Source of the DNA: Erysipelotrichaceae bacterium
Lineage (GTDB): Bacteria; Bacillota_I; Bacilli_A; RFN20; CAG-826
Length of the DNA: 64,000 nt
NCBI GenBank assembly: GCA_015059105.1
Contig: SVBB01000003.1
Span: 1-64,000 of the forward strand
Direction of reading: 5' to 3'
Both the position numbers and the translations under genes were made by a program. A model generated the notes under the pieces. The model was not told the DNA's origin, did not search any database, and worked only from the letters and a program-made list of their open reading frames with translations. This document shows, in pieces, positions 1-64,000 of the stretch; within the stretch, counting starts at the first letter, position 1; every line of letters starts with the position of its first letter.

Positions 1-2
1 AA

Positions 3-30
3 ATCCTCCGCGTATATCTACTTGGAGGAT
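3..30. repeat. Short inverted repeat at the left edge
   Basis: ATCCTCC (3-9) is the reverse complement of GGAGGAT (24-30), giving a 7-bp stem with a 14-nt loop. No T-run follows, so this is not a clear terminator. The neighbour on the left is outside the window. Confidence 0.35.
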
Positions 31-66
31 ATCATTTCTATTAAATTTCGGTAGGGTGGATATCTT

Positions 67-1152
67 TTAGGGATACATTAAACCAATAATAGAGATTAAT
101 GATGCTTCTCTATTATTTTTATATAGAACAGTGATTTTATATATTATAAAAGCGATTAAGGAAGTGAAGACGATAAGACCAACTACTCCTAATGCACCAA
201 ATATTTGCACATATAGATTATGTGGCATTTTTAAAGAGCCATCAGTGATTGTTGCTAACGCGGTATTATAATAGCCATGTCCATTACCAAATAGATTATG
301 GATACTGGTGGTCATCGATAAGGTGATTTCCCATAATGGGATTCTGGATATGATTGAACTATTTTTAGTAAAGATAACATTTTCTATATATTCCCTCATT
401 GGGGCAATAGATAAATATAAGATGAGGAATATGAATAACAAGGATGTAACGATTAAGATGAGGATGATATTCCTCTTCTCATTCCCTTTATATGTTAGAT
501 ACATCTTATATGCGAATATCATGAGAGTTAATAAGAGTGATAAGATGAGACATATTCGTGACATTGGGAAGAAGATATTGATCCAAAAGAATATGCCTAT
601 AACCCAACATATATGCTTATTAGTGACTGCATATAACCCATATGAACAAAACATCGCGCCTAACAAAATGGCCGCATAGCTATTTGAATTATTCGTGATA
701 CTCTTTGGGTTATAACTCCTTGCCGTAGTGGCAATATTCTCAATGAATAACTTATATGTATTCCATTCAGTGATATATGAATATATAACCATGAATAATC
801 CGATGGTTATTCCGATAATGCATAACCATTTAAACTGCTTTTTAAAATGAATGTGATTGAGCAAATAAATAAAGGAAATATAAATATTGAGCAATAGTAA
901 TAAGAAACAGAATATATACATCACTTTATATTCAGCTGATATTATTACTTTTTTAACTGACTCTATCCCTTTATCCATATATTCAAAGACATTACTCAAC
1001 GGAGTAGTGAGTATCACGATTAAGTTGATGAAGAATAATATTGATAAGATGATTATCAATGGAATATTAAGTTGTATCTTAAATACCTTATATTCAAAGA
1101 ATATGAATCCAATGAATAAAAGAATATCTATTATTACTAGAGGGAGAAACAC
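67..1152 (-). CDS. Wzy/WaaL-like O-antigen ligase or polymerase, copy A
   Basis: Multi-spanning membrane protein (361 aa from the GTG at 1152) with many hydrophobic segments and a long loop followed by GNGHGYYNTALA and MPHNLYVQIFGALG. These are typical of the O-antigen ligase/polymerase (Wzy_C) family, which joins lipid-linked oligosaccharide units at the outer face of the membrane. It is a close paralogue of the minus-strand gene at 34852-36063. The frame stays open upstream to 1317 and encodes residues similar to the paralogue's first membrane segment, but without any ATG, GTG or TTG. The GTG therefore starts inside what should be the second membrane segment, and initiation may lie upstream at an ATC (1294-1296) placed 8 nt after GAGG. 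The C-terminus ends GLMYP where the paralogue has nine further residues, so copy A may be clipped at both ends. Polymerase versus ligase cannot be decided from sequence alone. Confidence 0.72.
   Translation of the reverse strand: MFLPLVIIDILLFIGFIFFEYKVFKIQLNIPLIIILSILFFINLIVILTTPLSNVFEYMDKGIESVKKVIISAEYKVMYIFCFLLLLLNIYISFIYLLNHIHFKKQFKWLCIIGITIGLFMVIYSYITEWNTYKLFIENIATTARSYNPKSITNNSNSYAAILLGAMFCSYGLYAVTNKHICWVIGIFFWINIFFPMSRICLILSLLLTLMIFAYKMYLTYKGNEKRNIILILIVTSLLFIFLILYLSIAPMREYIENVIFTKNSSIISRIPLWEITLSMTTSIHNLFGNGHGYYNTALATITDGSLKMPHNLYVQIFGALGVVGLIVFTSLIAFIIYKITVLYKNNREASLISIIGLMYP
85..123 (+). terminator. Intrinsic terminator (plus strand) inside the 3' end of wzy copy A
   Basis: AATAATAGAGA (85-95) pairs perfectly with TCTCTATTATT (107-117), an 11-bp stem with an 11-nt loop, followed by TTTTTATATAG. 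It points along the plus strand, so it would stop a transcript entering from the left edge. It lies in the coding sequence of the minus-strand wzy, and an equivalent hairpin with compensatory changes sits at the same place in copy B (34897-34930). Confidence 0.6.
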
Positions 1153-1417
1153 AGGGAAAGATAAATCTGTTGGTCTAGTTTGATCAGATACTCCTCCTAA
1201 GAATAAGAAGATAGAAGTGATATAACATAGTAAAAATAAAGAGATACTGATAATATCTTTGTTATTTGTTTTTATATAACTAATAACTTTATTGATAGTT
1301 TTGTCCTCAAATATATTCTATTTGAAAAATATGAATGTTACTACAATTACAAATCTATTCATTTTGTAACGTGATTACAGCAAACGTCATTTACTGGTTT
1401 ATATACCTAACATATAG

Positions 1418-1496
1418 TTGGCATAATTTAGAAATATTTGGCATAAATTGGCAAAAGTTGGCAAAAACATTGGCAGAGTTGGCAAAAAGTTTGGCA
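1418..1496. repeat. Seven TTGGCA direct repeats at roughly helical spacing
   Basis: TTGGCA occurs at 1418, 1438, 1448, 1458, 1470, 1479 and 1491, mostly followed by TAA or AAA. The steps are 20, 10, 10, 12, 9 and 12 bp, close to one or two helical turns, so the repeats face one side of the DNA. The array lies between wzy copy A and the glycosylase gene, in a 300-bp stretch with no other gene. It could be a cooperative protein-binding array. No known regulator is recognised. Confidence 0.7.
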
Positions 1497-1624
1497 AAAA
1501 TATAAAAATAAGATCAAATGAATGGATGGCTCTTATATCCGTTAATATTGATTTATTGGGTGAATGTTACTATAGGAAGCCGTTATAATGTACTTGTCTC
1601 AAAATTGAATTTGAATAAGTTAAT

Positions 1625-2137
1625 ATGACAAAAGCTAATAAGTATACACATATCACTCATGAATCTATTCCATTATTTATCGATGATGATTCTACTATAT
1701 TGATACTAGGATCACTTCCAAGTGTGAAGAGTAGGGAAGTTGGTTTCTATTATGGTCATCCATATAATAGGTTCTTCAAGGTGTTGTCTTCATTATTTAA
1801 TGAAGAAGAACCTATAGATATAGATGATAGGAAGTCGTTTTTAAAGAAGCATCGTATTGCCCTATATGATGTGATATATGAATGTGACATCATTTCTAGC
1901 AGCGATGCTTCTATCAAGAATGTTATTCCTATTGATATTAAATCAATACTAGATAGATATACGAATATAAAAACTATTGCTATTAATGGTAATAAAGCAA
2001 AACATCTATATGACAAATATCTATTACAAATAGCAAGAACGTATGGTGTAAAAACAATATACCTGCCTTCAACATCACCTGCAAACGCAAGAATGAATAT
2101 TGACGATTTAATAAAAGCTTATTCTTTGATAAAATAA
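1625..2137 (+). CDS. Uracil-DNA glycosylase superfamily, hypoxanthine (deoxyinosine) glycosylase type
   Basis: A 170-aa cytosolic base-excision repair enzyme that would remove deaminated bases (hypoxanthine, perhaps uracil) from DNA. The signatures are a GSLPS motif with SxxR near residue 29, YGHPYNRFF near 43-51, an INGxxA segment near 119 and LPSTSPANA near 147. These match the family 6 (MUG-like/HDG) UDG fold, where the YxHPxNxF block and the second S-P-A-N block form the pocket. Length is usual for the family. No clear Shine-Dalgarno precedes the ATG. It stands alone between wzy copy A and the first polysaccharide leader and is probably a housekeeping gene that marks the chromosomal flank of the locus. 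The second, parallel module at 34852-36487 lacks it. Confidence 0.82.
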   Translation: MTKANKYTHITHESIPLFIDDDSTILILGSLPSVKSREVGFYYGHPYNRFFKVLSSLFNEEEPIDIDDRKSFLKKHRIALYDVIYECDIISSSDASIKNVIPIDIKSILDRYTNIKTIAINGNKAKHLYDKYLLQIARTYGVKTIYLPSTSPANARMNIDDLIKAYSLIK

Positions 2138-2275
2138 TAAATAACAAGTGTGATATGGTTTAGTAAAGAATTGATAGTCGCGTTTTGATAGTAGAAAAAT
2201 AAAAAAATATCTGTGTTGGGGGATATAATTAACCTTCTAGATATAGTTTTACTAAATAAACTATGTTGTGAGATA

Positions 2276-2315
2276 TGTAAACCGGTGCTGTTTCAAATGT
2301 AAAGCAAAGTTTACA
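2276..2315. promoter_or_regulatory. Operator candidate: TGTAAAC half-site plus TGTAAA-N6-TTTACA palindrome (copy A)
   Basis: A TGTAAAC half-site (2276-2282) is followed by an 18-bp palindrome, TGTAAAGCAAAGTTTACA (2298-2315), ending 12 bp upstream of the -35 box. The same arrangement, with different spacer bases, precedes the second locus at 36198-36238. Conservation of the half-sites with a variable centre suggests a dimeric regulator. The cognate protein is not identifiable here. Confidence 0.65.
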
Positions 2316-2327
2316 ATTATAAAAAGG

Positions 2328-2355
2328 TTGACTAATTGTTTACATCATATACAAT
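2328..2355 (+). promoter_or_regulatory. Promoter of the first polysaccharide operon
   Basis: TTGACT (2328-2333), a 16-bp spacer and TACAAT (2350-2355) form a sigma-70 type promoter, which predicts a start near 2362. The leader to the first gene is then about 425 nt. Operator, promoter and downstream RNA element have the same order and spacing at the second locus. Confidence 0.65.
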
Positions 2356-2441
2356 TATATCGCCATATATGAATAAGTTTATCTTATTAATATAAATGGA
2401 ATGCGGTAGTTACAATATCAATTATATTGTTACGCCTATAT

Positions 2442-2542
2442 ACATCAATCCATTACTGTTATATTGAAGCCAGTGGCACTTTCTAGGGTATGGAGGTCGT
2501 TCAAATAGGTATGCGCATACACGCGTATATCAAGACCTTTTA
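2442..2542 (+). ncRNA. Structured leader element E1 (candidate LoaP-responsive RNA)
   Basis: The element begins with ACATCAATC (2442-2450), then GCCAGTGGCAC (2469-2479). After 28 nt comes a 24-nt hairpin (2508-2531) with arms GGTATGCGC and GCGTATATC, then AAGACCTTTT. GGAGGTC upstream can pair with GACCTTT downstream to close an outer stem. Two further copies occur (2626-2700 and 36395-36475) with covarying base pairs in the hairpin. E1 starts about 107 nt after the predicted transcription start and is followed by an intrinsic terminator at 2593-2615. Confidence 0.62.
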
Positions 2543-2592
2543 TTCTATTTCGATGCCGTTTGTTAACACTTTTTTAACATACTGGATTATAT

Positions 2593-2615
2593 GATTAACT
2601 TGTTAATCTGTTTTT
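2593..2615 (+). terminator. Intrinsic terminator in the leader of the first operon
   Basis: GATTAAC (2593-2599) and GTTAATC (2602-2608) are exact reverse complements separated by TT (a CTTG tetraloop if the last pair opens), followed by TGTTTTT. It lies between RNA elements E1 and E2, about 175 nt ahead of the first gene. Expression of the operon therefore needs readthrough, as expected for control by processive antitermination. Confidence 0.6.
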
Positions 2616-2625
2616 AAGTTATGAA

Positions 2626-2700
2626 GCCAGTGGCACATAGTGAGAGAATAGATGTTTATTTTTGCTGATATGCGTGTACACACGTATATCAAGACCTTTC
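2626..2700 (+). ncRNA. Structured leader element E2 (second tandem copy)
   Basis: GCCAGTGGCAC (2626-2636) is followed after 30 nt by a 24-nt hairpin (2667-2690) with 10 paired positions: arms GATATGCGTG and CACGTATATC around a TACA loop, then AAGACCTTT. Relative to E1 the ninth pair changes from C-G to T-A and the second from G-T to A-T, so pairing is preserved. GAGAG upstream can pair with CTCTC downstream. Confidence 0.62.
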
Positions 2701-2710
2701 ACACTCTCGT

Positions 2711-2735
2711 AAGCGAATATAATGTTTGCTTCTTT
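2711..2735 (+). terminator. Weak terminator-like hairpin before the first gene
   Basis: AAGCGAA (2711-2717) pairs with TTTGCTT (2725-2731) including one G-T pair, followed by CTTTATATA. The U-tract is short, so termination would be weak. It may act as a second checkpoint after E2. Confidence 0.3.
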
Positions 2736-2788
2736 ATATAAACAAATATCAAAAACCAACAACTATGAACTAAGGAGGATTTTTAATC

Positions 2789-3523
2789 ATGGTTCAAAAT
2801 ACAAGCCCAATTCAACAGGTTCAGCAACAACCAGAAGAAGGATTAACTTTTAGGAAGTTGCTCTCTATTATTAGAAGACATTGGATTGCAATTGTCGCCT
2901 TCCTTGTCGTTGGCACGGCTGGAGGATTTATCTGGTCAAGACTAGAAAGACCAGCATATACCAGCACAGGGACAATGCTTGTCTCTTATGATGGCAATAC
3001 TAGTGTGAGTACTGAATATACATTCTCCAACTATATATCCGAAACCTACGTTAAAGTCATTAAAGAAGATAAAGTCATGGATAAGGTTGCTGAGAAAACA
3101 GGTATTAAATCAAGCATATTGAAGAGCAACACCTCTGTTAATGCTAAATCGTTAATGATAGAAGTTACTTATACTGACACTGATAAGGCTAAAGCAAAAG
3201 AGATTTGTCAAACAATTATTGAAACAACCCAAGAAGTCGCTAATACAGTTGATGAAGCTGATAAGCCAGTTTATCACCTTCTTTACGACAACTTGAAAGT
3301 GTTCTCTTCTGCTAGTAATGGTAGAGCAGTATCTCACACGACTAGAGATATCGCGATTGGTATCGGTGCTGGTGCTGCAGTGGCGTTCCTCTATGTTGTA
3401 GTAAGAGAATTGTTAGATAACAAATTTAGATCCAAAGATGATATTGAAAGATTACTTAATCTTCCAGTATTAGCGGGTATCCCTGAATATCATTTTGAAG
3501 ATGAAGAGAAAGGTGGTAAATAA
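2789..3523 (+). CDS. Wzz/CapA-type chain-length regulator (YveK family)
   Basis: A 244-aa membrane protein that, with the next gene's kinase, sets polymer length and couples polymerisation to export. It has a cytosolic N-terminus, a first membrane helix near residues 31-49, an outside Wzz domain with the usual P-x-Y-T-S-T start near 56, a second helix near 188-205 and a short cytosolic tail. The tail activates the BY-kinase in Bacillota. A strong AAGGAGG lies 10 nt upstream of the ATG. It is the first gene of the operon, 2 nt from the kinase gene, and lies behind the two RNA elements. The second locus has no copy, so this one may serve both. Confidence 0.9.
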   Translation: MVQNTSPIQQVQQQPEEGLTFRKLLSIIRRHWIAIVAFLVVGTAGGFIWSRLERPAYTSTGTMLVSYDGNTSVSTEYTFSNYISETYVKVIKEDKVMDKVAEKTGIKSSILKSNTSVNAKSLMIEVTYTDTDKAKAKEICQTIIETTQEVANTVDEADKPVYHLLYDNLKVFSSASNGRAVSHTTRDIAIGIGAGAAVAFLYVVVRELLDNKFRSKDDIERLLNLPVLAGIPEYHFEDEEKGGK

Positions 3524-3525
3524 TA

Positions 3526-4293
3526 ATGAGAAAAAAAGTACAACATACAACAGTTAATCCAACATATAGAGTGATTACTGTAGAAGAACCTCACTCTTTA
3601 GCGGCAGAATCCTATAGACGTATTAAAACATCTTTAGAATTTTCTAACCTTGATAAACAACCTCAAGTCATTCAAGTTTGCTCAGCCATGCAAGGCGAAG
3701 GTAAATCTGTTACTGTTTTAAATCTTGCTGCGACATATGCTGAAGATGGGAAAAAAGTAATAGTTGTAGATTTGGACTTCAGAAGACCAAAATTACATCG
3801 TTCATTCAAAGTGGAAAATAAAAACGGAATCACCGATGTATTAAAAGGTGATTTAAAGTTGGAAGTAGCGATTAAACATGGTGAGAACGGTATTGACTGT
3901 TTAAATCGTGGTAGCAGTGTCCCATACCCAACAGCAGTACTTGGTAGTGAAGCAATTGCAAAAGTATTCGCTGAACTCAGAAACAAATATGAATATATCA
4001 TCGTTGACTGCCCACCTATCTTAGCGGTCTCTGACGCGACAATCATCGGTAGATTATGCGATGGTTGTTTGTTTGTTGTTAGCCAATCTAAGACAGAGAA
4101 GAATGCGGCGAAAGAATCAGTGAGAATCCTTAGAGATAATAACGTCAACATCTTTGGAGTGGTATTTGATGGAATCACTGCTAGAAATAGTAACTACTAC
4201 AATAATAGATACAAATATTATTATCAAAACTACTACGGTAAAGACAGTAATGTTAATCCCGGTAAACCAGCAAAATTAGAGGACGACAAATAG
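3526..4293 (+). CDS. CapB/CpsD-type tyrosine kinase (BY-kinase)
   Basis: A cytosolic autokinase of 255 aa that phosphorylates tyrosines and drives capsule assembly through cycles of phosphorylation. Visible are a Walker A motif AMQGEGKS (about 54-61), Walker A' VIVVDLDFRRPK (about 78-89), Walker B IIVDCPP (about 158-164) and a C-terminal tyrosine cluster (YYNNRYKYYYQNYY, about 214-227) that is the usual autophosphorylation tail. It partners the membrane activator encoded just upstream and is opposed by the phosphatase downstream, whose GTG start overlaps this gene's TAG stop. Length and order are those of classic Bacillota cps loci. Confidence 0.93.
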   Translation: MRKKVQHTTVNPTYRVITVEEPHSLAAESYRRIKTSLEFSNLDKQPQVIQVCSAMQGEGKSVTVLNLAATYAEDGKKVIVVDLDFRRPKLHRSFKVENKNGITDVLKGDLKLEVAIKHGENGIDCLNRGSSVPYPTAVLGSEAIAKVFAELRNKYEYIIVDCPPILAVSDATIIGRLCDGCLFVVSQSKTEKNAAKESVRILRDNNVNIFGVVFDGITARNSNYYNNRYKYYYQNYYGKDSNVNPGKPAKLEDDK

Positions 4294-4961
4294 TGATTGA
4301 TATCCACACCCATATCATTCCATGTGTTGATGATGGTTCCCCATCTTTGGAAGAATCCATCAAGATGATTAAACACGAAATTGATATCGGTGTAGATACA
4401 ATAATATGTACCCCACATCATATATATGGTCGATATATGAAAAGTGTGGAGGAAATAAAAGAACAATTTGAACTTCTAAAAGGTGAAGTAGAAAAAGAAA
4501 AACTACCTATAAAGTTGTTGTTAGGTCAAGAGATATGTTATTCACATAGAGAAGACCAAATAACAATGTTAAAAGAAGGTAAATTATTAACATTAGGTGA
4601 TAGTAACAAGATATTATTAGAATTCTCATTTACCAGAGAACCAGAAGATACTTTAGAAGTGATATATAATTTCTCTATCAATGGTTATAAAGTTATTATC
4701 GCCCATGTAGAGAGATATGAATGGATGACATATGATAAAGTGCTATCCCTTAGAAACGAAGGAGCATTGATACAAATCAATTCCAATTCATATCTCGGAT
4801 TAACAACCTGGAAAGAGAAAAGATTTACTAGAAAACTAATCAAGAATGGTCATGTTGATTATGTTGCAAGTGATACACATTCATTTAGGCCATCAACATT
4901 AGATAAAGCATATAGCAAGATAAATAAACAAGAATTATTTATGATGGATATAACCAAATAA
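4293..4961 (+). CDS. CpsB/CapC-type PHP tyrosine-protein phosphatase
   Basis: A manganese-dependent phosphatase of 222 aa that dephosphorylates the BY-kinase. The N-terminus MIDIHTHIIPCVDDG carries the HxH metal motif. Further PHP metal ligands are seen in CTPHH (about 35-39), GQEICY, IAHVERY and SDTHS. Translation starts at a GTG overlapping the kinase stop (TAGTG), which indicates translational coupling. About 50 nt separate it from the sugar transferase, and that gap holds a GC-rich hairpin with a poly-G arm. Confidence 0.92.
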   Translation: MIDIHTHIIPCVDDGSPSLEESIKMIKHEIDIGVDTIICTPHHIYGRYMKSVEEIKEQFELLKGEVEKEKLPIKLLLGQEICYSHREDQITMLKEGKLLTLGDSNKILLEFSFTREPEDTLEVIYNFSINGYKVIIAHVERYEWMTYDKVLSLRNEGALIQINSNSYLGLTTWKEKRFTRKLIKNGHVDYVASDTHSFRPSTLDKAYSKINKQELFMMDITK

Positions 4962-4976
4962 CAACAGATAGAAGGG

Positions 4977-5002
4977 CCCTCTCCGAAAAACATCGGGGGG
5001 GG
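4977..5002 (+). promoter_or_regulatory. GC-rich hairpin with G8 tract overlapping the ribosome binding site
   Basis: CCCTCTCCG (4977-4985) can pair with CGGGGGGGG (4994-5002) across an AAAAACAT loop, giving 9 bp with two G-T pairs. The G8 run ends 8 nt before the ATG at 5011 and is the only Shine-Dalgarno-like sequence there. The stem would mask the ribosome binding site, and a change in G-run length would alter both the stem and the spacing. Such GC-rich sequence is unusual for this DNA. Confidence 0.55.
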
Positions 5003-5010
5003 TTATTATT

Positions 5011-5643
5011 ATGGACAACAATAATCAAACAACATACCAATTCACAACTAGTCAAAAAATATATCTTCCTTTCAAGAGATTGATTGGAATATTTGGCTCT
5101 GTTGTTGGTATTGTTGTATGTTTTGTTCTCCTTTGGTGGTGGGTAATACCAGTGAACGCAATAGTTACTAAAGGACATCCTTTTTTTGTGCATAAAAGGC
5201 TTGGGAAAGACAAGAAAGTGTTTGGACTTATTAAATTTAGGTCAATGAAACTAGATGCAAATCCAAATAGAGCCCCATCTTCAATGAATGCTGAAGAGCA
5301 AAAATCGATGGAAACTGGATTTGGTAAATTTCTTAGAAAAACATCAATTGATGAAACCCCTCAATTATTAAATATTTTTGTAGGACAAATGGCGTTCATT
5401 GGTCCAAGACCGGGAGCGGCTACTAATGAAGAAGGTTTGATAGCTGAAAGAGACAGTTTTTTTCCATGCGCTTATGAAGTGAAGCCCGGAATTAGTGGAT
5501 TGGCGCAGGTGAAAATGAAAAGAGGCCATAACCCAAAGTTAAAAGCAAGCTATGATAGCGAATACATTAAAACTATTTCGTTGTTAAATGATATCAAATT
5601 ATTTTTTACTACATTATTTAAAATGTTTGTAGGAGCTAGATAA
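5011..5643 (+). CDS. Initiating sugar-phosphate transferase (bacterial sugar transferase family)
   Basis: Transfers the first sugar phosphate from a UDP-sugar to undecaprenyl phosphate at the inner membrane face. This is the short PglC/EpsL-like form (210 aa). One membrane (re-entrant) helix lies near residues 25-50, then VHKRLGKDKKVFGLIKFRSM, the catalytic KTSIDETPQLLN block, IGPRPG and KPGISGLAQV. All are family hallmarks. Translation may be modulated by the poly-G hairpin just upstream. It begins the oligosaccharide-building part of the first operon. A second transferase of this family is encoded at 38356, so two different repeat units are likely. Confidence 0.92.
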   Translation: MDNNNQTTYQFTTSQKIYLPFKRLIGIFGSVVGIVVCFVLLWWWVIPVNAIVTKGHPFFVHKRLGKDKKVFGLIKFRSMKLDANPNRAPSSMNAEEQKSMETGFGKFLRKTSIDETPQLLNIFVGQMAFIGPRPGAATNEEGLIAERDSFFPCAYEVKPGISGLAQVKMKRGHNPKLKASYDSEYIKTISLLNDIKLFFTTLFKMFVGAR

Positions 5644-5854
5644 AATGTTTGCTTTGTGAAAACTATTGTTAAGATAAATAGCAAGACGAAAGATACATAA
5701 ATGGCGAGATTAATAATTGTTTTCACGTATTTTTCAAAGTATTTTATAAACAATTAATTGCGGTTGATATTTTACGGTTATTTGGCATTTTTATCATGTT
5801 ATCATTTTAATTAACAAACATATATATGCCCGCCCTTGAGTAATTTTTTACTAT

Positions 5855-7011
5855 ATGAAATCAAATATTATTTATTTTTTAAAGCACAACTCCATTGCAC
5901 AATTTTTGTATAAGATTATCTTTGGTTTTTTATTTAGGCTTATTGGGCTTTTTGTAAAAACTGACGATAATTTAGTTTTGTTTTTATCTATGGGTGGCTT
6001 AAGGTTTAATGATAGCCCTAAGTTTATTTATGAGAGATTGGTTAGTGATAGTAATATAAACAATTAAAGTGCGTTTGGGCTTTTGAAAATCCAAAATTAT
6101 ACCCTAATTTAACAAGTGTTAAGATTGATACACTTAAATTTTTTATATATGCGCTTAAAGCAAAGTATTGGATTGCAAGTACACATTTAGAAAGAGGCTT
6201 GCGTTTTAAAAAGAAACAGACAATTTATTTATACACTTGCCACGGAACAGCGATTAAATTATGTGGTAATAGTTGTCCTGGAAGAAAAGACTTTGATTAT
6301 TCTAATGTTGACTTTATTTCTGTTGCTAGCGACTATGATAAAAAAGTCCTGCTTACCTCATTTAAAGCAAAATCTACAAGTTTTATAGAAACAGGAAGGC
6401 CTTGTAATGATCCTTTGTGGATAGCAGGAAATGATGAAACTGTTTCGTGTAGAAAAAAACTTAATCTTCCTACTAATAAATCAATTATTCTATATGCTCC
6501 AACATGGAGAGATAGTACTAATAAAGGGTCTTCTTATGACATTAACCCTCCTATTAATTTTGAAAAATGGGAAAAAGAATTAGGGGATAAATACATCATT
6601 CTTTTCAGAGCTCATCAAATTACGAACAAACTTTTAGGGGTTCGGTTTAACGACTTTGTACGCGATTTCTCTCAATATGATGAGGTTAATGATTTGTTTA
6701 TTGCGTCAGACATACTTATTTCAGATTATTCAGCCGTATTAACTGATTTTGCTATATTGGAGAGGCCTATTTTTTGTTTTGCATATGATTATGATGAGTA
6801 CTTAACTAAAAGAGGGACCTACTTTGATTTAAATGATAAAATGCCGAACCCAATTTGTAAAACAGAAGATGAGTTAATTGAAAGAATAAAGAATCTTGAT
6901 TACAGCCAAGAAATCCAAAATACTAAAAGATTTAAAGCTGAATTCGATCAGTTTGGTGGAAAAGCAACAGATTTATGTATTAATTACTTATTTAGCAGCA
7001 ACAAACGATGA
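5855..7011 (+). pseudogene. TagF/TagB-like CDP-glycerol glycerophosphotransferase, frameshifted
   Basis: Two reading frames together cover one protein of about 385 aa of the CDP-glycerol:poly(glycerophosphate) transferase family, which moves glycerol or ribitol phosphate from a CDP donor. The first frame (5855-6067) gives the N-terminus and stops at TAA. Restoring a single T near 6055 joins it to the frame starting VWAFENP at about 6076, which runs to 7011 with no further break. The second part has family motifs: YLYTCHGTAIK, YAPTWRDS, LFRAHQ and the LISDYSAVLTDFA block. The break is either a recent mutation or a sequence error, since everything else is intact. A paralogue is encoded at 47666-48883. 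The 211-bp gap upstream (5644-5854) shows no feature. Confidence 0.75.
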
Positions 7012-7039
7012 GTTTTTTCTTACTTAATTTTTTTGATAA

Positions 7040-8200
7040 ATGAAATTTTTATTTGTACTGAATATTGATCTATCTATTAACGGGCCATCTGTTCATTTAA
7101 TGAACGATATCATTTTAGCTGGTGCTAAACAGCATTGTTCAATTGATGTTCTATGCTTTGGGAAAGGGTCTGTATCATCACCATATGTAAAATATTTTTC
7201 TTTGCAAAAAAAGCCTTGTAAAGAGTCTTTTTTGTCAAGATATGTTTTGTTAGTTAAAAGCGCTAAACGTTTTTATAAGCATGTCAAAAACGGGACGTAT
7301 GATGCTATTTTTCTTCAGTCTTCTCCTGCAAGCTTTTGGTTTACACGATTATTTTCTAAATTTGGATGCCCTATTATATATAATGCTCAGGACTTGTTTC
7401 CTCATAATTTGTTCTTTTCAAAACAAATGCCTGGTGGCAGGCTTTTATTTCTTCTTTTTAACTTCTTGGAGAAGCAGTCATATAGAAAAATGTCAAAAAT
7501 CATTACTATTTCCGACGATATGAAAAATACAATTGTTCGTTATTTATGCCCTAAAGAATCAAAAATATCCGTTGTTTATAACTGGAGTTACTCTGATGAT
7601 GCAATTGTTTTTCGGCAGAGCGATCATAGATTATCTGACAATATATTAAACCCAAGTAAATATAATGTTGTGTACGCTGGAAATATTGGCAAAATGCAAA
7701 ACATTAATTTAATTATCTCGGTAGCAAAGCTTCTTAAAGATATTGATTTCGTTCATTTTACAATAATTGGTGAAGGTGTTGAAAAAGATAAACTTATGCA
7801 TCTTTCCGACGGGCTGAACAACATATCTTTTTTTGAATTTCAATCGGTGGCTACTTCTGAAATTGTTTATGCACTCGCTGACGTTAACATAATTCCACTT
7901 GTCCCAAAAGGAATATACACTGCCCTACCTAGTAAATCAGCAACATGTCTTAGATCAGGTCAGATTTGCTTGTTTTGTATTGATACTGAGTCTATATTCG
8001 CAAAAAAAATATCAAATGAAGATGGAGTTTTTGTCTATAATCCAACAGATATTATTGGTATTGCTAATTTAATAAAACTTTTATCTAGCAGAAACCATTC
8101 TTCGTTTTCAAGACTAAATTTTATCAAAACAAATATGTCATCAGAGTTTAATCCAAAAAGGTATATCGATATTATTAAAGGAGCATGCGATATTTCGTAA
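7040..8200 (+). CDS. Glycosyltransferase family 4 protein
   Basis: Predicted GT-B fold retaining glycosyltransferase of 386 aa that adds a sugar to the lipid-linked repeat at the inner membrane face. The N-terminal half includes YNAQDLFPHN, similar to WbuB-type enzymes. The C-terminal GT4 half has VYAGNIGKMQNINLII and a nucleotide-sugar site around IIGEGVEKDKL and ADVNIIPLVPKGIYTALPSKSATCL, although the usual E-x7-E is weakly kept. It follows the broken TagF-like gene by 28 nt and overlaps the next gene by 16 nt. Donor and acceptor are not predictable. Confidence 0.82.
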   Translation: MKFLFVLNIDLSINGPSVHLMNDIILAGAKQHCSIDVLCFGKGSVSSPYVKYFSLQKKPCKESFLSRYVLLVKSAKRFYKHVKNGTYDAIFLQSSPASFWFTRLFSKFGCPIIYNAQDLFPHNLFFSKQMPGGRLLFLLFNFLEKQSYRKMSKIITISDDMKNTIVRYLCPKESKISVVYNWSYSDDAIVFRQSDHRLSDNILNPSKYNVVYAGNIGKMQNINLIISVAKLLKDIDFVHFTIIGEGVEKDKLMHLSDGLNNISFFEFQSVATSEIVYALADVNIIPLVPKGIYTALPSKSATCLRSGQICLFCIDTESIFAKKISNEDGVFVYNPTDIIGIANLIKLLSSRNHSSFSRLNFIKTNMSSEFNPKRYIDIIKGACDIS

Positions 8201-9432
8201 TTTTTATGACCGACTTAAGCAATTGTTCGTTTTTATTTTTGACAGGGTTATTTCCAAAAGAGACAGAAAAAAGCATTATTAGCAACTCTATAGGATTGCC
8301 ACAATATGCTGCTAATAACTTACAATGGAACCTTGTTTATGGGTTTGATGATAATAATGTTTCGTTAACTATTTTTAATTTGATTTATATTGGCTCCTAT
8401 CCTCGAAGATATAAAAAAATATTTGTTAAAAATTACTCATTTTCTCACAATGGTAAATCGTGTGATAGAAATATAGGCTTTTGTAACTTGCCAATCATAA
8501 AGCGTTTTTCTCGTTTTCATAATGCAAAAAAGATTATCAGAAGGTGGATTGCAAAAAACAAGGATAAAAAAAAGGTAATATTTGCTTACGCTATGACAGA
8601 TTCCTTTGATAAATCTCTCGTATATGCAAAAAAGATAGATAGTAACATTAAAACGTGCTTAATCGTTCCTGATTTACCACAATATATGAATACAAGCGCG
8701 AAGAAGAGTATCATTTATTCAATCTTAAAATCCATAGATGTTAAAAAACAATTCAACCTTTCCAAAAAGATTGATTCTTTTGTTTTATTGACCAAGGAAA
8801 TGTCTGCTTTTTTTCCTAACAAGCCTTTTCTTGTTATTGAAGGAATTGCAACAAAAGGAAGAAAGCTAGAACCAATAGTCGACAATTGGAAAGGCAAGAC
8901 GAAAATTCTTTACGCTGGCGGATTGAAATGCAAATATGGAATAATGCACCTTGTAAATGCTTTTAAACTACTTGACAGCAACTGCTATATGCTTATTATT
9001 TGTGGAGATGGTGAATGTAAAGACGAAATAATTTGCGAAAGCAAATGTAATAAGAGCATTGTATTTATGGGCTCTCTCTCTCATGAAAATGTTTTGCAAC
9101 TGGAAAAAATATCTGATGTTTTAGTAAACCCAAGAATGGAGCAAAACGAAGTATTTACAAAATATAGTTTTCCATCCAAGATATTGGAATATCTTTCTAA
9201 CAAAAAACCTGTTGTTTCTTACAAATTGCTAGGTATTCCCGACGAGTACGATAGCGTTCTTTTTTACCCGAAAGATTATAGCGAATTTGAGTTATCTCTA
9301 ACAATTAAAGAAGCTGCATCTATGAGTGATGATGAAAAGAAGAGATATGAGGAAAAGGTTGCAAAGTTTGTTGAGAGTAAATCGCCTAAATATCAAGTTA
9401 GGAAAATTATTGATTTTGTTCTTAGTGAATAA
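8185..9432 (+). CDS. Glycosyltransferase, GT4-like
   Basis: A 415-aa (from ATG 8185) or about 408-aa (from ATG 8206) protein. The C-terminal half has the GT-B pattern ILYAGGLKCKYGIMHLVNAF, ICGDGECKDEI, SDVLVNPRMEQNEVFTKYSFPSKILEYLS and KPVVSY, as in glycosyltransferase group 1. The N-terminal half is divergent. AAAGGAG lies only 1 nt before the first ATG and far from the second, so the start is uncertain. It overlaps the previous gene by 16 nt, consistent with coupled translation. Confidence 0.75.
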   Translation: MRYFVIFMTDLSNCSFLFLTGLFPKETEKSIISNSIGLPQYAANNLQWNLVYGFDDNNVSLTIFNLIYIGSYPRRYKKIFVKNYSFSHNGKSCDRNIGFCNLPIIKRFSRFHNAKKIIRRWIAKNKDKKKVIFAYAMTDSFDKSLVYAKKIDSNIKTCLIVPDLPQYMNTSAKKSIIYSILKSIDVKKQFNLSKKIDSFVLLTKEMSAFFPNKPFLVIEGIATKGRKLEPIVDNWKGKTKILYAGGLKCKYGIMHLVNAFKLLDSNCYMLIICGDGECKDEIICESKCNKSIVFMGSLSHENVLQLEKISDVLVNPRMEQNEVFTKYSFPSKILEYLSNKKPVVSYKLLGIPDEYDSVLFYPKDYSEFELSLTIKEAASMSDDEKKRYEEKVAKFVESKSPKYQVRKIIDFVLSE

Positions 9433-9470
9433 TCTCTGTATTAACATAAAGGCGCAAAAATAAGTAAAAT

Positions 9471-10754
9471 ATGCATAAAGTTATCATTAATTATCGATTT
9501 TTAGTGTTCACCATGGTAATTCTTTTTACTTGGTTGGGACTGGTTAGAAACATTATTTCATTTCGTTTGGGTGGTGTTGTTTTTGAATTGATTTCGATTG
9601 TATTAATGATAATCACATTTTTTTTGAGAGATAAAAGCGAACGTTCGTTCGCGAAAGAAAAGAATGTATTAATTCTAGTTTTAGTATTTTCAATCTTATA
9701 TTTCAGTTTTTCTTTTATATACAAAGCTGGCCACTTTACTGAAGTTGTTGGAATTACTATTCCTGTTTATGCATATAATACATTGCTTAACGTTCCATTG
9801 TGGGTTGCACATTTTGTGTGTTTTTTTAAAACCAGTAATAAAGAAAAACGGATTATTTTTAAACTTTTTAACCTAATTATTGTTTACGATATCATTATTA
9901 CACTAATTGCTTTAACTTTTGACGTTGGGTTTGTTAAAGCTAGGTCGGCAGGAATGATTATTGATGGTTCTTATCAATATGCTTATTTAGGGGCAATGGG
10001 TTACGAACTTACATATAGTGTTCTACTTTTAGTCCCAATTTATTTTTATTTAGGCATTAAGAAAAAACAATGGCTTTGCTTATCTATTTCGCTCCTTTCA
10101 TTAATATTTGTTGTAATGTCTTCTTTCTTTATTGCTATAGTTGCTTTGATGCTATTGTGTATTATTTCTTGTTTTTTTATCGCTAAAAGCAATTTCGTAA
10201 AAATAAGTTTAATAGTTGGACTTGTTACTTTTTTAATTATTGCGATTAATACTGGTCTTTTGGGGCACTTTTTTATTTGGCTAACATCTATTACAGATAA
10301 TTATGAGTTAGGTCAACGCTTTCTTCAAGTTGGTAACTTATTGTTGTTTGGAGATTCTTCTGGAAGAGCATTGTTACGATTGGACTTATACAACAATTCT
10401 TTAATTGCGATATTGTCCCATCCGTTGTTTGGTGTTTTACTTTTTAATCCATTATATCCTATATCTGACCACTCGACTTTGCTGGATGTTTGGGCTGGAT
10501 TTGGCATAATAACTTTTGTCTTTTTTATTTTGATACCAATCGAGTTATTTATTTTGTTCTATAAAACACAAAAAAGCACTATTAGTAATCTGATGATTGC
10601 TTCTCTGCTAATATTTGTTTTTGTTGCGACATTTAATCAAATATTAATATCTCCTCATATTTTACTTATAGTTACATTTATTTTTCCAATTATAAACACG
10701 ATTTTTAACGAAGATAATTGCACTTCCATTCAGTATGAAAATTATTGCTATTAA
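9471..10754 (+). CDS. Wzy-like polysaccharide polymerase
   Basis: Highly hydrophobic protein of 427 aa with about 10-12 membrane segments, a large external loop (about 265-325) and a C-terminal stretch with HPLFGVLLFNPLYPISDHSTLLDVWAGFGI, the kind of N-x-xD-H/S-x-xL pattern seen in O-antigen polymerases. It would link repeat units on the outer face of the membrane. It overlaps the next gene by 20 nt and lies two genes before the flippase gene, as expected in a Wzx/Wzy locus. Sequence conservation in this family is poor, so the call rests on topology and context. Confidence 0.78.
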   Translation: MHKVIINYRFLVFTMVILFTWLGLVRNIISFRLGGVVFELISIVLMIITFFLRDKSERSFAKEKNVLILVLVFSILYFSFSFIYKAGHFTEVVGITIPVYAYNTLLNVPLWVAHFVCFFKTSNKEKRIIFKLFNLIIVYDIIITLIALTFDVGFVKARSAGMIIDGSYQYAYLGAMGYELTYSVLLLVPIYFYLGIKKKQWLCLSISLLSLIFVVMSSFFIAIVALMLLCIISCFFIAKSNFVKISLIVGLVTFLIIAINTGLLGHFFIWLTSITDNYELGQRFLQVGNLLLFGDSSGRALLRLDLYNNSLIAILSHPLFGVLLFNPLYPISDHSTLLDVWAGFGIITFVFFILIPIELFILFYKTQKSTISNLMIASLLIFVFVATFNQILISPHILLIVTFIFPIINTIFNEDNCTSIQYENYCY

Positions 10755-11949
10755 TCTTGGATGTTTTGGTAGTACTGGAACTATTATGTCGCAAATAGCA
10801 CACCTTTCTAGAGAGTGTGGAATAGACTATTATTGTGTTTATCCTGATTCATCTTTAAATAAAAATCGTTTTGAGAGCGATTTTATTACACAAAAGAAAA
10901 GGTGGTGGCTCATTGAAACAAAAATATCGCATTTATTGGGTTTAAATGATTTGCTCTCTTTTTTGCCAACAAAAAGGGTTATTCGTTTTCTTAAAAAAGA
11001 AAAGCCTGATATAGTGCATCTCCACAACATTCATAATTGTTTTTTAAACTATCCTCTTCTATTCTCCTTTTTATCTAAAAAGGACATACATGTTGTTTGG
11101 ACATTGCACGATTGTTGGAGTTTTACAGGGAGATGCCCATATTTTAGTATAACAAAATGTGAACAGTGGAAATCTAATTGTTCTAAATGTATTTATAATA
11201 AAAGATATTATCCCAAATCTTTTATTCGTACGGAAAAGTTACAACTTAAACTTAAAAAGCATTATTTTTCATTGCTTAATCATATGACGATTGTGACACC
11301 TTCTAAATGGCTTTCCGACTTAGTTAAACAATCTTTTTTATGCAAATATCCAACAAGGGTTATTTATAATGGGATTGATTTTTCTGTTTTTAAACCACAA
11401 CAATCTGATTGTAAACGAAAATATAAAATTAACAATAATAGGTTCGTTTTATTGGGAGTTGCTTTTGATTGGGGATACCGTAAAGGCTTAGATGTTTTTG
11501 TTAAATTGTCTAAAGTTTTAGATGACAAATTTTATCAAATAGTAATAGTAGGTACAAATTCTACCATTGATAAAAGTCTTCCGAGTAATATTGTTTCTAT
11601 TCATCAAACTGAAAGCAAGATAGAGCTGGCGCAATTATATTCAACAGCTGATCTTTTTATAAATCCAACAAGGGAAGATAATTTACCTACTGTAAATATT
11701 GAGAGTTTGGCATGTGGTACACCGGTATTATCGTTTAGAACTGGTGGTAGCCCAGAAATAATTGATAAAACATGTGGAAGCATAGTTGACTGCGATGATT
11801 TTGAGTCGTTGAAAAATGAAATTATAAGAATTTGTAAAACTAAGCCATATTCTAAAGATAATTGCTTAAAACGAGCAAAAGTGTTTGATATGAATGTAAG
11901 GTTCCAAGATTATATTTGTTTGTACGAGGAATTAAATAAAAAACAGTGA
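10735..11949 (+). CDS. Glycosyltransferase family 4 protein
   Basis: A GT-B glycosyltransferase of 404 aa. The start MKIIAINLGCFGSTGTIMSQIA has the family's early glycine-rich turn. An acceptor-side cysteine-rich insert, FTGRCPYF...CEQWKSNCSKC (about 136-158), is typical of the WcaL/WcaC-like branch. The donor half has GVAFDWGYRKGLDVFVKL, ADLFINPTREDNLPTVNIESLACGTPVL with the E-x7-E catalytic pattern, and TGGSPEII. It overlaps genes on both sides (20 nt and 4 nt), so it is translated within the polymerase-flippase block. Donor sugar unknown. Confidence 0.85.
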   Translation: MKIIAINLGCFGSTGTIMSQIAHLSRECGIDYYCVYPDSSLNKNRFESDFITQKKRWWLIETKISHLLGLNDLLSFLPTKRVIRFLKKEKPDIVHLHNIHNCFLNYPLLFSFLSKKDIHVVWTLHDCWSFTGRCPYFSITKCEQWKSNCSKCIYNKRYYPKSFIRTEKLQLKLKKHYFSLLNHMTIVTPSKWLSDLVKQSFLCKYPTRVIYNGIDFSVFKPQQSDCKRKYKINNNRFVLLGVAFDWGYRKGLDVFVKLSKVLDDKFYQIVIVGTNSTIDKSLPSNIVSIHQTESKIELAQLYSTADLFINPTREDNLPTVNIESLACGTPVLSFRTGGSPEIIDKTCGSIVDCDDFESLKNEIIRICKTKPYSKDNCLKRAKVFDMNVRFQDYICLYEELNKKQ

Positions 11950-13244
11950 AACTTGGTATTTTCAAAAATAAAATTGCCATAAACGCATCTTGGATTATTA
12001 CTGTAAGAATTGTTCAAGCAATTTTAGCTTTAATAATAAACATGCTGACAGCTAGATTCCTTGGTCCATCAAACTATGGTTTAATTAATTATGCTGCATC
12101 GATTGTTGCATTTGCAACTCCAATAATGAGTTTGGGCTTTGCTAATGTGTTGGTTCAAGAATACGTTAACCATCCAGAAGAAGAGGGTAAGATTCTTGGC
12201 ACTTCTATACTGTTAAGTTTTTTTTCGTCTCTAGTATGCATAGGTGGAGTTTTTACATTTACACTTATCGCCGATGCGGGACAAGAAATAACTAATATAG
12301 TTGTATTATTGTATAGCTTGATTTTGATTTTTCAAGCTTTTGAATTAATTCAATATTGGTATCAAGCAAAGCTTTTATCAAAATATATGGCAATAGTTTC
12401 TCTTGTTGCTTATATCTTGGTTTCTGTTTACAAAGTTGTACTATTGATTCTTAAGGCCGATATTTATTTGTTTGCAATAGCGAACTCTATAGATTACCTA
12501 CTAATAGCGTTATTATTATTCGTTGTTTATAAGAAGTTGGGTGGGCAAAGAATCTCTTTTTCTGGGGAAATAGGAAAAAGAATGTTTGCTAAATCTAGAC
12601 ATTATATTGTGTCGAGTTTAATGGTTACGATATTTGCACAAACAGATAAAATAATGTTGAAACAAATGATTGATGAATCTGCTGTCGGATATTATTCTGC
12701 AGCCGTTTCGTGTGCTGGTATGACCTCATTCGTTTTTGTTGCAATTATTGATTCGTTTAGACCTGTTATTTTTGAACATAAAAAGAACAAAGATGAAACA
12801 GGATACGAACTAAATATAGAACGGTTATACAGTATAGTTATTTATCTTGCACTTCTACAAAGTTTAGCAATGACTATTTTGGCACCATTTATTATTCAAA
12901 TATTATATGGAAACGATTACCAACCATCTGTTTTGGCTTTAAGGATAATTGTATGGTATACGACTTTTGCATACATGGGTTCTATTAGAAATGTATGGAT
13001 CCTTGGCGAGGGAAAACAAAAATATCTTTGGCTACTAAATCTTGGCGGAGCAATTACAAATGTGGTTTTGAATTTTATTTTGATTCCTGTTTGGGGGATA
13101 TATGGGGCTGCTGCAGCATCGCTTATTACACAAGCATTTACGAATATAGCAATGAATGTAATCGTCTGGCCCTTAAGGCACAATAATGTGTTAATAATTA
13201 AAAGTTTAAATCCAAGGTTAATAATAAATCTTTTTAAGAAATAA
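11946..13244 (+). CDS. Wzx-type oligosaccharide flippase
   Basis: Polysaccharide biosynthesis (MATE/MOP fold) membrane protein of 432 aa, about 12-14 helices, which flips the lipid-linked repeat unit across the membrane. The N-terminus reads NASWIITVRIVQAILALIINMLTARFLGPSNYGLINYA, the classic Wzx start. A conserved segment QTDKIMLKQMIDESAVGYYSAA lies near 235. The GTG start overlaps the previous gene's TGA (GTGA). It is one of two flippases in the window, one per polysaccharide locus. Confidence 0.9.
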   Translation: MKLGIFKNKIAINASWIITVRIVQAILALIINMLTARFLGPSNYGLINYAASIVAFATPIMSLGFANVLVQEYVNHPEEEGKILGTSILLSFFSSLVCIGGVFTFTLIADAGQEITNIVVLLYSLILIFQAFELIQYWYQAKLLSKYMAIVSLVAYILVSVYKVVLLILKADIYLFAIANSIDYLLIALLLFVVYKKLGGQRISFSGEIGKRMFAKSRHYIVSSLMVTIFAQTDKIMLKQMIDESAVGYYSAAVSCAGMTSFVFVAIIDSFRPVIFEHKKNKDETGYELNIERLYSIVIYLALLQSLAMTILAPFIIQILYGNDYQPSVLALRIIVWYTTFAYMGSIRNVWILGEGKQKYLWLLNLGGAITNVVLNFILIPVWGIYGAAAASLITQAFTNIAMNVIVWPLRHNNVLIIKSLNPRLIINLFKK

Positions 13245-13249
13245 TTGAT

Positions 13250-14059
13250 ATGAAAGAAATAACTGATGTAAATGTAATTAAAGAACTTGAACTAGGTGTT
13301 TTGATAGAAATACACAATTTTTGTGTTAAACACAATTTACAGTATTTTCTTGCTTGTGGGACTTTAATTGGTGCTATACGTCACAATGGTTTCATCCCTT
13401 GGGATGATGACATAGATATTATGATGAAACGAAAAGATTATGATTTTTTTATCCATCATTTTGGAAATGATAGATATGGTGTTAATAGTTGCACAACAAA
13501 TAAGAACTATTACTGGTCATATGCTAAAGCTTATGATAAACATACACTTAAAATTGAGAATAAAAAATCGTACAAACTTAACCAAGGCGTGGATGTTGAT
13601 ATATTTGTTTTGAATGATTGTTGTGACATAGACTTTGCGAAGAGAAAAGAGAAAAAAAGAAGAATACTACAAGTGTTATGGTCGTTTAGCATTAGAGATT
13701 GGAAAAAGGTTACTTCTTTTAAATGCTTTATTGCAAATCTTGTTTCTGTATTTCTCAGACCATTATCAAATCATCTTGCCAAAAAAATGAATAGACTAAC
13801 TCTAATGGATAAGAACCAATCTGACGTATGCAACCATTACCAAATTTTTTCGTTGGTTGGCAATAGGATTCATATAATGGAAAAAGAGTGGTTTTCAAAA
13901 CAAATACCTCATAAGTTTGAGAAATATTATTTTTTTATTCCGGTCGGCTATGACCAAGTGCTAAAAGAAGAGTTTGGTGATTATATGAAGTTACCACCAA
14001 TTGAACAGCGGGTTTCGCACCATAGTAATAGAGTCTTTTATATTGAGGATGAAAAATGA
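13250..14059 (+). CDS. LicD-family phosphotransferase
   Basis: LicD proteins transfer phosphocholine, or a related phospho-alcohol, from its CDP form to a sugar. This 269-aa protein has the family signature ACGTLIGAIRHNGFIPWDDDIDI (about 36-58), whose aspartates bind metal in this nucleotidyltransferase fold, and a second block ANQGVDVDIFVL-like (KLNQGVDVDIFVLND, about 107-121). It starts 6 nt after the flippase gene and overlaps the pyruvyl transferase by 4 nt. The CDP donor could come from the cytidylyltransferase-containing protein at 17506 or the LicC-like proteins at 50308 and 52887. Which alcohol is used cannot be told. Confidence 0.9.
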   Translation: MKEITDVNVIKELELGVLIEIHNFCVKHNLQYFLACGTLIGAIRHNGFIPWDDDIDIMMKRKDYDFFIHHFGNDRYGVNSCTTNKNYYWSYAKAYDKHTLKIENKKSYKLNQGVDVDIFVLNDCCDIDFAKRKEKKRRILQVLWSFSIRDWKKVTSFKCFIANLVSVFLRPLSNHLAKKMNRLTLMDKNQSDVCNHYQIFSLVGNRIHIMEKEWFSKQIPHKFEKYYFFIPVGYDQVLKEEFGDYMKLPPIEQRVSHHSNRVFYIEDEK

Positions 14060-15153
14060 AAAGAATAGGGATAGTTTCGTATAACATATATGCAAATTTT
14101 ACAAATTATGGATCCGCATTACAGTCTTGGGCGCTCAACCAATCTATCTCAAAGTTGGGTTATTTTCCTGTTTTAATTGATTACTGTCCTGATATTTTAT
14201 TGAACATAAATCCATTGGATCCATTCAATAATTCTTGGGACAAAGATGAAGAAACAAAGAAAATGATTGATTTATCAATGCCGTCAATAATAGAGAATTA
14301 TAATAAATTTGAGGCATTCTATTCAAATCAGTTCAACCGCTCAAAATCATATAACAGAATTAATTTCAACGATTCTACTAATGAAGTGGATTCGTATGTT
14401 TGTGGCTCGGATACCATATTTTCTCCGGACGAATTTGGATTAGATGATGGATATCTAGCTAATTATTCTCATATGGTTAACAATTCCATTTCTTATGCCG
14501 CAAGTTTTGGCGATCCACATTTTTCGGATGTCCAATTTATAGAATTGAATAAAAAGTTAAAAAATTTCAAAGCGTTGGGGATTCGTGAAAACCTAATGAT
14601 TGATTATGTAAAATCCCAAGTCAACGTTCCAGTTCATAGAGTCATTGATCCAACATTGCTATTAAAGCCGGAAGAGTATGATCGAATTACTTGCCCTAAT
14701 AGATTAATAGAACAGGAATATGTCCTATATTACTCGAGGCGATATAATCCTATCATGGAAAAGTATGTGGAGGATTTAGCAAAAGAGAAAAATCTAAAAA
14801 TAGTTGAAATTAGTTTAAGAGCACAAAACGTAAACAAAGGTCATATTATGTTTTATCACGCTGGAGTAGAAGAATTCTTGTCGTTAGTAAAACACGCAAG
14901 CTTTGTTGTTACCAATTCCTTTCATGGGATGATATTTAGTGTTCAGTTTAAAAAAGAATTCGTTGTTTTTTCTAGAGCCCTTTGTGATACTAAAATTGTT
15001 GAACTATTAAAAATCTTCGGCATTGAAGACCGATTACTTTTAAACGGGAGCGAGAGTTATAAACCCATTAATTGGGAACGCGTTTCTTCAAACATAGAAA
15101 AAGAAAGGCAACAATCTATAGATTTTCTTTCTAAATCTCTAAAATTACTTTAA
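14056..15153 (+). CDS. Polysaccharide pyruvyl transferase family protein
   Basis: A 365-aa member of the CsaB/WcaK-type family that adds a ketal-linked pyruvate, or catalyses related transfers, on surface sugars. Seen are the N-terminal GIVSYNIYANFTNYGSALQSWAL, the CGSDTIFSPDEFG segment (about 115), the ISYAASFG block and the C-terminal VVTNSFHGMIFSVQFKKEF block with the conserved S-F-H-G. It overlaps the LicD gene (ATGA) and is followed by a 4Fe-4S/FrhB-like protein. The two families commonly occur as neighbours in polysaccharide loci. Confidence 0.87.
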   Translation: MKRIGIVSYNIYANFTNYGSALQSWALNQSISKLGYFPVLIDYCPDILLNINPLDPFNNSWDKDEETKKMIDLSMPSIIENYNKFEAFYSNQFNRSKSYNRINFNDSTNEVDSYVCGSDTIFSPDEFGLDDGYLANYSHMVNNSISYAASFGDPHFSDVQFIELNKKLKNFKALGIRENLMIDYVKSQVNVPVHRVIDPTLLLKPEEYDRITCPNRLIEQEYVLYYSRRYNPIMEKYVEDLAKEKNLKIVEISLRAQNVNKGHIMFYHAGVEEFLSLVKHASFVVTNSFHGMIFSVQFKKEFVVFSRALCDTKIVELLKIFGIEDRLLLNGSESYKPINWERVSSNIEKERQQSIDFLSKSLKLL

Positions 15154-15168
15154 AACAGTAGGTATAAA

Positions 15169-16443
15169 ATGTTTTTAGACGGCAGTAAAAAGAATGAGTG
15201 TTATGGGTGCGAGTCCTGCGTTCAAGTTTGTCCTAAAAACGCAATTGTTATGTTTGAAGATGATGAGGGCTTCCGCTACCCTCAAATAGATGAAAATGCT
15301 TGTATTAATTGTGGATTATGCAGAAAGAGTTGTCCTTATGAAGTAGAAATAACCAAATATCGAAGTAATAAGTATGTTTTCGGTGGATACATTCTTGATG
15401 AAGCGACAAAGTTTCGAAGCACCAGCGGCGGGGCATTTAGTGCTATTGCAAAAGCCTTTTGTGATGAAAACTATGTTATTTTTGGTGCTGAAGCGAATGG
15501 TATAGATGTTTTTCACTCTTATATTGAAGATGTAAATGAATTAGATAAATTTGGGAAGTCAAAGTATAGCCAAAGCAAAATTGGCAACTCTTATAAATTG
15601 GCAAAAAGGTTTTTGCTTGATGGAAAAAAAGTTTTGTTTTCTGGCACACCATGCCAAATTGCCGGGCTAAAAGCATTTTTAGGCAAAACCCCTCAAGATA
15701 ATTTGTTGACAGTTGAAGTTGTTTGCGAGGGTGTTCCAAGCCCACTTTATATCAGGAAAATGCAACACAAACTTGAGGAAAAATATAATTCACAAATTGA
15801 TACAATCGACTATAGATGCAAAGGAAAATCGATTTTTGGTCATTGCAAATGGGATTTTGAACAGCAGGAGATCACTTTGAAGAAAAATCGGGGGGGGGTA
15901 CTAAAATGGGACTTCCAAGTAATGGAGATTACGATGGGTAATAAAAAAGTTATCAGAATCGATAGATGGTTCAACCCGTTTTGGTCAATTTGGCTTCGTC
16001 ATCTAATGAGTAGACCTTCTTGTTATCAGTGCAAGTTTGCAGAACAAGGTAGAATAGCGGATATTACTCTAGGTGATTTGTGGGGTGTCCATATTTATTG
16101 CCCTGAGTTGTATGGCAAAAATGGAGGAGCATCATTAATTGTCTGCAATACAGATAAAGGAAAAAAGGTTTTTGAAGAAGCTAAAAAAAATATGTATGGG
16201 CATGAGCTTGATTTTGAAGAGGCATTAAAATATCAAAGTCCTTTGAGAAAGCATATTGATGATAATCCATTGAGAGAGAGTTTTATGTACGACTTGAAAT
16301 CAGATACCTCTTACGATGAAATAAATAAAAAATGGGCTAAAAAGCCATCATTTAAATTATTGTGGCAAAAATATGTATGGGGTAACAGACAGAAAGTTGC
16401 TTTGTGGAATTTTTTCCACAGGAAGGAGAAAACCAGTGATTAA
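15169..16443 (+). CDS. 4Fe-4S/FrhB-like (F420 hydrogenase beta subunit family) protein of the polysaccharide cluster
   Basis: A 424-aa protein with two N-terminal [4Fe-4S] motifs ([16 protein letters not shown] and [13 protein letters not shown], about 9-50). The FrhB N- and C-terminal domains follow: [19 protein letters not shown] and the cysteine pair region [25 protein letters not shown]. Homologues accompany pyruvyl transferases in surface-sugar loci; their reaction is not settled. Unusual features are a run of nine G (15890-15898) in the coding sequence and a 57-bp imperfect duplication around it (WDFEQQEIT / WDFQVMEIT). Loss or gain of one G would cut the protein near residue 245. It overlaps the next gene by 8 nt. 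Confidence 0.85.
15847..15939 (+). repeat. Imperfect 57-bp tandem duplication within the FrhB-like gene
   Basis: AAATGGGA-TT---A---A--GGAGAT-AC--TG recurs at 15847 and 15904, an offset of 57 bp or 19 codons, encoding [12 protein letters not shown] and [12 protein letters not shown]. The unit spans the poly-G tract, which is present in the first spacer only. In-frame duplication has lengthened the protein by about 19 residues. Confidence 0.55.
15890..15898 (+). repeat. Poly-G tract (G9) inside a coding sequence
   Basis: Nine consecutive G within codons for R-G-G-V of the FrhB-like protein. In such AT-rich DNA a G9 run is rare by chance and is prone to slipped-strand errors. Only lengths of 9 plus or minus multiples of three keep the frame. 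Confidence 0.85.
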
Positions 16444-17509
16444 TTTTACAGTTGGACCAGTTCAATCTCCTGAAGAAGTGAGAAAAATTGGTGCTGAGAA
16501 TGTACCTTATTTTAGGACTGAAGAATTTTCAGAAGTCATGAAAGAAAATGAAAGATTAATGCTTGAATTTTCTGGCGCTCCAGAAAAGTCGAGAGCTATT
16601 TTTATGACATGTTCAAGTACTGGTTCTATGGAAGCTATAGTTATGAATTGTCTTAACAAAAACGACAAGGTTCTTGTTGTTAACGGAGGTAGTTTTGGTG
16701 AAAGATTTGTTCAACTTTGTGAAATTCACTCTTTGAATTATGAAGAAATCAAACTTAATCACGGTACCGCTTTGACCAGAAACCGTTTATTTGAATACGA
16801 CAACAAAGGTTTTACAGCACTGTTAGTAAATGTTGACGAAACCTCAACTGGTGTTTTATATGATGTAAATTTGTTAGGTGAATTTTGCAAGAAGAATAAT
16901 ATGTTCTTTGTTTGTGATTGCGTCTCATCTTTTTTAGCAGACCCATTTAGTATGGAGAAATGTGGCGCGAATGTAATGATTACTGGATCACAAAAAGTTA
17001 TGGCATGTCCTCCTGGTGTTTCAATAATTGTTCTTGATCCAACAGCATTAAAGCGTGTTGAAGAAAATAATGTAATGTCTATGTACTTTAACTTAAAATC
17101 AGCCTTAAAAGATGGAGAAAGAGGTCAAACACCATTTACTCCCGCTGTTGGAATTCTTTTACAAATTAATGCAAGATTAAAGTCTATAAAAGCTAGCGGA
17201 GGAGCAAAATCAGAAATTGATAAAGTTGCTCAACAAGCCGAAGATTTTAGAAGAAAAATAAAGGAGTTGCCATTTGAGCTTGTTTCAGAATCTCCAGCTA
17301 ACGGAGTTACTCCTATTCACCCACTAAATGCCAACGCATACGAGGTTTTCTTATGTTTAAAAAATGAGTATAACATTTGGGTATGTCCTAATGGTGGCGA
17401 TATGCGCAACACAATATTCCGTGTTGGCCATATGGGAGACCTTTCTTTTAAGGACAACGATGCATTAATTGAAGCATTAAGGGATATGCAAAAGAGAGGT
17501 CTAATATGA
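16436..17509 (+). CDS. Class V PLP-dependent aminotransferase
   Basis: A 357-aa aminotransferase of the class V fold, which includes phosphoserine and 2-aminoethylphosphonate transaminases. Key segments are [13 protein letters not shown] at the start, [13 protein letters not shown] (PLP phosphate contact), [26 protein letters not shown] and the lysine block [12 protein letters not shown], where K is the Schiff-base residue. The GTG start at 16436 is chosen because AAGGAG sits 8 nt upstream and the conserved N-terminus begins there; an upstream in-frame ATG would lie inside the preceding gene. It is directly followed (4-nt overlap) by a cytidylyltransferase fusion, so it probably supplies an amino-phospho-alcohol for CDP activation. 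The true substrate is unknown. Confidence 0.85.
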
Positions 17510-18762
17510 TTAAAGTTATTACTTATGGAACATATGACCTTCTTCACTATGGTCATATACGTTTATTGGAAAGAGCAAAGGCTCTTGGTGATTATTTAAT
17601 TGTCGGAATTACCTCTGATGATTTTGATAAAAGTAGAGGAAAAATTAATAATCAGCAATCGTTAATGGAAAGAATTGCAGCTGTAAGAGAAACCGGGATT
17701 GCTGATGAGATAATTGTAGAAGAGTATGAAGGCCAAAAAATTGATGATATCAAAAGATATGGAGTAGATATTTTTACAGTTGGGTCGGATTGGGTTGGAA
17801 AATTTGATTATCTTAATGAATATTGTAAAGTTGTTTATTTAGAAAGAACTCAAGGCATTTCAAGTTCTGAAATTAGAGCAAAACAACGAACATTAAAAAT
17901 ATTTTCTGATAATAAACGAGGCGTTGAAAAGAAATTCGTAATGGAGGCAGATTTTGTTAATGGAATTGAAATTTCTAGTGATGAATACGATGCCAAATAT
18001 ATAGTCTCGCTTCCTAAATGCCACTACAATGATATAAAGAATGAACTTTCACGTTGTAAAAGCGTTATTTGTGAATCACCAATTACGTGTAGCGCAAACC
18101 AAACGAAAGAGTTGTTTGAATTAGCTAAAAACAACAAGTGCTTTTTGTTTGATGGCCTTAAGACGGCTTATTCAACTGCTTTTTCTAGAATGTTGCTTTT
18201 AGTTAAAAGTGGGGTAATAGGTGATATTGTTTCAGTAGATGCAACATGTACCAGCATGGCAGATTTTAATGAGTCAGATGATATTGGCAATAAGTGGAAC
18301 AGCATTTGTGCATGGGGTCCTATTGCATTATTGCCTGTGTTTAGAATCTTGGGTACAAATTACAAACAAAAAAGAATAACAACAAAGTGGATTGACAAAA
18401 AAGAAAAGTTTGATGCATTCACTAAAATAGATTTTATTTATGATAATGCGGTTGCCTCTATTAAAGTGGCTAAAAAAGCTAAGTCAGAAGGCGAACTTAT
18501 TGTCACCGGCACAAAAGGATATATTGTAGTACCTGCTCCATGGTGGAAAACCGATTATTTTGAGGTAAGATACGAGAATCCTCAAGATAATAAAAGGTAT
18601 TTTTATCAACTAGATGGAGAAGGGATTAGGTATGAGATTGCTGCTTTTGCTAAGTCAATTTCAGCCATGAAAAATTTCTCTAATGTACCTATCGACATTT
18701 CAATAGCAATTAGCAAAATTTTAGAAGACTTTTATAATGGTGACATTGTTGAGATTGGGTAG
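17506..18762 (+). CDS. Fusion of TagD-like cytidylyltransferase and Gfo/Idh/MocA-like oxidoreductase domain
   Basis: A 418-aa two-domain protein. Residues 1-130 are a TagD/cytidylyltransferase domain with [19 protein letters not shown] (HxGH), [16 protein letters not shown] and the ISSSEIRAK (ISTSxIR-like) end. Residues about 140-418 resemble the Gfo/Idh/MocA oxidoreductase fold: [26 protein letters not shown] matches the E-K-P/L segment and a [28 protein letters not shown] segment matches the beta-sheet domain. The classic N-terminal GxGxxG is not seen, so the second half may be incomplete or recruit its partner differently. It overlaps the aminotransferase gene by 4 nt. Together with LicD at 13250 these genes suggest making and transferring a CDP-activated amino-polyol. 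Confidence 0.75.
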
Positions 18763-18801
18763 AAACTAAAAATGTTAATACGTATTTGCTCTTCAAGCAT
18801 T

Positions 18802-18919
18802 GTGAACGTTTGATTCACATAAAGTTAATGTGGACTTTGTAAGGTCCATTGTAACGTTTGAAGTAGGAATAAGAGATTACCAATTTGATATGGCCCTACA
18901 TGGATTGGTGAACGTATGA
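18802..18919. repeat. Three copies of a GTxAACGTWTGA motif in an intergenic spacer
   Basis: GTGAACGTTTGA (18802), GTAACGTTTGA (18851) and GTGAACGTATGA (18908) lie in the 218-bp spacer between the cytidylyltransferase fusion and the FucNAc genes. Small hairpins (GTGAA/TTCAC and GGACTT/AAGGTCC) overlap them. This is the largest gap in the intact part of the first operon, so it may be a regulatory or recombination point. No promoter is clear. Confidence 0.4.
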
Positions 18920-18980
18920 AACAAAACCAAGGATGATTTGAGAAAGAAGTATAAGGATAGAAATAAAGGAGGCATTTATT

Positions 18981-20018
18981 ATGTCATTTTTTAAAGATAA
19001 GGTTTTATTGATTACTGGAGGTACAGGTTCCTTCGGTTCTACTGTTTTAAGAAGATTTATTGAAACAGATATTAAGGAGATTCGTGTTTTTTCACGTGAC
19101 GAGAAGAAACAAGATGATTTAAGACATGAATTGCAAGTTAAATATCCTGATGCTTATGCAAAAGTTAAGTTCCATATTGGGGATGTACGTTCTTTAGATT
19201 CTTGTAGAGATGTTATGCATGGGGTTGATTATGTTTTCCATGCTGCCGCATTAAAACAAGTTCCATCATGTGAATTCTTCCCAATGGAAGCAGTGAGAAC
19301 AAACATTATTGGCACTGACAATGTTTTGACAGCTGCAATTGATGCTGAAGTGAAAGCGGTTATTTGTTTATCAACTGATAAAGCCGCATATCCAATTAAC
19401 GCAATGGGTAAATCCAAAGCGTTAGAAGAGTCAGTCGCGATTGCTAAATCCAGAAATAGCAGAAACACAAAGATTTGCTGCACTAGATACGGTAATGTTA
19501 TGTGCTCTAGAGGATCTGTTATTCCTCTATGGATTGACCAAATTAAAGGTGGCAACCCAATAACCATTACTTCTGGTGAAATGACTAGATTCATTATGTC
19601 TCTTGAAGAAGCTGTTGATTTAGTTATGTTTGCAATGGAGCATGGTGAAAATGGTGACTTATTAATACAAAAAGCCCCAGCGTGTGATATACAAACACAA
19701 GCAGAAGCTGTATGTGAATTATTCGGTGGTAAAAAAGAAGATATTAGAGTTATTGGTATCAGACATGGTGAAAAGATGTATGAAACACTTTTAACTGATG
19801 AAGAATGTGCACATGCGATTGATATGGGTAACTACTATAGAGTTCCTTGTGATAATAGAGGACTTAACTATGATAAGTTCTTCAACAAAGGTGAAAAGAG
19901 AACTGAATTAACAGCGTTTAATTCCAATAATACAAAATTATTGAATGTCGAAGAAGTTAAAGAGAAGTTATTAACTCTTACATATATTCAAGAAAGACTT
20001 GCTGAAGAGAATAAATGA
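18981..20018 (+). CDS. fnlA: UDP-GlcNAc 4,6-dehydratase/5-epimerase of the FnlA/CapE type
   Basis: First enzyme of UDP-N-acetyl-L-fucosamine synthesis, a 345-aa cytosolic SDR. It has LLITGGTGSFGSTVL (NAD-binding glycine motif, about 9-23), HAAALKQVPSCEFFPMEAVRTNIIGT, and STDKAAYPINAMGKSK, where the M-x-x-x-K form of the active-site pair is typical of the FlaA1/CapE group. AAAGGAGG lies upstream of the ATG. It is followed by the 2-epimerase and CapF-type genes in an overlapping set, which fixes the pathway. The gene order CapE-CapG-CapF differs from the common E-F-G order. Confidence 0.9.
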   Translation: MSFFKDKVLLITGGTGSFGSTVLRRFIETDIKEIRVFSRDEKKQDDLRHELQVKYPDAYAKVKFHIGDVRSLDSCRDVMHGVDYVFHAAALKQVPSCEFFPMEAVRTNIIGTDNVLTAAIDAEVKAVICLSTDKAAYPINAMGKSKALEESVAIAKSRNSRNTKICCTRYGNVMCSRGSVIPLWIDQIKGGNPITITSGEMTRFIMSLEEAVDLVMFAMEHGENGDLLIQKAPACDIQTQAEAVCELFGGKKEDIRVIGIRHGEKMYETLLTDEECAHAIDMGNYYRVPCDNRGLNYDKFFNKGEKRTELTAFNSNNTKLLNVEEVKEKLLTLTYIQERLAEENK

Positions 20019-20035
20019 CAAGGAGGTGTTTGCTT

Positions 20036-21193
20036 ATGTGGAAGAATAATGGCAAAACCAAATTATTAATCATCTGTGGTACAAGACCAGAGATTATTCG
20101 TCTTGCTGCCGTGATGAAAAGAAGTAGAGAATATCTAGATACAGTTATTTGTTATACTAACCAAAATTATGACAAAAACTTATCAATAGTATTTTGGGAA
20201 GATTTTGAATTAGGCGGACCAGATGTATTATTACATGTCGCTGGTAAAAACCTTGGTGAAACATGTGCGAATATCATCTCTCAAACATATGATTTAATGG
20301 TGAAATTAAAACCTGATGCAGTACTTGTGTTAGGTGATACAAATAGTTGCTTATCTGCTATCAATGCAAAGAGATTACATATTCCAGTATTCCATATGGA
20401 AGCTGGTAATAGATGTAAGGATGAATGCTTACCAGAAGAAACTAATAGAAGAATTGTTGATATCATCTCTGATGTCAATCTCCCATATAGTGAGGCCGCG
20501 AGAAGATATCTTATTGAATGCGGTATGCCTAAAGAAAGAACATATGTTACTGGTTCCCCAATGGCAGAAGTTTTAACAATGAATTTAGATAAGATTAAAA
20601 GTAGTGATGTTCTTAAGAGATTAGGCTTAAAGAAAGATGGATATATCTTATTATCTGCTCATAGAGAAGAGAATTTAGATAGTGATAAGAACTTTAATAA
20701 CTTATTTACTGCTATCAATGAATTAGCGAAGAAATACGATATGCCTATCTTATATTCTTGCCATCCACGTAGCAAAAAGAAATTAGAAGCAACTGGATTT
20801 AAACTTGATCCAAGAGTGAGAGTTAATGAACCATTAGGATTCAATGATTACAACAACTTACAAATGAATGCATTAGCGGTTGTTTCCGATAGTGGTACTC
20901 TTCCAGAAGAATCATCCTTCTATTTATCTATCAACCATCCAATTGCAGCGGTTTGTATTAGGACAAGTACAGAAAGACCAGAAGCAGTAGAAGCTGGTGA
21001 TTTCATCATCGCGGGTATTACAACCAATGAATTATTACAGGCTACTGATATGGCAATTGAAATGAAACGTAATGGTGTACTTGGCAAACCATGTCCGGAT
21101 TATACAGATTTAAATGTTTCTATGAAAGTAGTGAGAATCATTCAATCATATACAAATATTGTTAATAGAATGGTTTGGAGAAAGGATCAATAA
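20036..21193 (+). CDS. Non-hydrolysing UDP-sugar 2-epimerase, FnlC/CapG type
   Basis: WecB-family epimerase of 385 aa, which in this context makes UDP-N-acetyl-L-fucosamine from its talo isomer. Motifs include IICGTRPEIIRL at the start, LGDTNSCLSA, PVFHMEAGNRCKDECLPEETNRRI, LLSAHREEN, SDSGTLPEESSF and CIRTSTERPEAVEAG. The start at 20036 is preferred over one at 20015 because AGGAGGTG lies 7 nt upstream of it, between the stop of the previous gene and the ATG. Its TAA overlaps the next ATG. Two decayed fragments of related 2-epimerase genes occur at 22410 and 25047. Confidence 0.9.
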   Translation: MWKNNGKTKLLIICGTRPEIIRLAAVMKRSREYLDTVICYTNQNYDKNLSIVFWEDFELGGPDVLLHVAGKNLGETCANIISQTYDLMVKLKPDAVLVLGDTNSCLSAINAKRLHIPVFHMEAGNRCKDECLPEETNRRIVDIISDVNLPYSEAARRYLIECGMPKERTYVTGSPMAEVLTMNLDKIKSSDVLKRLGLKKDGYILLSAHREENLDSDKNFNNLFTAINELAKKYDMPILYSCHPRSKKKLEATGFKLDPRVRVNEPLGFNDYNNLQMNALAVVSDSGTLPEESSFYLSINHPIAAVCIRTSTERPEAVEAGDFIIAGITTNELLQATDMAIEMKRNGVLGKPCPDYTDLNVSMKVVRIIQSYTNIVNRMVWRKDQ

Positions 21194-22386
21194 TGAATAT
21201 CCTTGTTACAGGCGCGAAAGGGATGGTTGGAACATCCCTAGTCAATAACTTAAAGAATATTAGGGACGGCAAGAATAAAACCCGTCCTAATATCGTTATT
21301 GATGAAATATATGAATATGATATTGGTGATGAAGCTAAGTTAGATGAATATTGTTCTAAATGTGATTTTGTATTCAATCTAGCAGGAGTGAATAGACCAA
21401 CAAATCCTGAAGACTTTATGAAAGGGAATTTTGGCTTTGCATCTACTCTATTAGATACACTTAAGAAACATAATAATAAATCACCTATTATGTTATCTTC
21501 TTCTATCCAAGCAACCTTAGCGGGTCGCTTTGGTAATAGCGAATATGGTAGAAGCAAATTAGCAGGTGAAGAATTATTCTTTGAATATGGAAAAGATAAT
21601 AACGTTAAAGTTGCCGTGTATCGCTTCCCTAATTTAATGGGCCATTCTAGACCAAAATATAATTCAGCTGTATCAACTTTTTGTTGGGCAGTTGCAAATG
21701 ATGAAGAATTCACAGTGAATGATAGAAGTACTGAATTAGAATTACTTTATATTGATGACCTTGTAGAAGGCATGTATGACCTTCTTGAAGGGAAAGAACA
21801 ACACTGCGAATTTGAAGGTGTAGAAACCGTTTTAAAACAAGATGGCAGATATTGCTGTGTCCCAGTTGTTCATAAGGTTACATTAGGTGAGATTGTCGAT
21901 TTATTAGAGGAATTCAAAGAGCAACCAATATCATTAATGATGCCAAAAATACCTGCCGGTAGTTTTGCTAAGAAACTATTTTCTTTATATCTATCTTATT
22001 TACCAAAAGAAAAATTTAAATATGGTTTAAAGATGAATGTTGATGATAGGGGGTCTTTTACTGAATTAGTTCACACATTAGATTGTGGACAAGTATCAAT
22101 CAATATTTCTAAACCAGGTATTACAAAAGGTAATCATTGGCATAATTCTAAATGGGAACAATTTATAGTGGTTTCTGGCCATGCATTGATACAAGAAAGA
22201 AATATTAACACAGGTGAGTTTATTGAATTTGAAGTAAGTGGAGATAAGATTGAAGCAGTATATATGATTCCAGGATGGACTCATAATATTATCAATTTAT
22301 CTAAAACTGAAAACCTTGTTACAGTGATGACTTGTAACGAGATATTCAATAAAGAAAGACCAGATACATTTTTTGAAAAGGTGTAA
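21193..22386 (+). CDS. CapF/FnlB-type reductase with C-terminal cupin
   Basis: Bifunctional enzyme of 397 aa in UDP-L-FucNAc synthesis. The N-terminal SDR domain (MNILVTGAKGMVGTSLVNNL; catalytic SEYGRSKLAGE near 113-123) reduces the keto sugar, and a C-terminal cupin (about 275-397, with KGNHWHNSKWEQFIVVSG metal-ligand histidines) catalyses epimerisation. The start at 21193 has AAAGGA 6 nt upstream and matches the conserved N-terminus. It completes the FnlA-FnlC-FnlB set and is the last intact gene of the first operon; decayed gene fragments begin directly after it. Confidence 0.9.
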   Translation: MNILVTGAKGMVGTSLVNNLKNIRDGKNKTRPNIVIDEIYEYDIGDEAKLDEYCSKCDFVFNLAGVNRPTNPEDFMKGNFGFASTLLDTLKKHNNKSPIMLSSSIQATLAGRFGNSEYGRSKLAGEELFFEYGKDNNVKVAVYRFPNLMGHSRPKYNSAVSTFCWAVANDEEFTVNDRSTELELLYIDDLVEGMYDLLEGKEQHCEFEGVETVLKQDGRYCCVPVVHKVTLGEIVDLLEEFKEQPISLMMPKIPAGSFAKKLFSLYLSYLPKEKFKYGLKMNVDDRGSFTELVHTLDCGQVSINISKPGITKGNHWHNSKWEQFIVVSGHALIQERNINTGEFIEFEVSGDKIEAVYMIPGWTHNIINLSKTENLVTVMTCNEIFNKERPDTFFEKV

Positions 22387-22409
22387 TACCCGCCCCTCGA
22401 CCATCGTAA

Positions 22410-22691
22410 CGATTGAACAGCGGGGAAATACAAGAAGAAGCCCCTGCATATGGTGTTCCTGTCCTTGTTATGAGAGATACTACAGAAAGACCAGAAGGTG
22501 TAGAAGCAGGTACTCTTAAATTAGTAGGCACTAATGAAGAAGTTATTTATAGCGAATTTACTAAGCTATTAGATAACAAAGAAGAATATGCAAAGATGGC
22601 TAAAGCTGTTAATCCATATGGTGATGGTTATGCTTGTGAAAGAATAGCAGATATACTTGAAGAAAAAGAATATCAGGAGTGGGTGAATTAA
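22410..22691 (+). pseudogene. C-terminal fragment of a WecB-type UDP-GlcNAc 2-epimerase
   Basis: About 93 codons that start abruptly at SGEIQEEAPAYGVPVLVMRDTTERPEGVEAG, the conserved C-terminal block of UDP-GlcNAc 2-epimerases, and end in a normal stop. The preceding three quarters of the gene are missing. It is joined to the capF stop by a short GC-rich stretch with the small palindrome ATCGT-A-ACGAT (about 22402-22412) inside CCCGC/GCGGG arms. It is more like classical MnaA than the FucNAc epimerase upstream, so it is debris of an older polysaccharide gene set. Confidence 0.85.
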
Positions 22692-22742
22692 TTATTAAGG
22701 GCGTCCCCTTCGAACTCGTAAGCGATTGAGTGTGTTGCGATA

Positions 22743-22982
22743 GTGGAAGCAATTAAATATGTAGATCAAGTAGTACCTCAAAAAAGATATGATATTGAAG
22801 GCAAGATAGAAACTGTTAAGAAATATAGTATTAATGTAATGTTTGTTGGTTCTGATTGTTAAGGAACTGATAAATAGAATAAGATTGGAAACGAATTAGA
22901 GAAGATTGGTTGTAGAGTTATTATCTACCACATACCGATGGTATAAGTAGCGCCATATTAAGAAATATAATAGATAAATAGT
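22743..22982 (+). pseudogene. Decayed TagD (glycerol-3-phosphate cytidylyltransferase) 3' fragment
   Basis: Translating from 22743 gives VEAIKYVDQVVPQKRYD, ETVKKYSINVMFVGSDC, stop, GTDK, stop, NKIGNELEKIGCRVIIYH. This matches the C-terminal half of TagD-type cytidylyltransferases with two in-frame stops, one at a conserved tryptophan position, and a later frameshift. The N-terminal HxGH region is absent. It suggests that a teichoic-acid-like CDP-glycerol pathway once lay here, in keeping with the TagF-like genes that remain at 5855 and 47666. Confidence 0.8.
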
Positions 22983-23036
22983 TTTGATATTGTTGGATGG
23001 TATCTTTCGGATTAAAGTAATTGTCGATTAAATTTT

Positions 23037-24074
23037 ATGAGATTTGATTCTTCTTTGTATAGAATTTGGAAAAAGCGCCAGAATGATAAGGCTTTGAAAA
23101 GACGCACTGCAAGAAAAGATAAAAAGAGGAGATTAAGAAGAGCAATCCAAGAAAACAATAAGGCACTCAAAAAGAATCCGAATTATGATGTTGAACTAAA
23201 ACAATATCGCTTTGAAGCTCCTCCAAATTTTAGCATTATTTCGAACCCAACTGAAACATTAAAGGTTTTTGACTCGTTGCTTCATTATATTAACAATAAT
23301 AACAGCTCGCATAATGAGATTTTTGTTGATGTGGATCTTGTAAATCACTTATCTATTGACTCTATTATGTACTTGCTTTGTATTTTGAATAATTTAAATA
23401 AGGCGAAAAAATACCATTTTTCAGGCAATTATCCACGTGATGCGAAAACAAAGAAAATGTTTTTTGATTCTGGGTTTAACAAATATGTTGATAGCAAAGT
23501 TCCCGAGGACATAAACCGACAAACAGAGAATATTCAAATTACATCAGGGAAAAATATTGACACTTCACTCGCTAAAATGATCACAGATTTTATTAGAAAA
23601 AAATCTAAAACAGGAAACTCTTATCATTATATTTACGAAATGATGATTGAACTTATGGGGAATACTTGGAAGCATGCATATGAAGGAGATATTAGTGATT
23701 TGTTTGATACGTGTTGGTATTGTTATGTTGAAACCGACAATGAAAAGGCTAAAATTACTTTTATGGACACTGGAATTGGGATTCCTAAATCAATCCACAA
23801 ACGAATGAGCGAAAAAATTGACGTTTTTGGTTTCCATAAAGATTCAGAATACATAGCATCGGCATTGAGAGGAGAAGGAAGAACTGAAACACAATTATCA
23901 AATAGAGGAAAAGGTTTACCATTTTTTGTAGAAATAGTCAATGATAGTTATATAGAGAAAATTAGAATTGTATCGCTTAAGGGCGATGTTTGCGTTGAAA
24001 AGAACAACATCGTAAAAACCGAAATAGACAAGAGTTTTTATGGTACATTATATTATTGGGAAGTAATATTATAG
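23037..24074 (+). CDS. GHKL-type ATP-binding protein
   Basis: A 345-aa soluble protein with a basic, probably helical N-terminus (about 10-60, many K/R) and a histidine-kinase-like ATPase domain in the C-terminal half. The domain has an N-box IYEMMIELMGNTWKHAY (about 200-216), a G1 box FMDTGIGIPKSI (about 243) and a G2 box LSNRGKGLPFFVEIV (about 285-300). No DHp domain or phospho-accepting histidine is seen, so it is not a sensor kinase. The next gene encodes a STAS-like DUF4325 protein, 9 nt downstream with a good ribosome binding site. That pairing recalls anti-sigma-type partner switching and is also seen in defence-rich regions. Function here is unproven. Confidence 0.75.
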   Translation: MRFDSSLYRIWKKRQNDKALKRRTARKDKKRRLRRAIQENNKALKKNPNYDVELKQYRFEAPPNFSIISNPTETLKVFDSLLHYINNNNSSHNEIFVDVDLVNHLSIDSIMYLLCILNNLNKAKKYHFSGNYPRDAKTKKMFFDSGFNKYVDSKVPEDINRQTENIQITSGKNIDTSLAKMITDFIRKKSKTGNSYHYIYEMMIELMGNTWKHAYEGDISDLFDTCWYCYVETDNEKAKITFMDTGIGIPKSIHKRMSEKIDVFGFHKDSEYIASALRGEGRTETQLSNRGKGLPFFVEIVNDSYIEKIRIVSLKGDVCVEKNNIVKTEIDKSFYGTLYYWEVIL

Positions 24075-24083
24075 GAGAAAGAT

Positions 24084-24416
24084 ATGTTGAAAATAGTAAT
24101 TGCGAGGGATTTCACCGACACTGTTGGTGGCAGATACATTAAAGAAGGCGATTATTCTGGTGAGCTGTTTAGAGAAGAAATTCTTGGACCTAAACTTAAA
24201 CAAGCGCTGGCGTCGAAAGATAATCTTCTTATCGATTTTGATGGTGGATATGGGTACCCAACATCTTTTTTAGAAGAATCGTTTGGAGGGCTTGTTAGAG
24301 ATGGCTTTGATAAAAAAGCAATACTGAATACCCTGTTGTTTAAATCTGAAGATAATCTTAAAATTGTTGAACGCGTGAAGAACTATATAATGGATGCTAA
24401 AGAAAATGAAAAATAA
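24084..24416 (+). CDS. STAS-like DUF4325 domain protein
   Basis: Small soluble protein (110 aa) with IARDFTDTVGGRYIKEGDYSGELFREEIL and LLIDFDGGYGYPTSFLEESFGGLVR. This is the DUF4325 pattern, a STAS-related fold with a conserved S-F-L-x-E-x-F segment. AGGAGA lies 8 nt upstream. It is encoded between the GHKL ATPase and a membrane protein whose gene it overlaps by 23 nt. By analogy with SpoIIAA-like proteins it could be the switching partner of the ATPase, but the serine phospho-site is not evident from sequence. Confidence 0.7.
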   Translation: MLKIVIARDFTDTVGGRYIKEGDYSGELFREEILGPKLKQALASKDNLLIDFDGGYGYPTSFLEESFGGLVRDGFDKKAILNTLLFKSEDNLKIVERVKNYIMDAKENEK

Positions 24417-24942
24417 AAGAATCATTATTTTGGTTATAATTATTACTTTGGTTATAGTCTCTATTATAGGTGCTGCATTAAGTTGGCATAATTGCTGGCA
24501 ATCATTTTGGTCGATATCAATTGGAGAGGTTGTTACAATTTTTATTGCAGTTTTCATTGCCTATATTGCGTCTCAATTCAAAAGCAATGAGAGCAAAATT
24601 AAGTATTATATAGAACAAGAGCTGAACACTCTTAGGAATATTGGGAACGATAATGTTTTATTCAATTTGCCAACAATAGGCAAAAACCTCTATAAGCAGG
24701 AAATAAATCTACTTTTCACAAAAATTGATAATATAATAGCCTGCTTAGAAAAAACAAAAAAAGATTTTGATTACGAAAAGGATATTGCCTACATTTCAAG
24801 TGAATTCAAAGAACTATCTGTTTTTGTTTCTGAAAAAATCGAAAACTATGATTATTTGGTTGAAAGCACAACCCTATATAGAAAGCATTTTAATAAAATA
24901 TCTGACAGATCTCTTGAGATTATTTTAAACTTATATAAGTGA
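24394..24942 (+). CDS. Small membrane-anchored protein, third gene of the GHKL/DUF4325 trio
   Basis: A 182-aa protein with two N-terminal membrane helices (about 7-28 and 37-58) followed by a mainly helical, charged cytosolic domain. No known domain is recognised. It may start at ATG 24394 or ATG 24406 and overlaps the DUF4325 gene, so the two are translated together. The layout (ATPase, STAS-like switch, two-helix membrane protein) suggests a signalling module ending in a membrane effector. It is followed by a 440-bp non-coding stretch with gene debris. Confidence 0.6.
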   Translation: MLKKMKNKRIIILVIIITLVIVSIIGAALSWHNCWQSFWSISIGEVVTIFIAVFIAYIASQFKSNESKIKYYIEQELNTLRNIGNDNVLFNLPTIGKNLYKQEINLLFTKIDNIIACLEKTKKDFDYEKDIAYISSEFKELSVFVSEKIENYDYLVESTTLYRKHFNKISDRSLEIILNLYK

Positions 24943-25046
24943 TTAGTGATAATTGTTTCTTTCGCATATAAACAATTTCCAGGTGGTTATGCTTTTAGAG
25001 CTTTTTCAACCTTTTAGATAGATGTTTAAGACTATGTTCTATTCAT

Positions 25047-25116
25047 CGATACGATATTACTGAGAGGCCAGGAGACATAGAAGCAGATGCATTAAAGTGA
25101 ACAGGAACAAGGGGTA
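25047..25116 (+). pseudogene. Second, shorter remnant of a WecB-type 2-epimerase
   Basis: RYDITERPGDIEADALK, stop, TGTRG at 25047-25116 aligns with MRDTTERPEGVEAGTLKLVGT of the fragment at 22410. Only about 23 codons remain, with an in-frame TGA. It lies in the 440-bp gap 24943-25383, which otherwise holds a hydrophobic fragment and no intact gene. Confidence 0.6.
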
Positions 25117-25240
25117 TTTTTTTATAACATTTTTTTGATAATAAAGAATATATTAAGTGCTTCATTAATACACGAGAATATTCATTCTTTTATGCAGTGA
25201 TTGTTATTAATTTTTATATACATTGATACTTAGCAGATAG

Positions 25241-25354
25241 ATTAATTCTTTACCAGCAAAGTGGCTTTCTATATTGACGGTTGCAATTGCTGTTGTAGGA
25301 GTTGTTGTTTCTGTGGTTGGATGGTTTGTGCATGCGCCTGTTAAACCGCAATAA
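25241..25354 (+). other. Short open stretch encoding one hydrophobic helix, probable debris
   Basis: An open stretch of 37 codons reads INSLPAKWLSILTVAIAVVG then a second valine/tryptophan-rich half ending HAPVKPQ-stop, that is, one membrane helix. No ATG or ribosome binding site is present, so it is more likely the tail of a lost membrane protein than a live gene. A small peptide starting at the internal TTG cannot be excluded. Confidence 0.3.
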
Positions 25355-25383
25355 TATCTTATAGTCTGTGTTAGGAAATCGAA

Positions 25384-26676
25384 TTGAAAGCAAAATTAGA
25401 ACCAATAAAAGCAATATGTAAAGATTGTGGAGCGGAATTCATTATTGAACCTGCTGAACAAAGATATTTCAAAAGCATTGGATATGAACTTCCAAAGAGA
25501 TGCAAATCATGTTTAAACAAAAGAGCAGTCACTAGGAAAAAAGAAAAACAACAACAGATTGATGTAGCCAAAGCAAGAGAAGCAGAAGAAAGGCAGAAAC
25601 AAAGAGAGGAAGATGAGAAAACTCTCCAAAAGTTATTAAAAGAATCAATTTATAACCAAGGTGCTTTTCCAAATATTGATAAAGATACATTAGTAATTAT
25701 TGGTAATGGATTTGATTTAGCACATAATATTCCTTCTAGTTATTATTGTTTTAGGGATAAAACACACGGAAGTGTTAAAGATGCTTTAGAACTATTCATT
25801 GATGTTGATGATGTATGGGGAGATTTTGAAAACAATCTTGCATATTTAGATAGAGAGAAAGTACTCCTATCTATGTGGTTAGAAAAAGATATTAATGGTG
25901 TCCTTGAAGAAGAGGATGATGATTTCTCCGCGGCTGATTTCTATATGAGTATAGATTCAGGTGGATGGGCAATAGATACAATAGTAAACGAATTACCAAT
26001 TGCTTTTAGAAGATGGATTAATTCTTTGGTAGTTGATGGAAGAGAGCCTATATATAACTTATTTAAGGATGCACATTATTTATCATTTAACTATACTGAA
26101 ACGCTAGAGACTGTTTACGGAATTGATAAGAATAATATTAATTATATTCACGGAGATAGAAGGAACAAAAAACGTCCATTAGTTCTTGGCCACGGCAATG
26201 ATGGAAATGCGGTCTTTGACCAGTGGTGGGAAAAGAACAAAAATAGAAAAGATCTACAACCATATCTTTATAACAAGAAAGGTAAAAGGATTAGAAACGA
26301 TAATCCTGTCTATTTAGCGTATTTCCTAGAAGACGAGATTAAAGGCAATTGGCATAATCAAACAAATTACGATTATATTGAATGTTGTACTCGAAAGATA
26401 GAAGAATACTATGATGACTCAGCAAAGAAGATAAACGAAGTAATAAAGGCTAATGAGAATTATTTCAAAAGTTTATCAGATATCAAAAGAATAGTAACAA
26501 TTGGACATTCGCTATCTAAAGTTGATATCCCATATTTCAAACAAATACATGAAAATGTGAACAAGGATACTGAGTGGTATATTGGCTTCCATTCTTTAAA
26601 AGATTATAAAAGAATTGAAGGTTTTATGAGAGAACTTAATCTTTATAGTAAAAAGGTCTACATATTCAGAACTTAA
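25384..26676 (+). CDS. AbiH-family abortive infection protein with N-terminal zinc ribbon
   Basis: A 430-aa protein. Residues 12-46 form a CxxC...CxxC zinc ribbon (ICKDCGAEF...[11 protein letters not shown]) followed by a charged coiled-coil linker (about 47-90, rich in E, K, Q). From about 100 the AbiH domain begins: [58 protein letters not shown] and [13 protein letters not shown]. AbiH proteins act in abortive phage infection; the mechanism is unknown. The start is a TTG with AGGA 7 nt upstream. It stands alone between gene fragments, as expected for a movable defence gene. The zinc-ribbon fusion is the unusual part. Confidence 0.85.
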
Positions 26677-26693
26677 CTAACTTGGAAACTAAT

Positions 26694-26948
26694 ATGAAAA
26701 CAATTTCGGATAACTTTAGAACGTCATCAATCCAATGTGTGATGAAGAGAATTAATGCTAAAGGTGTTAATATCATCATCTATGAACCAACATTAGAAGA
26801 TGGAAGTGAATTCTTTGGTTCTAAAGTTGTTAACGATTTAGACACATTCAAAAAACTATCTAACTGCATCATTGCGAATAGATATGACTCTTGTTTAGAT
26901 GACGTTGAAGATAAAGTGTATACGAGAGATTTATTTAGAAGAGATTAG
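26694..26948 (+). pseudogene. C-terminal fragment of UDP-glucose 6-dehydrogenase
   Basis: About 85 codons match the end of Ugd-type dehydrogenases: [70 protein letters not shown]. The N-terminal Rossmann and catalytic domains are missing. The stop is normal. It lies 17 nt after the abiH stop and is another 3' end of a polysaccharide gene left behind a defence gene. Confidence 0.85.
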
Positions 26949-26987
26949 ATATAGGAAAGCTCCCACATATCAAATAATGAAAACAAA

Positions 26988-27752
26988 ATGAACAAAGAAA
27001 AGAAAACTGTTAACAGCATGAATGACGAACCAATCACCGAAGAAGAATTTAAGAGGCTAAAACGAAAGTTAGATAAAACACTAAAAAAGTCTCTTCCAAA
27101 GAATAAAAAGCAATGGAACTTATTCATTATTTTTTGCTTGGTTACGGCTATATCTTTGGCTGGTGTATTCCTTTTTGCTTTTCTTGCTTGTGGTGCATGT
27201 AGAGATATTGGTCTAGCTATTTCATCTGGCCTATTTGGCTCTGGTGTTTATGCAACGTTAATAGAATTGTTGAACATAAGAAACAACAAGGCAAAGAAAT
27301 ATGAATTACTGCTTGGATTAAAATTCTTCTGTATAAACTTCATAACTTTTATGGGGTATGGGACTGGAAAAAATGAAGAAACACATAATTACCATGAATG
27401 GGCCACAATAGTAATAGATGAATATCTTGTGAACGGCACGGTTCCTAATGACTTATATGAGAGATTATATGATATCGAAAGACAATGCATAAAATTCTCT
27501 GAAAAGTCTTTCCATGAATATGATAACCCATATATTACCAACAATACCATTTCGACAATTAATTCGCTTAATGCGTGGTGTAGAAGAGCAGAAAATGCTC
27601 TTAAAGAAAGAGGAACAATCAAAGTTATTCTTGAACAATATCTAATAAAAGTTTTGCCACGCCTTATCTTAGGGATTTTTCCCGAGTTAAGTGATGAATT
27701 TGATAAAGAACGTTCTTTTAAAGATTTAGATAGTTTTGATGAGATTGAATAA
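26988..27752 (+). CDS. Two-helix membrane protein, partner of the HEPN-like gene
   Basis: A 254-aa protein with a charged, coiled-coil-prone N-terminus (about 1-45), two membrane helices (about 46-72 and 77-95, small-residue rich) and a helical cytosolic domain to the C-terminus. No known family recognised. Its TAA overlaps the ATG of the next gene (TAATG), so the pair is co-translated. The topology resembles membrane components of two-gene phage defence systems, which is inference only. An alternative start is the ATG at 27018. Confidence 0.6.
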   Translation: MNKEKKTVNSMNDEPITEEEFKRLKRKLDKTLKKSLPKNKKQWNLFIIFCLVTAISLAGVFLFAFLACGACRDIGLAISSGLFGSGVYATLIELLNIRNNKAKKYELLLGLKFFCINFITFMGYGTGKNEETHNYHEWATIVIDEYLVNGTVPNDLYERLYDIERQCIKFSEKSFHEYDNPYITNNTISTINSLNAWCRRAENALKERGTIKVILEQYLIKVLPRLILGIFPELSDEFDKERSFKDLDSFDEIE

Positions 27753-29347
27753 TGACTCCAGACGATTATAACCAAACAAATAACATAGAATATGCAAACA
27801 CAAAACTCGGAAATGAAATGTGGGTTCAGGTATGCGGTCAAATGGAAGGCGAACAAAGGCGCTTGTTGTTTTGTGCTTTGATTGACAAAGACACTAATGA
27901 CATTTTTCTTGACCAATTAGGAAATAGCATATCTGATGAAGAACCGGTTGGGTTTTCCAAAATTGGTGATGATATTCAGTATTCATATGGAAAATATGAT
28001 GGCATTAGTTATTTAGTGCGATATAGAGAATTTCATGAGATTAGAAAAGGCTATTATGAATTGTGCGATGAGATTCTTCTTAACTTCAACGCATATAAAG
28101 ATGGAGAAAAATATTATTGTGTAAAAGAGGACGGAACCATTGATGAAATGGCAAGATATTTATCTAATGGTGGTATTCAAATCAAAAATTCTTATTTGAG
28201 GAGATTTGCCGCTATTAAACAAATGAATCTTGCGCTCGAATTTGATTTCTATTTTAATTCAGATACTTCGTTTGGAACCGATGTTAATGATAACTTTGAG
28301 TATAGAAACGAAAAAATCAGATACGAATTTTATTCAGGAGATACTGGTAGAAATAATTATTTTTCTAGATTGTTAGGAAGAAAGATAATTGAGTGTGGAC
28401 CAGTCGAATCTAGTGGTGTTTGGCCTTTTGAGAAAGAAAAAGAATACGCTGATTTTATTGTTGGATGCGATAGCGAAGGTAACCCAATTAAAAGCACTTG
28501 CGATTATAATAACTTGAACAACTATTTTGTTTGCAAACCAGGTCGATTTTTCTATTTATCCCCAGTCGCTTTCAAAAGAGAAGTGTTAAGAAAATATTTG
28601 GATCATCCAGATATTTATAGAATTGAAGAGAACCATTTGTGTTGCGGTAAATTATGGGGCATAGAACTGGATTTAAATCACGCTGATTATGTATTTGCAT
28701 ATCTGGGTGACCTTGGCAGAGACTTGCCAGAAAGCGAATATTCACATTGGTTGGCATACAATGTCTTAACAGATGAGGGGTTAAGCGAAAATGCTATTAA
28801 AAGGGATTTTGGTGGACTATTTACTGAAGCCGCTAACCCAGATTATATTTTTCAATCTGTTTTCGAACAAGCAAAAAAGAAATGGCTTGAAAAATATGGT
28901 TGGGATTTGTTCTTAGAATTAACAGATGATGATCAATATTGCTATCAAAATGCAATTATGCCTCTTGTTAACGAACAGCATGAGTTTGATTCGTTATGCC
29001 TTACCCTTTCAAAAATAACAATTGATTCGATAAATGTTGAGGGGATTAAAAATGCTGACTCAACAATTAACTCAGATATCAAAGGTTCTTTGAATATGCT
29101 CCAATCATTTTTAACTAGTAGCGGTGCAGATAGTGAAAATGTTGAAACAATTATAGGCAATATGAGAATTGTTCAATCATTAAGGTCGCAGTTAACAGGC
29201 CATAGAAAAAGTTCTAATTTAGAAAAAACCTATAAGAAATATGGAATGGATGAATTAATCAAGGACAAGGATTTTGTATCTGCTTCAAAAATAGTTTTTG
29301 AGTTATTAACTAATGCGCTAAAAGGTATAATTAATATTATTTTATGA
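27752..29347 (+). CDS. Unknown protein with a possible C-terminal HEPN-like motif
   Basis: A soluble protein of 531 aa with no domain I can name. The first 330 residues look like a beta-rich domain with cysteines (LCCGKLWGIELDLNHADYVFAYLGDLGRDLP). The last 150 are helical and contain R478-SQLTG-H484, an R-x5-H arrangement like that of HEPN RNases, in an all-alpha setting. It is translationally coupled to the two-helix membrane protein. The sequence LAYNVLTDEGLSENAIKRDFGG and its acidic continuation look conserved. RNase activity is a hypothesis. The gene lies among defence genes and is followed by transposase debris. Confidence 0.5.
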   Translation: MTPDDYNQTNNIEYANTKLGNEMWVQVCGQMEGEQRRLLFCALIDKDTNDIFLDQLGNSISDEEPVGFSKIGDDIQYSYGKYDGISYLVRYREFHEIRKGYYELCDEILLNFNAYKDGEKYYCVKEDGTIDEMARYLSNGGIQIKNSYLRRFAAIKQMNLALEFDFYFNSDTSFGTDVNDNFEYRNEKIRYEFYSGDTGRNNYFSRLLGRKIIECGPVESSGVWPFEKEKEYADFIVGCDSEGNPIKSTCDYNNLNNYFVCKPGRFFYLSPVAFKREVLRKYLDHPDIYRIEENHLCCGKLWGIELDLNHADYVFAYLGDLGRDLPESEYSHWLAYNVLTDEGLSENAIKRDFGGLFTEAANPDYIFQSVFEQAKKKWLEKYGWDLFLELTDDDQYCYQNAIMPLVNEQHEFDSLCLTLSKITIDSINVEGIKNADSTINSDIKGSLNMLQSFLTSSGADSENVETIIGNMRIVQSLRSQLTGHRKSSNLEKTYKKYGMDELIKDKDFVSASKIVFELLTNALKGIINIIL

Positions 29348-29477
29348 AGCGCTGTGAAGTAATCTAATTCGCCATTGCTAAGAGACAGAAATAATTAGAA
29401 AGAATCGTATGCCTAAAAGATAGCCATATCTAGCACTGTTCGAAGTTTCGTACAGGTGTTCAAAAGTTCGTTCAAGT

Positions 29478-29612
29478 CTATTTAATAAACTGTTTTATAG
29501 ATAGCTCCTTAGGAAGTCTTTCTGCCATTGGTAAGAGATCTTCAATAGGAGCTTTTGTTATATTATCAAGAACGTATTCAATAATTACAAACCGAATTCT
29601 TAAAGGGTTTTA
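29478..29612 (-). pseudogene. Remnant of a transposase C-terminus (IS66-like)
   Basis: On the minus strand the open stretch reads FVIIEYVLDNITKAPIEDLL then PMAERLPKELSIKQFIK and a stop. This resembles the end of IS66-type transposases (a DL-L-P-x-x-x-x-LP-E-L pattern). Nothing else of the element is seen. It lies in the gap 29348-29678, which otherwise shows no gene. Confidence 0.4.
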
Positions 29613-29678
29613 GGAAGAGATAAGTAGTTGTTTTAACAAAAACTTGCAAATCAGCATTTTGTAAAATATATTATAATT

Positions 29679-30770
29679 ATGATTAAAGAATTAACAGATA
29701 AGTTGTTATCATCTTGTGGTAATGGCAAAACTAAGATTATTTATGGCCCAAAAAAAGCTGGTAAACATATTTTTCTTTTTAATGTTTTTAGTAAATGCCT
29801 ATTAGATAATTCGTTTACTGTTATTGATACAAGGGGAAAGCATATAAGCGACTTGGATAAGCTCTTACAAGATAATTATTCGGAGCTAACCTTTGGATCA
29901 GCCCATCGTATTTTATTAGTGGATGATCCTCTCTTTTACGAATGTCCTGAAAAAATAATTGATTTAGGCGCCAATAGCGGAAGTATCGATGTATTTGTTA
30001 TTAGCGATAAAAACATTGAATATAGTTTAGCTGATAAAATGACTCTCTTAAGAGGAAGATATGAACTATTTTATTTTCCATATCCAATGTTTGAAAATTT
30101 AGATCCTCTTAGTACCGGTGGTCTTTATTATGGCTCTGACTTATTTTCATTTGATTTAATAGACAAAAAACTATTGCCTTTAACAAAAGCGATTTTATCT
30201 TTTAAAGGGAAGCCTTGTTCGTTAAGGGACATACAATCCAAATTACCAAAAGACACATCTTTGGCCCTCCCATCAATTGCTAAATACATTAATATGCTGT
30301 GTGAAGACTGTTTTTTTACAACAGTTGAGAGAATAGATGTAAAGAATGGAATGCCGTTGACCGGAAAGAAATGCTATATCCCGTCAACCCTTTCAATGTA
30401 TGAACATGAACTAATTGTAAAAATGGACTACGAGGATTTAGCGGGTATATTAACCACAAATAGATTATTGTTTGATGGATGGAATTTGTTTTCTGGTGTA
30501 TACCATTATCAGCCAACTTTTTTAAACAAACGCCGCTATGCTGTTAATAACGAAACAATCGTGCTTCGTAAAAACGATCAATGGTTTATTTTATTTTTTA
30601 GAGAATCGGTTTATAGCGATTATCCTCATTTCTATACAAATGTTAAAACTTTTATGCAAAAGATATTAATAACATATGATTCTTTTAAGAACTACTACCA
30701 TGATCATGGGATAATAGTTTATCCAATAATGCCACTTCTTATTGGAGGTCTAAAATTAAATGGAATTTAA
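29679..30770 (+). CDS. ATPase-like protein with altered P-loop, first of a tandem pair
   Basis: A 363-aa protein with IIYGPKKAGKHIFLFNVF near 20-37, a P-loop where the usual S/T after GK is H, and a Walker-B-like ILLVDD near 88-93. A winged-helix-like segment with SLRDIQSKLP-TSLALPSIAKYINMLCEDC lies near 190-215 and a domain similar to the DUF4143 side of AAA_14 ATPases follows. It overlaps the next gene, which has intact ATPase motifs, by 11 nt. The first protein may be a regulatory or catalytically dead partner of the second. No AAA_14 annotation could be confirmed here. Confidence 0.55.
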   Translation: MIKELTDKLLSSCGNGKTKIIYGPKKAGKHIFLFNVFSKCLLDNSFTVIDTRGKHISDLDKLLQDNYSELTFGSAHRILLVDDPLFYECPEKIIDLGANSGSIDVFVISDKNIEYSLADKMTLLRGRYELFYFPYPMFENLDPLSTGGLYYGSDLFSFDLIDKKLLPLTKAILSFKGKPCSLRDIQSKLPKDTSLALPSIAKYINMLCEDCFFTTVERIDVKNGMPLTGKKCYIPSTLSMYEHELIVKMDYEDLAGILTTNRLLFDGWNLFSGVYHYQPTFLNKRRYAVNNETIVLRKNDQWFILFFRESVYSDYPHFYTNVKTFMQKILITYDSFKNYYHDHGIIVYPIMPLLIGGLKLNGI

Positions 30771-31980
30771 AAGATTGAAAGAAAGACAAGAATTAATTGA
30801 TTCTATTGGTAAAGATAAAATCAAGGTTATCACTGGACTAAGAAGATGTGGAAAGAGTTACTTGCTTAACACTATTTTTAAAAAGTATCTTCTGGACAAT
30901 GGCTTCAATGAAACAAATATTGTTGAAATAGATTTATTAAGGAAGGATTTTAATGTTAGGTCGAAAGACCAACTATTTAACATTATCGAAGAAAGAATAA
31001 CTAGAGATACAAAGTTTGTTTTTATTGATGAAGTCCAGTTGGCGGGCGATGGGTTCGCAGAGATATTAAAAATTGAATTTTACAATCACCAAGATATTGA
31101 TTTTTATGTAACTGGATCAAATAGCAAAACCCTTTCATCAATGGTGGTGAGAGAATTAGGAATGGATGCAAAGGAAATTAAAGTAAATCCTTTGACGTAT
31201 TCTGAGGTTGTTCAAGACTATGATGGTTTTACGGTTCAAGATTATTTAGAATATGGTGGCATACCATATATATTGATTCGCGATGAAAAGGAGAGGGTTT
31301 CAGAACTGTTTTCTCTATTTAACAAGACATATATTTCAGATATTTTAGATAGGTGTAAGACTAACCTAATAACTGATAGAGATGTAAAAGAAATCATCAA
31401 GAAAGTTCTTAAAGATACCACTAGCGAGATAAGTGATGTTAATATTGCAGACAAGATTACAAAGAAAAGCAATTGTAAACAAACTGAAAAGATATCCGTA
31501 AGAAGCGAAGTCGCAGACGTTATAAAAAAAGCTAAAGAGTCGTACTTGTTTATAGAATTTAATGATGATGAGGAAAACGAATCAGATATTAATAAGCCAT
31601 ACAAAGGATATTGTATAGATATAGGATTATATAATGTTGACAATAAAGGGAATTTCCCTGGGCAATTAGAAAATGCCGTATTTTTAGAACTATATCTTAA
31701 TGGTATTGTAGTACATGGCGGGTCAGTCCAAAGAGAAGATGGCTCGACTGGGAAAATAGATTTTGAGTTTTCTCATAATTCAGCAACTACACAAATACAG
31801 GTGTGCTATATTCTCAACGATGGTAATTGGGATCGTGAAATAATGAATTTAGTAGATGGAGGTTCGTCAATTAATAAAATATTGGTTTATTACAAAGATG
31901 AGTCAACAAAACCATCCTATGATGTTAAAAAAGTATCAATAAATGATTTTCTCAAGGAAGGAATTATGAAATACATTTAA
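30760..31980 (+). CDS. AAA_14/DUF4143-type ATPase
   Basis: A 406-aa member of the AAA_14 + DUF4143 family. It has VITGLRRCGKSYLLNTIF (Walker A, about 24-41), KFVFIDEVQ (Walker B, about 87-95), FYVTGSNSKTLS (sensor, about 117), INPLTYSEVV-like VNPLTYSEVV and LEYGGIPYIL. A C-terminal domain has GKIDFEFSHNSATTQIQVCYIL, the nuclease-like D-x-n-Q-V pattern of DUF4143. GGAGG precedes the ATG by 10 nt. The family is common in gut bacteria, often as orphan genes of unknown role. The overlap with an upstream partner of similar layout is notable. Confidence 0.8.
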   Translation: MEFKRLKERQELIDSIGKDKIKVITGLRRCGKSYLLNTIFKKYLLDNGFNETNIVEIDLLRKDFNVRSKDQLFNIIEERITRDTKFVFIDEVQLAGDGFAEILKIEFYNHQDIDFYVTGSNSKTLSSMVVRELGMDAKEIKVNPLTYSEVVQDYDGFTVQDYLEYGGIPYILIRDEKERVSELFSLFNKTYISDILDRCKTNLITDRDVKEIIKKVLKDTTSEISDVNIADKITKKSNCKQTEKISVRSEVADVIKKAKESYLFIEFNDDEENESDINKPYKGYCIDIGLYNVDNKGNFPGQLENAVFLELYLNGIVVHGGSVQREDGSTGKIDFEFSHNSATTQIQVCYILNDGNWDREIMNLVDGGSSINKILVYYKDESTKPSYDVKKVSINDFLKEGIMKYI

Positions 31981-32049
31981 CAAAACATAGAAATGCAAGT
32001 TTTTGTAAATCAGCAACCTATGTTTGCTATTGTGTATTTTTTGTTTTTT

Positions 32050-32055
32050 TTGACA
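32050..32055 (+). promoter_or_regulatory. Possible -35 box for the primase-helicase gene
   Basis: TTGACA at 32050-32055 is a consensus -35. Seventeen bases downstream is CAAAAT, a poor -10, and an alternative TATAAA is too close. The gene at 32153 has its own upstream spacer of 172 bp, so a separate promoter is expected. Confidence 0.3.
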
Positions 32056-32152
32056 ATTATTGGTATAAAAAACAAAATCATTTCCGTTTTTGTTATTTGT
32101 TATACGACAGTATTCAATTCAATACAATTTGTGTAGATGGTAATATTTGAGT

Positions 32153-34870
32153 ATGGACGATAAAGATTTATTGATTGCAGAATTAAGAAACGAGAACGAG
32201 TATCTTAAAAAACTTTTGGTAAGTCATAACATTGGTTTTGAAAAGCCAAAAGAAATAACGCGATATAACTTAACAAGTGATGAAAAGATAAAATCTTGTT
32301 TATCATATTTTGTTGGTAGAGATGATATATTCGCATATCAATATATTACGAGTGAAGGCAAGAAACAGTTTTATCCAGTGTGTAAAGGGAGGGTGAACTT
32401 AACAGGGTATTGTTCCAGGCGATGCAACGAATGTGATAACAAACAATATGTTGGATTAACAGAAAATGAGGTAAAACGACATCTAGTTGGCAACGATTTA
32501 TTTGGTATGTATCCATTATTAGATGGAGATGTATGTCGTCTATTAGCAATTGTTTTTGATGATGAAGATTATAAAGAAAGTGCTTTAGCATTTTCTTCAA
32601 TCTGCAAGAAATATAATTTAGACAATCTTGTTGAAATATCTTCCTCTGGATGTGGTGCGCATATTTGGCTCTTCTTTAATAGCGATATAAAAGCAGCTAA
32701 GGTCAGAAGATTAGGCTCTTATTTATTATATGAAGCGATGGATAGTTCTAAAGGCATCAACTTTGATTCTTTAGATAGAATGTTTCCTTCTCAGGACTAT
32801 GTTCCTAAAAACGGATATGGAAACCTAATAGCCTTACCACTTCAAGGCAAGAAAGCAAAAGAAGGCAAAACCGTATTTGTGGATAACAATTTTATTCCTT
32901 ATGATTTGAAGGATCAGATAAATGTTCTATTGTCCACCAAAAAGATAACAGAAGAGGAAATTGATATTTTGCTTAAAGAATTTAAAGAAAACGATTTCTT
33001 TCCTCTTCTTTCTAAAAATGTTCTTAAAAACATCAAACTAAACAGAAATGATTTTGCTAAAGAAATAGTCATTATCAAGCAAAATGAAATAGTGGTTCCT
33101 AAAGCAGGGCTAAATGATAGAAGCGTTAGATTTATCTACCGATTAGCAAGTCTTCCTAACCCTCAGTATTATGAAGCTCAACAACAAAGAAGATCAGTGT
33201 ATAACGTACCAAGAGTGTTAAAACTATATAGTGAAGATGAATCATTTATTTATCTTCCGCGTGGATGTTATGAAGATTTGATTAAGGTGTTGAACTTCTT
33301 TGATGTCAAAATCAATTTGGTAGATAAACAAGTTAATGGTGATTTAATAACTGTCTCATTCAAAGGCTCTTTAAAAGAATATCAAAAAGACGGGTTAGAT
33401 AAATTGCTCAAATATGATAACGGCTTATTCGTTGCTCCTCCAGCATTTGGAAAAACAGTGACTGCAATTGCCTTGATTGCAGAACTTAAGACAAACACCT
33501 TAATTATTGTCCCTAGTATTGCTTTATTAAGTCAATGGAATGAAAGATTAAATCAATTCTTGGAAGTTGGGTATGAATATAAAAAAGAAAAAGATAAATT
33601 TGGTGTTTATCATGGTTCAAAAAAGAAATTGACTAACAAAATAGATGTTGCCTGTATTGATTCTTTGGTAGGGGAAGAAGGAGATGAAATATTAAAACAT
33701 TACGGACTAGTTATCCTTGATGAGGTACACCATATCGGTGCTATTACTTATGAAAAAGTCGTGAGAAAGTGTTATAGCAAATATCTATATGGTTTTACCG
33801 CTACCCCAAAAAGAAGCGACAAGAATGAAAAGATTATTTATAAGACCATAGGGGATATTCGTTATCAATATAAAGATAATGGGGACGCTTTAGAAAAGAT
33901 ATTAAAACCCGAATTCACATTCTTTACTTTTTCTTCGCTTGATAGGACTATGGGTTATGCAGATATGTTAAGTGCATTATTGAATGACGAAGAAAGAAAT
34001 AAAAAAATTGCTGACGACATCAGAAAAGCATATAAGCAAAAAAGAAACTCATTGGTCTTAACAGATAGAATAGAGCATATTAATATTCTTAGAAATCTTT
34101 TGGATGATTTAGACAATGTGTTTATCATAAACGGTCAGTTATCAAAGAATGAAAAGGATGATTTCTATAAAAACATACGTAGTGTTAGAAATGGATTTGT
34201 CATTATATCAACAGGAAAATTCATCGGTGAAGGGTTTGATGATAAAAGGTTAGATACATTGTTTATTGTTTCCCCATTTAGATGGAATGGTACATTGGAA
34301 CAGTATGTTGGAAGACTTCATCGTTCTAACGAAGACAAGCATAGTGTAGAAGTACATGATTATATCGATATTAACGTAGGATTATTCGCGAATATGTATC
34401 ACGAAAGATTAAGAGGATATCGCAAACTCGGTTATATCATTGATGGTGATGAAGTTGTATTTGAAAAGAAAATATATTCTACTTATGATTATCGAAATAA
34501 ACTATTAGATGATATAAAAGAATCTAAGACAGAAGTGGTGTTTGTAATTAATAGTTATGAAATAGAATCGCTTAAAGAACTGCTTGATGTTGGTAATAGA
34601 ATTAAAGTATACATTTCTGCAAAGAGCGAAATAGAACACAAGAATATTGCCGGTTTATATAAAACAACATTGGAAATCAACGCGGTTATTATTGACAATA
34701 AAATAATGTGGTATGGTGGTATCAACCCATTCAAAACAAGTACATTTAATGATTCAATTATGCGAATCAATGATAAAGATGTGGCTAGTAATGTTCTAAA
34801 AGAACTCGAATCTAATAAAAATATTAGCAAAACAGCAATTCTTCTTAACCATTACCCTTCTACTAAGTAA
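32153..34870 (+). CDS. TOTE-type primase-helicase: AEP domain + SF2 helicase + PLD-like domain
   Basis: A 905-aa protein with a short coiled coil (about 1-25) and then an archaeo-eukaryotic primase domain of the TOTE conflict type: FVGRDDIFAYQYIT, a zinc-binding stretch CSRRCNECDN, YPLLDGDVCRLLAIVFDDEDY with the acidic metal site, SSSGCGAHIWLFF, and FPSQDYVPKNGYGNLIALPLQ. An SF2 helicase follows (APPAFGKTVTA Walker A about 427, DEVHHIG, FTATPKRSD, GEGFDD, QYVGRLHR). The last 130 residues resemble a PLD domain ending IDNKIMWYGGINPF, but the HxK histidine is not seen. TOTE modules are predicted anti-mobile-element systems; usual partner genes are not evident nearby. Start at ATG 32153 rather than TTG 32147. 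Confidence 0.85.
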   Translation: MDDKDLLIAELRNENEYLKKLLVSHNIGFEKPKEITRYNLTSDEKIKSCLSYFVGRDDIFAYQYITSEGKKQFYPVCKGRVNLTGYCSRRCNECDNKQYVGLTENEVKRHLVGNDLFGMYPLLDGDVCRLLAIVFDDEDYKESALAFSSICKKYNLDNLVEISSSGCGAHIWLFFNSDIKAAKVRRLGSYLLYEAMDSSKGINFDSLDRMFPSQDYVPKNGYGNLIALPLQGKKAKEGKTVFVDNNFIPYDLKDQINVLLSTKKITEEEIDILLKEFKENDFFPLLSKNVLKNIKLNRNDFAKEIVIIKQNEIVVPKAGLNDRSVRFIYRLASLPNPQYYEAQQQRRSVYNVPRVLKLYSEDESFIYLPRGCYEDLIKVLNFFDVKINLVDKQVNGDLITVSFKGSLKEYQKDGLDKLLKYDNGLFVAPPAFGKTVTAIALIAELKTNTLIIVPSIALLSQWNERLNQFLEVGYEYKKEKDKFGVYHGSKKKLTNKIDVACIDSLVGEEGDEILKHYGLVILDEVHHIGAITYEKVVRKCYSKYLYGFTATPKRSDKNEKIIYKTIGDIRYQYKDNGDALEKILKPEFTFFTFSSLDRTMGYADMLSALLNDEERNKKIADDIRKAYKQKRNSLVLTDRIEHINILRNLLDDLDNVFIINGQLSKNEKDDFYKNIRSVRNGFVIISTGKFIGEGFDDKRLDTLFIVSPFRWNGTLEQYVGRLHRSNEDKHSVEVHDYIDINVGLFANMYHERLRGYRKLGYIIDGDEVVFEKKIYSTYDYRNKLLDDIKESKTEVVFVINSYEIESLKELLDVGNRIKVYISAKSEIEHKNIAGLYKTTLEINAVIIDNKIMWYGGINPFKTSTFNDSIMRINDKDVASNVLKELESNKNISKTAILLNHYPSTK

Positions 34871-36063
34871 TAAGTTAAAACAATTATTAAACCAATAACC
34901 GAGATTAAAGAAGCATCTCGGTTATTTTTATATAGTTTAATTATCTTATAGATGCTAAAACAAATAAGTGCGGCAAGTAATGATAATCCTAAATAGCCTA
35001 ATGCTCCATAGGTTTGGATATATAGGTTGTGCGGCATTTTTACACTTCCTTCGATTATTGTTGCAAAAGCAGTGTTGAAATAACCATGCCCTATTCCGAT
35101 ATAGCGGTGGAAGTCTCTGGTCATAGTTATCGCAATATCCCATAGTAGCTTTCGATCTTTTATAGAACTATTGTTTGTAAAAAGAACATCTTTTATATAG
35201 TTTTTTAATTCCGGTATGGTAAGACACATCGAAATAAAAATACAAATTGAAAGCACAAGTAGGAATACGAAATTCATATTTCTGAAAGTATGTTGCTTCC
35301 AAGATTTAATCATTTTATAAACAAAGAATCCTATTGTTAAAATGATAGCTAAAAATAAGCATGCACGCGACATTGGAAAAATAGTGTTGATGCAGAAAAA
35401 CAGTCCAAGAATCCAAAAGATGTGTTTCTTTATTGCAATGTGTAGCCCATAACAACAAAAACCTGCTCCTAACATAATTGTTGCATAGCTATTAGTATTG
35501 TTTGTTAAACTTTTTGGGTTGTACGTTCTTGTTGTTTCAGTGATATTTTTAAAGAATAGTTTGTATGTTTCTATTTCGGCGATATAAGAGTATAGAATCA
35601 TAAATAATCCGATAGCAATAATTAATGAACTTATCCAAATGAAGTGTTTTTTGAAGTCGACCCTTTGTAGTAAATAATTTATGGATATATAAATATTTAA
35701 TAGCAATAAGAGAAAACAAAATATATACATTGCTTTATACTCATTGCTAATTGTTATTATTTTGGATTCAAGTGAATCCATATAAATATATTCGATTGTA
35801 TTCTCTAGTGGAGTAGTAACAATAACAACCAAGTTAACGATAAATAGACAAGAAAGAATAATTATCAACGGAATATTAATTTTCATTTTGAAAAATATTC
35901 TTTCGGTATTTATGAAGATAACTATCAAAACAATATCCGCGATTGCTAACGGGAGGAAAACTGGGAAATCCAAATCTGATGGAATAGTGTTGTCTTTAAC
36001 GCCACCTAAAAACAAACATATAGATGTTCCATAACAAACAATGAAAAACAACAGACTAAGCAT
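34852..36063 (-). CDS. Wzy/WaaL-like O-antigen ligase or polymerase, copy B
   Basis: A 403-aa membrane protein, about 10-12 helices, paralogous over its whole length to copy A at the left edge. Shared blocks include AMYIFCFLLLLLNIYI, YNPKSLTNNTNSYATIMLGA, FPMSRACLF, GIGHGYFNTAFATI and KMPHNLYIQTYGALG. The ATG at 36063 has GGAAAG upstream. However, the 14 codons before it also match copy A in protein sequence (for example a shared KTN-KD segment), which suggests a true start upstream at ATT (36103-36105) 8 nt after GAGG. Its 3' end overlaps the helicase gene by 19 nt on the other strand. It is divergent from the second locus, as copy A is from the first. Confidence 0.78.
   Translation of the reverse strand: MLSLLFFIVCYGTSICLFLGGVKDNTIPSDLDFPVFLPLAIADIVLIVIFINTERIFFKMKINIPLIIILSCLFIVNLVVIVTTPLENTIEYIYMDSLESKIITISNEYKAMYIFCFLLLLLNIYISINYLLQRVDFKKHFIWISSLIIAIGLFMILYSYIAEIETYKLFFKNITETTRTYNPKSLTNNTNSYATIMLGAGFCCYGLHIAIKKHIFWILGLFFCINTIFPMSRACLFLAIILTIGFFVYKMIKSWKQHTFRNMNFVFLLVLSICIFISMCLTIPELKNYIKDVLFTNNSSIKDRKLLWDIAITMTRDFHRYIGIGHGYFNTAFATIIEGSVKMPHNLYIQTYGALGYLGLSLLAALICFSIYKIIKLYKNNRDASLISVIGLIIVLTYYLVEG
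34897..34930 (+). terminator. Intrinsic terminator (plus strand) inside the 3' end of wzy copy B
   Basis: AACCGAGAT (34897-34905) pairs exactly with ATCTCGGTT (34915-34923), loop TAAAGAAGC, followed by ATTTTTAT. It would end the helicase transcript 27 nt after its stop codon. It is the positional equivalent of 85-123: two base pairs differ on both sides of the stem and remain paired. Confidence 0.7.
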
Positions 36064-36197
36064 GTCTTTCCAGTTGGTTTTGAAATAGTTGGTGATTGTT
36101 TTAATAGTTATTTCCTCTTAAACATTCTAGTCAATAATTAATATAGTTGCTATCTAATGTTTATAATACTTTATAACTATAACATCATTATTGTTAA

Positions 36198-36238
36198 TGT
36201 AAACCGATATTTTGATGAAATGTAAACCAAACTTTACA
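36198..36238. promoter_or_regulatory. Operator candidate: TGTAAAC half-site plus TGTAAA-N6-TTTACA palindrome (copy B)
   Basis: TGTAAAC (36198-36204) and the palindrome TGTAAACCAAACTTTACA (36221-36238) repeat the layout upstream of the first operon, with 14 bp to the -35 box. The six central bases differ between the two copies while both half-sites are kept. Confidence 0.65.
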
Positions 36239-36252
36239 TTGAATAAAAATGG

Positions 36253-36280
36253 TTGCATTTTGATTATATGAGTCTACAAT
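36253..36280 (+). promoter_or_regulatory. Promoter of loaP and the second polysaccharide locus
   Basis: TTGCAT (36253-36258), a 16-bp spacer and TACAAT (36275-36280). Spacer length and -10 sequence are identical to those of the first locus promoter. The predicted start is near 36287, about 108 nt before RNA element E3. Confidence 0.62.
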
Positions 36281-36367
36281 AGACTTTGGCTTGTATAACA
36301 AGATATACGAGCCAGTGTATTGTTATTTGTTATATTGTTAGATATAATAAATAGTAACTGAATAAGA

Positions 36368-36475
36368 ACATCAATCTACTATCTAATAATTGCAGCCCGT
36401 GGCACTTTTTGATGAGGTAGAGGTCATCCTTCTTCGGTATATGATTTATATGCATATATCAAAGAACTTTTATAC
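36368..36475 (+). ncRNA. Structured leader element E3 (candidate LoaP-responsive RNA)
   Basis: ACATCAATC (36368-36376), then GCCCGTGGCAC (36395-36405), then after 30 nt a 25-nt hairpin (36436-36460) with arms GGTATATG and CATATATC, then AAAGAACTTTTATACC. GAGGT upstream can pair with ACTTT downstream. Relative to E1 and E2, stem pairs six and seven change from G-T and C-G to A-T and T-A. The element ends about 12 nt before the loaP ATG, which has no clear Shine-Dalgarno, so it could also affect loaP translation. Confidence 0.62.
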
Positions 36476-36486
36476 CCAAAATAATT

Positions 36487-37017
36487 ATGTATTACGTTAT
36501 TCAAGTACAATCTGGAAAAGAAGACAAAGTGATTGAAGAGATAAAATCTCATAAAGATCATGACCCATCTTTTGATATATTCACTCCATATAGAATAGAG
36601 AGACGAAAATACAAAAATGATTTTAAAGATGTAAAGGTAAAATGTTTCCCAGGATATATATTCGCGGAGACGAATGATGTAAAACAGTTAATTACTGAAT
36701 TATATTGGGCGCCTGATTATGCAAGGTTATTAGGAAAAGAAAAATTGAATGATAATTATCTTCCATTATCAGAAGAAGAGTCAAGGGTGATTGATATTCT
36801 ATATAACGCTGAAAATGATAGGACAACACCTATCATGGATATAGAAGTTCTAGAGGGGGACAGGATAAGAGTAGTGTCTGGTCCACTTATGGGACAAGAA
36901 AGTGTAGTGAAGAAAGTCGACCTACATAAGAGAAGAATTAAGATAACCACAACATTAGCAGGACGAGGAGTCGAAGCTTATGTTGCGATTAATATAGTGA
37001 CAAAAACAAACATATAA
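36487..37017 (+). CDS. loaP: LoaP-type NusG paralogue (antiterminator)
   Basis: Specialised NusG-family protein of 176 aa. The NGN domain (about 1-105) begins MYYVIQVQSGKEDKVIEEI and has KCFPGYIFAETNDVKQLI. A KOW domain follows (about 122-150, LEGDRIRVVSGPLMGQESVVKKVD). First position in a polysaccharide operon and lack of the housekeeping nusG neighbours fit LoaP, which in Bacillota promotes readthrough of terminators in long biosynthetic operons after binding a leader RNA hairpin. The leader of this gene and that of the first operon share a hairpin element, and terminators follow in both, so LoaP is a likely common regulator. Confidence 0.85.
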   Translation: MYYVIQVQSGKEDKVIEEIKSHKDHDPSFDIFTPYRIERRKYKNDFKDVKVKCFPGYIFAETNDVKQLITELYWAPDYARLLGKEKLNDNYLPLSEEESRVIDILYNAENDRTTPIMDIEVLEGDRIRVVSGPLMGQESVVKKVDLHKRRIKITTTLAGRGVEAYVAINIVTKTNI

Positions 37018-37019
37018 CA

Positions 37020-37049
37020 ACAACTTCAATTTGAAAGTTGTTTTTATTT
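37020..37049 (+). terminator. Intrinsic terminator after loaP
   Basis: ACAACTT (37020-37026) pairs with AAGTTGT (37035-37041), loop CAATTTGA, followed by TTTTATTTA. It begins 3 nt after the loaP stop and precedes the aminotransferase gene, so transcripts would end at loaP unless polymerase is modified to read through. Confidence 0.7.
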
Positions 37050-37078
37050 AACGCGTATGCGTATATAGAGGTGCAAAC

Positions 37079-38356
37079 ATGTACACAAGAAAAGATTTAA
37101 AACCATTTGAAAAAAAGATTTACTTAGCATCACCAACTATGCATGGTGATGAATTTAAGTATATGAAAGAAGCATATGACACTAACTGGATGTCAACAGT
37201 TGGTGAGAATATCAATGAAGTTGAAAGATTAGCAGCAGAAAAAGCTGGTGTGAAATATGCAGTTGCATTATGTAATTGCACATCCGCATTACACTTATGC
37301 TGCAAGTTTGCCGGTGAAAGATTATATGGCAAACCACAAATCAGTCATGGAGCATTAGAAGGCAAAAAAGTGTTCTGTTCTGATATGACATTTGATGCAA
37401 CGTTAAACCCTGTTGTGTATGAAGGTGGTATTCCAGTATTTATTGATACAGAAGAATCATCTTGGAACATGGACCCAGTTGCTCTTGAAAAAGCATTTGA
37501 ACTATACCCAGATGTTAAATTAGTAGTATGTGCAGAATTATATGGCTTCCCAGGTAGAATTGATTTGATTAGAGATATATGCCATAAACATGGCGCGTTA
37601 TTAATTGAAGATGCCGCAGAAGCTATGGGGGCAACACTTAATGGTCAACAATGTGGTTCCTTTGGTGATTATGCTGCAGTTAGTTATAACGGCAACAAGA
37701 TTATTACTGGATCAAGTGGTGGTTGCCTTTTAACTAACGACTTAGAAGTTGCAAACAAAGCTCGCAAATGGTCAACACAAGCAAGAGAAAATGCACCTTG
37801 GTACCAACATGAAGAAGTTGGATATAACTATAGAATGAGCAATGTTATCGCAGGTGTTATTAGAGGACAGTACAACTATCTTGAAGAACATATTGCTCAA
37901 AAGAAAGCAGTTTATGATAGATATGTTGAAGGTCTTAAAGGATTACCAATTAAGATGAATCCAATTACTGATAATACAAAACCAAATTATTGGTTATCAG
38001 CGTTGATTATTGATAAAGAAGCAATGTGCAAACAAGTTAGAGATGATTCTAAAGCACTATATATTCCTGAACATGGTAAATCATGTCCAACTGAAATATT
38101 AGAAGCAATTGCCTCTTTAAATGCTGAAGGTAGACCAATTTGGAAACCAATGCATATGCAACCAATGTATAGACTTCATGAGTGCATTGGTAGAGATGGC
38201 ACGATTAGATGCAGAACTAATGCATATATTGCTGGTGGAGTTAATGATGTAGGGGCAGATATCTTTGATAGAGGGTTATGCTTACCATCAGATAATAAAA
38301 TGACTCCAGAAGAACAAGATAGAATCATTGAAGTTATTAGGAGATGTTTTGAATAA
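37079..38356 (+). CDS. DegT/DnrJ/EryC1-type sugar aminotransferase (PglE/LegC-like)
   Basis: PLP enzyme of 425 aa that aminates a 4-keto-6-deoxy UDP-sugar. Family blocks are NWMSTVGENINEVER, ALCNCTSALHLC, LIEDAAEAMGATLNG and SYNGNKIITGSSGG with the PLP lysine. A C-terminal extension with GRPIWKPMHMQPMYR is typical of bacillosamine-type transaminases. With the PglF-like dehydratase at 55617 and the PglD-like acetyltransferase at 39653 it could make UDP-di-N-acetylbacillosamine. GAGGTG precedes the ATG. The next gene starts at the stop codon. Confidence 0.9.
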   Translation: MYTRKDLKPFEKKIYLASPTMHGDEFKYMKEAYDTNWMSTVGENINEVERLAAEKAGVKYAVALCNCTSALHLCCKFAGERLYGKPQISHGALEGKKVFCSDMTFDATLNPVVYEGGIPVFIDTEESSWNMDPVALEKAFELYPDVKLVVCAELYGFPGRIDLIRDICHKHGALLIEDAAEAMGATLNGQQCGSFGDYAAVSYNGNKIITGSSGGCLLTNDLEVANKARKWSTQARENAPWYQHEEVGYNYRMSNVIAGVIRGQYNYLEEHIAQKKAVYDRYVEGLKGLPIKMNPITDNTKPNYWLSALIIDKEAMCKQVRDDSKALYIPEHGKSCPTEILEAIASLNAEGRPIWKPMHMQPMYRLHECIGRDGTIRCRTNAYIAGGVNDVGADIFDRGLCLPSDNKMTPEEQDRIIEVIRRCFE

Positions 38357-39081
38357 TGGAATGGTATTGGATTGTTCTTATAGTTCTTGGATCTATTGTT
38401 ATTTGGATTATATTATCGGCTTTATTGTATAAGCCATTTTTTAAACGCTTTTATGATATTTTCCTTAGCCTTTTCGCGTTAATTGTCCTATCCCCTTTGC
38501 TAATTGCTATTTCTATTGTTGCAAGAATTAAAATGGGGAAAGGTATTATATTCAAGCAAAAAAGAATCGGGAAGAACAATAAAGAATTTAAATTATTAAA
38601 ATTTAGAACGATGTTGAACACTCGTGATGAGAACGGGGTTTTTTTACCAGATGACCAAAGAGTTACTAAATTTGGTAATTTTCTTAGAAAAACTTCAATC
38701 GATGAACTTCCAAGTTTACTCAATATTTTAAAAGGTGACATGAGCATCATTGGACCTAGACCACTCCCTGTGAGGTATCTACCAAGATACAATGAGCACC
38801 AAATCAGAAGGCATGAAGTTAGACCTGGGTTATCAAATCCTGCAACAACACATGGACGAAATTCGCAGAGTTGGGAAGAACAGTTTGATAGAGATGTTAA
38901 ATATGTTGATAGTCTTTCGATGTGGGTTGATATCAAAAGTATTTTTGCAACGATTAAAGTTGTCTTAACTAAGGAAGGTGCTGTTGCAGACGACAACGGA
39001 GCGAGAGGAGAATTCATTGGAACTGCTGACCCATCCACACTTGGTGTCGATGATGAAGGCAATTTCATGAAGATAAAATAA
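38356..39081 (+). CDS. Initiating sugar-phosphate transferase (PglC-like)
   Basis: A 241-aa transferase with an N-terminal membrane helix (about 4-27), a second hydrophobic segment (about 38-58), FKQKRIGKNNKEFKLLKFRTM, KTSIDELPSLLNILKGDMSIIGPRPLP and RPGLSNPAT. It would load the first sugar phosphate onto undecaprenyl phosphate. Gene context (aminotransferase before, acetyltransferases after) fits a diNAcBac-phosphate transferase like PglC. The C-terminus has an extra 40-residue tail ending in acidic and polar residues. Confidence 0.9.
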   Translation: MEWYWIVLIVLGSIVIWIILSALLYKPFFKRFYDIFLSLFALIVLSPLLIAISIVARIKMGKGIIFKQKRIGKNNKEFKLLKFRTMLNTRDENGVFLPDDQRVTKFGNFLRKTSIDELPSLLNILKGDMSIIGPRPLPVRYLPRYNEHQIRRHEVRPGLSNPATTHGRNSQSWEEQFDRDVKYVDSLSMWVDIKSIFATIKVVLTKEGAVADDNGARGEFIGTADPSTLGVDDEGNFMKIK

Positions 39082-39082
39082 T

Positions 39083-39649
39083 ATGGATTCTAAAAGATTA
39101 TTTCGAACGATAAGGCTGTTTTTAACGCCAAGCAGTGCAAAAAGAACTAATTATTTAAAAAGAAAAGGGATATTTAAGTCGATTGGCGATAATTGTTCAA
39201 TTATGGATAGATATGTTCCTTTATATTCAAATTTGATTAGCGTAGGCAATAATGTTCATTTGGCGTCAAATGTAAAGTTTATAACTCATGACATTTCTCA
39301 CGTTATGCTAAACAACCTTTACGGGGAAGATAAATTTAAAGAACAAATTGGTTGTATTGAAATTGGTAACAACGTCTTTATAGGGGCTAATTGCACAATT
39401 TTGTTGAATGTTAAGATTGGAAATAATGTAATAGTCGGAGCTAATTCAGTAATAACTAAAGACATTCCAGACAACTCAGTTTGTGCAGGTATTCCTGCTC
39501 GCGTTATTGGAGATTTTGATAGTTTTGTTGAAAAAAGAAGTAATAGTGTGTACCCAAATGAAATGAAACCAATTATTGGAAAAAGGATTGAAAAGGATCT
39601 AGAAGAATATATGTGGAATAAGTTTCACAAAGAACACGGGAGAGAATAG
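39083..39649 (+). CDS. Hexapeptide-repeat O-acetyltransferase
   Basis: A 188-aa left-handed beta-helix acyltransferase. Hexapeptide turns run from about 60 to 140: IGNNVFIGANCTILLNVKIGNNVIVGANSVITKDIPDNSVCAGIPARVIG. Catalytic histidine candidates lie in FITHDISHVM. It probably acetylates a sugar of the second polysaccharide. It begins 2 nt after the transferase stop and 3 nt before the PglD-like gene. Confidence 0.85.
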   Translation: MDSKRLFRTIRLFLTPSSAKRTNYLKRKGIFKSIGDNCSIMDRYVPLYSNLISVGNNVHLASNVKFITHDISHVMLNNLYGEDKFKEQIGCIEIGNNVFIGANCTILLNVKIGNNVIVGANSVITKDIPDNSVCAGIPARVIGDFDSFVEKRSNSVYPNEMKPIIGKRIEKDLEEYMWNKFHKEHGRE

Positions 39650-39652
39650 AAA

Positions 39653-40288
39653 ATGAAGAAAATGATTATTGTAGGCGCCGGTGGGTTTGGAAGAGAACTT
39701 CTTTGGTGGATTAAAGATATTAACAAAGTAAATAAAACTTGGGAAATATTAGGCTTTATTGATGATGATATTCATGCACTTGATAAATATGAATGCGATT
39801 ATGATATTATTGGTACTATTTCAGATTGGCAGCCTAAAGATGACGAAGTTTTTGCTCTTGCTATCGGTTCGCCAGCAACAAAACGTATAATTGTTGAAAA
39901 ACTAAAAGCGAAAGGTGCTTCTTTTGCAACGATTATTCATCCAACTGCTGCTTTAAGCGAATTTGCAAAAGTTGGTGAGGGGTTGATTATGTTCCCACAT
40001 TCGAAAATATCATGCAATAGTGTTGTTGGTGATTTTGTAACTTTATTAGCGACTCCGATTGGTCATGATAATGTTATTGGCGATTACACGGTTATAAGTG
40101 GTGGTTGCAATATTGTAAGGAATGTTCAAATTGGCCACGATGTATTTATTGCTGCTGGTGTTTGTATAGCGCAAGATGTTCATATTGGAAATAACGCTTA
40201 TCTAGGATTAGGAAGCGTGGTTTTAAAAGATGTTCCAGATGGAGCAACAGTGTTTGGTAATCCTGCAAGAGTTTTACCAACAAAATAA
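39653..40288 (+). CDS. PglD/NeuD-type sugar N- or O-acetyltransferase
   Basis: A 211-aa enzyme with an N-terminal Rossmann-like domain (MIIVGAGGFGRELLWWIKDI, then LGFIDDD) and a C-terminal left-handed beta-helix (about 100-205) with FPHSKISCNSVVGDFVTLLATPIGHDNVIGDYTVISGG. This is the exact layout of PglD and NeuD. Next to a PglE-like transaminase and PglC-like transferase it is best read as the acetyltransferase of bacillosamine synthesis. Confidence 0.9.
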   Translation: MKKMIIVGAGGFGRELLWWIKDINKVNKTWEILGFIDDDIHALDKYECDYDIIGTISDWQPKDDEVFALAIGSPATKRIIVEKLKAKGASFATIIHPTAALSEFAKVGEGLIMFPHSKISCNSVVGDFVTLLATPIGHDNVIGDYTVISGGCNIVRNVQIGHDVFIAAGVCIAQDVHIGNNAYLGLGSVVLKDVPDGATVFGNPARVLPTK

Positions 40289-40306
40289 TGTATAAGGAGT
40301 TTAAAA

Positions 40307-41854
40307 ATGCAAAGTCAATTAGCAAATTTGTTTTATGAAAATTCACTAAAGACGCCTAATAAGGAAGCCATTTGGTGTGATGGACAAAGCAAAACATATA
40401 AGGAAATGGCAGATTATGTCAGCCAATATTCAAATTTATTACTTAAGTTAGGTGTTAAATATGGTGACCATATCGCAATTCCAATGAATAACAGCATTGA
40501 ATCAGTTGCTTTATTTTTCTCCGCTGCTGATTTAGGTGTATGCTTAGTTCCGCTAAATCCAACATTGCCATTAGAAGCGATTAAGTCGGCAATGAAATTT
40601 GGCGATATGAAGCACCTCATTGCAAGAAAAGCTTTCTATAACGAATGTCAAAAAAATGGTGGATTAGACGTTCCTGGAATTAAAATTTGTTTAGATAACG
40701 ATTACCCAGACACAGTTCCATTTTCTTGCATAAATGAAATGCCTACTACTAGACCAGTTGTCAACAATATTAATGGCGATGAAAGTCTCATATTAACGAT
40801 GACATCTGGTTCAACCGGAAATCCAAAACCAATTGATATTTCTCAAAAAAATAAGATTGATAGAGCGATGGCTCATATACGTGTTTATAATATCAGCAAA
40901 GATGACCGCATTCTTGCTGCAACTCCTCTATATCATTCACTTGCAGAAAGATTAGTTATTCTTCCTCTTATATTAGGAGCAACTTCTATTTTATTACCGC
41001 GTTTCACTCCTCAAATTTGGTTGAACTGTGCGAAAGAACAAAAGACAACTTTTACAATTGCTGTCTCGGCTCAATTAGCACAAATCCTTGAAGTGCTAAA
41101 ACAAGATGACTCTATTGTGATTGATTCATTTAGATGTATAGTTTCTTCTTCCGCCCTTTTAGAAGAAAAAGTTAAATATGAGCTCATCGATAAGTTGAAA
41201 TGTGAATTCCATGAAATGTATGGAACATCAGAAACATCAACAATTACCAACATTTGTTTCCAAAAAAGTCCTGACAAGCAAAAATCAGTTGGCTTACCTT
41301 TTGATGAAGCATCAATAAAGATTTTAAAAGAAGACGCTGAAGCGAATTTTGATATTGAATGTAATGTGGGTGAGGTTGGTGAGATTGCTTGTAAGACATC
41401 TTTATTGTGCAAAGGTTATTACCACCAAGAAGAGATGATGAAAATGCAAATGAAAGATGGCTACTTCAGAACTGGTGATTTAGGATACTTGGACGAAGAT
41501 GGCTACTTATATTTTTCAGGCAGAAAGAAAGAAATCATTATTACTGGAGCAGTTAATGTATACCCACATGATATTGATGTTGTTTTAGAGAGATTGCCTG
41601 AGATAAAAGAATGTGCGGCATTTTCTTATCCAGATGATCGATTGGGTGAAGTAGTTGCTGTTGCCTTAGTACCTAATGAGGACGCAGAAATTAACATTAG
41701 AAGCGTGAAGACTTATTGTGCAAGAAATCTTGCTGATTTCCAACAACCACACAAGTTTTTTGTGGTAGATCAACTACCTAAAAACACGATGGGAAAATTA
41801 CAAAGAATGAACGTATATAATTATGTTCAAAGCTTAGGCTTAGATAAAGAATAG
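40307..41854 (+). CDS. AMP-forming acyl/aryl ligase (ANL superfamily)
   Basis: Adenylate-forming ligase of 515 aa. It has the phosphate-binding loop ILTMTSGSTGNPKP (about 163-176), the MYGTSETSTI motif, the YFRTGDLGYLDEDGYLYFSGRKKEIIITGAVNVYP hinge and the C-terminal lysine block KNTMGKLQR. It activates a carboxylic acid as the AMP ester and would load it onto the carrier protein encoded by the next gene. AAGGAG lies 9 nt upstream. The acid is unknown; the following aldolase- and DHQ-synthase-like genes may make or modify it. Confidence 0.9.
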   Translation: MQSQLANLFYENSLKTPNKEAIWCDGQSKTYKEMADYVSQYSNLLLKLGVKYGDHIAIPMNNSIESVALFFSAADLGVCLVPLNPTLPLEAIKSAMKFGDMKHLIARKAFYNECQKNGGLDVPGIKICLDNDYPDTVPFSCINEMPTTRPVVNNINGDESLILTMTSGSTGNPKPIDISQKNKIDRAMAHIRVYNISKDDRILAATPLYHSLAERLVILPLILGATSILLPRFTPQIWLNCAKEQKTTFTIAVSAQLAQILEVLKQDDSIVIDSFRCIVSSSALLEEKVKYELIDKLKCEFHEMYGTSETSTITNICFQKSPDKQKSVGLPFDEASIKILKEDAEANFDIECNVGEVGEIACKTSLLCKGYYHQEEMMKMQMKDGYFRTGDLGYLDEDGYLYFSGRKKEIIITGAVNVYPHDIDVVLERLPEIKECAAFSYPDDRLGEVVAVALVPNEDAEINIRSVKTYCARNLADFQQPHKFFVVDQLPKNTMGKLQRMNVYNYVQSLGLDKE

Positions 41855-41863
41855 GTGGTATTT

Positions 41864-42112
41864 ATGAATAACAAAATTAAAGAATTTATTTTAGACTACA
41901 TCCAAAGAGAATATACTTTACCAGATGATGTCGATGTCATGGAACTAAATTATGTTGATTCAGGATATATTGATTCCTTGGGATTAATTCAATTTATCGC
42001 GACTTTAGAGGATGAATTCAATATTGCTTTTACTGATGAAGAATTGGCAAGTTCTGATATTAAGGTAGTGGGAAAACTAGTCGACATCATTTCTCGTAAG
42101 TTAGAAAAATAA
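41864..42112 (+). CDS. Acyl carrier protein
   Basis: A small acidic carrier of 82 aa with the phosphopantetheine serine in YIDSLGLIQFIATLEDEFNI (about 37-56). The ATG at 41864 is preferred because AGGTGG lies 7 nt upstream, between the ligase stop and the ATG. It follows the adenylating ligase and precedes the aldolase-like gene, so it is dedicated to this cassette rather than to fatty acid synthesis. Confidence 0.88.
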   Translation: MNNKIKEFILDYIQREYTLPDDVDVMELNYVDSGYIDSLGLIQFIATLEDEFNIAFTDEELASSDIKVVGKLVDIISRKLEK

Positions 42113-42125
42113 TCGAGGACTGCTT

Positions 42126-43076
42126 ATGAATACTGTAGATAGCATAAAAATACTTGACGCGACATTGAGAGATGGTGGTTTAGTTAATGATTTCTATTTT
42201 ACTGATGATTTCGCTCGCGCTTTGTACAAAGCAAATATTGAAGCGGGTGTTGATTACATGGAATTTGGGTATAGAGCTGATAAAAAGCAGTTTGATGTTA
42301 ACAAATTTGGGAAGTGGAAATTTACTACTGACGAAGATATTTTGGGAATAATTGGCAAAAAGGATCCAAGGATGAAAATTTCAATTATGACTGATGTTGG
42401 TAGAACAGATTATATAAATGATATTAAACCTAAAAAAGATAGCCCTGTTGATTTAGTGAGAGTGGCAACATATGTTCATCAAATAGATGACTGCATTAAG
42501 ATGATTAACCATATCTCATCACTAGGGTACGAAGTAACTTGCAATATTATGGCAATATCAACAGCGACTGATCAGGAATTAATAGAGTGTTTAAATAAAC
42601 TAGTTAAAACAAATGTCATTGGTGTGTACATTGTTGACAGCTATGGTTCTTTGTATCCGAAACAAGTGCGTCATTTGACAAAACTATTCCATGATATTTT
42701 AGCACCTGCTGGAAAAATGGTAGGTATTCATACACATAATAATCAACAATGTGCTTTTGCTAATACCATTGAAGCGAAAGCGTGCGGAGCGAGATTATTG
42801 GATGCAACTTGCCACGGAATGGGGAGAGGCGCGGGGAACTGCTTTCTTGAAGGCTTAATCGGATATCTTGATGGAAAGAAATATCATCTTAATCCTGTTT
42901 TAGATTTTGTTAGAAAGTACATGATTCCTTTGAAGGAAAGTGGAGTTGAATGGGGGTACAATACTTCATATTTGTTAACAGGTCTAACCAATCAACATCC
43001 TAGAACTGCTATTGCGGCTACTAAAGACAAGGATGATAATTTTATCGAACAATATAAGTTCCTATCCTATAAATAA
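42126..43076 (+). CDS. HMGL/DmpG-like aldolase (DRE-TIM family)
   Basis: DRE-TIM metallolyase/aldolase of 316 aa. It has ILDATLRDGGLVNDFYF at the start (D-x-T-L-R-D-G-G), VRVATYVHQ, YIVDSYGSLYP and VGIHTHNNQQCAFANTIEAKACGARLLDATCHGMGRGAGNC. The H-x-H and N residues fit a divalent-metal site as in 4-hydroxy-2-oxovalerate aldolase and isopropylmalate synthases. It could join or split a keto acid. In this locus it probably builds an acid or branched moiety for the polysaccharide. The exact reaction cannot be inferred. Confidence 0.82.
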   Translation: MNTVDSIKILDATLRDGGLVNDFYFTDDFARALYKANIEAGVDYMEFGYRADKKQFDVNKFGKWKFTTDEDILGIIGKKDPRMKISIMTDVGRTDYINDIKPKKDSPVDLVRVATYVHQIDDCIKMINHISSLGYEVTCNIMAISTATDQELIECLNKLVKTNVIGVYIVDSYGSLYPKQVRHLTKLFHDILAPAGKMVGIHTHNNQQCAFANTIEAKACGARLLDATCHGMGRGAGNCFLEGLIGYLDGKKYHLNPVLDFVRKYMIPLKESGVEWGYNTSYLLTGLTNQHPRTAIAATKDKDDNFIEQYKFLSYK

Positions 43077-43078
43077 TT

Positions 43079-44143
43079 ATGAATGTTATCCATGTTAATG
43101 CTTCTAAATCATACGATGTGCTAATTGGCAAAGATATTTTTTATCAAGCTCATACATTTATTTCTAATATTTCAAAATCCAAAAATATAGCGATTATTAC
43201 AGACGACAATGTCGATCGTTTGTATTCAGAAGCGTTATTCAGTCAATTGCATAACGATGGTTTTAATGTTGCTAAATATGTTTTTCTAAACGGAGAAAAA
43301 TCCAAGAATGTTGCTACATATGCGTCAATTTTAGAGTTTTTGGCAACTAACAACTTTAAAAGAAATGATTGCTTGATTGCTTTGGGTGGTGGAGTTGTCG
43401 GTGATTTAACAGGATTTGTAGCGTCCACCTATATGCGTGGTATAAACTTTGTTCAAATACCAACTACCTTATTGTCTATGGTTGATGCATCGATAGGTGG
43501 TAAAACAGCAATCGATTTGAAAGCTGGAAAAAATCTTGCTGGTTCTTTTTGGCAGCCATCATTAGTTGTTTGTGATGTCAATATTATTAATAATCTTCCA
43601 AAAGATATTTTTATTGAAGGGATGGCAGAAGTGTTGAAATATGACATCATTAGAAATGTGGGTATTTTTGATATAGTTTTAAATAATAAATTAGATGATG
43701 AACTTGAAGCTGTTATTTATAAGTGCATAAAAATTAAACAAGAGATCGTTGATCAAGATGAATTTGAAACAACTGGTTTGCGAAAGCTGTTGAATGTAGG
43801 ACACACTTTCGCACATAGTTTAGAAAAATTAAGCAAATATAAAATATCTCACGGATATGCGGTTGGTACAGGCCTTGTTTATGAAGCCGCAATTGCTTAT
43901 TACTTAGGGATGTGCTCTATTGATCTTGTTTCAAAGATTAAAAAGGGAGTTAAATGTTTTGACCTTCTTGTTGATTTTGATTATTCTTTTAAATCCCTTG
44001 TTGAGGCAATGAAAAATGATAAGAAAAACGATAATAGCCTAATTTCTTTTATCCTTCCTAATAAAATGGGCGACTGCGAAGAAAAGAAAATAAGCGATAT
44101 AGATTTAATTGGAATTTTAAATAAAGTTGGTGATATATTATGA
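43079..44143 (+). CDS. 3-dehydroquinate-synthase-like enzyme (sugar phosphate cyclase family)
   Basis: A 354-aa member of the AroB family. It has NGEKSKN, GGGVVGDLTGFVASTYMRGINFVQIPTTLLSMVDASIGGKTAIDL, AGKNLAGSFWQP, EGMAEVLKYDII and VGHTFAHSLE, covering the NAD site, metal ligands and catalytic lysine of DHQ synthases. No other shikimate genes are near, and the genes on both sides are an aldolase and an oxidoreductase. It may therefore act on a sugar phosphate to make a cyclitol or deoxy-acid for the glycan, although a genuine second AroB is possible. Confidence 0.85.
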   Translation: MNVIHVNASKSYDVLIGKDIFYQAHTFISNISKSKNIAIITDDNVDRLYSEALFSQLHNDGFNVAKYVFLNGEKSKNVATYASILEFLATNNFKRNDCLIALGGGVVGDLTGFVASTYMRGINFVQIPTTLLSMVDASIGGKTAIDLKAGKNLAGSFWQPSLVVCDVNIINNLPKDIFIEGMAEVLKYDIIRNVGIFDIVLNNKLDDELEAVIYKCIKIKQEIVDQDEFETTGLRKLLNVGHTFAHSLEKLSKYKISHGYAVGTGLVYEAAIAYYLGMCSIDLVSKIKKGVKCFDLLVDFDYSFKSLVEAMKNDKKNDNSLISFILPNKMGDCEEKKISDIDLIGILNKVGDIL

Positions 44144-45261
44144 AAACGATAACAATTGGAATGATTGGTGCTGGAAGAGCAACCGAATTGCATATGAACG
44201 CATATCAACATGTGCATGGTGTTAATTTGAGATATAAATATATTTACGACACAGATTTAAAAAAGTGCAGTTTTGCCAAAGAAAAATATGGGTTTGAACA
44301 ATGCGCGTCTTCATTGCAAAGCATATTGGAAGATTCTGATATAGATGTTATTGATATTTGCACCCCGCCTTTTTCTCATAAAGAAATTGTTATCAGTGGT
44401 TTAAAAGCAAACAAGCATGTTATTTGCGAAAAACCTTTATGTGGTTTCTTTAAAGATGGCAACACAGATAAAGAAGTGATGCTTCAACAAGTTATTAAAG
44501 ATTTGGAAGAAATTGAAGATGCAGTTAATTCATCAAAAAGTCGCTTCTTTTATGCCGAGAATTTTATTTATGCGCCAGCTATCCAAAAAGCAGCAGAAAT
44601 AATCAAAGCAAAAAAAAGTAAGATTTTATATGCTAAGGGAGAAGAAAGCTTGGCTGGATCATCAAGCCCTGTTGCTGGCGAGTGGTCAAAAAGCGGTGGT
44701 GGAACTTTGATGAGAGTCGGTTGTCACCCTCTTGGAGCAATCATATATTTAAAATCGATTAATAGCCCTAATATTAAGGTAACAAAAATTGTTTCGGATA
44801 TTGGCTGTTTAACAAAAGATTTAAGCGAGTATGAGCATCGTCACATTAAGGCAAGACCAATTGATGTGGAAGATCACGCTACTGTTTGCTTAACTTTTTC
44901 TGATAATACAAAGGCTGTGATTATGGCTTGCGATTCTCGTTTGGGGGGAAGCAAGAATTATGTGGAATTGTATTGCAACGATGCGATGCTTGAATGCAAT
45001 TTAACAATGAACAATGCGATGTCGACTTATTTTCTAGATGAAGATGGGCTTGATGGTGTTGAAATATCTGAAATGCTACAAACAAAATGTGGATGGAACA
45101 ATCCTTTTGTTTCTGATGAAATTATGCGTGGATATTATGCCGAGATGCAGGATTTTATGGAATGCATAGAGCAAGGAAAGAATCCACAGTCTGGCATACA
45201 GATTGCAAAAGAAGTTACAAAAGTGATATATGAAGCATATAAAAATGCTTCTAAGGAGTAA
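44140..45261 (+). CDS. Gfo/Idh/MocA family oxidoreductase
   Basis: NAD(P)-dependent sugar or cyclitol dehydrogenase, 373 aa. It has ITIGMIGAGRATELHMNAY (nucleotide-binding start), DVIDICTPPFSHKEIVISGLKANKHVICEKPLCG with the catalytic-site EKP, and GTLMRVGCHPLGAIIYLKS with the active-site D/H region replaced by C-H-P. It overlaps the DHQ-synthase-like gene by 4 nt (ATGA), which suggests sequential steps on one substrate, for example oxidation of a cyclic polyol. Confidence 0.88.
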   Translation: MKTITIGMIGAGRATELHMNAYQHVHGVNLRYKYIYDTDLKKCSFAKEKYGFEQCASSLQSILEDSDIDVIDICTPPFSHKEIVISGLKANKHVICEKPLCGFFKDGNTDKEVMLQQVIKDLEEIEDAVNSSKSRFFYAENFIYAPAIQKAAEIIKAKKSKILYAKGEESLAGSSSPVAGEWSKSGGGTLMRVGCHPLGAIIYLKSINSPNIKVTKIVSDIGCLTKDLSEYEHRHIKARPIDVEDHATVCLTFSDNTKAVIMACDSRLGGSKNYVELYCNDAMLECNLTMNNAMSTYFLDEDGLDGVEISEMLQTKCGWNNPFVSDEIMRGYYAEMQDFMECIEQGKNPQSGIQIAKEVTKVIYEAYKNASKE

Positions 45262-45263
45262 AG

Positions 45264-46370
45264 ATGCGAGTTTTAGTTTACGGTCTTGTTGGCACTAATC
45301 GCGGCGGCATTGAAACCTTTTTATTAAAGATGAATAAGTATATGTCCAGCGACACTATTTTTGATTACGTTGTCGAAGGAGACAAGTGCATTCATGAAAA
45401 CGAAATTAATGCAAAAGGTGGTAAAATCTATTTTATCCATAATCGACATCAATCCCCTTTTAAAAATATAAAGGATAACAAACTATTGTTAAAAAGATTA
45501 AGAAAAGAATACGATGTTGTTTATTTTAATCTTTCATCTTTATCGTGGATTAAGCCAATAAAGATAGCAATAAAAGAAAAATACAAAGTATATATCCATT
45601 CGCATAATGCAGAATTTATTAAGGCTAATGGGTCTTTATTGTACAGACTTATTAACAAATATAACAAAGCTAAACTGGCAAAACTTCCTGTTGAACGATT
45701 AACTTGTTCGCAACCTGCGACAGAATTTATGTTTGGTGATTCTTCTAATGTTGAAATGGTTTATAATGCAATCAATGTTGAAGATTTTAAATTTAATAAA
45801 GAGAAAAGAAATTCTATTAAAAAAGAATTACAAATTGAAAATAGCTTTGTACTAGGATTTGTGGGAAGATTGCAATATCAAAAAAATCCACTTTTTTTGG
45901 TCGATATTTTTGAGAAAGTTCGTCCATTTATTCCAAATGCAAAAATGCTTATTGTTGGTGAAGGTGATATGAGGAACGAACTTCAGAACAAAATAAATGA
46001 GCGTGGTTTTACTAATGAGATGTTGCTACTAGGAAATCGCACAGATGTAAAAGATTTGCTCAATGCATTTGATCTTTTTGTGCTCCCTTCATATCACGAA
46101 GGTTTACCATATGTAGCTGTTGAAGCGCAGACATCTGGTTTGATGTGTTTTCTTTCTGACAGAATAACCAGAGAAGTTGATATCACGAACAATGTTCGTT
46201 TTTTATCGATTGATACAGATGCTTCGAATTGGAAAGAAGCAATTGAAAAGCAATTAAATGTTATTCAGAATAATGATAGAGACAGTGTTTTTGAAACTAT
46301 CAAAAATTCCAATTTCAATATTAAAAATGAAGCCAAACGCCTTGAAAGACTATTAGGGAATGAAAAATAG
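45264..46370 (+). CDS. Glycosyltransferase family 4 protein
   Basis: A 368-aa GT-B transferase of the EpsF/capsular type. The start MRVLVYGLVGTNRGGIETFLLKMNKYM and N-terminal half YIHSHNAEF suit the acceptor domain. The donor half has LGFVGRLQYQKNPLFLVDIF, IVGEGDMRNEL and DLFVLPSYHEGLPYVAVEAQTSGL (E-x7-E). It is 2 nt after the oxidoreductase and overlaps the polymerase gene. It is the only clear GT4 protein of the second locus, so the repeat unit may be short. Confidence 0.9.
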   Translation: MRVLVYGLVGTNRGGIETFLLKMNKYMSSDTIFDYVVEGDKCIHENEINAKGGKIYFIHNRHQSPFKNIKDNKLLLKRLRKEYDVVYFNLSSLSWIKPIKIAIKEKYKVYIHSHNAEFIKANGSLLYRLINKYNKAKLAKLPVERLTCSQPATEFMFGDSSNVEMVYNAINVEDFKFNKEKRNSIKKELQIENSFVLGFVGRLQYQKNPLFLVDIFEKVRPFIPNAKMLIVGEGDMRNELQNKINERGFTNEMLLLGNRTDVKDLLNAFDLFVLPSYHEGLPYVAVEAQTSGLMCFLSDRITREVDITNNVRFLSIDTDASNWKEAIEKQLNVIQNNDRDSVFETIKNSNFNIKNEAKRLERLLGNEK

Positions 46371-47697
46371 ACAAAGAGTTGAATTTTTAGTAATCGCAAC
46401 CATATTTTTGTATTTGCTTTATGCATTTTTTCCTTTTGTGCGTGCATTCCCCTATCCTATACGTGCAGTAATTAGAGTATTACCAGAAATTTTATTATTT
46501 GTCTCTGTTATTTTATGCATGAGGGTATCAATATTAGGTCATTATCTCCTATATACTTTGTTTGCAATCTTCTTGGCACTTGTAAGGAGCATTGTTTATG
46601 CAAACGGAATAGTAGAAAATGTATTTGTTAATATCATAAATAGCATTATGTATTGGCACTGTTTATCCATAGGAGAAATAGCCATACGATATGTTAGCAA
46701 AAAACACACATATTCTTTATTTATTGTTTCGCTTGTTTTGGTCGTTTTATCGTCCTTTACAACGGCGGTGGGAAACGTGTTAATCCCTGAGGCAACTCGT
46801 TATTCTGCCAACTTTGAAGAGGTTGATTTTAAATATTATATATTTAATATTGGCGCATATAGTTTCATTTATTCTCTTGCCTTTTATTCTCTGCTTCTTT
46901 TAGGAGCAGTTTTTTATATGCGAAGAAGAAATAGACTATTGCGCTTAGCGGTTTTGGCAATTTGCTTTGTTTGTCTTATTGCGTCGCAATTTATGACAGC
47001 AATTCTGATATTTGTTGCCACAACAATCGCATTTATAATTGTCAAAATGAAATGGAAAGGCAGATTTGCATTTATAGCAATTTTATTGCTATTAGTTATT
47101 TTTTCAAGACAGATTATTGAGTTTGCTATTTTTGTTTCGCGCGAGATTAACTTTGGATCTTTAGTCGAGCGTTTTGAAGGGGTGTACAATCTCTTGTTCT
47201 CTTCTGATAGTACTGGTGACGTTTCAGCACGTATACACCTTTATATGATTAGCATCACTCATTTCTTGAAGAATCCTTTACTTGGACTAATGGGCATAGT
47301 TGGATTTAATAGAATTGAATATATCATTACAGATGATTTGTTAAACAGAGATTATTCTAGCGTTATAGCTGTTGGGCATCATAGCGATATAATTGATTTA
47401 CTAGGTGGTAATGGCTTAATCACGTTATTACTATTTTTAATAGTTCTAGTTGGATTTGCTTTAACTATTGTAAGAAAAATACGTTCGAAAAGAATGAGAG
47501 CTACATATTTCGTTATTATTATTGCATTTTTAGTATATGGAATATTTGATCACGCTCTTTCATGCCTTGATGTATCGTTTGTTATATTTGCATTTACACC
47601 TTTAGTGATGAACAAATGTTTTGCCTATAAAAGAAGAAAAGTTGTTAAAAAGGCGGTAGTGAAAAATGAAATCCAAAGTGTACCATATTCTGCTTAA
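46360..47697 (+). CDS. Wzy-like polysaccharide polymerase of the second locus
   Basis: Membrane protein of 445 aa with about 11 helices and a large loop (about 265-350) that contains STGDVSARIHLYMISITHFLKNPLLG and GHHSDIIDLLGGNGLI. This resembles the H-S-x-x-D-x-L-x-x-G block of O-antigen polymerases (compare DHSTLLDVWAGFG in the protein at 9471). It overlaps both neighbours, between glycosyltransferase and TagB/F-like genes, as expected for a Wzx/Wzy pathway. Confidence 0.78.
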   Translation: MKNRQRVEFLVIATIFLYLLYAFFPFVRAFPYPIRAVIRVLPEILLFVSVILCMRVSILGHYLLYTLFAIFLALVRSIVYANGIVENVFVNIINSIMYWHCLSIGEIAIRYVSKKHTYSLFIVSLVLVVLSSFTTAVGNVLIPEATRYSANFEEVDFKYYIFNIGAYSFIYSLAFYSLLLLGAVFYMRRRNRLLRLAVLAICFVCLIASQFMTAILIFVATTIAFIIVKMKWKGRFAFIAILLLLVIFSRQIIEFAIFVSREINFGSLVERFEGVYNLLFSSDSTGDVSARIHLYMISITHFLKNPLLGLMGIVGFNRIEYIITDDLLNRDYSSVIAVGHHSDIIDLLGGNGLITLLLFLIVLVGFALTIVRKIRSKRMRATYFVIIIAFLVYGIFDHALSCLDVSFVIFAFTPLVMNKCFAYKRRKVVKKAVVKNEIQSVPYSA

Positions 47698-48883
47698 ATT
47701 TTTAAATTTCTTTGTAATCAAATCAAAGAGACGTGTATTTGCTATACCTCATACGAACGGGAAAATAGATTTATACGATATTGATAACGAAGGAAGTGAT
47801 AATGTTTTATGTGTCGTTAAAAGATTGATTAGCGAATATAAAGATTTAGCAATCACTATATATCTAATTTCTTATTCAAATAATGAACGACTCAATTATT
47901 TAAAAAACAAATATTCAAATCTTGGCAACATAAAACTTGTTTTTGTTAGTTCTTTTTTATGTGTTCCTAGTTGCGTAAAACGCTTGTTAAAACATATGAG
48001 CAATTTGTTTTTGATGTTCAGAAGTAAATATTGGATTACTGATACCCCATATGCATATTACCCAGAAAAGGTGAAAAGACAAAAATGTATTTGTTACAAT
48101 TATTCAACCCCATTTAAATCGGCTATGGAAATTAATAAAAAATGTAATTTTAATTTCATCGATGATTATGTTGATACTTCTCTACTAGCATCGGCAATTG
48201 AAGCTAGTGATTTTCATGTAAAATTAGAAAAATTTAGATCTATTGGGTTTGCGAGAAACGATACTATTTTATCGAGCAAAAAAAGAGAAAACGTTGAAAA
48301 ATGGATTAATTCCAAAATAAACTTTACTCCAAAAAAAATTCTCGTTTATGCTCCAACATATCGAGATTATCCAGGTGCATATTCTTCAAATTGTGTTTTT
48401 GGATACGAGGACGACAACAAAATATATAACTTTTTGAAGAACAATGATTATTTGGTTGTTGTAAAAATGCATCCTCTACAAGAGGTTGAAGACTCCGCAT
48501 ATAACGATAACGTTATAAAGTATGAGAAAACGTTTGATTTTAGCTTGTACGATTTGCTAAATTACTGCGATGCTTTGATATCTGATTACTCGTCAGTTGT
48601 TCATGATTTTATCATTTCAAAAAAACCAGTTATTTTAGATTTATTTGATCGTAATAAATATGATGAAACACGCGGCTTTGCTTTTGATCCAATTGATTAT
48701 ATTGCTCCAGGACAAATTTGTGATAGCGTCGACTCATTTTTGAGTGCTTTAAGGGATTTAACATCATTTAGCGAAATTGATAAGGATTATTTAAGAGTGC
48801 TAAGGATGTTTCATAAATATGTCGATGCATCTTCAACAGATAGAAACGTGGATGTGCTGTTAAAATATATTAATCAAAAATGA
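47666..48883 (+). CDS. CDP-glycerol glycerophosphotransferase family protein (TagB/TagF-like)
   Basis: A 405-aa intact relative of the frameshifted gene at 5855. The C-terminal half carries LVYAPTYRDYPGAY, VVVKMHPLQEVE, LLNYCDALISDYSSVVHDFIISKKPVILDLFDRNKYDETRGFAFD, the classic active-site and CDP-binding blocks. It would transfer glycerol phosphate, ribitol phosphate or a similar unit onto the glycan. The N-terminal ~50 residues are divergent. A complete TagD-type donor enzyme for glycerol is not present, only a decayed one at 22743 and the fusion at 17506. Confidence 0.85.
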   Translation: MKSKVYHILLKFLNFFVIKSKRRVFAIPHTNGKIDLYDIDNEGSDNVLCVVKRLISEYKDLAITIYLISYSNNERLNYLKNKYSNLGNIKLVFVSSFLCVPSCVKRLLKHMSNLFLMFRSKYWITDTPYAYYPEKVKRQKCICYNYSTPFKSAMEINKKCNFNFIDDYVDTSLLASAIEASDFHVKLEKFRSIGFARNDTILSSKKRENVEKWINSKINFTPKKILVYAPTYRDYPGAYSSNCVFGYEDDNKIYNFLKNNDYLVVVKMHPLQEVEDSAYNDNVIKYEKTFDFSLYDLLNYCDALISDYSSVVHDFIISKKPVILDLFDRNKYDETRGFAFDPIDYIAPGQICDSVDSFLSALRDLTSFSEIDKDYLRVLRMFHKYVDASSTDRNVDVLLKYINQK

Positions 48884-50292
48884 ATGGAAAATATAAAAAA
48901 CTTACTCTAAATACAATCCTATTCGCCATTGGTGGACTAGGGTCAAAAGTATTGATTTTTTTGTTGGTGCCACTTTACACCAACGCTATGACCACTGATC
49001 AGTATGGTATAGCAGATTTGGTTATAACCCTATCAGCGCTTTTGATGCCAGTTATAACTCTCAGTTTAAGCGAAGCTGTTTTGTATTTTGGTATTTCTAA
49101 AGGTGAGGACAAGAACAAAATATTACTTAATAGCTTTCTAGTTGTAATAATTGGTTCTTTGGTTTTACTGTCATCTTTCCCGTTGCTACGTTTTTATCAA
49201 CCGATAAGCGACTATGTTTTTTATTTGATTGGTTTTACGATTGTTACTTCATTTAGAAATATTATGCAATTTCATACAAAATCATTAGAAAAAAATGTGC
49301 TCTTTTCTATTGATAGCATACTTCAAACCTCTATTTTAGTATTATCTAACATATTATTCCTTCTTGTTTTTAAAATGGGCATTGAAGGATATTTGTTATC
49401 TCTAATAATTGCCGAATCCGTTTCTTTACTATTCTTATTCATAGGTAATCGTGCATTATCTTCACTTCTTTCTGCGAAGATTGATTGGCAATTGCTCAAA
49501 AGAATGCTGTTGTTTTCAATCCCGCTTATTTTCAACAACATCTCTTGGTGGATTATTCATTCTACCGATAAAATAATGATTCAGTTTTTGATTTCAGATG
49601 ATGCTGTTGGTATATATGCAGTTGCAACAAAAATACCGACATTAATTACCACAGTTACTAATATTTTTTGTCAAGCTTGGATTATTTCTACCTATGTTGA
49701 GTATTCAAAAAAAGACACACATTTTTACGAAACGGTCTTTGATTTTTATTCATTCCTTTTGAATGTTGGTATTGCGGTATTATTGTTGATTCTCAAACCG
49801 TTTATGAGCATATATGTTGGGGCAAATTTCTTTGAATCATGGCAGTTTGTTCCTTTGCTATTGTTGGCTGCAATATTCCAAAGCTACACAAGTTTTTTTG
49901 GAGCCATTATTCAATCTGCTAACAAAAACAACAAATTGATGATTGTTACGATTGTTGGAATGGTTTTTAATGTTGGGCTAAATTTTGCTCTTATCCCATT
50001 CCTTGGCATTCAAGGCGCGATTATTGCAACACTCGTTTCAAATTTTGTTATATCGCTTTTAAGAATGATATTATCCAAAAAATGTGTTGAGTATAAAATT
50101 AATTATTTTAAGTTCATTCTTTCGTTTGGTGTATTGCTTGGTGAATCATTAGCACTTATTTACGACTTCCATCCACTTATAATAACTATTTGTTCTGTTG
50201 TTGCAATTCTAATCATTCACTATAAAAACATTATTTTTATTATTAAATGGCTTATGAATAGGAAAAAGAAAGGTGAAGCACCTGCCGAATAA
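48880..50292 (+). CDS. Wzx-type oligosaccharide flippase of the second locus
   Basis: A 470-aa MOP-superfamily flippase with about 14 helices. The N-terminus LNTILFAIGGLGSKVLIFLLVPLYTNAMTTDQYGIADLV is typical, as is STDKIMIQFLISDDAVGIYAVATKIP near 225. ATGA overlap with the TagB/F-like gene. It belongs to a different subfamily from the flippase at 11946, so the two loci export different repeat units. Confidence 0.9.
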   Translation: MNGKYKKLTLNTILFAIGGLGSKVLIFLLVPLYTNAMTTDQYGIADLVITLSALLMPVITLSLSEAVLYFGISKGEDKNKILLNSFLVVIIGSLVLLSSFPLLRFYQPISDYVFYLIGFTIVTSFRNIMQFHTKSLEKNVLFSIDSILQTSILVLSNILFLLVFKMGIEGYLLSLIIAESVSLLFLFIGNRALSSLLSAKIDWQLLKRMLLFSIPLIFNNISWWIIHSTDKIMIQFLISDDAVGIYAVATKIPTLITTVTNIFCQAWIISTYVEYSKKDTHFYETVFDFYSFLLNVGIAVLLLILKPFMSIYVGANFFESWQFVPLLLLAAIFQSYTSFFGAIIQSANKNNKLMIVTIVGMVFNVGLNFALIPFLGIQGAIIATLVSNFVISLLRMILSKKCVEYKINYFKFILSFGVLLGESLALIYDFHPLIITICSVVAILIIHYKNIIFIIKWLMNRKKKGEAPAE

Positions 50293-50307
50293 GAAAGGGT
50301 TATTGCT

Positions 50308-51009
50308 ATGATTGCTATATTAATGGCGGCCGGACTCGGCACAAGAATGAAACCACTGACTGAAAAAGTACCAAAGCCACTTGTAAAAGTATTTGGTAAA
50401 TCGATGATTGAAACTATTATTGATGGGCTTGAAACAGTTGTAGAAAAGATTTATGTCATAGTTGGTTATAAAAAAGAACAATTCGAATTTTTAACAAAGA
50501 AATATCAAAATGTATTCCTAATTGAAAATACTGAATATCAAACAATTAACAATATATCTTCTATTCACGCGGCTAGAGAGGTAATGGGAACCGATGACTG
50601 TTTTATCTGTGAAGCAGATTTATTCATCTCAGATTTATCTATTTTTAAAGCAAAATTAACAAGTTCGTGTTACTACGGTGTTTATGTAAAAGGCTATTCT
50701 GACGACTGGGTTTTTGATCAAGATGATAGTGGTTTAATTACACGAGTGGGTAAGTTTGGAACTGATAAATATAATATGTGTGGTGTTTCTTTCTTTACAA
50801 AAGATAAAGCGAAGATTATTAGAGATGCGATTGACGAATTATATACCAAACCAGGTGAATACGAACAACTATATTGGGATGATGTGGTTAATATGAATTT
50901 AGATGTACTAAAACTGAATGTTCACCCAGTTAGAAGAGAACAGATTATAGAATTGGATTCTGTTAAAGAATTAGAAGCGTTTGATCCTAATTATAAAAAT
51001 TATAACTAG
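50308..51009 (+). CDS. LicC/PntC-like nucleotidyltransferase
   Basis: A 233-aa cytidylyltransferase-type enzyme: AILMAAGLGTRMKPLTEKVPKPLVKVFGKSMIETIIDGL (NTP-binding start), NNISSIHAAREVMGTDDCFICEADLFI, and a closing block around LYWDDVV. It resembles choline-phosphate (LicC) and phosphonate (PntC) cytidylyltransferases. A second copy of the fold ends the protein encoded at 52887; both share the N-N-I-S-S and C-E-A-D-L motifs. It probably makes the CDP-alcohol or CDP-phosphonate used by a LicD-type transferase. A terminator follows. Confidence 0.85.
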   Translation: MIAILMAAGLGTRMKPLTEKVPKPLVKVFGKSMIETIIDGLETVVEKIYVIVGYKKEQFEFLTKKYQNVFLIENTEYQTINNISSIHAAREVMGTDDCFICEADLFISDLSIFKAKLTSSCYYGVYVKGYSDDWVFDQDDSGLITRVGKFGTDKYNMCGVSFFTKDKAKIIRDAIDELYTKPGEYEQLYWDDVVNMNLDVLKLNVHPVRREQIIELDSVKELEAFDPNYKNYN

Positions 51010-51017
51010 TTTGTGTT

Positions 51018-51060
51018 TGTTCATTTGAAATTTATATTTAGTTCAAAATGAACATTTTTG
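51018..51060 (+). terminator. Terminator or operator hairpin after the LicC-like gene
   Basis: TGTTCATTT (51018-51026) is the exact reverse complement of AAATGAACA (51046-51054) with a 19-nt loop, followed by TTTTTG. It begins 9 nt after the stop codon and lies just before a new promoter, so it separates the second locus from the ABC importer genes. Confidence 0.55.
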
Positions 51061-51089
51061 TTGATTAGTTTGAAATAGTTATATATACT
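51061..51089 (+). promoter_or_regulatory. Promoter of the ABC importer genes
   Basis: TTGATT (51061-51066), 17-bp spacer, TATACT (51084-51089). It directly follows the hairpin above and leads to a well-spaced AAAGGAG and ATG at 51124. Confidence 0.55.
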
Positions 51090-51123
51090 TGTAGCAATCT
51101 TTGTTTAAAGGAGAGAAAAAAGA

Positions 51124-52131
51124 ATGAAAAAATTAATGTTAACAACAATGACACTATTAGGCACAAGCGTTGCGTTATTAACTGGATGTGGTAGTAGCGC
51201 GAACAAGGTTGTCGTCTATACAGCGGCTGAAGAAGAGAGAATTGCGTATTTACAAAAAGAGCTCAAAACAAAGTTCCCACAATATGATGTTGTCTTCCAA
51301 TCAATCGGTACTGGCGCGTTAGTTTCTAAACTCCAGGTTGAAGGCAAAAACACTGAATGCGATATCTTCTATGATTTAGAAGCCACTAATGCAGAAATTA
51401 TTCTTAATGGTAACAAGGATATCTTCTACGATTTAAGTGAATATGATTTCTCTATTTATGATGCTTCAGTTACTGAATATACAAAAACTCATCACAAATA
51501 TGCAGTTAATGGTAAAACTGATGGTACTATCGTCGTAAACAAGAAAGTTCTTGAACAAAATGGATGTGCAATCCCAACTACATACGATGATCTATTAAAA
51601 CCTGAATACAAAAACTTAATCACAATGCCAAGTCCAAAAAGTTCTGGCACAGGTTATGCCTTCTATAATGGTTTAGTTTCTTCTATGGGTGAATCCGATG
51701 CATTAGCTTATTTTGGATCGCTTAATGCAAATATGAAGGAATATACAACTTCTGGGTCTGCTCCTATTAAAGCAGTTAATAAAGGTGAAGTTGCAATTGG
51801 TGTTGGCTTATTATGGCAATGCGTTGACTATGCGAATAAGAATAGTGATTTAGAAGTCGTGTTCTTAGACGATGAAGCTTCCTATAACCTCTTCACTATG
51901 GGTATTATCTCTGGTAAAGAAACTAAAGAACCAGTTAAAGCAGTCTTTGATTATTTATATAAAGATTTAAACAAGACCCAATGCGAAAAATATAATCCAG
52001 ATAAAATCTACGTTAATCAAGGAAAAGCGGAAATTCCAAATTATCCTGATGACTTTACAGAAATCGAAATGCAAGGTGTGTTTGATTTCAAATATAAACA
52101 AGATTTATTAGATAAATGGAGCTGGAGCTAA
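51124..52131 (+). CDS. ABC importer solute-binding lipoprotein (type 2, PhnS/FutA-like)
   Basis: A 335-aa lipoprotein with a signal peptide and lipobox LLTGC (C22), then KVVVYTAAEEERIAYLQKELKTKFPQYDV, TGALVSKLQVEGKNTECDIFYDLE and SGTGYAFYNGLVSSMG. The pattern is that of family-1/type-2 binding proteins for iron(III), polyamines, thiamine or 2-aminoethylphosphonate. The attached nucleotidyltransferase domain of its permease and the LicC/PntC-like gene upstream favour a phosphonate or phospho-amino-alcohol ligand. It is anchored outside the membrane next to the permease at 52887. Confidence 0.88.
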   Translation: MKKLMLTTMTLLGTSVALLTGCGSSANKVVVYTAAEEERIAYLQKELKTKFPQYDVVFQSIGTGALVSKLQVEGKNTECDIFYDLEATNAEIILNGNKDIFYDLSEYDFSIYDASVTEYTKTHHKYAVNGKTDGTIVVNKKVLEQNGCAIPTTYDDLLKPEYKNLITMPSPKSSGTGYAFYNGLVSSMGESDALAYFGSLNANMKEYTTSGSAPIKAVNKGEVAIGVGLLWQCVDYANKNSDLEVVFLDDEASYNLFTMGIISGKETKEPVKAVFDYLYKDLNKTQCEKYNPDKIYVNQGKAEIPNYPDDFTEIEMQGVFDFKYKQDLLDKWSWS

Positions 52132-52132
52132 T

Positions 52133-52900
52133 ATGAGCGAATCTATTTTAAGAATTGATAGCCTTTGTAAAAGATATGGGAAACACCTCGTTTTAGAGGA
52201 CATCTCATTCGATGTTAAGAAAGGCGAATTCTTATCCTTGCTTGGCCCTTCTGGGTGTGGCAAAACTACAATCTTACGATTACTTATTGGTATTGATAGA
52301 GCGTCTTCTGGCAAGATCTATAAGTTTGATGAAGATATCACAAATCTTGCTCCTAAAAAGAGAAATATTGGAATAGTGTTTCAAAACTATTCCTTATTTC
52401 CTAATATGAATGTCTATCAAAACATCGCATATGCGTTAAAAAATAGAAAGATGTCAAAAGAAGATATCGATAAAAAGGTGAAAGAGATTATTGATATCGT
52501 CGGTTTAAACGAGCACATCTATAAAAAACCAATTAACTTAAGTGGCGGTCAACAACAAAGAGTTGCCATCGCGAGAACTCTTGTTCTAAACCCAGATATT
52601 ATTCTTTTTGATGAACCAATGTCAGCTTTAGATGCTGAGATTAAAGTTATCTTAAGAGGTCAATTAAAGGAAATTCAAAAGAAACTCAATATCACGATGA
52701 TATATGTTACACACGACCAAGAAGAAGCTTTTGCTTTATCTGATAGAATCATGGTTTTAAATGATAGCAAAATTATGCAGCTTGATACACCATATAATCT
52801 ATATCACAATCCTGCTAATGATTTTGTTAAGAGTTTTATTGTTAACCACCTTGATATGAAGGTGAAATCTATCGAAGGAAGTATTAATGGAAGCAAATAA
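52133..52900 (+). CDS. ABC importer ATP-binding protein (PhnT/PotA-like)
   Basis: A 255-aa ATPase: LGPSGCGKTTILRLL (Walker A, about 37-51), Q-loop VFQNYSLFPNM, signature LSGGQQQRVAIARTL (about 138-152), Walker B IILFDEPMSALD, and H-loop VTHDQEEA. It energises the importer formed with the binding protein before and the fused permease after it. It lacks the long regulatory C-terminus of PotA. It overlaps the permease gene by 14 nt. Confidence 0.93.
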   Translation: MSESILRIDSLCKRYGKHLVLEDISFDVKKGEFLSLLGPSGCGKTTILRLLIGIDRASSGKIYKFDEDITNLAPKKRNIGIVFQNYSLFPNMNVYQNIAYALKNRKMSKEDIDKKVKEIIDIVGLNEHIYKKPINLSGGQQQRVAIARTLVLNPDIILFDEPMSALDAEIKVILRGQLKEIQKKLNITMIYVTHDQEEAFALSDRIMVLNDSKIMQLDTPYNLYHNPANDFVKSFIVNHLDMKVKSIEGSINGSK

Positions 52901-55484
52901 ACTCACTGGTTTATTAAAACGCGGATCAAGAAGAGTTGGCGGTTTTTTTAAGCATGAATACTTAAGAATATTTGCTTTGGCTTGCATCTTCTTATTTGCG
53001 TTAATGCCGCTTATCTCACTGGTATTTAATATTTCTGGTGGAGATTTGTCGTATGTATTTGCTGATGGAAATTTCTGGTCAAGTGTTGGTAACTCAGCAT
53101 TATATTCATTTATCGCTAGTGTTGTCACTACAATATTAGCAGTCGTAGTTGCGTACTTCTTAAATACTTCTTCTCTTAAACATAAGAATGTATTTGTAAC
53201 TATTCTCACATTAGGAATGCTTGTTCCAACCCTCTCAATAGGTTTAGGAATTAGAACCCTTTTTGGTAGAAACGGTTTTATCGATTCAATGTTTGGGGTT
53301 GAAATAGAAGGTATAGGCTATTTAGGCCTTATCTTCGGCTCTATTATTTCATCTTTCCCAACAACATTTTTGATTATCTATGACGCATTAAAATATGAAG
53401 ATAAAGGCCCATATGATGCGGCAGAAATAATGGGGATCAATAGATTTAGTTCTTTCTTTAAACTAACTCTCCCATATTTAAAAGTTGCAATCATTTCTGC
53501 ATTTTTTGCATCATTCACTTGGATTTTTTCTGATTACGGAATTCCTATGGAACTCGCTGGTAAAGTTCAAACTTTGCCAATGTATCTTTATAACCAAGTG
53601 CTAACATCCTATCAATATGGTCGTGGTGCAATCGCTGGTTTATTCCTTTTGATTCCTGCGGTTGTCTCGTTCTTATTTGATTTGATATTCCACGACAATA
53701 GCTCAACCGAAAAACAAAAGAAATTATTGAAGGCTCAAAAAGGTTTCAATATTGCAACTATTGTTATTATAGTTATTGTTGCTTTATTCCTTTTTATTCC
53801 TCAAGCATCATTTATTTCTTTAACATTTATCAAATCATATCCAAATGATATGTCCTTTTCTTTAGACCATATCAAGAATATGTTTAGCAACACATATGGT
53901 TTAGGAATTGGGCAATATGTTGTTAACTCATTAGTTATCGCTTTATTAACTGGTATTCTTGGTACCTTATTTGCTTATTTCCTCGGCTATCTATCGGTTA
54001 GAAAAGCTGGTAAAGTTGGTAAGGTAGTTAACTTATTATCAATATCAACAATTGCAATTCCTGGCTTAGTCTTAGGTATTGGATATATGTTATTATTCTC
54101 TAACACTAACGGTTTCTTTTACGGAACGATTGCGATACTAGTTTTTGTTAACGTGTTTCACTTTTTGGGTTCACCATTTATTATGGCGAAGAACTGCTTA
54201 ACAAAAATTAATAAAGATTATGAAGTTATTGGTGAGACATTAGGAATATCGAAATTCAAAGTATTAGTAAATGTTTTGATTCCTAATTCTATTGCGACAT
54301 TGATTGAAATGTTTTCATACTTCTTCCTAAATAGTATGATTACCATTTCTGCAGTTGCGTTCTTATGCACATACAGCAATCAACCACTTGCTATTATGAT
54401 TAATAGTTACGAAAAAACAGGCAACTATGAAATGCAAGGTGCGATATCTGTATTAATTTTATTAATTAACGTTATTGCTAGAATCGGACTTAACGTCACT
54501 TCTAGTGTAATAAAGAAAAAACAAAAGAAGGAGGATGAATCCGTTATGGAACTTTCATTATACCAATTTGAATTACTTACCTTTTTAGCGAAGCATGGGA
54601 AAAACAGATATTCTCAAAGATTTTTATCTGATACGTTAACATTATCGTTAGGAACTGTTAATAAGCTCTTAAATCAAGTCTTTGAATTAAACTATGCCGA
54701 ACTTGATAAAGATAACAATCTTTCTATTACCGATAAAGGATTGAAAGCTTTGGAACCGTATAGAGTGAGAAAAGCTATTGTTTTAGCGGCTGGCTTTGGT
54801 CAAAGATTAGCTCCTGTTTCTTTACATACACCTAAACCACTTGTTGAGGTCAATGGAGTTAGAATTATCGACACTTTATTGGATGCGTTGTTGGCCGCAG
54901 GTATTGATTCGATTTATATTGTTAGAGGATACAAGAAAGAACAATTCGATGTTCTTCTAAAGAAATACCCAACGATCAAATTTATTGATAATGATGAATT
55001 CAATATTACAAATAATATTTCTTCCCTTGTTAAATGCATCGATCTAATTGATAGATGTTATATTTGCGAAGCTGACTTAGTCATTAAGAACCCTGAGATT
55101 ATTAGAAAATATGAATATAAGACAAATTATATGGGTGCGAAAGTGAAAGAGACCGACGACTGGTGCTTTAAAAAGTCTGGCGGCTGTGTTACTAATTATG
55201 GACGTGGTGGCGAAGACTGTTATCAAGCATATGGCATCTCATATTGGAATTACGAGGATTCTATAAAACTAAAAGCTGATTTATTAAAAGTTTATAACTC
55301 GAGAGCAGGTAAAGAAAACCTTTGGGAACTTGTACCTCTTAAAATTCAAAAGAAAAATTATCATGTTGAAGTGAGATCAATTCATAAGAGCGATATTGCT
55401 GAAATTGATAACTTTGAAGAGTTGATATCCGTTGATTCATCTTACGCGAACTATCCAGGTCATGAAGAATTCGACGTTAAATAA
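52887..55484 (+). CDS. Fused ABC permease pair + winged helix + LicC/PntC-like nucleotidyltransferase
   Basis: A single 865-aa frame. Residues about 20-275 and 285-545 are two ABC permease domains, each with six or so helices and an EAA-like loop (YDAAEIMGINRFSSFFKLTLP; YEVIGETLGISKFKVLVNVLIP). Such in-frame duplication is usual for iron/AEP-type importers. Then a winged-helix domain (about 554-625, ELSLYQFELLTFLAKHGK...TLTLSLGTVNKLLNQ) and a nucleotidyltransferase (about 628-865, KAIVLAAGFGQRLAPVSLHTPKPLVEV, NNISSLVKC, CYICEADLVI). No stop separates them. An internal ATG at 54546 (residue 554), at the start of the winged helix, has AAGGAGG 11 nt upstream. Both the fusion and a separate 312-aa soluble enzyme may therefore be made. 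It ties uptake of a substrate to its CDP activation. Confidence 0.85.
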   Translation: MEANKLTGLLKRGSRRVGGFFKHEYLRIFALACIFLFALMPLISLVFNISGGDLSYVFADGNFWSSVGNSALYSFIASVVTTILAVVVAYFLNTSSLKHKNVFVTILTLGMLVPTLSIGLGIRTLFGRNGFIDSMFGVEIEGIGYLGLIFGSIISSFPTTFLIIYDALKYEDKGPYDAAEIMGINRFSSFFKLTLPYLKVAIISAFFASFTWIFSDYGIPMELAGKVQTLPMYLYNQVLTSYQYGRGAIAGLFLLIPAVVSFLFDLIFHDNSSTEKQKKLLKAQKGFNIATIVIIVIVALFLFIPQASFISLTFIKSYPNDMSFSLDHIKNMFSNTYGLGIGQYVVNSLVIALLTGILGTLFAYFLGYLSVRKAGKVGKVVNLLSISTIAIPGLVLGIGYMLLFSNTNGFFYGTIAILVFVNVFHFLGSPFIMAKNCLTKINKDYEVIGETLGISKFKVLVNVLIPNSIATLIEMFSYFFLNSMITISAVAFLCTYSNQPLAIMINSYEKTGNYEMQGAISVLILLINVIARIGLNVTSSVIKKKQKKEDESVMELSLYQFELLTFLAKHGKNRYSQRFLSDTLTLSLGTVNKLLNQVFELNYAELDKDNNLSITDKGLKALEPYRVRKAIVLAAGFGQRLAPVSLHTPKPLVEVNGVRIIDTLLDALLAAGIDSIYIVRGYKKEQFDVLLKKYPTIKFIDNDEFNITNNISSLVKCIDLIDRCYICEADLVIKNPEIIRKYEYKTNYMGAKVKETDDWCFKKSGGCVTNYGRGGEDCYQAYGISYWNYEDSIKLKADLLKVYNSRAGKENLWELVPLKIQKKNYHVEVRSIHKSDIAEIDNFEELISVDSSYANYPGHEEFDVK
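54546..55484 (+). CDS. Internal start: winged helix-nucleotidyltransferase as separate product
   Basis: Alternative product of the frame described in the previous entry: 312 aa starting MELSLYQFELL. AAGGAGG at 54528-54534 followed by 11 nt to ATG is one of the best ribosome binding sites in the window and lies exactly at the domain boundary. The winged helix could bind DNA or sense the substrate. Whether this is the main form, with permease translation simply continuing into it because a stop was lost, needs protein data. Confidence 0.5.
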   Translation: MELSLYQFELLTFLAKHGKNRYSQRFLSDTLTLSLGTVNKLLNQVFELNYAELDKDNNLSITDKGLKALEPYRVRKAIVLAAGFGQRLAPVSLHTPKPLVEVNGVRIIDTLLDALLAAGIDSIYIVRGYKKEQFDVLLKKYPTIKFIDNDEFNITNNISSLVKCIDLIDRCYICEADLVIKNPEIIRKYEYKTNYMGAKVKETDDWCFKKSGGCVTNYGRGGEDCYQAYGISYWNYEDSIKLKADLLKVYNSRAGKENLWELVPLKIQKKNYHVEVRSIHKSDIAEIDNFEELISVDSSYANYPGHEEFDVK

Positions 55485-55513
55485 TAGAATAATTTATATT
55501 TAAATTGTAGCTT

Positions 55514-55545
55514 TAGAGACGGGTTTTAATCCGTTTCTTTTTTTT
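55514..55545 (+). terminator. Intrinsic terminator after the importer genes
   Basis: GAGACGG (55516-55522) pairs with CCGTTTC (55531-55537) including one G-T pair, loop GTTTTAAT, followed by eight T. It is a strong terminator 30 nt after the stop codon. Confidence 0.8.
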
Positions 55546-55564
55546 CACACTTCTTCAACTTATA

Positions 55565-55600
55565 GTTGTGCTATAATTGATTTGTTATATAATAACTAAC
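55565..55600 (+). promoter_or_regulatory. Promoter region of the PglF-like gene
   Basis: The 70-bp gap after the terminator holds two TATAAT sequences. TTGTGC followed 16 bp later by the second TATAAT is the best pairing. The gene at 55617 thus has its own promoter and is not part of the importer operon. Confidence 0.45.
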
Positions 55601-55616
55601 GGCATTTAAAAGCATT

Positions 55617-57470
55617 ATGAATAATTATAAATATTATCACCCAATACTTTACGCGGCACTTGATATCTTCGCGACTTTTGTTGTCGTGTTGTTATCGTTC
55701 CTCTCTTTCTATAATTATGCAGAATTTGGGGAACATATTGTTTCTATCATGGTTTATGCTGCTTCTATATCAGTAGTGACTGTTCTATTATTCTTCCTAT
55801 TTAAGATTTATAGAATTATTACAGAAGAAACTAGTGTGATGGAATTTGTCCGTATCTGCTTAGTGACTATCATTGTTCACTTAGCGGGTCTTATCGCGAT
55901 ATCTTCTATTCCAGCATTACCATCATTTGCTGATTTCTTCTATACATGGGTGTTATCTACTGTATCTTTATTATTCTTCTTATCCTTTAACCGTATTGCT
56001 ATTCGTTTATATCACTTATTCAAAGTTAATAGAGAAAAATCAAAGAAAGTTAGAACAGTAGTGATAGGTGCGGGTTCTACTGGTAAAGTAGTGATTGATG
56101 AATCTAGAAAGAATAAAGATAATCATAACTTTGTAGTGGCAGTTGTTGATGATGATCCTAATAAGATTGGGGGATTATTCCAAAATATCCCTGTTAAGGG
56201 TCCTATCTCTGATATTAAGAAGATTATTGAATTCTCTAATGCTGAAGAAGTTATTATAGCGATATCTAAGTTATCTCAAGAAAGATTACATGAGATACTA
56301 GAGTTACTAAGAGATACGAATGCACGTGTTAGACGTATGCCTTTAATCTCTGAGATGGAAGGTCCTAACGATAAACGTATTATCGATGTTGATTTAGATG
56401 ATTTGTTATATAGGGAACCAATTAAGCTTGATAACCACAAGGTGAGAAATATGCTTAATGGTCAAACTGTACTTGTTACTGGTGCAGGTGGCTCTATTGG
56501 TTCTGAACTTGTGAGACAAATATATAGAACTCAACCAAAGACATTAATATTATTCGATATATATGAGAATTCTACTTATGATATTCAAATGCAGTTATTA
56601 AGAATGAAACATAAAGAGAATATCAGAGGTGTAGAATTAATAACTTTAATTGGTTCTACATATAATGAATATCGTATTGAATCAGTGATAAAGAAATATA
56701 AACCTGATTATATATATCACGCAGCAGCTTATAAGCATGTCCCATTAATGGAAGATTCTCCAATGGAAGCAATTAGAACTAATGTTATTGGTACATATAA
56801 TGTTGCGAAGTTTGCTGATAAATACAAAGTGAAGAAAATGATATTAGTGTCCACTGATAAAGCAGTGAGACCTACCAACGTGATGGGTGCCACTAAACGC
56901 TTTGCAGAAACGATCATTCAATATTTTGATGAGAAGAGTAAGAACACTAATTATGCCGCGGTGAGATTTGGTAACGTCTTAGGTAGTAATGGTTCTGTTA
57001 TCCCATTATTTAAAAAACAAATTGAAGATGGCGGACCAGTGACTATTACTGATAAGAATATCATTAGATACTTTATGACTATTCCAGAGGCAGTATCATT
57101 AATCTTACAATGTGGTTTATTCGCGCATGATGGAGAGGTATTCATCTTAGATATGGGTAAACCAGTGAAGATCCTTGATTTAGCGGAGAGACTTATTAGA
57201 CAGGCTGGTTTAGTCCCATATGTTGATATCGATATCATTGAAACGGGATTAAGGCCTGGTGAGAAACTATATGAAGAACTTCTTTTAGATAAGAAGCATC
57301 AAAAGAAGACCGCCAATAGCAGAATCTTCGTTGAAGAAAAAGAAGCTACCAATAAGCATCTTGTCCAAGATGTGGAAGAAGCTAGCCAAGCCTTCAATAT
57401 GGCTAAAACTAGTGATGTTAAGAAATTATTAGCAAGTTTAATCAATACATATCAGATTGATAAGCATTAA
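55617..57470 (+). CDS. PglF/CapD-type UDP-GlcNAc 4,6-dehydratase (membrane-bound)
   Basis: A 617-aa protein of the FlaA1/CapD family. It has four N-terminal membrane helices (about 8-125), a nucleotide-binding domain (about 140-250, TVVIGAGSTGKVVIDE), then an SDR domain beginning VLVTGAGGSIGSELVRQIY (about 286-304) with YHAAAYKHVPLMEDSPMEAIRTNVIGT and STDKAVRPTNVMGATKR (M-x-x-x-K active pair), and ETGLRPGEKLYEELL. It forms the 4-keto-6-deoxy sugar used by the PglE-like transaminase at 37079. Its own terminator has been pushed 1.7 kb away by an insertion sequence. Part of its 3' end recurs at 61264-61575. Confidence 0.92.
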   Translation: MNNYKYYHPILYAALDIFATFVVVLLSFLSFYNYAEFGEHIVSIMVYAASISVVTVLLFFLFKIYRIITEETSVMEFVRICLVTIIVHLAGLIAISSIPALPSFADFFYTWVLSTVSLLFFLSFNRIAIRLYHLFKVNREKSKKVRTVVIGAGSTGKVVIDESRKNKDNHNFVVAVVDDDPNKIGGLFQNIPVKGPISDIKKIIEFSNAEEVIIAISKLSQERLHEILELLRDTNARVRRMPLISEMEGPNDKRIIDVDLDDLLYREPIKLDNHKVRNMLNGQTVLVTGAGGSIGSELVRQIYRTQPKTLILFDIYENSTYDIQMQLLRMKHKENIRGVELITLIGSTYNEYRIESVIKKYKPDYIYHAAAYKHVPLMEDSPMEAIRTNVIGTYNVAKFADKYKVKKMILVSTDKAVRPTNVMGATKRFAETIIQYFDEKSKNTNYAAVRFGNVLGSNGSVIPLFKKQIEDGGPVTITDKNIIRYFMTIPEAVSLILQCGLFAHDGEVFILDMGKPVKILDLAERLIRQAGLVPYVDIDIIETGLRPGEKLYEELLLDKKHQKKTANSRIFVEEKEATNKHLVQDVEEASQAFNMAKTSDVKKLLASLINTYQIDKH

Positions 57471-57482
57471 TTGAATTTGGCG

Positions 57483-57533
57483 CCCCAAAGTTAAAGGGGG
57501 CACAAGATGAAAAGTCCCAAAGTTAAAGGGGGC
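57483..57533. repeat. Left-end repeat units of the ISL3 element
   Basis: Two direct copies of CCCAAAGTTAAAGGGGGC, 33 bp apart. They are inverted relative to the three right-end units at 59031-59108, and probably bind the transposase. Confidence 0.75.
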
Positions 57534-57548
57534 GAATAATCTAATAAA

Positions 57549-58898
57549 TTAGCTCGGATTCGTTATATTCCGGGCTTTTTTATATGGTCCTCTTTTCTTT
57601 CTTGGACGTTTAGATATTCTCTCTTTGACCGGTGATAAGATGTTTGGCTTGTTGTAGCAATACATGAGTCGATTTCTAAATCTTTGAAAGGAATATAGTC
57701 CGTTTGAGACAGTCATCATCTTTTTAAAATTGGAGTTAAATCCTTCAATAGAACCATTAGATAATCTTCTTCCTTCAACGACGATGAAAGAATTGGCAAT
57801 CCATTCTTTCCAATTAGACAACATTTGTATGACTGGAATAAATTCGTTTAACTTAATTATCTCTTTATTGTTGATCATTGAATCTAGCATCTTTGTAGCG
57901 GATTCATAGCCAGTTATTTGGTTCATTCTTTTATAATAGGAATAGAAGTCTTGAGCAACTTCTAAATCGGGATGAATATCAATTATCATCTTCTGTATTT
58001 GATAGAGGTTATACCATTTATTGCCAAGTCCTTTAACTTTAAATTTCTCATCCCATAATCGGTATTCTTTAAATAATGTATAATTCCATTTCTTAAGAAG
58101 ATAATATTCAGTGCTTCCTTTTGGACATCCATTCATTATTCTTCTTCTCACTTTATCAAGAGCAAAACCTATCTCTTTAATAACGTGAAACGAATCTATA
58201 GCAACGATGGCTTTAGGGAAAAATAATGTGGCAATATCTAAGTAAGGTTCCCACATATCAATAACTACATATTCAACATTCTCCCTTTCTTCTTTTGTTA
58301 TCTTATTAAGATAAGTAAATAGATTATGTTTGCTTCTATCTTCTATAATGTCGACAATTTTGTTGTTTAAGAAATCGAAGAATATGCACGAATATGGCTT
58401 ATTAAATTGATGTTTGTTGTAACATTCGTCGATAGAGAGAACTCTAGGCAAAGTGTTTCTTGACAAGTTAACAAATCTATCAAACACATCAATCGTGGCT
58501 GTATCAGATATATGAGCCCTTTCTCCTACCTCTTTCCAGGTGTTGTTGTAGAACTGAGAGCTTTCTAAAACAACTCTTATTGTTTCATAGCTAGCTCTTG
58601 ATCTTTTTGGAGCGAAATTATTTGGTTCCATAAAACCTTTGTTACATTCTAAACACCTATATTTTCTGCTTCTTAAAACAAAGATAGTTTTTCTACCTAA
58701 AAATAAAGCGTGTTTTATCTTTCTGTTTCGATATTCCTTAAAACGTAATGAAGATGATCTACAGTAGGGACAATAGCATTCCTTCTTCTTTAGTTTTATG
58801 AGAATCACGTCTCCATTATCAGTGGTTGCAACATTAAACTCTTCAACATCTGATGAGTTTATGCTTAAAAAATTAGCCAAAATTGATATAGTAATCAT
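57549..58898 (-). CDS. ISL3-family transposase
   Basis: A 449-aa DDE transposase. It has an N-terminal zinc finger (CYCPYCRSSSLRFKEY and YRCLECNKGF, about 45-95), a helix-turn-helix segment (WKEVGERAHISDTATIDVFDRF), then the catalytic core with LSIDECYNKH (first D), VVIDMWEPYLDIATLFFPKAIVAIDSFHVIK (second D region) and NGSIEGFNSNFKKM (E), as in ISL3. The start at 58898 is chosen because AAAGGAG lies 7 nt upstream and MITISILANFL begins the family N-terminus. The C-terminus is very basic (KRPRKKRGPYKK). Confidence 0.9.
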   Translation of the reverse strand: MITISILANFLSINSSDVEEFNVATTDNGDVILIKLKKKECYCPYCRSSSLRFKEYRNRKIKHALFLGRKTIFVLRSRKYRCLECNKGFMEPNNFAPKRSRASYETIRVVLESSQFYNNTWKEVGERAHISDTATIDVFDRFVNLSRNTLPRVLSIDECYNKHQFNKPYSCIFFDFLNNKIVDIIEDRSKHNLFTYLNKITKEERENVEYVVIDMWEPYLDIATLFFPKAIVAIDSFHVIKEIGFALDKVRRRIMNGCPKGSTEYYLLKKWNYTLFKEYRLWDEKFKVKGLGNKWYNLYQIQKMIIDIHPDLEVAQDFYSYYKRMNQITGYESATKMLDSMINNKEIIKLNEFIPVIQMLSNWKEWIANSFIVVEGRRLSNGSIEGFNSNFKKMMTVSNGLYSFQRFRNRLMYCYNKPNILSPVKERISKRPRKKRGPYKKARNITNPS

Positions 58899-59030
58899 GG
58901 CAGTTCTCCTTTCATTGTTCTTGGCTATAAATATGATAAGAGACTGCTTTTTCATTTGTGAATATTCGGTTTCTTTTCTTCCCAGCGGGAAAAGAAAGCC
59001 GACAAAGAAAAGAAGGCATCCGTTTGGACT

Positions 59031-59108
59031 GCCCCCTTTAACTTTGGGACTCGATTTCTAGGCCCCCCTTTAACTTTGGAGGGGTATCCATGCCCCCTTA
59101 AACTTTGG
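59031..59108. repeat. Right-end repeat units of the ISL3 element
   Basis: Three units: GCCCCCTTTAACTTTGGG, GGCCCCCCTTTAACTTTGGA and TGCCCCCTTAAACTTTGG, spaced 30-31 bp. The middle one has an extra C. The terminal inverted repeat is best between the outermost units at each end. Confidence 0.75.
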
Positions 59109-59139
59109 TTTACTTTGAATTTAATATTTTGAAATTATG

Positions 59140-59172
59140 ATGGCGCCTCAAGATTGGCGCCATTATTTTTTT
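59140..59172 (+). terminator. Strong intrinsic terminator right of the insertion sequence
   Basis: ATGGCGCC (59140-59147) pairs exactly with GGCGCCAT (59156-59163), loop TCAAGATT, followed by TATTTTTTT. It was probably the terminator of the PglF-like gene before the insertion, and now protects the next gene from readthrough. Confidence 0.85.
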
Positions 59173-59213
59173 AAACAATAATATGTGACAAATAAATAGA
59201 CAAAATAGTAGGA

Positions 59214-59247
59214 AAAACTAAAAAATTTAGTAAAAAACGATTAATTT
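59214..59247. repeat. 34-bp direct repeat, left copy, flanking an AAA/TOPRIM cassette
   Basis: AAAACTAAA-AATTTAGT-AAAAAC followed by AATTT. It matches 61205-61238 at 29 of 34 positions. The core is an inverted repeat (ACTAAA / TTTAGT). The left copy lies in the promoter region of the ATPase gene. Confidence 0.6.
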
Positions 59248-59248
59248 G

Positions 59249-59277
59249 TTGAATAATACTCTTTTTATGTTTATAAT
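59249..59277 (+). promoter_or_regulatory. Promoter of the first AAA/TOPRIM pair
   Basis: TTGAAT (59249-59254), 17-bp spacer, TATAAT (59272-59277), 26 nt before the ATG. GGAGAAA precedes the start codon. Confidence 0.65.
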
Positions 59278-59303
59278 TCAAGTGGTTATATGGAGAAATA
59301 AAT

Positions 59304-60629
59304 ATGTTTAAAAAGATTGTAGTGGATAATTTTACCTCTTTTAGTCATTTTGAATTTGACCTTATTGAAAACAAAACAGATAAAAAGGCTAAAAACCTCG
59401 CTATCGTTTATGGAGAAAACGGTATTGGAAAGACATGTCTTGTTAAAACGTTTGATTTTTTAGTGCAAACATTTATTTCTCTTATCGGTGCTGAAGAATT
59501 GGCTAAAATAATCAATAACACAAGTGGAACTCAAAACAATCCAATTGCTCCTTTTATTGGAGCCACTTTATCCGAACAAAAAGTCAGTAGGCTTGTTAAG
59601 AAGTATCGTAGAATTAACTCAATTGGTAAGATGAAAACAGTTTATGAATGCCTCTTGAACAAGAGCAGATATGTCTATTCAATGACTTTTGATGATAAAG
59701 CAATTGTTAGTGAAAAGCTTTTATGTGATGGTGTTTTATTGTTTTCTTGCAGTCGCACAAAAATCTTTCTTTCCGAAAACACTTTTACTGACGCCGAATT
59801 CAATAAAAAACTAGTTTCATCATTTAATATGTATTTTGGGGAAAACTATACTTTCCTTTCTTGTATTTTCTCTGAAAGAAGAAAAATTTCGCCATCGTTC
59901 TTTAAACAAGCATTGTCAAGAGATATTGTTTTGTTTTTAGATATGCTTAGTTCGATGACAGTAGTAACAAAAGACAATCAAATTGATTTTGGCAACAACT
60001 ATTATTCTCAAGATTTTTTAAATCCAATTGTCAGTGGAAGATATACACAAGACCTTCAAAATAAACTCCAGAAAACACAAACTGCATTATCGATGTTTTT
60101 CTCGTCACTATATTCGAATATTCATTCATTGGAATACCATATTGATACAAATGTTTCCGGAGAACAAACATATCATTTATTCTTTGTTGAAGATAACGGA
60201 AATGAAAGAATCCCCGTTCCATATGAGGTTGAATCGACTGGCACAAGAAAATTGGTTACGCTTTTTACAAGTTTGTTTGATGTTTCAACAAACAATAAAA
60301 TCATTATCATTGACGAGATCGATAATGGCATTAATGACATCATGCTAAAGAATATTTTGGGTTCTTTGGAAGATAACATTAACGGGCAGCTAATTATCAC
60401 AACACATAATACACTTTTATTAAAACACTCAATCAAAAAGAATATTTACCTTCTTGATAGAGACGAAGACAAAAATGTGTGTGCGTATTCTTTAGATGAG
60501 TTTGGAAGAAAAATTCAGCCGGGGACTGACATTATTGGCCAGTATTTAAAAGGCTTATATGGTGGTGTTCCTCTTTCTGGAGCTTTCTCGATGAAGTATA
60601 TTATTGAGGCATTGAAGGAATATGAATAG
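59304..60629 (+). CDS. AAA (OLD/RecF-like, AAA_15/21) ATPase, defence candidate
   Basis: A 441-aa ABC-type ATPase: N-terminal FKKIVVDNFTSFSHFEFDL, P-loop IVYGENGIGKTCLVKTF (about 32-48), long insert, then the signature-like ESTGTRKLVTLF and Walker B KIIIIDEIDNGI (about 333-344), and the H-loop LIITTHNTLLLK. It partners the next gene, which overlaps by 8 nt and looks TOPRIM-like. Such pairs include RloA/RloB, AbiL and PARIS phage defence systems. Which subtype this is cannot be decided without a profile search. The pair is framed by 34-bp direct repeats. Confidence 0.8.
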   Translation: MFKKIVVDNFTSFSHFEFDLIENKTDKKAKNLAIVYGENGIGKTCLVKTFDFLVQTFISLIGAEELAKIINNTSGTQNNPIAPFIGATLSEQKVSRLVKKYRRINSIGKMKTVYECLLNKSRYVYSMTFDDKAIVSEKLLCDGVLLFSCSRTKIFLSENTFTDAEFNKKLVSSFNMYFGENYTFLSCIFSERRKISPSFFKQALSRDIVLFLDMLSSMTVVTKDNQIDFGNNYYSQDFLNPIVSGRYTQDLQNKLQKTQTALSMFFSSLYSNIHSLEYHIDTNVSGEQTYHLFFVEDNGNERIPVPYEVESTGTRKLVTLFTSLFDVSTNNKIIIIDEIDNGINDIMLKNILGSLEDNINGQLIITTHNTLLLKHSIKKNIYLLDRDEDKNVCAYSLDEFGRKIQPGTDIIGQYLKGLYGGVPLSGAFSMKYIIEALKEYE

Positions 60630-61200
60630 AATAGTTCATTATTTACCATGTTCTATTGTTTGTCACGGCGAGTGTGAGCTTGTTTTAGTTAAGCAAATTC
60701 AAAGCAAGAAAAGACGAGATTTAAACCCTCTTTCGAGAGATAGTGGGGGCCATCCAATAATGATTAACACTATTAATAGTTTTCTTTATAGTAAATACCC
60801 TGATAGAAAGTTATATATAAAAAGTAACAAAGACCGTTTATGCTTAGGAAAAGACAAAGAAATAGTAAACCACAAAATCTTTACTATTATGGACAAAGAT
60901 GATGCGTCAGATGATTTGTTCGAATCATACAAGAACAAGGATTTATTCAAAGACTATTGGTGGGGTCAGGATAATTTGATAGTCCCAATATATTTTGTTC
61001 CAAACATGGATACAGTTTTCAGTAAACATGGTTTCCCAATAGATACCAAAGGGAAAAAGCCGGCCCAGTTTTTTAAATATCTAACTACTCAATATGATTC
61101 TGTAATTGATATGTTACGCAGTCTACGACCAAATGAATCAAATATTAGCGAATTATTGAACTATTTAGACGAAATTAAAAATAATACATACAAAAAATAG
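60622..61200 (+). CDS. TOPRIM/RloB-like partner of the AAA ATPase
   Basis: A short 192-aa protein. SIVCHGECELVLVKQIQ (about 12-28) fits the TOPRIM glutamate block and IFTIMDKDDASDDLF (about 84-98) fits the D-x-D metal block. Between them lies a variable region with histidine and lysines. It would act as a nuclease triggered by the ATPase in phage infection, as in OLD-like or AriA/AriB systems. It is shorter than typical AriB proteins (about 300 aa) and lacks a recognised DUF4435 block, so it may be a distinct type. Confidence 0.65.
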   Translation: MNRIVHYLPCSIVCHGECELVLVKQIQSKKRRDLNPLSRDSGGHPIMINTINSFLYSKYPDRKLYIKSNKDRLCLGKDKEIVNHKIFTIMDKDDASDDLFESYKNKDLFKDYWWGQDNLIVPIYFVPNMDTVFSKHGFPIDTKGKKPAQFFKYLTTQYDSVIDMLRSLRPNESNISELLNYLDEIKNNTYKK

Positions 61201-61204
61201 ACTT

Positions 61205-61238
61205 AAAACTAAATAATTTAGTCAAAAACAAGCAATTT
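61205..61238. repeat. 34-bp direct repeat, right copy, flanking an AAA/TOPRIM cassette
   Basis: It starts 5 nt after the TOPRIM-like stop codon and matches 59214-59247 at 29 of 34 positions. Here the inverted repeat core is ACTAAAT-A-ATTTAGT. The capD fragment begins 26 bp further on. Confidence 0.6.
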
Positions 61239-61263
61239 CGATTTTCGTGTTCAAAAATATTAT

Positions 61264-61575
61264 TGTGGCTTATTCGCTCATGATGGAGAGATATTCATCT
61301 TAGATATGGGTAAACCAATGAAGATCCTCGATTTAGCGGAGAGACTTATTAGACAAGCAGGTTTAGTTCCATATGTTGATATTGATATTATTGAAACGGG
61401 ATTAAGACCAGGTGAGAAATTATACGAAGAACTTCTTTTAGATAAGAAACATCAAAAGAAGACCGCGAATAGCAGAATCTTCGTTGAAGAAAAAGAAGCT
61501 ACTAATATGCATCTTGTCCAAAACGATGACTACACAATCAGCACTTTGTATAGCACATCTCGCCTGGATCAATAA
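61264..61575 (+). pseudogene. Duplicated 3' fragment of a CapD/PglF-type dehydratase gene
   Basis: The frame starts abruptly in the equivalent of CGLFAHDGEIFILDMGKP and runs through RPGEKLYEELLLDKKHQKK to HLVQ, nearly identical to residues of the intact gene at 55617. It then diverges into an unrelated tail (NDDYTISTLYSTSRLDQ) and stops. At DNA level it matches about 57111-57370. All N-terminal domains are missing, so it is non-functional. It shows that a second capD copy lay here before the AAA/TOPRIM cassette arrived. Confidence 0.88.
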
Positions 61576-61708
61576 TAGTGGGCTAAGATGCGCATGTATT
61601 ATTGATTATATGAATTAGGAGCTTTTACTTTCCATATCTACAAAATATCAAATATCATTGAAAAATCAAGAAATAATTAAATATATAGACAAATAATCTG
61701 TTTATAAC

Positions 61709-61736
61709 TTGAAAAATATCTCTTTGATGCTAAACT
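61709..61736 (+). promoter_or_regulatory. Promoter of the second AAA/TOPRIM pair
   Basis: TTGAAA (61709-61714), 16-bp spacer, TAAACT (61731-61736). AGGAG lies 8 nt before the ATG at 61771. Confidence 0.45.
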
Positions 61737-61770
61737 AATAATACAGCTACGAACATTAGGAGAAACAGCA

Positions 61771-62904
61771 ATGAAATTATTGAAGATTAAAGTCCCATCG
61801 GGGTTTAAGATGCTAGCTAAAGATTTTGAGATTAACTTTATGACAAAAACTAGAATCAACAAAGACGCTCCAAACAATGACTTAATTGAATTAGAAGAAG
61901 ATTTTTATTACCCAATCGAGACTGTTTTTATTGGCAAAAACTCATCTGGAAAGACAACATCGTTATCTTTGGTATGCGCTGTTCTTGGTTTCTTAGATTC
62001 CGGCAGAATTAGAAACGATTTTACGTGGGAAGGGGAAACATTTGAATTAGAAACAATCTTCTATACAAACGGGATTATTTATAAATATAAAGGTAGTTTT
62101 ACTAAAGATGGCAACAACAATGGCGAATTCTTAATCATTAAGAACGAATCACTAGAAAAAACCACAATGAAAGATAGTTATAAAAAAGATTTATCGAACG
62201 CTGCTTTCTTTAAAGAACATGGGTTCGCTCCTAATGTCGGTATGGATACATCTAATGTTGTTAGGTTTGCACTTTCTAACGGTGAGTTTAATGGGTCTAC
62301 TGATGCCATTGGTTATAGCGCCGATTGGTTTGGGGTATATTATAACGTCCTTGGTGAAGCAACATTTAATGCCTTATTGCATCTTTTCGACGACAGTATT
62401 GAGTCAATTGTTCCTTTTGAAGAAAACGGAAAAGCGAATGGGTATATTTTTAGAAGGGTTGGTGGCAATAGCCCACTTACTGTCCCTAGTAGATATTTTA
62501 GAGATTATTTATCGGCTGGGACTTTGCGAGGTATAAATCTATATGGCTTGTCCATTCTTGCTTTTAAGAAAGGTGGCACTATTGTTGTCGATGAAATTGA
62601 GAAGAGTTTCAATAGAAATTTAATTGAGAACCTTATCATTATGTTTAACGATAAAACTATTAACAAGAACAATGCCAGCATTGTGTATTCAACACATTAT
62701 TCTGAATTGTTAGATACAAACAATAGATGCGATAACATAAATGTTCTACATAGAGTAAGTAATGAAATTACCCTTAAGAACGTTCATGCTGACTATGACT
62801 GTAGAACAGATATGCTTAAGAGTGGTCAATTTAATCAAAATGTTTTCGATACTCTAATCAATTACGATCGTTTAATAGAACTTAAGGAGACTCTTAGAAA
62901 ATGA
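61771..62904 (+). CDS. AAA (AAA_15/21-type) ATPase, second defence candidate
   Basis: A 377-aa ABC-type ATPase: TVFIGKNSSGKTTSLSLVCAVLGF (P-loop, about 50-73), RDYLSAGTLRGINLYGLSILAFKKGGTIVVDEIEKSFNRNL (signature replaced by a G-T-x-R-G block, Walker B at about 271-277) and IVYSTHYSELLD (H-loop). It differs in sequence and length from the ATPase at 59304, so it is not a recent duplicate. ATGA overlap with the next gene marks a two-gene operon. Confidence 0.78.
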   Translation: MKLLKIKVPSGFKMLAKDFEINFMTKTRINKDAPNNDLIELEEDFYYPIETVFIGKNSSGKTTSLSLVCAVLGFLDSGRIRNDFTWEGETFELETIFYTNGIIYKYKGSFTKDGNNNGEFLIIKNESLEKTTMKDSYKKDLSNAAFFKEHGFAPNVGMDTSNVVRFALSNGEFNGSTDAIGYSADWFGVYYNVLGEATFNALLHLFDDSIESIVPFEENGKANGYIFRRVGGNSPLTVPSRYFRDYLSAGTLRGINLYGLSILAFKKGGTIVVDEIEKSFNRNLIENLIIMFNDKTINKNNASIVYSTHYSELLDTNNRCDNINVLHRVSNEITLKNVHADYDCRTDMLKSGQFNQNVFDTLINYDRLIELKETLRK

Positions 62905-63404
62905 AAATTGTTCTAGGCTGTGAAGGACAATCTGAAGTTTTGTTGGTGTTAGACCTTTTAAATAAAGAAACACTAATTTTTGACAAGAAAGACATTCTTG
63001 ATAGACGTCCAATTCATTTTAGGCAGCCTAGAGAAATAGCCCCGTTAATTGATATCTTGCCAATTGAGGAAGAAATAGTGTTTTACCGTATTGGCGACAC
63101 TCAAAACGATGAATATAATTTATCTTGTTTAAGTGCAAGGAAAGATAAGATTAGTGTGGTGAAGGTTTGTACAAAACCAGAAATAGAAATACTCATTATT
63201 ATAAATGAACATCTATATGATGAGTATTTGAAACAAAAGAGTAAGATGATGCCGAAGCAATTTGTTAAGGCATATGTAAGCGAATACACCAATTTTAAAG
63301 ATTATATAGAGAATCATGATCTCCGCCCTGCTATTGCCGAGTATAAGAGGATAAAGAAGAATAATAAAGATGAAATATATTTAGAAGATTTAATTAAAAA
63401 ATAG
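62901..63404 (+). CDS. Small TOPRIM-like partner of the second AAA ATPase
   Basis: A 167-aa protein starting MKIVLGCEGQSEVLLVLDLL, which matches the TOPRIM E-G-x-S-E start (as in OLD-family nucleases, V-E-G-x-S-D/E). IVFYRIGDTQNDEYNLSC (about 60-77) may supply the D-x-x-D block. The rest is helical and charged, with KPEIEILIIINEHLYDEYLKQK in the middle. The family resembles RloB/DUF4276-like effectors. It overlaps the ATPase gene by 4 nt. Confidence 0.6.
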   Translation: MKIVLGCEGQSEVLLVLDLLNKETLIFDKKDILDRRPIHFRQPREIAPLIDILPIEEEIVFYRIGDTQNDEYNLSCLSARKDKISVVKVCTKPEIEILIIINEHLYDEYLKQKSKMMPKQFVKAYVSEYTNFKDYIENHDLRPAIAEYKRIKKNNKDEIYLEDLIKK

Positions 63405-63556
63405 GTTTATAGACGCTAATAACAAGTATAAACTCAAATTGTATGCATTTAATAGGCGATTTTTGGGATTATACTTTTTATTTGTTCTCAACCAATAAGT
63501 TAAAAAATGAAGTATTAATAATTGAGATTGTCTCTCCATAGTAATAATCTAGAAGC

Positions 63557-64000
63557 ATGAAAAACCATTTCTTTGGCAAATATTATAAGTTCATATCTGA
63601 TGATGGATATACTTTTGCACTTATTGTATCTACCGCTAATGAAGGTGATATGTTACAACTAGTAACACCTACTAAGGGATATTTTATTGATGATACAAAA
63701 TCAGTATGTATTACAGATAATGTTATTGATATTAATATCAATCAAGATGATATATTTCTTAAGGGTAGATTAGAATTAGGGGAATTACATCCTCTTGATA
63801 AAAAGGTGATGGGACCATTTACTTATTTACCAATGGAATGCCGTCATGAGATATATTCGATGTATCACACAGTGAATGGTTCAGTATTACTAAATGGTAA
63901 AGAATTATTATTCACTGATTCATTAGGATATATTGAAGGTGATAGTGGGGTTAACTTCCCTAGTAAGTATATTTGGTATAATTCAGTGACTGATAAAGGA
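63557..64000 (+). CDS. Tocopherol-cyclase-like protein, 5' part (cut by window end)
   Basis: The frame opens at ATG 63557 (start MKNHFFGKYYKFISDDGYTF) and remains open for 148 codons to the window end. HEIYSMYHTVNGSVLLNGKELLFTDSLGYIEGDSGVNFPSKYIW matches the bacterial tocopherol cyclase family (lipocalin-like fold), where S-x-H-x-V-x-G and Y-x-E-G-D-x-G-x-x-F-P are hallmarks. Function in Bacillota is unknown. The 150-bp gap before it holds no other gene. It is likely the chromosomal flank. Confidence 0.75.
   Translation, partial: MKNHFFGKYYKFISDDGYTFALIVSTANEGDMLQLVTPTKGYFIDDTKSVCITDNVIDININQDDIFLKGRLELGELHPLDKKVMGPFTYLPMECRHEIYSMYHTVNGSVLLNGKELLFTDSLGYIEGDSGVNFPSKYIWYNSVTDKG

Follow-up and report, generated by a model that had tools for sequence, protein, structure and literature searches.

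The 64-kb window, meaning the whole stretch of DNA analysed here, is from a rumen bacterium (Erysipelotrichaceae) and holds two long runs of polysaccharide genes, a loaP-like gene and three copies of a leader element, E1, E2 and E3. E1 lies ahead of the first gene run, E2 follows in tandem 158 nt downstream, and E3 is directly upstream of loaP. The main features are given below, with approximate extents for the leader copies; R1 is a covariance model built from only the three window copies, and R2 a second model described further on.

2448..2543, + strand: leader copy E1 (module A, P3 and box B); R1 90.4 bits, R2 28.4 bits (non-seed)
2606..2702, + strand: leader copy E2; R1 91.5 bits, R2 51.0 bits (R2 seed)
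2711..2731, + strand: candidate weak intrinsic terminator between E2 and the first gene (wzz); AAGCGA-N9-TTGCTT CTTTATATA, -6.0 kcal/mol
2789..34870, + strand for all genes: first polysaccharide gene run (Wzz, tyrosine-kinase-like, CpsB, sugar transferase, others)
36374..36473, + strand: leader copy E3; R1 84.1 bits, R2 43.1 bits (non-seed)
36487..37017, + strand: loaP-like gene, 176 aa, a NusG paralogue; 121.3 bits to NF033641 vs 60.9 bits to NusG
37019..37042, + strand: candidate intrinsic terminator between loaP and the next gene; AACAACTT-N8-AAGTTGTT TTTATTT, -5.6 kcal/mol
37079..55484, + strand: second polysaccharide gene run (LegC-type aminotransferase, sugar transferase, others)

The gene run headed by E1 and E2 extends over ~32 kb and is closed by a strong terminator-like site at 34894, and the second run (18 kb) is closed by a terminator-like site at 55515-55538. 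The window LoaP falls slightly under the curated NCBIfam cut-off (121.3 vs 125 bits). The candidate terminators at 2711 and 37019, both weak, are among only 17 such sites on the + strand in 64 kb, and further candidates lie inside genes at 46891 and 52370. A consistent terminator directly behind loaP was looked for in relatives and was not found. Two divergent O-antigen ligase-type genes (67-1152 and 34852-36063, both on the - strand), 56% identical, each stand beside one leader, and a unit of ligase, leader and polysaccharide operon seems to have been duplicated within the locus. A DNA-deoxyinosine glycosylase gene (1625-2137) just upstream of E1 is apparently unrelated to the operons.

Each part that the original prediction had ascribed to the three copies was recovered. 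The core GCC(A/C)GTGGCAC occurs at 2469, 2626 and 36395, each on the + strand, with no further copy in 64 kb when one mismatch is allowed (three seen vs 0.39 by chance); it is followed after 28, 30 and 30 nt in E1, E2 and E3, respectively, by G(G/A)TAT...TATATC hairpins of 24, 24 and 25 nt, and then by a box 3' of the hairpin, AAGACCTTT in both E1 and E2 and AAAGAACTTT in E3. The positions first given to the copies were right but incomplete, the P1 stem around the GCC...GGC hairpin having been missed. A search of the whole 1.5-Mb genome with R1 returned E1, E2 and E3 and no others, and Rfam covariance models gave no match to the leaders at the gathering score or at E<=1.

Anatomy of the leader

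Each copy comprises a structured module A, a hairpin P3 and a box B, with 65-69 nt from module A to P3/box B in the window. The parts are listed with the evidence for each.

2449..2494, + strand: E1 module A; P1 2449-2457 with 2487-2494, P2 2469-2477 (P1 covariation, sequence)
2508..2531, + strand: E1 hairpin P3 (folding vs shuffles, strand-exchange pairing, position before box B)
2534..2543, + strand: E1 box B, GACCTTTTAT (alignment, hairpin-to-box spacing)
2607..2652, + strand: E2 module A; P1 2607-2614 with 2643-2652, P2 2626-2634 (alignment, P1 covariation)
2667..2690, + strand: E2 hairpin P3 (folding vs shuffles, strand-exchange pairing, position before box B)
2693..2702, + strand: E2 box B, GACCTTTCAC (alignment, hairpin-to-box spacing)
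36375..36421, + strand: E3 module A; P1 UCUAC/GUAGA, P2 36395-36403 (alignment, P1 covariation)
36436..36460, + strand: E3 hairpin P3 (folding vs shuffles, strand-exchange pairing)
36464..36473, + strand: E3 box B, GAACTTTTAT (alignment, hairpin-to-box spacing)

Module A is a long covarying stem, P1, carrying a small hairpin, P2, whose top, GAAGC(C)-N3-(G)GCAC, is conserved, and alignment of relatives places the GCC-N3-GGC hairpin at the tip of P1. The constant parts of the leader are this stem-loop top (GAAGC...GCAC), the strand that follows it (AUAGAxGUCAUC) and box B. Two compensatory changes had been noticed among the window copies; both are present, but on three sequences they are without significance (114/500 shuffles reach the score), so relatives were needed. 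With these added, the covariation is strong. P1 strands change together by genome (UCUAUC/GAUAGA, UCUAUA/UAUAGA, UCUAAU/AUUAGA, UCUAC/GUAGA, UCCAU/AUGGA), the UCCAU/AUGGA pairing of E1 being compensatory to the UCUAU/AUAGA of other copies. Across 12 distinct sequences, P1 is paired in 95.8% of cells with four pairs changed on both sides, and its covariation score was reached by 0/500 shuffles; sliding the partner strand reduced pairing to 37-52%.

P3 hairpins of the window fold better than shuffles (z -3.7, -4.8 and -2.6). Among relatives, P3 was judged by anchored strands, because MAFFT misaligned its 5' strand, and was paired in 149/160 cells vs a mean of 82 when 3' strands were exchanged between genomes, the former figure being an upper estimate since stems were picked as best hairpins, which inflates pairing. 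As the 20 hairpins have 17 distinct 5' strands and pairing is nonetheless kept, P3 is conserved as a hairpin and not as a sequence, and the earlier proposal that its 24 nt form a recognition sequence is not supported. On its 3' side P3 abuts box B: measured to the final base of the box, the best hairpins end 8-14 nt upstream, energies at 8-12 nt average -5 to -7 kcal/mol vs -2.5 to -3.2 kcal/mol in shuffles, and the signal is lost by 15 nt. We take this arrangement to be the geometry of a hairpin-stabilised pause.

Association with loaP among relatives

The NCBIfam LoaP profile identified LoaP in 21/224 genomes of the family (119-136 bits), all other proteins being NusG-like at <=92 bits. LoaP-bearing relatives are rumen and gut Erysipelotrichaceae/Bacilli MAGs, and in most of those examined the neighbours of loaP are polysaccharide genes (CpsB, Polysacc_synt_2). 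Module A was found, by pattern or by eye, upstream of 20/21 LoaP genes of the window family, always on the sense strand and ~87-108 nt before the start codon (pattern-scan distances for L018, L019, L024, L138 and L146 left out). The sole LoaP gene without the element, L029 (G227), has another possible hairpin upstream, GGCCACACTAGGGAGACTAGGTGGTC, with AAAGCTAGGCATAC further up.

Covariance-model searches of related genomes, as proposed in the original prediction, yielded homologues outside the window, almost all adjoining the 5' side of loaP, which supports its reading of the element as a LoaP-associated leader of polysaccharide operons. In 76 related genomes R1 gave one convincing new copy (G016), between cpsB and loaP; in the 20 other LoaP loci it matched the module A place upstream of loaP in 17 and only two other places. 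The motif G(A/C)AGC-N3-7-GCA(C/T) is present in 17/18 non-redundant LoaP leaders, against a background of 0.019 per 200 nt, and absent from seven NusG control upstream regions (0/7). Over 279 genomes of the order, R2 matched 14/22 LoaP genomes vs 1/257 others; its seeds were taken upstream of loaP, so the positive count is partly circular, although the absence elsewhere is not. Among sequences that were not seeds, R2 also recovered L026 at 52 bits, E3 at 43 bits and E1 at 28 bits. E-values of these short-calibrated models are rough.

Several matches were set aside as chance. The R2 match in G008, a LoaP-free genome, lies within a coding frame, and none of the R1 matches in L003, L005 and L006 (21-28 bits) has the full core with LoaP context, that in L003 also falling in a coding frame.

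The sequence comparisons support a tie between the element and LoaP in relatives; the link could instead reflect co-inheritance of loaP with its operon. Within the window family, all credible copies other than E1 and E2 lie directly upstream of loaP. That nearly every copy has this position is what would be expected if the leader were an autoregulatory element of loaP only, with E1/E2 an accident of duplication, and the 56% identity of the divergent ligase genes by both leaders makes duplication likely. However, E1 and E2 persist as a structured tandem pair ahead of an operon whose first gene is not loaP, and leaders of other families, described below, stand behind loaP or far from it, before polysaccharide genes. 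We regard autoregulation alone as unlikely.

A parallel leader in other families

LoaP leaders of other families differ in their letters but share the plan of a first hairpin, a variable hairpin and a box. In one set the first hairpin, A', reads AAUCGU(C/U)GC-N3-GYC(G/A)CGUU; its stem has a bulged U and covaries (89.4% paired, six pairs changed on both sides, score reached by 0/500 shuffles). The variable hairpin comes next, with GGCGAAGC(A/G)U after it. R3, a model of A' alone that excludes the box, matched 22/22 strong-LoaP genomes vs 1/21 others in another Bacillota family (f20); leaving out seed genomes, 16/16 were matched (p about 1e-9, a guide only, as the genomes are related). The GGCGAAGC box lies 62-83 nt behind 24 R3 copies, the corresponding distance in the window being 65-69 nt.

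Not all of these leaders precede loaP. In G550 and G444 the leader lies ~20 nt behind loaP, before a sugar transferase, and in G635, G639, G640 and G630 leader and loaP are on different contigs or hundreds of kb apart, the leader preceding a sugar transferase, ABC transporter, capsular-type ATPase or (G630) transposase, with terminators behind it in three. Clear terminators follow the loaP-free leaders L178 (by eye), L180 and L185. Copies away from loaP suggest that the leader belongs to the operon and not to loaP. In L162 and L160 the LoaP gene is ahead of the leader, which heads only the downstream sugar-transferase operon. Behind the loaP-free leader of L180 (L180:4-1143) is a mutator-family transposase, perhaps inserted into the target operon.

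Window-type module A occurs together with GGCGAAGC in L091, L099 and, by eye, L136, which links the two leader sets. R3 had no match in the window, and a shared origin of A and A' is not established. The GGCGAAGC box was found upstream of LoaP in 21/78 loci vs 0.6 expected. Its positions, ~28-113 nt upstream of LoaP genes, span Bacillota and Coriobacteriia (loci L078, L080, L086, L089, L091, L093, L099, L113, L124 and L138-L157). An Atopobiaceae LoaP leader (L086:4911-4945) has two such boxes 26 nt apart, recalling tandem E1/E2. The sequence GCGAAGC, contained in the box, is a very stable DNA mini-hairpin.

A long, structured and conserved 5' leader could also be read by another factor, a riboswitch or other RNA-binding protein controlling capsule operons shared with loaP, and LoaP binding to the leader is itself a prediction. 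Yet the leader is absent from LoaP-free genomes of the order, one chance match aside, the co-occurrence with LoaP is seen again in a second family, which has A' in place of module A, and there is no matching Rfam family. We consider such a factor quite improbable.

Known systems and a proposed mode of action

Among the closest known systems is the dfn/mln leader hairpin bound by Bacillus velezensis LoaP (PMC12691694; reportedly also the subject of Elghondakly 2021 and 2024). As in dfn/mln, the genome encodes LoaP and a long operon has an RNA hairpin in its leader; here the hairpin is conserved, and loaP adjoins a putative target operon. In B. velezensis, LoaP binds a dfn leader hairpin of the UNCG type, which it requires; transcription pauses after the hairpin and before the terminator, and this pause assists LoaP. 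NusA lengthens the pause, and LoaP opposes NusA (PMC12691694). The same order is present here (module A, P3 with box B, candidate terminators), with the pause predicted. Internal terminators are read through in dfn/mln, and the window gene runs hold candidate internal terminators. Unlike dfn/mln, which are polyketide operons, those here are polysaccharide operons, and unlike the dfn UNCG hairpin, the tops have 3-7-nt loops; UNCG hairpins (stem >=3) occur in 4/20 leaders at scattered, unrelated places, so the loop type is not conserved. As dfn was compared with A/A' by description and not by sequence, homology is not established. Together this suggests that the leader is a variant of the known LoaP hairpin kind, distinct in lacking a conserved UNCG loop.

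The ops element of RfaH is GGCGGTAGCGTG, with a possible mini-hairpin (PMC5995543). Like ops, the leaders offer a short box in polysaccharide operons and a NusG paralogue as putative factor, but here the box comes with a structured RNA module and with an RNA hairpin that abuts it. The claim that the element is unlike ops holds for the window copies, a scan of 20 leaders for GGCGGTAGCGTG having given no match within 3 mismatches. It does not hold more widely: the GGCGAAGC(A/G)T box of other LoaP leaders resembles ops in sequence and possible mini-hairpin, which offers a lead. That resemblance, and a C:G pair that could close the short loop, would suit sites acting as non-template-strand DNA, with RNA folding secondary. 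Against this, P1 pairs strands separated by ~45 nt, which a transcription bubble of 10-11 nt could not span, and the window boxes have no ops match, making an exclusively DNA-based site very improbable.

Lambda nut sites and rrn boxA-boxB are two-part leader signals for processive antitermination, a likeness of plan with the present leaders, to which they are unrelated in sequence. EAR (epsC RNA) is a cis RNA of Bacillus eps (exopolysaccharide) operons, said to promote readthrough; the leaders here differ from it in having no Rfam match. The literature searched held no account of these leaders, and key LoaP-RNA reports fell outside its scope, so A' may be known to specialists.

We infer that the element, lying in the 5' leader of polysaccharide operons, is probably a cis site at which LoaP loads for processive antitermination. 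RNA polymerase would first make module A, a long stem with a small hairpin on top and the conserved internal loop GAA-GC(C) N3 (G)GC-AC, and LoaP or a LoaP complex would bind this module as RNA. A further 65-69 nt on, the polymerase would make P3 and enter box B, a predicted hairpin-stabilised pause that would hold it while LoaP is handed over. LoaP would then ride with the polymerase, suppressing intrinsic terminators behind the leader (2711 after E2, 37019 after loaP) and those inside the 18- and 32-kb gene runs. With E3 directly ahead of it, loaP would reinforce the operon in which it lies, and through E1/E2 a second operon would come under LoaP control in trans.

More tentatively, and with some doubt, LoaP operons across Bacillota (and, by motif, Coriobacteriia) might share a two-part signal, in which RNA hairpin A/A' is followed ~65-75 nt on by a hairpin-stabilised pause whose non-template DNA box, GGCGAAGC(A/G)T or variants, is an ops-like hairpin read by LoaP, the window family being a diverged form. 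If true, recruitment of LoaP would combine the dfn and RfaH modes, an RNA signal and an ops-type DNA signal both being used.

LoaP is widespread beside polysaccharide clusters of gut bacteria, and in the literature found only two polyketide leaders are characterised. With its defined modules, fixed spacing and support from covariance, the leader supplies specific targets for assays of binding, pausing and readthrough. It also allows LoaP regulons to be predicted from sequence, and makes it possible to test whether recruitment of LoaP is via RNA, via an RfaH-like ops-type box, or via both.
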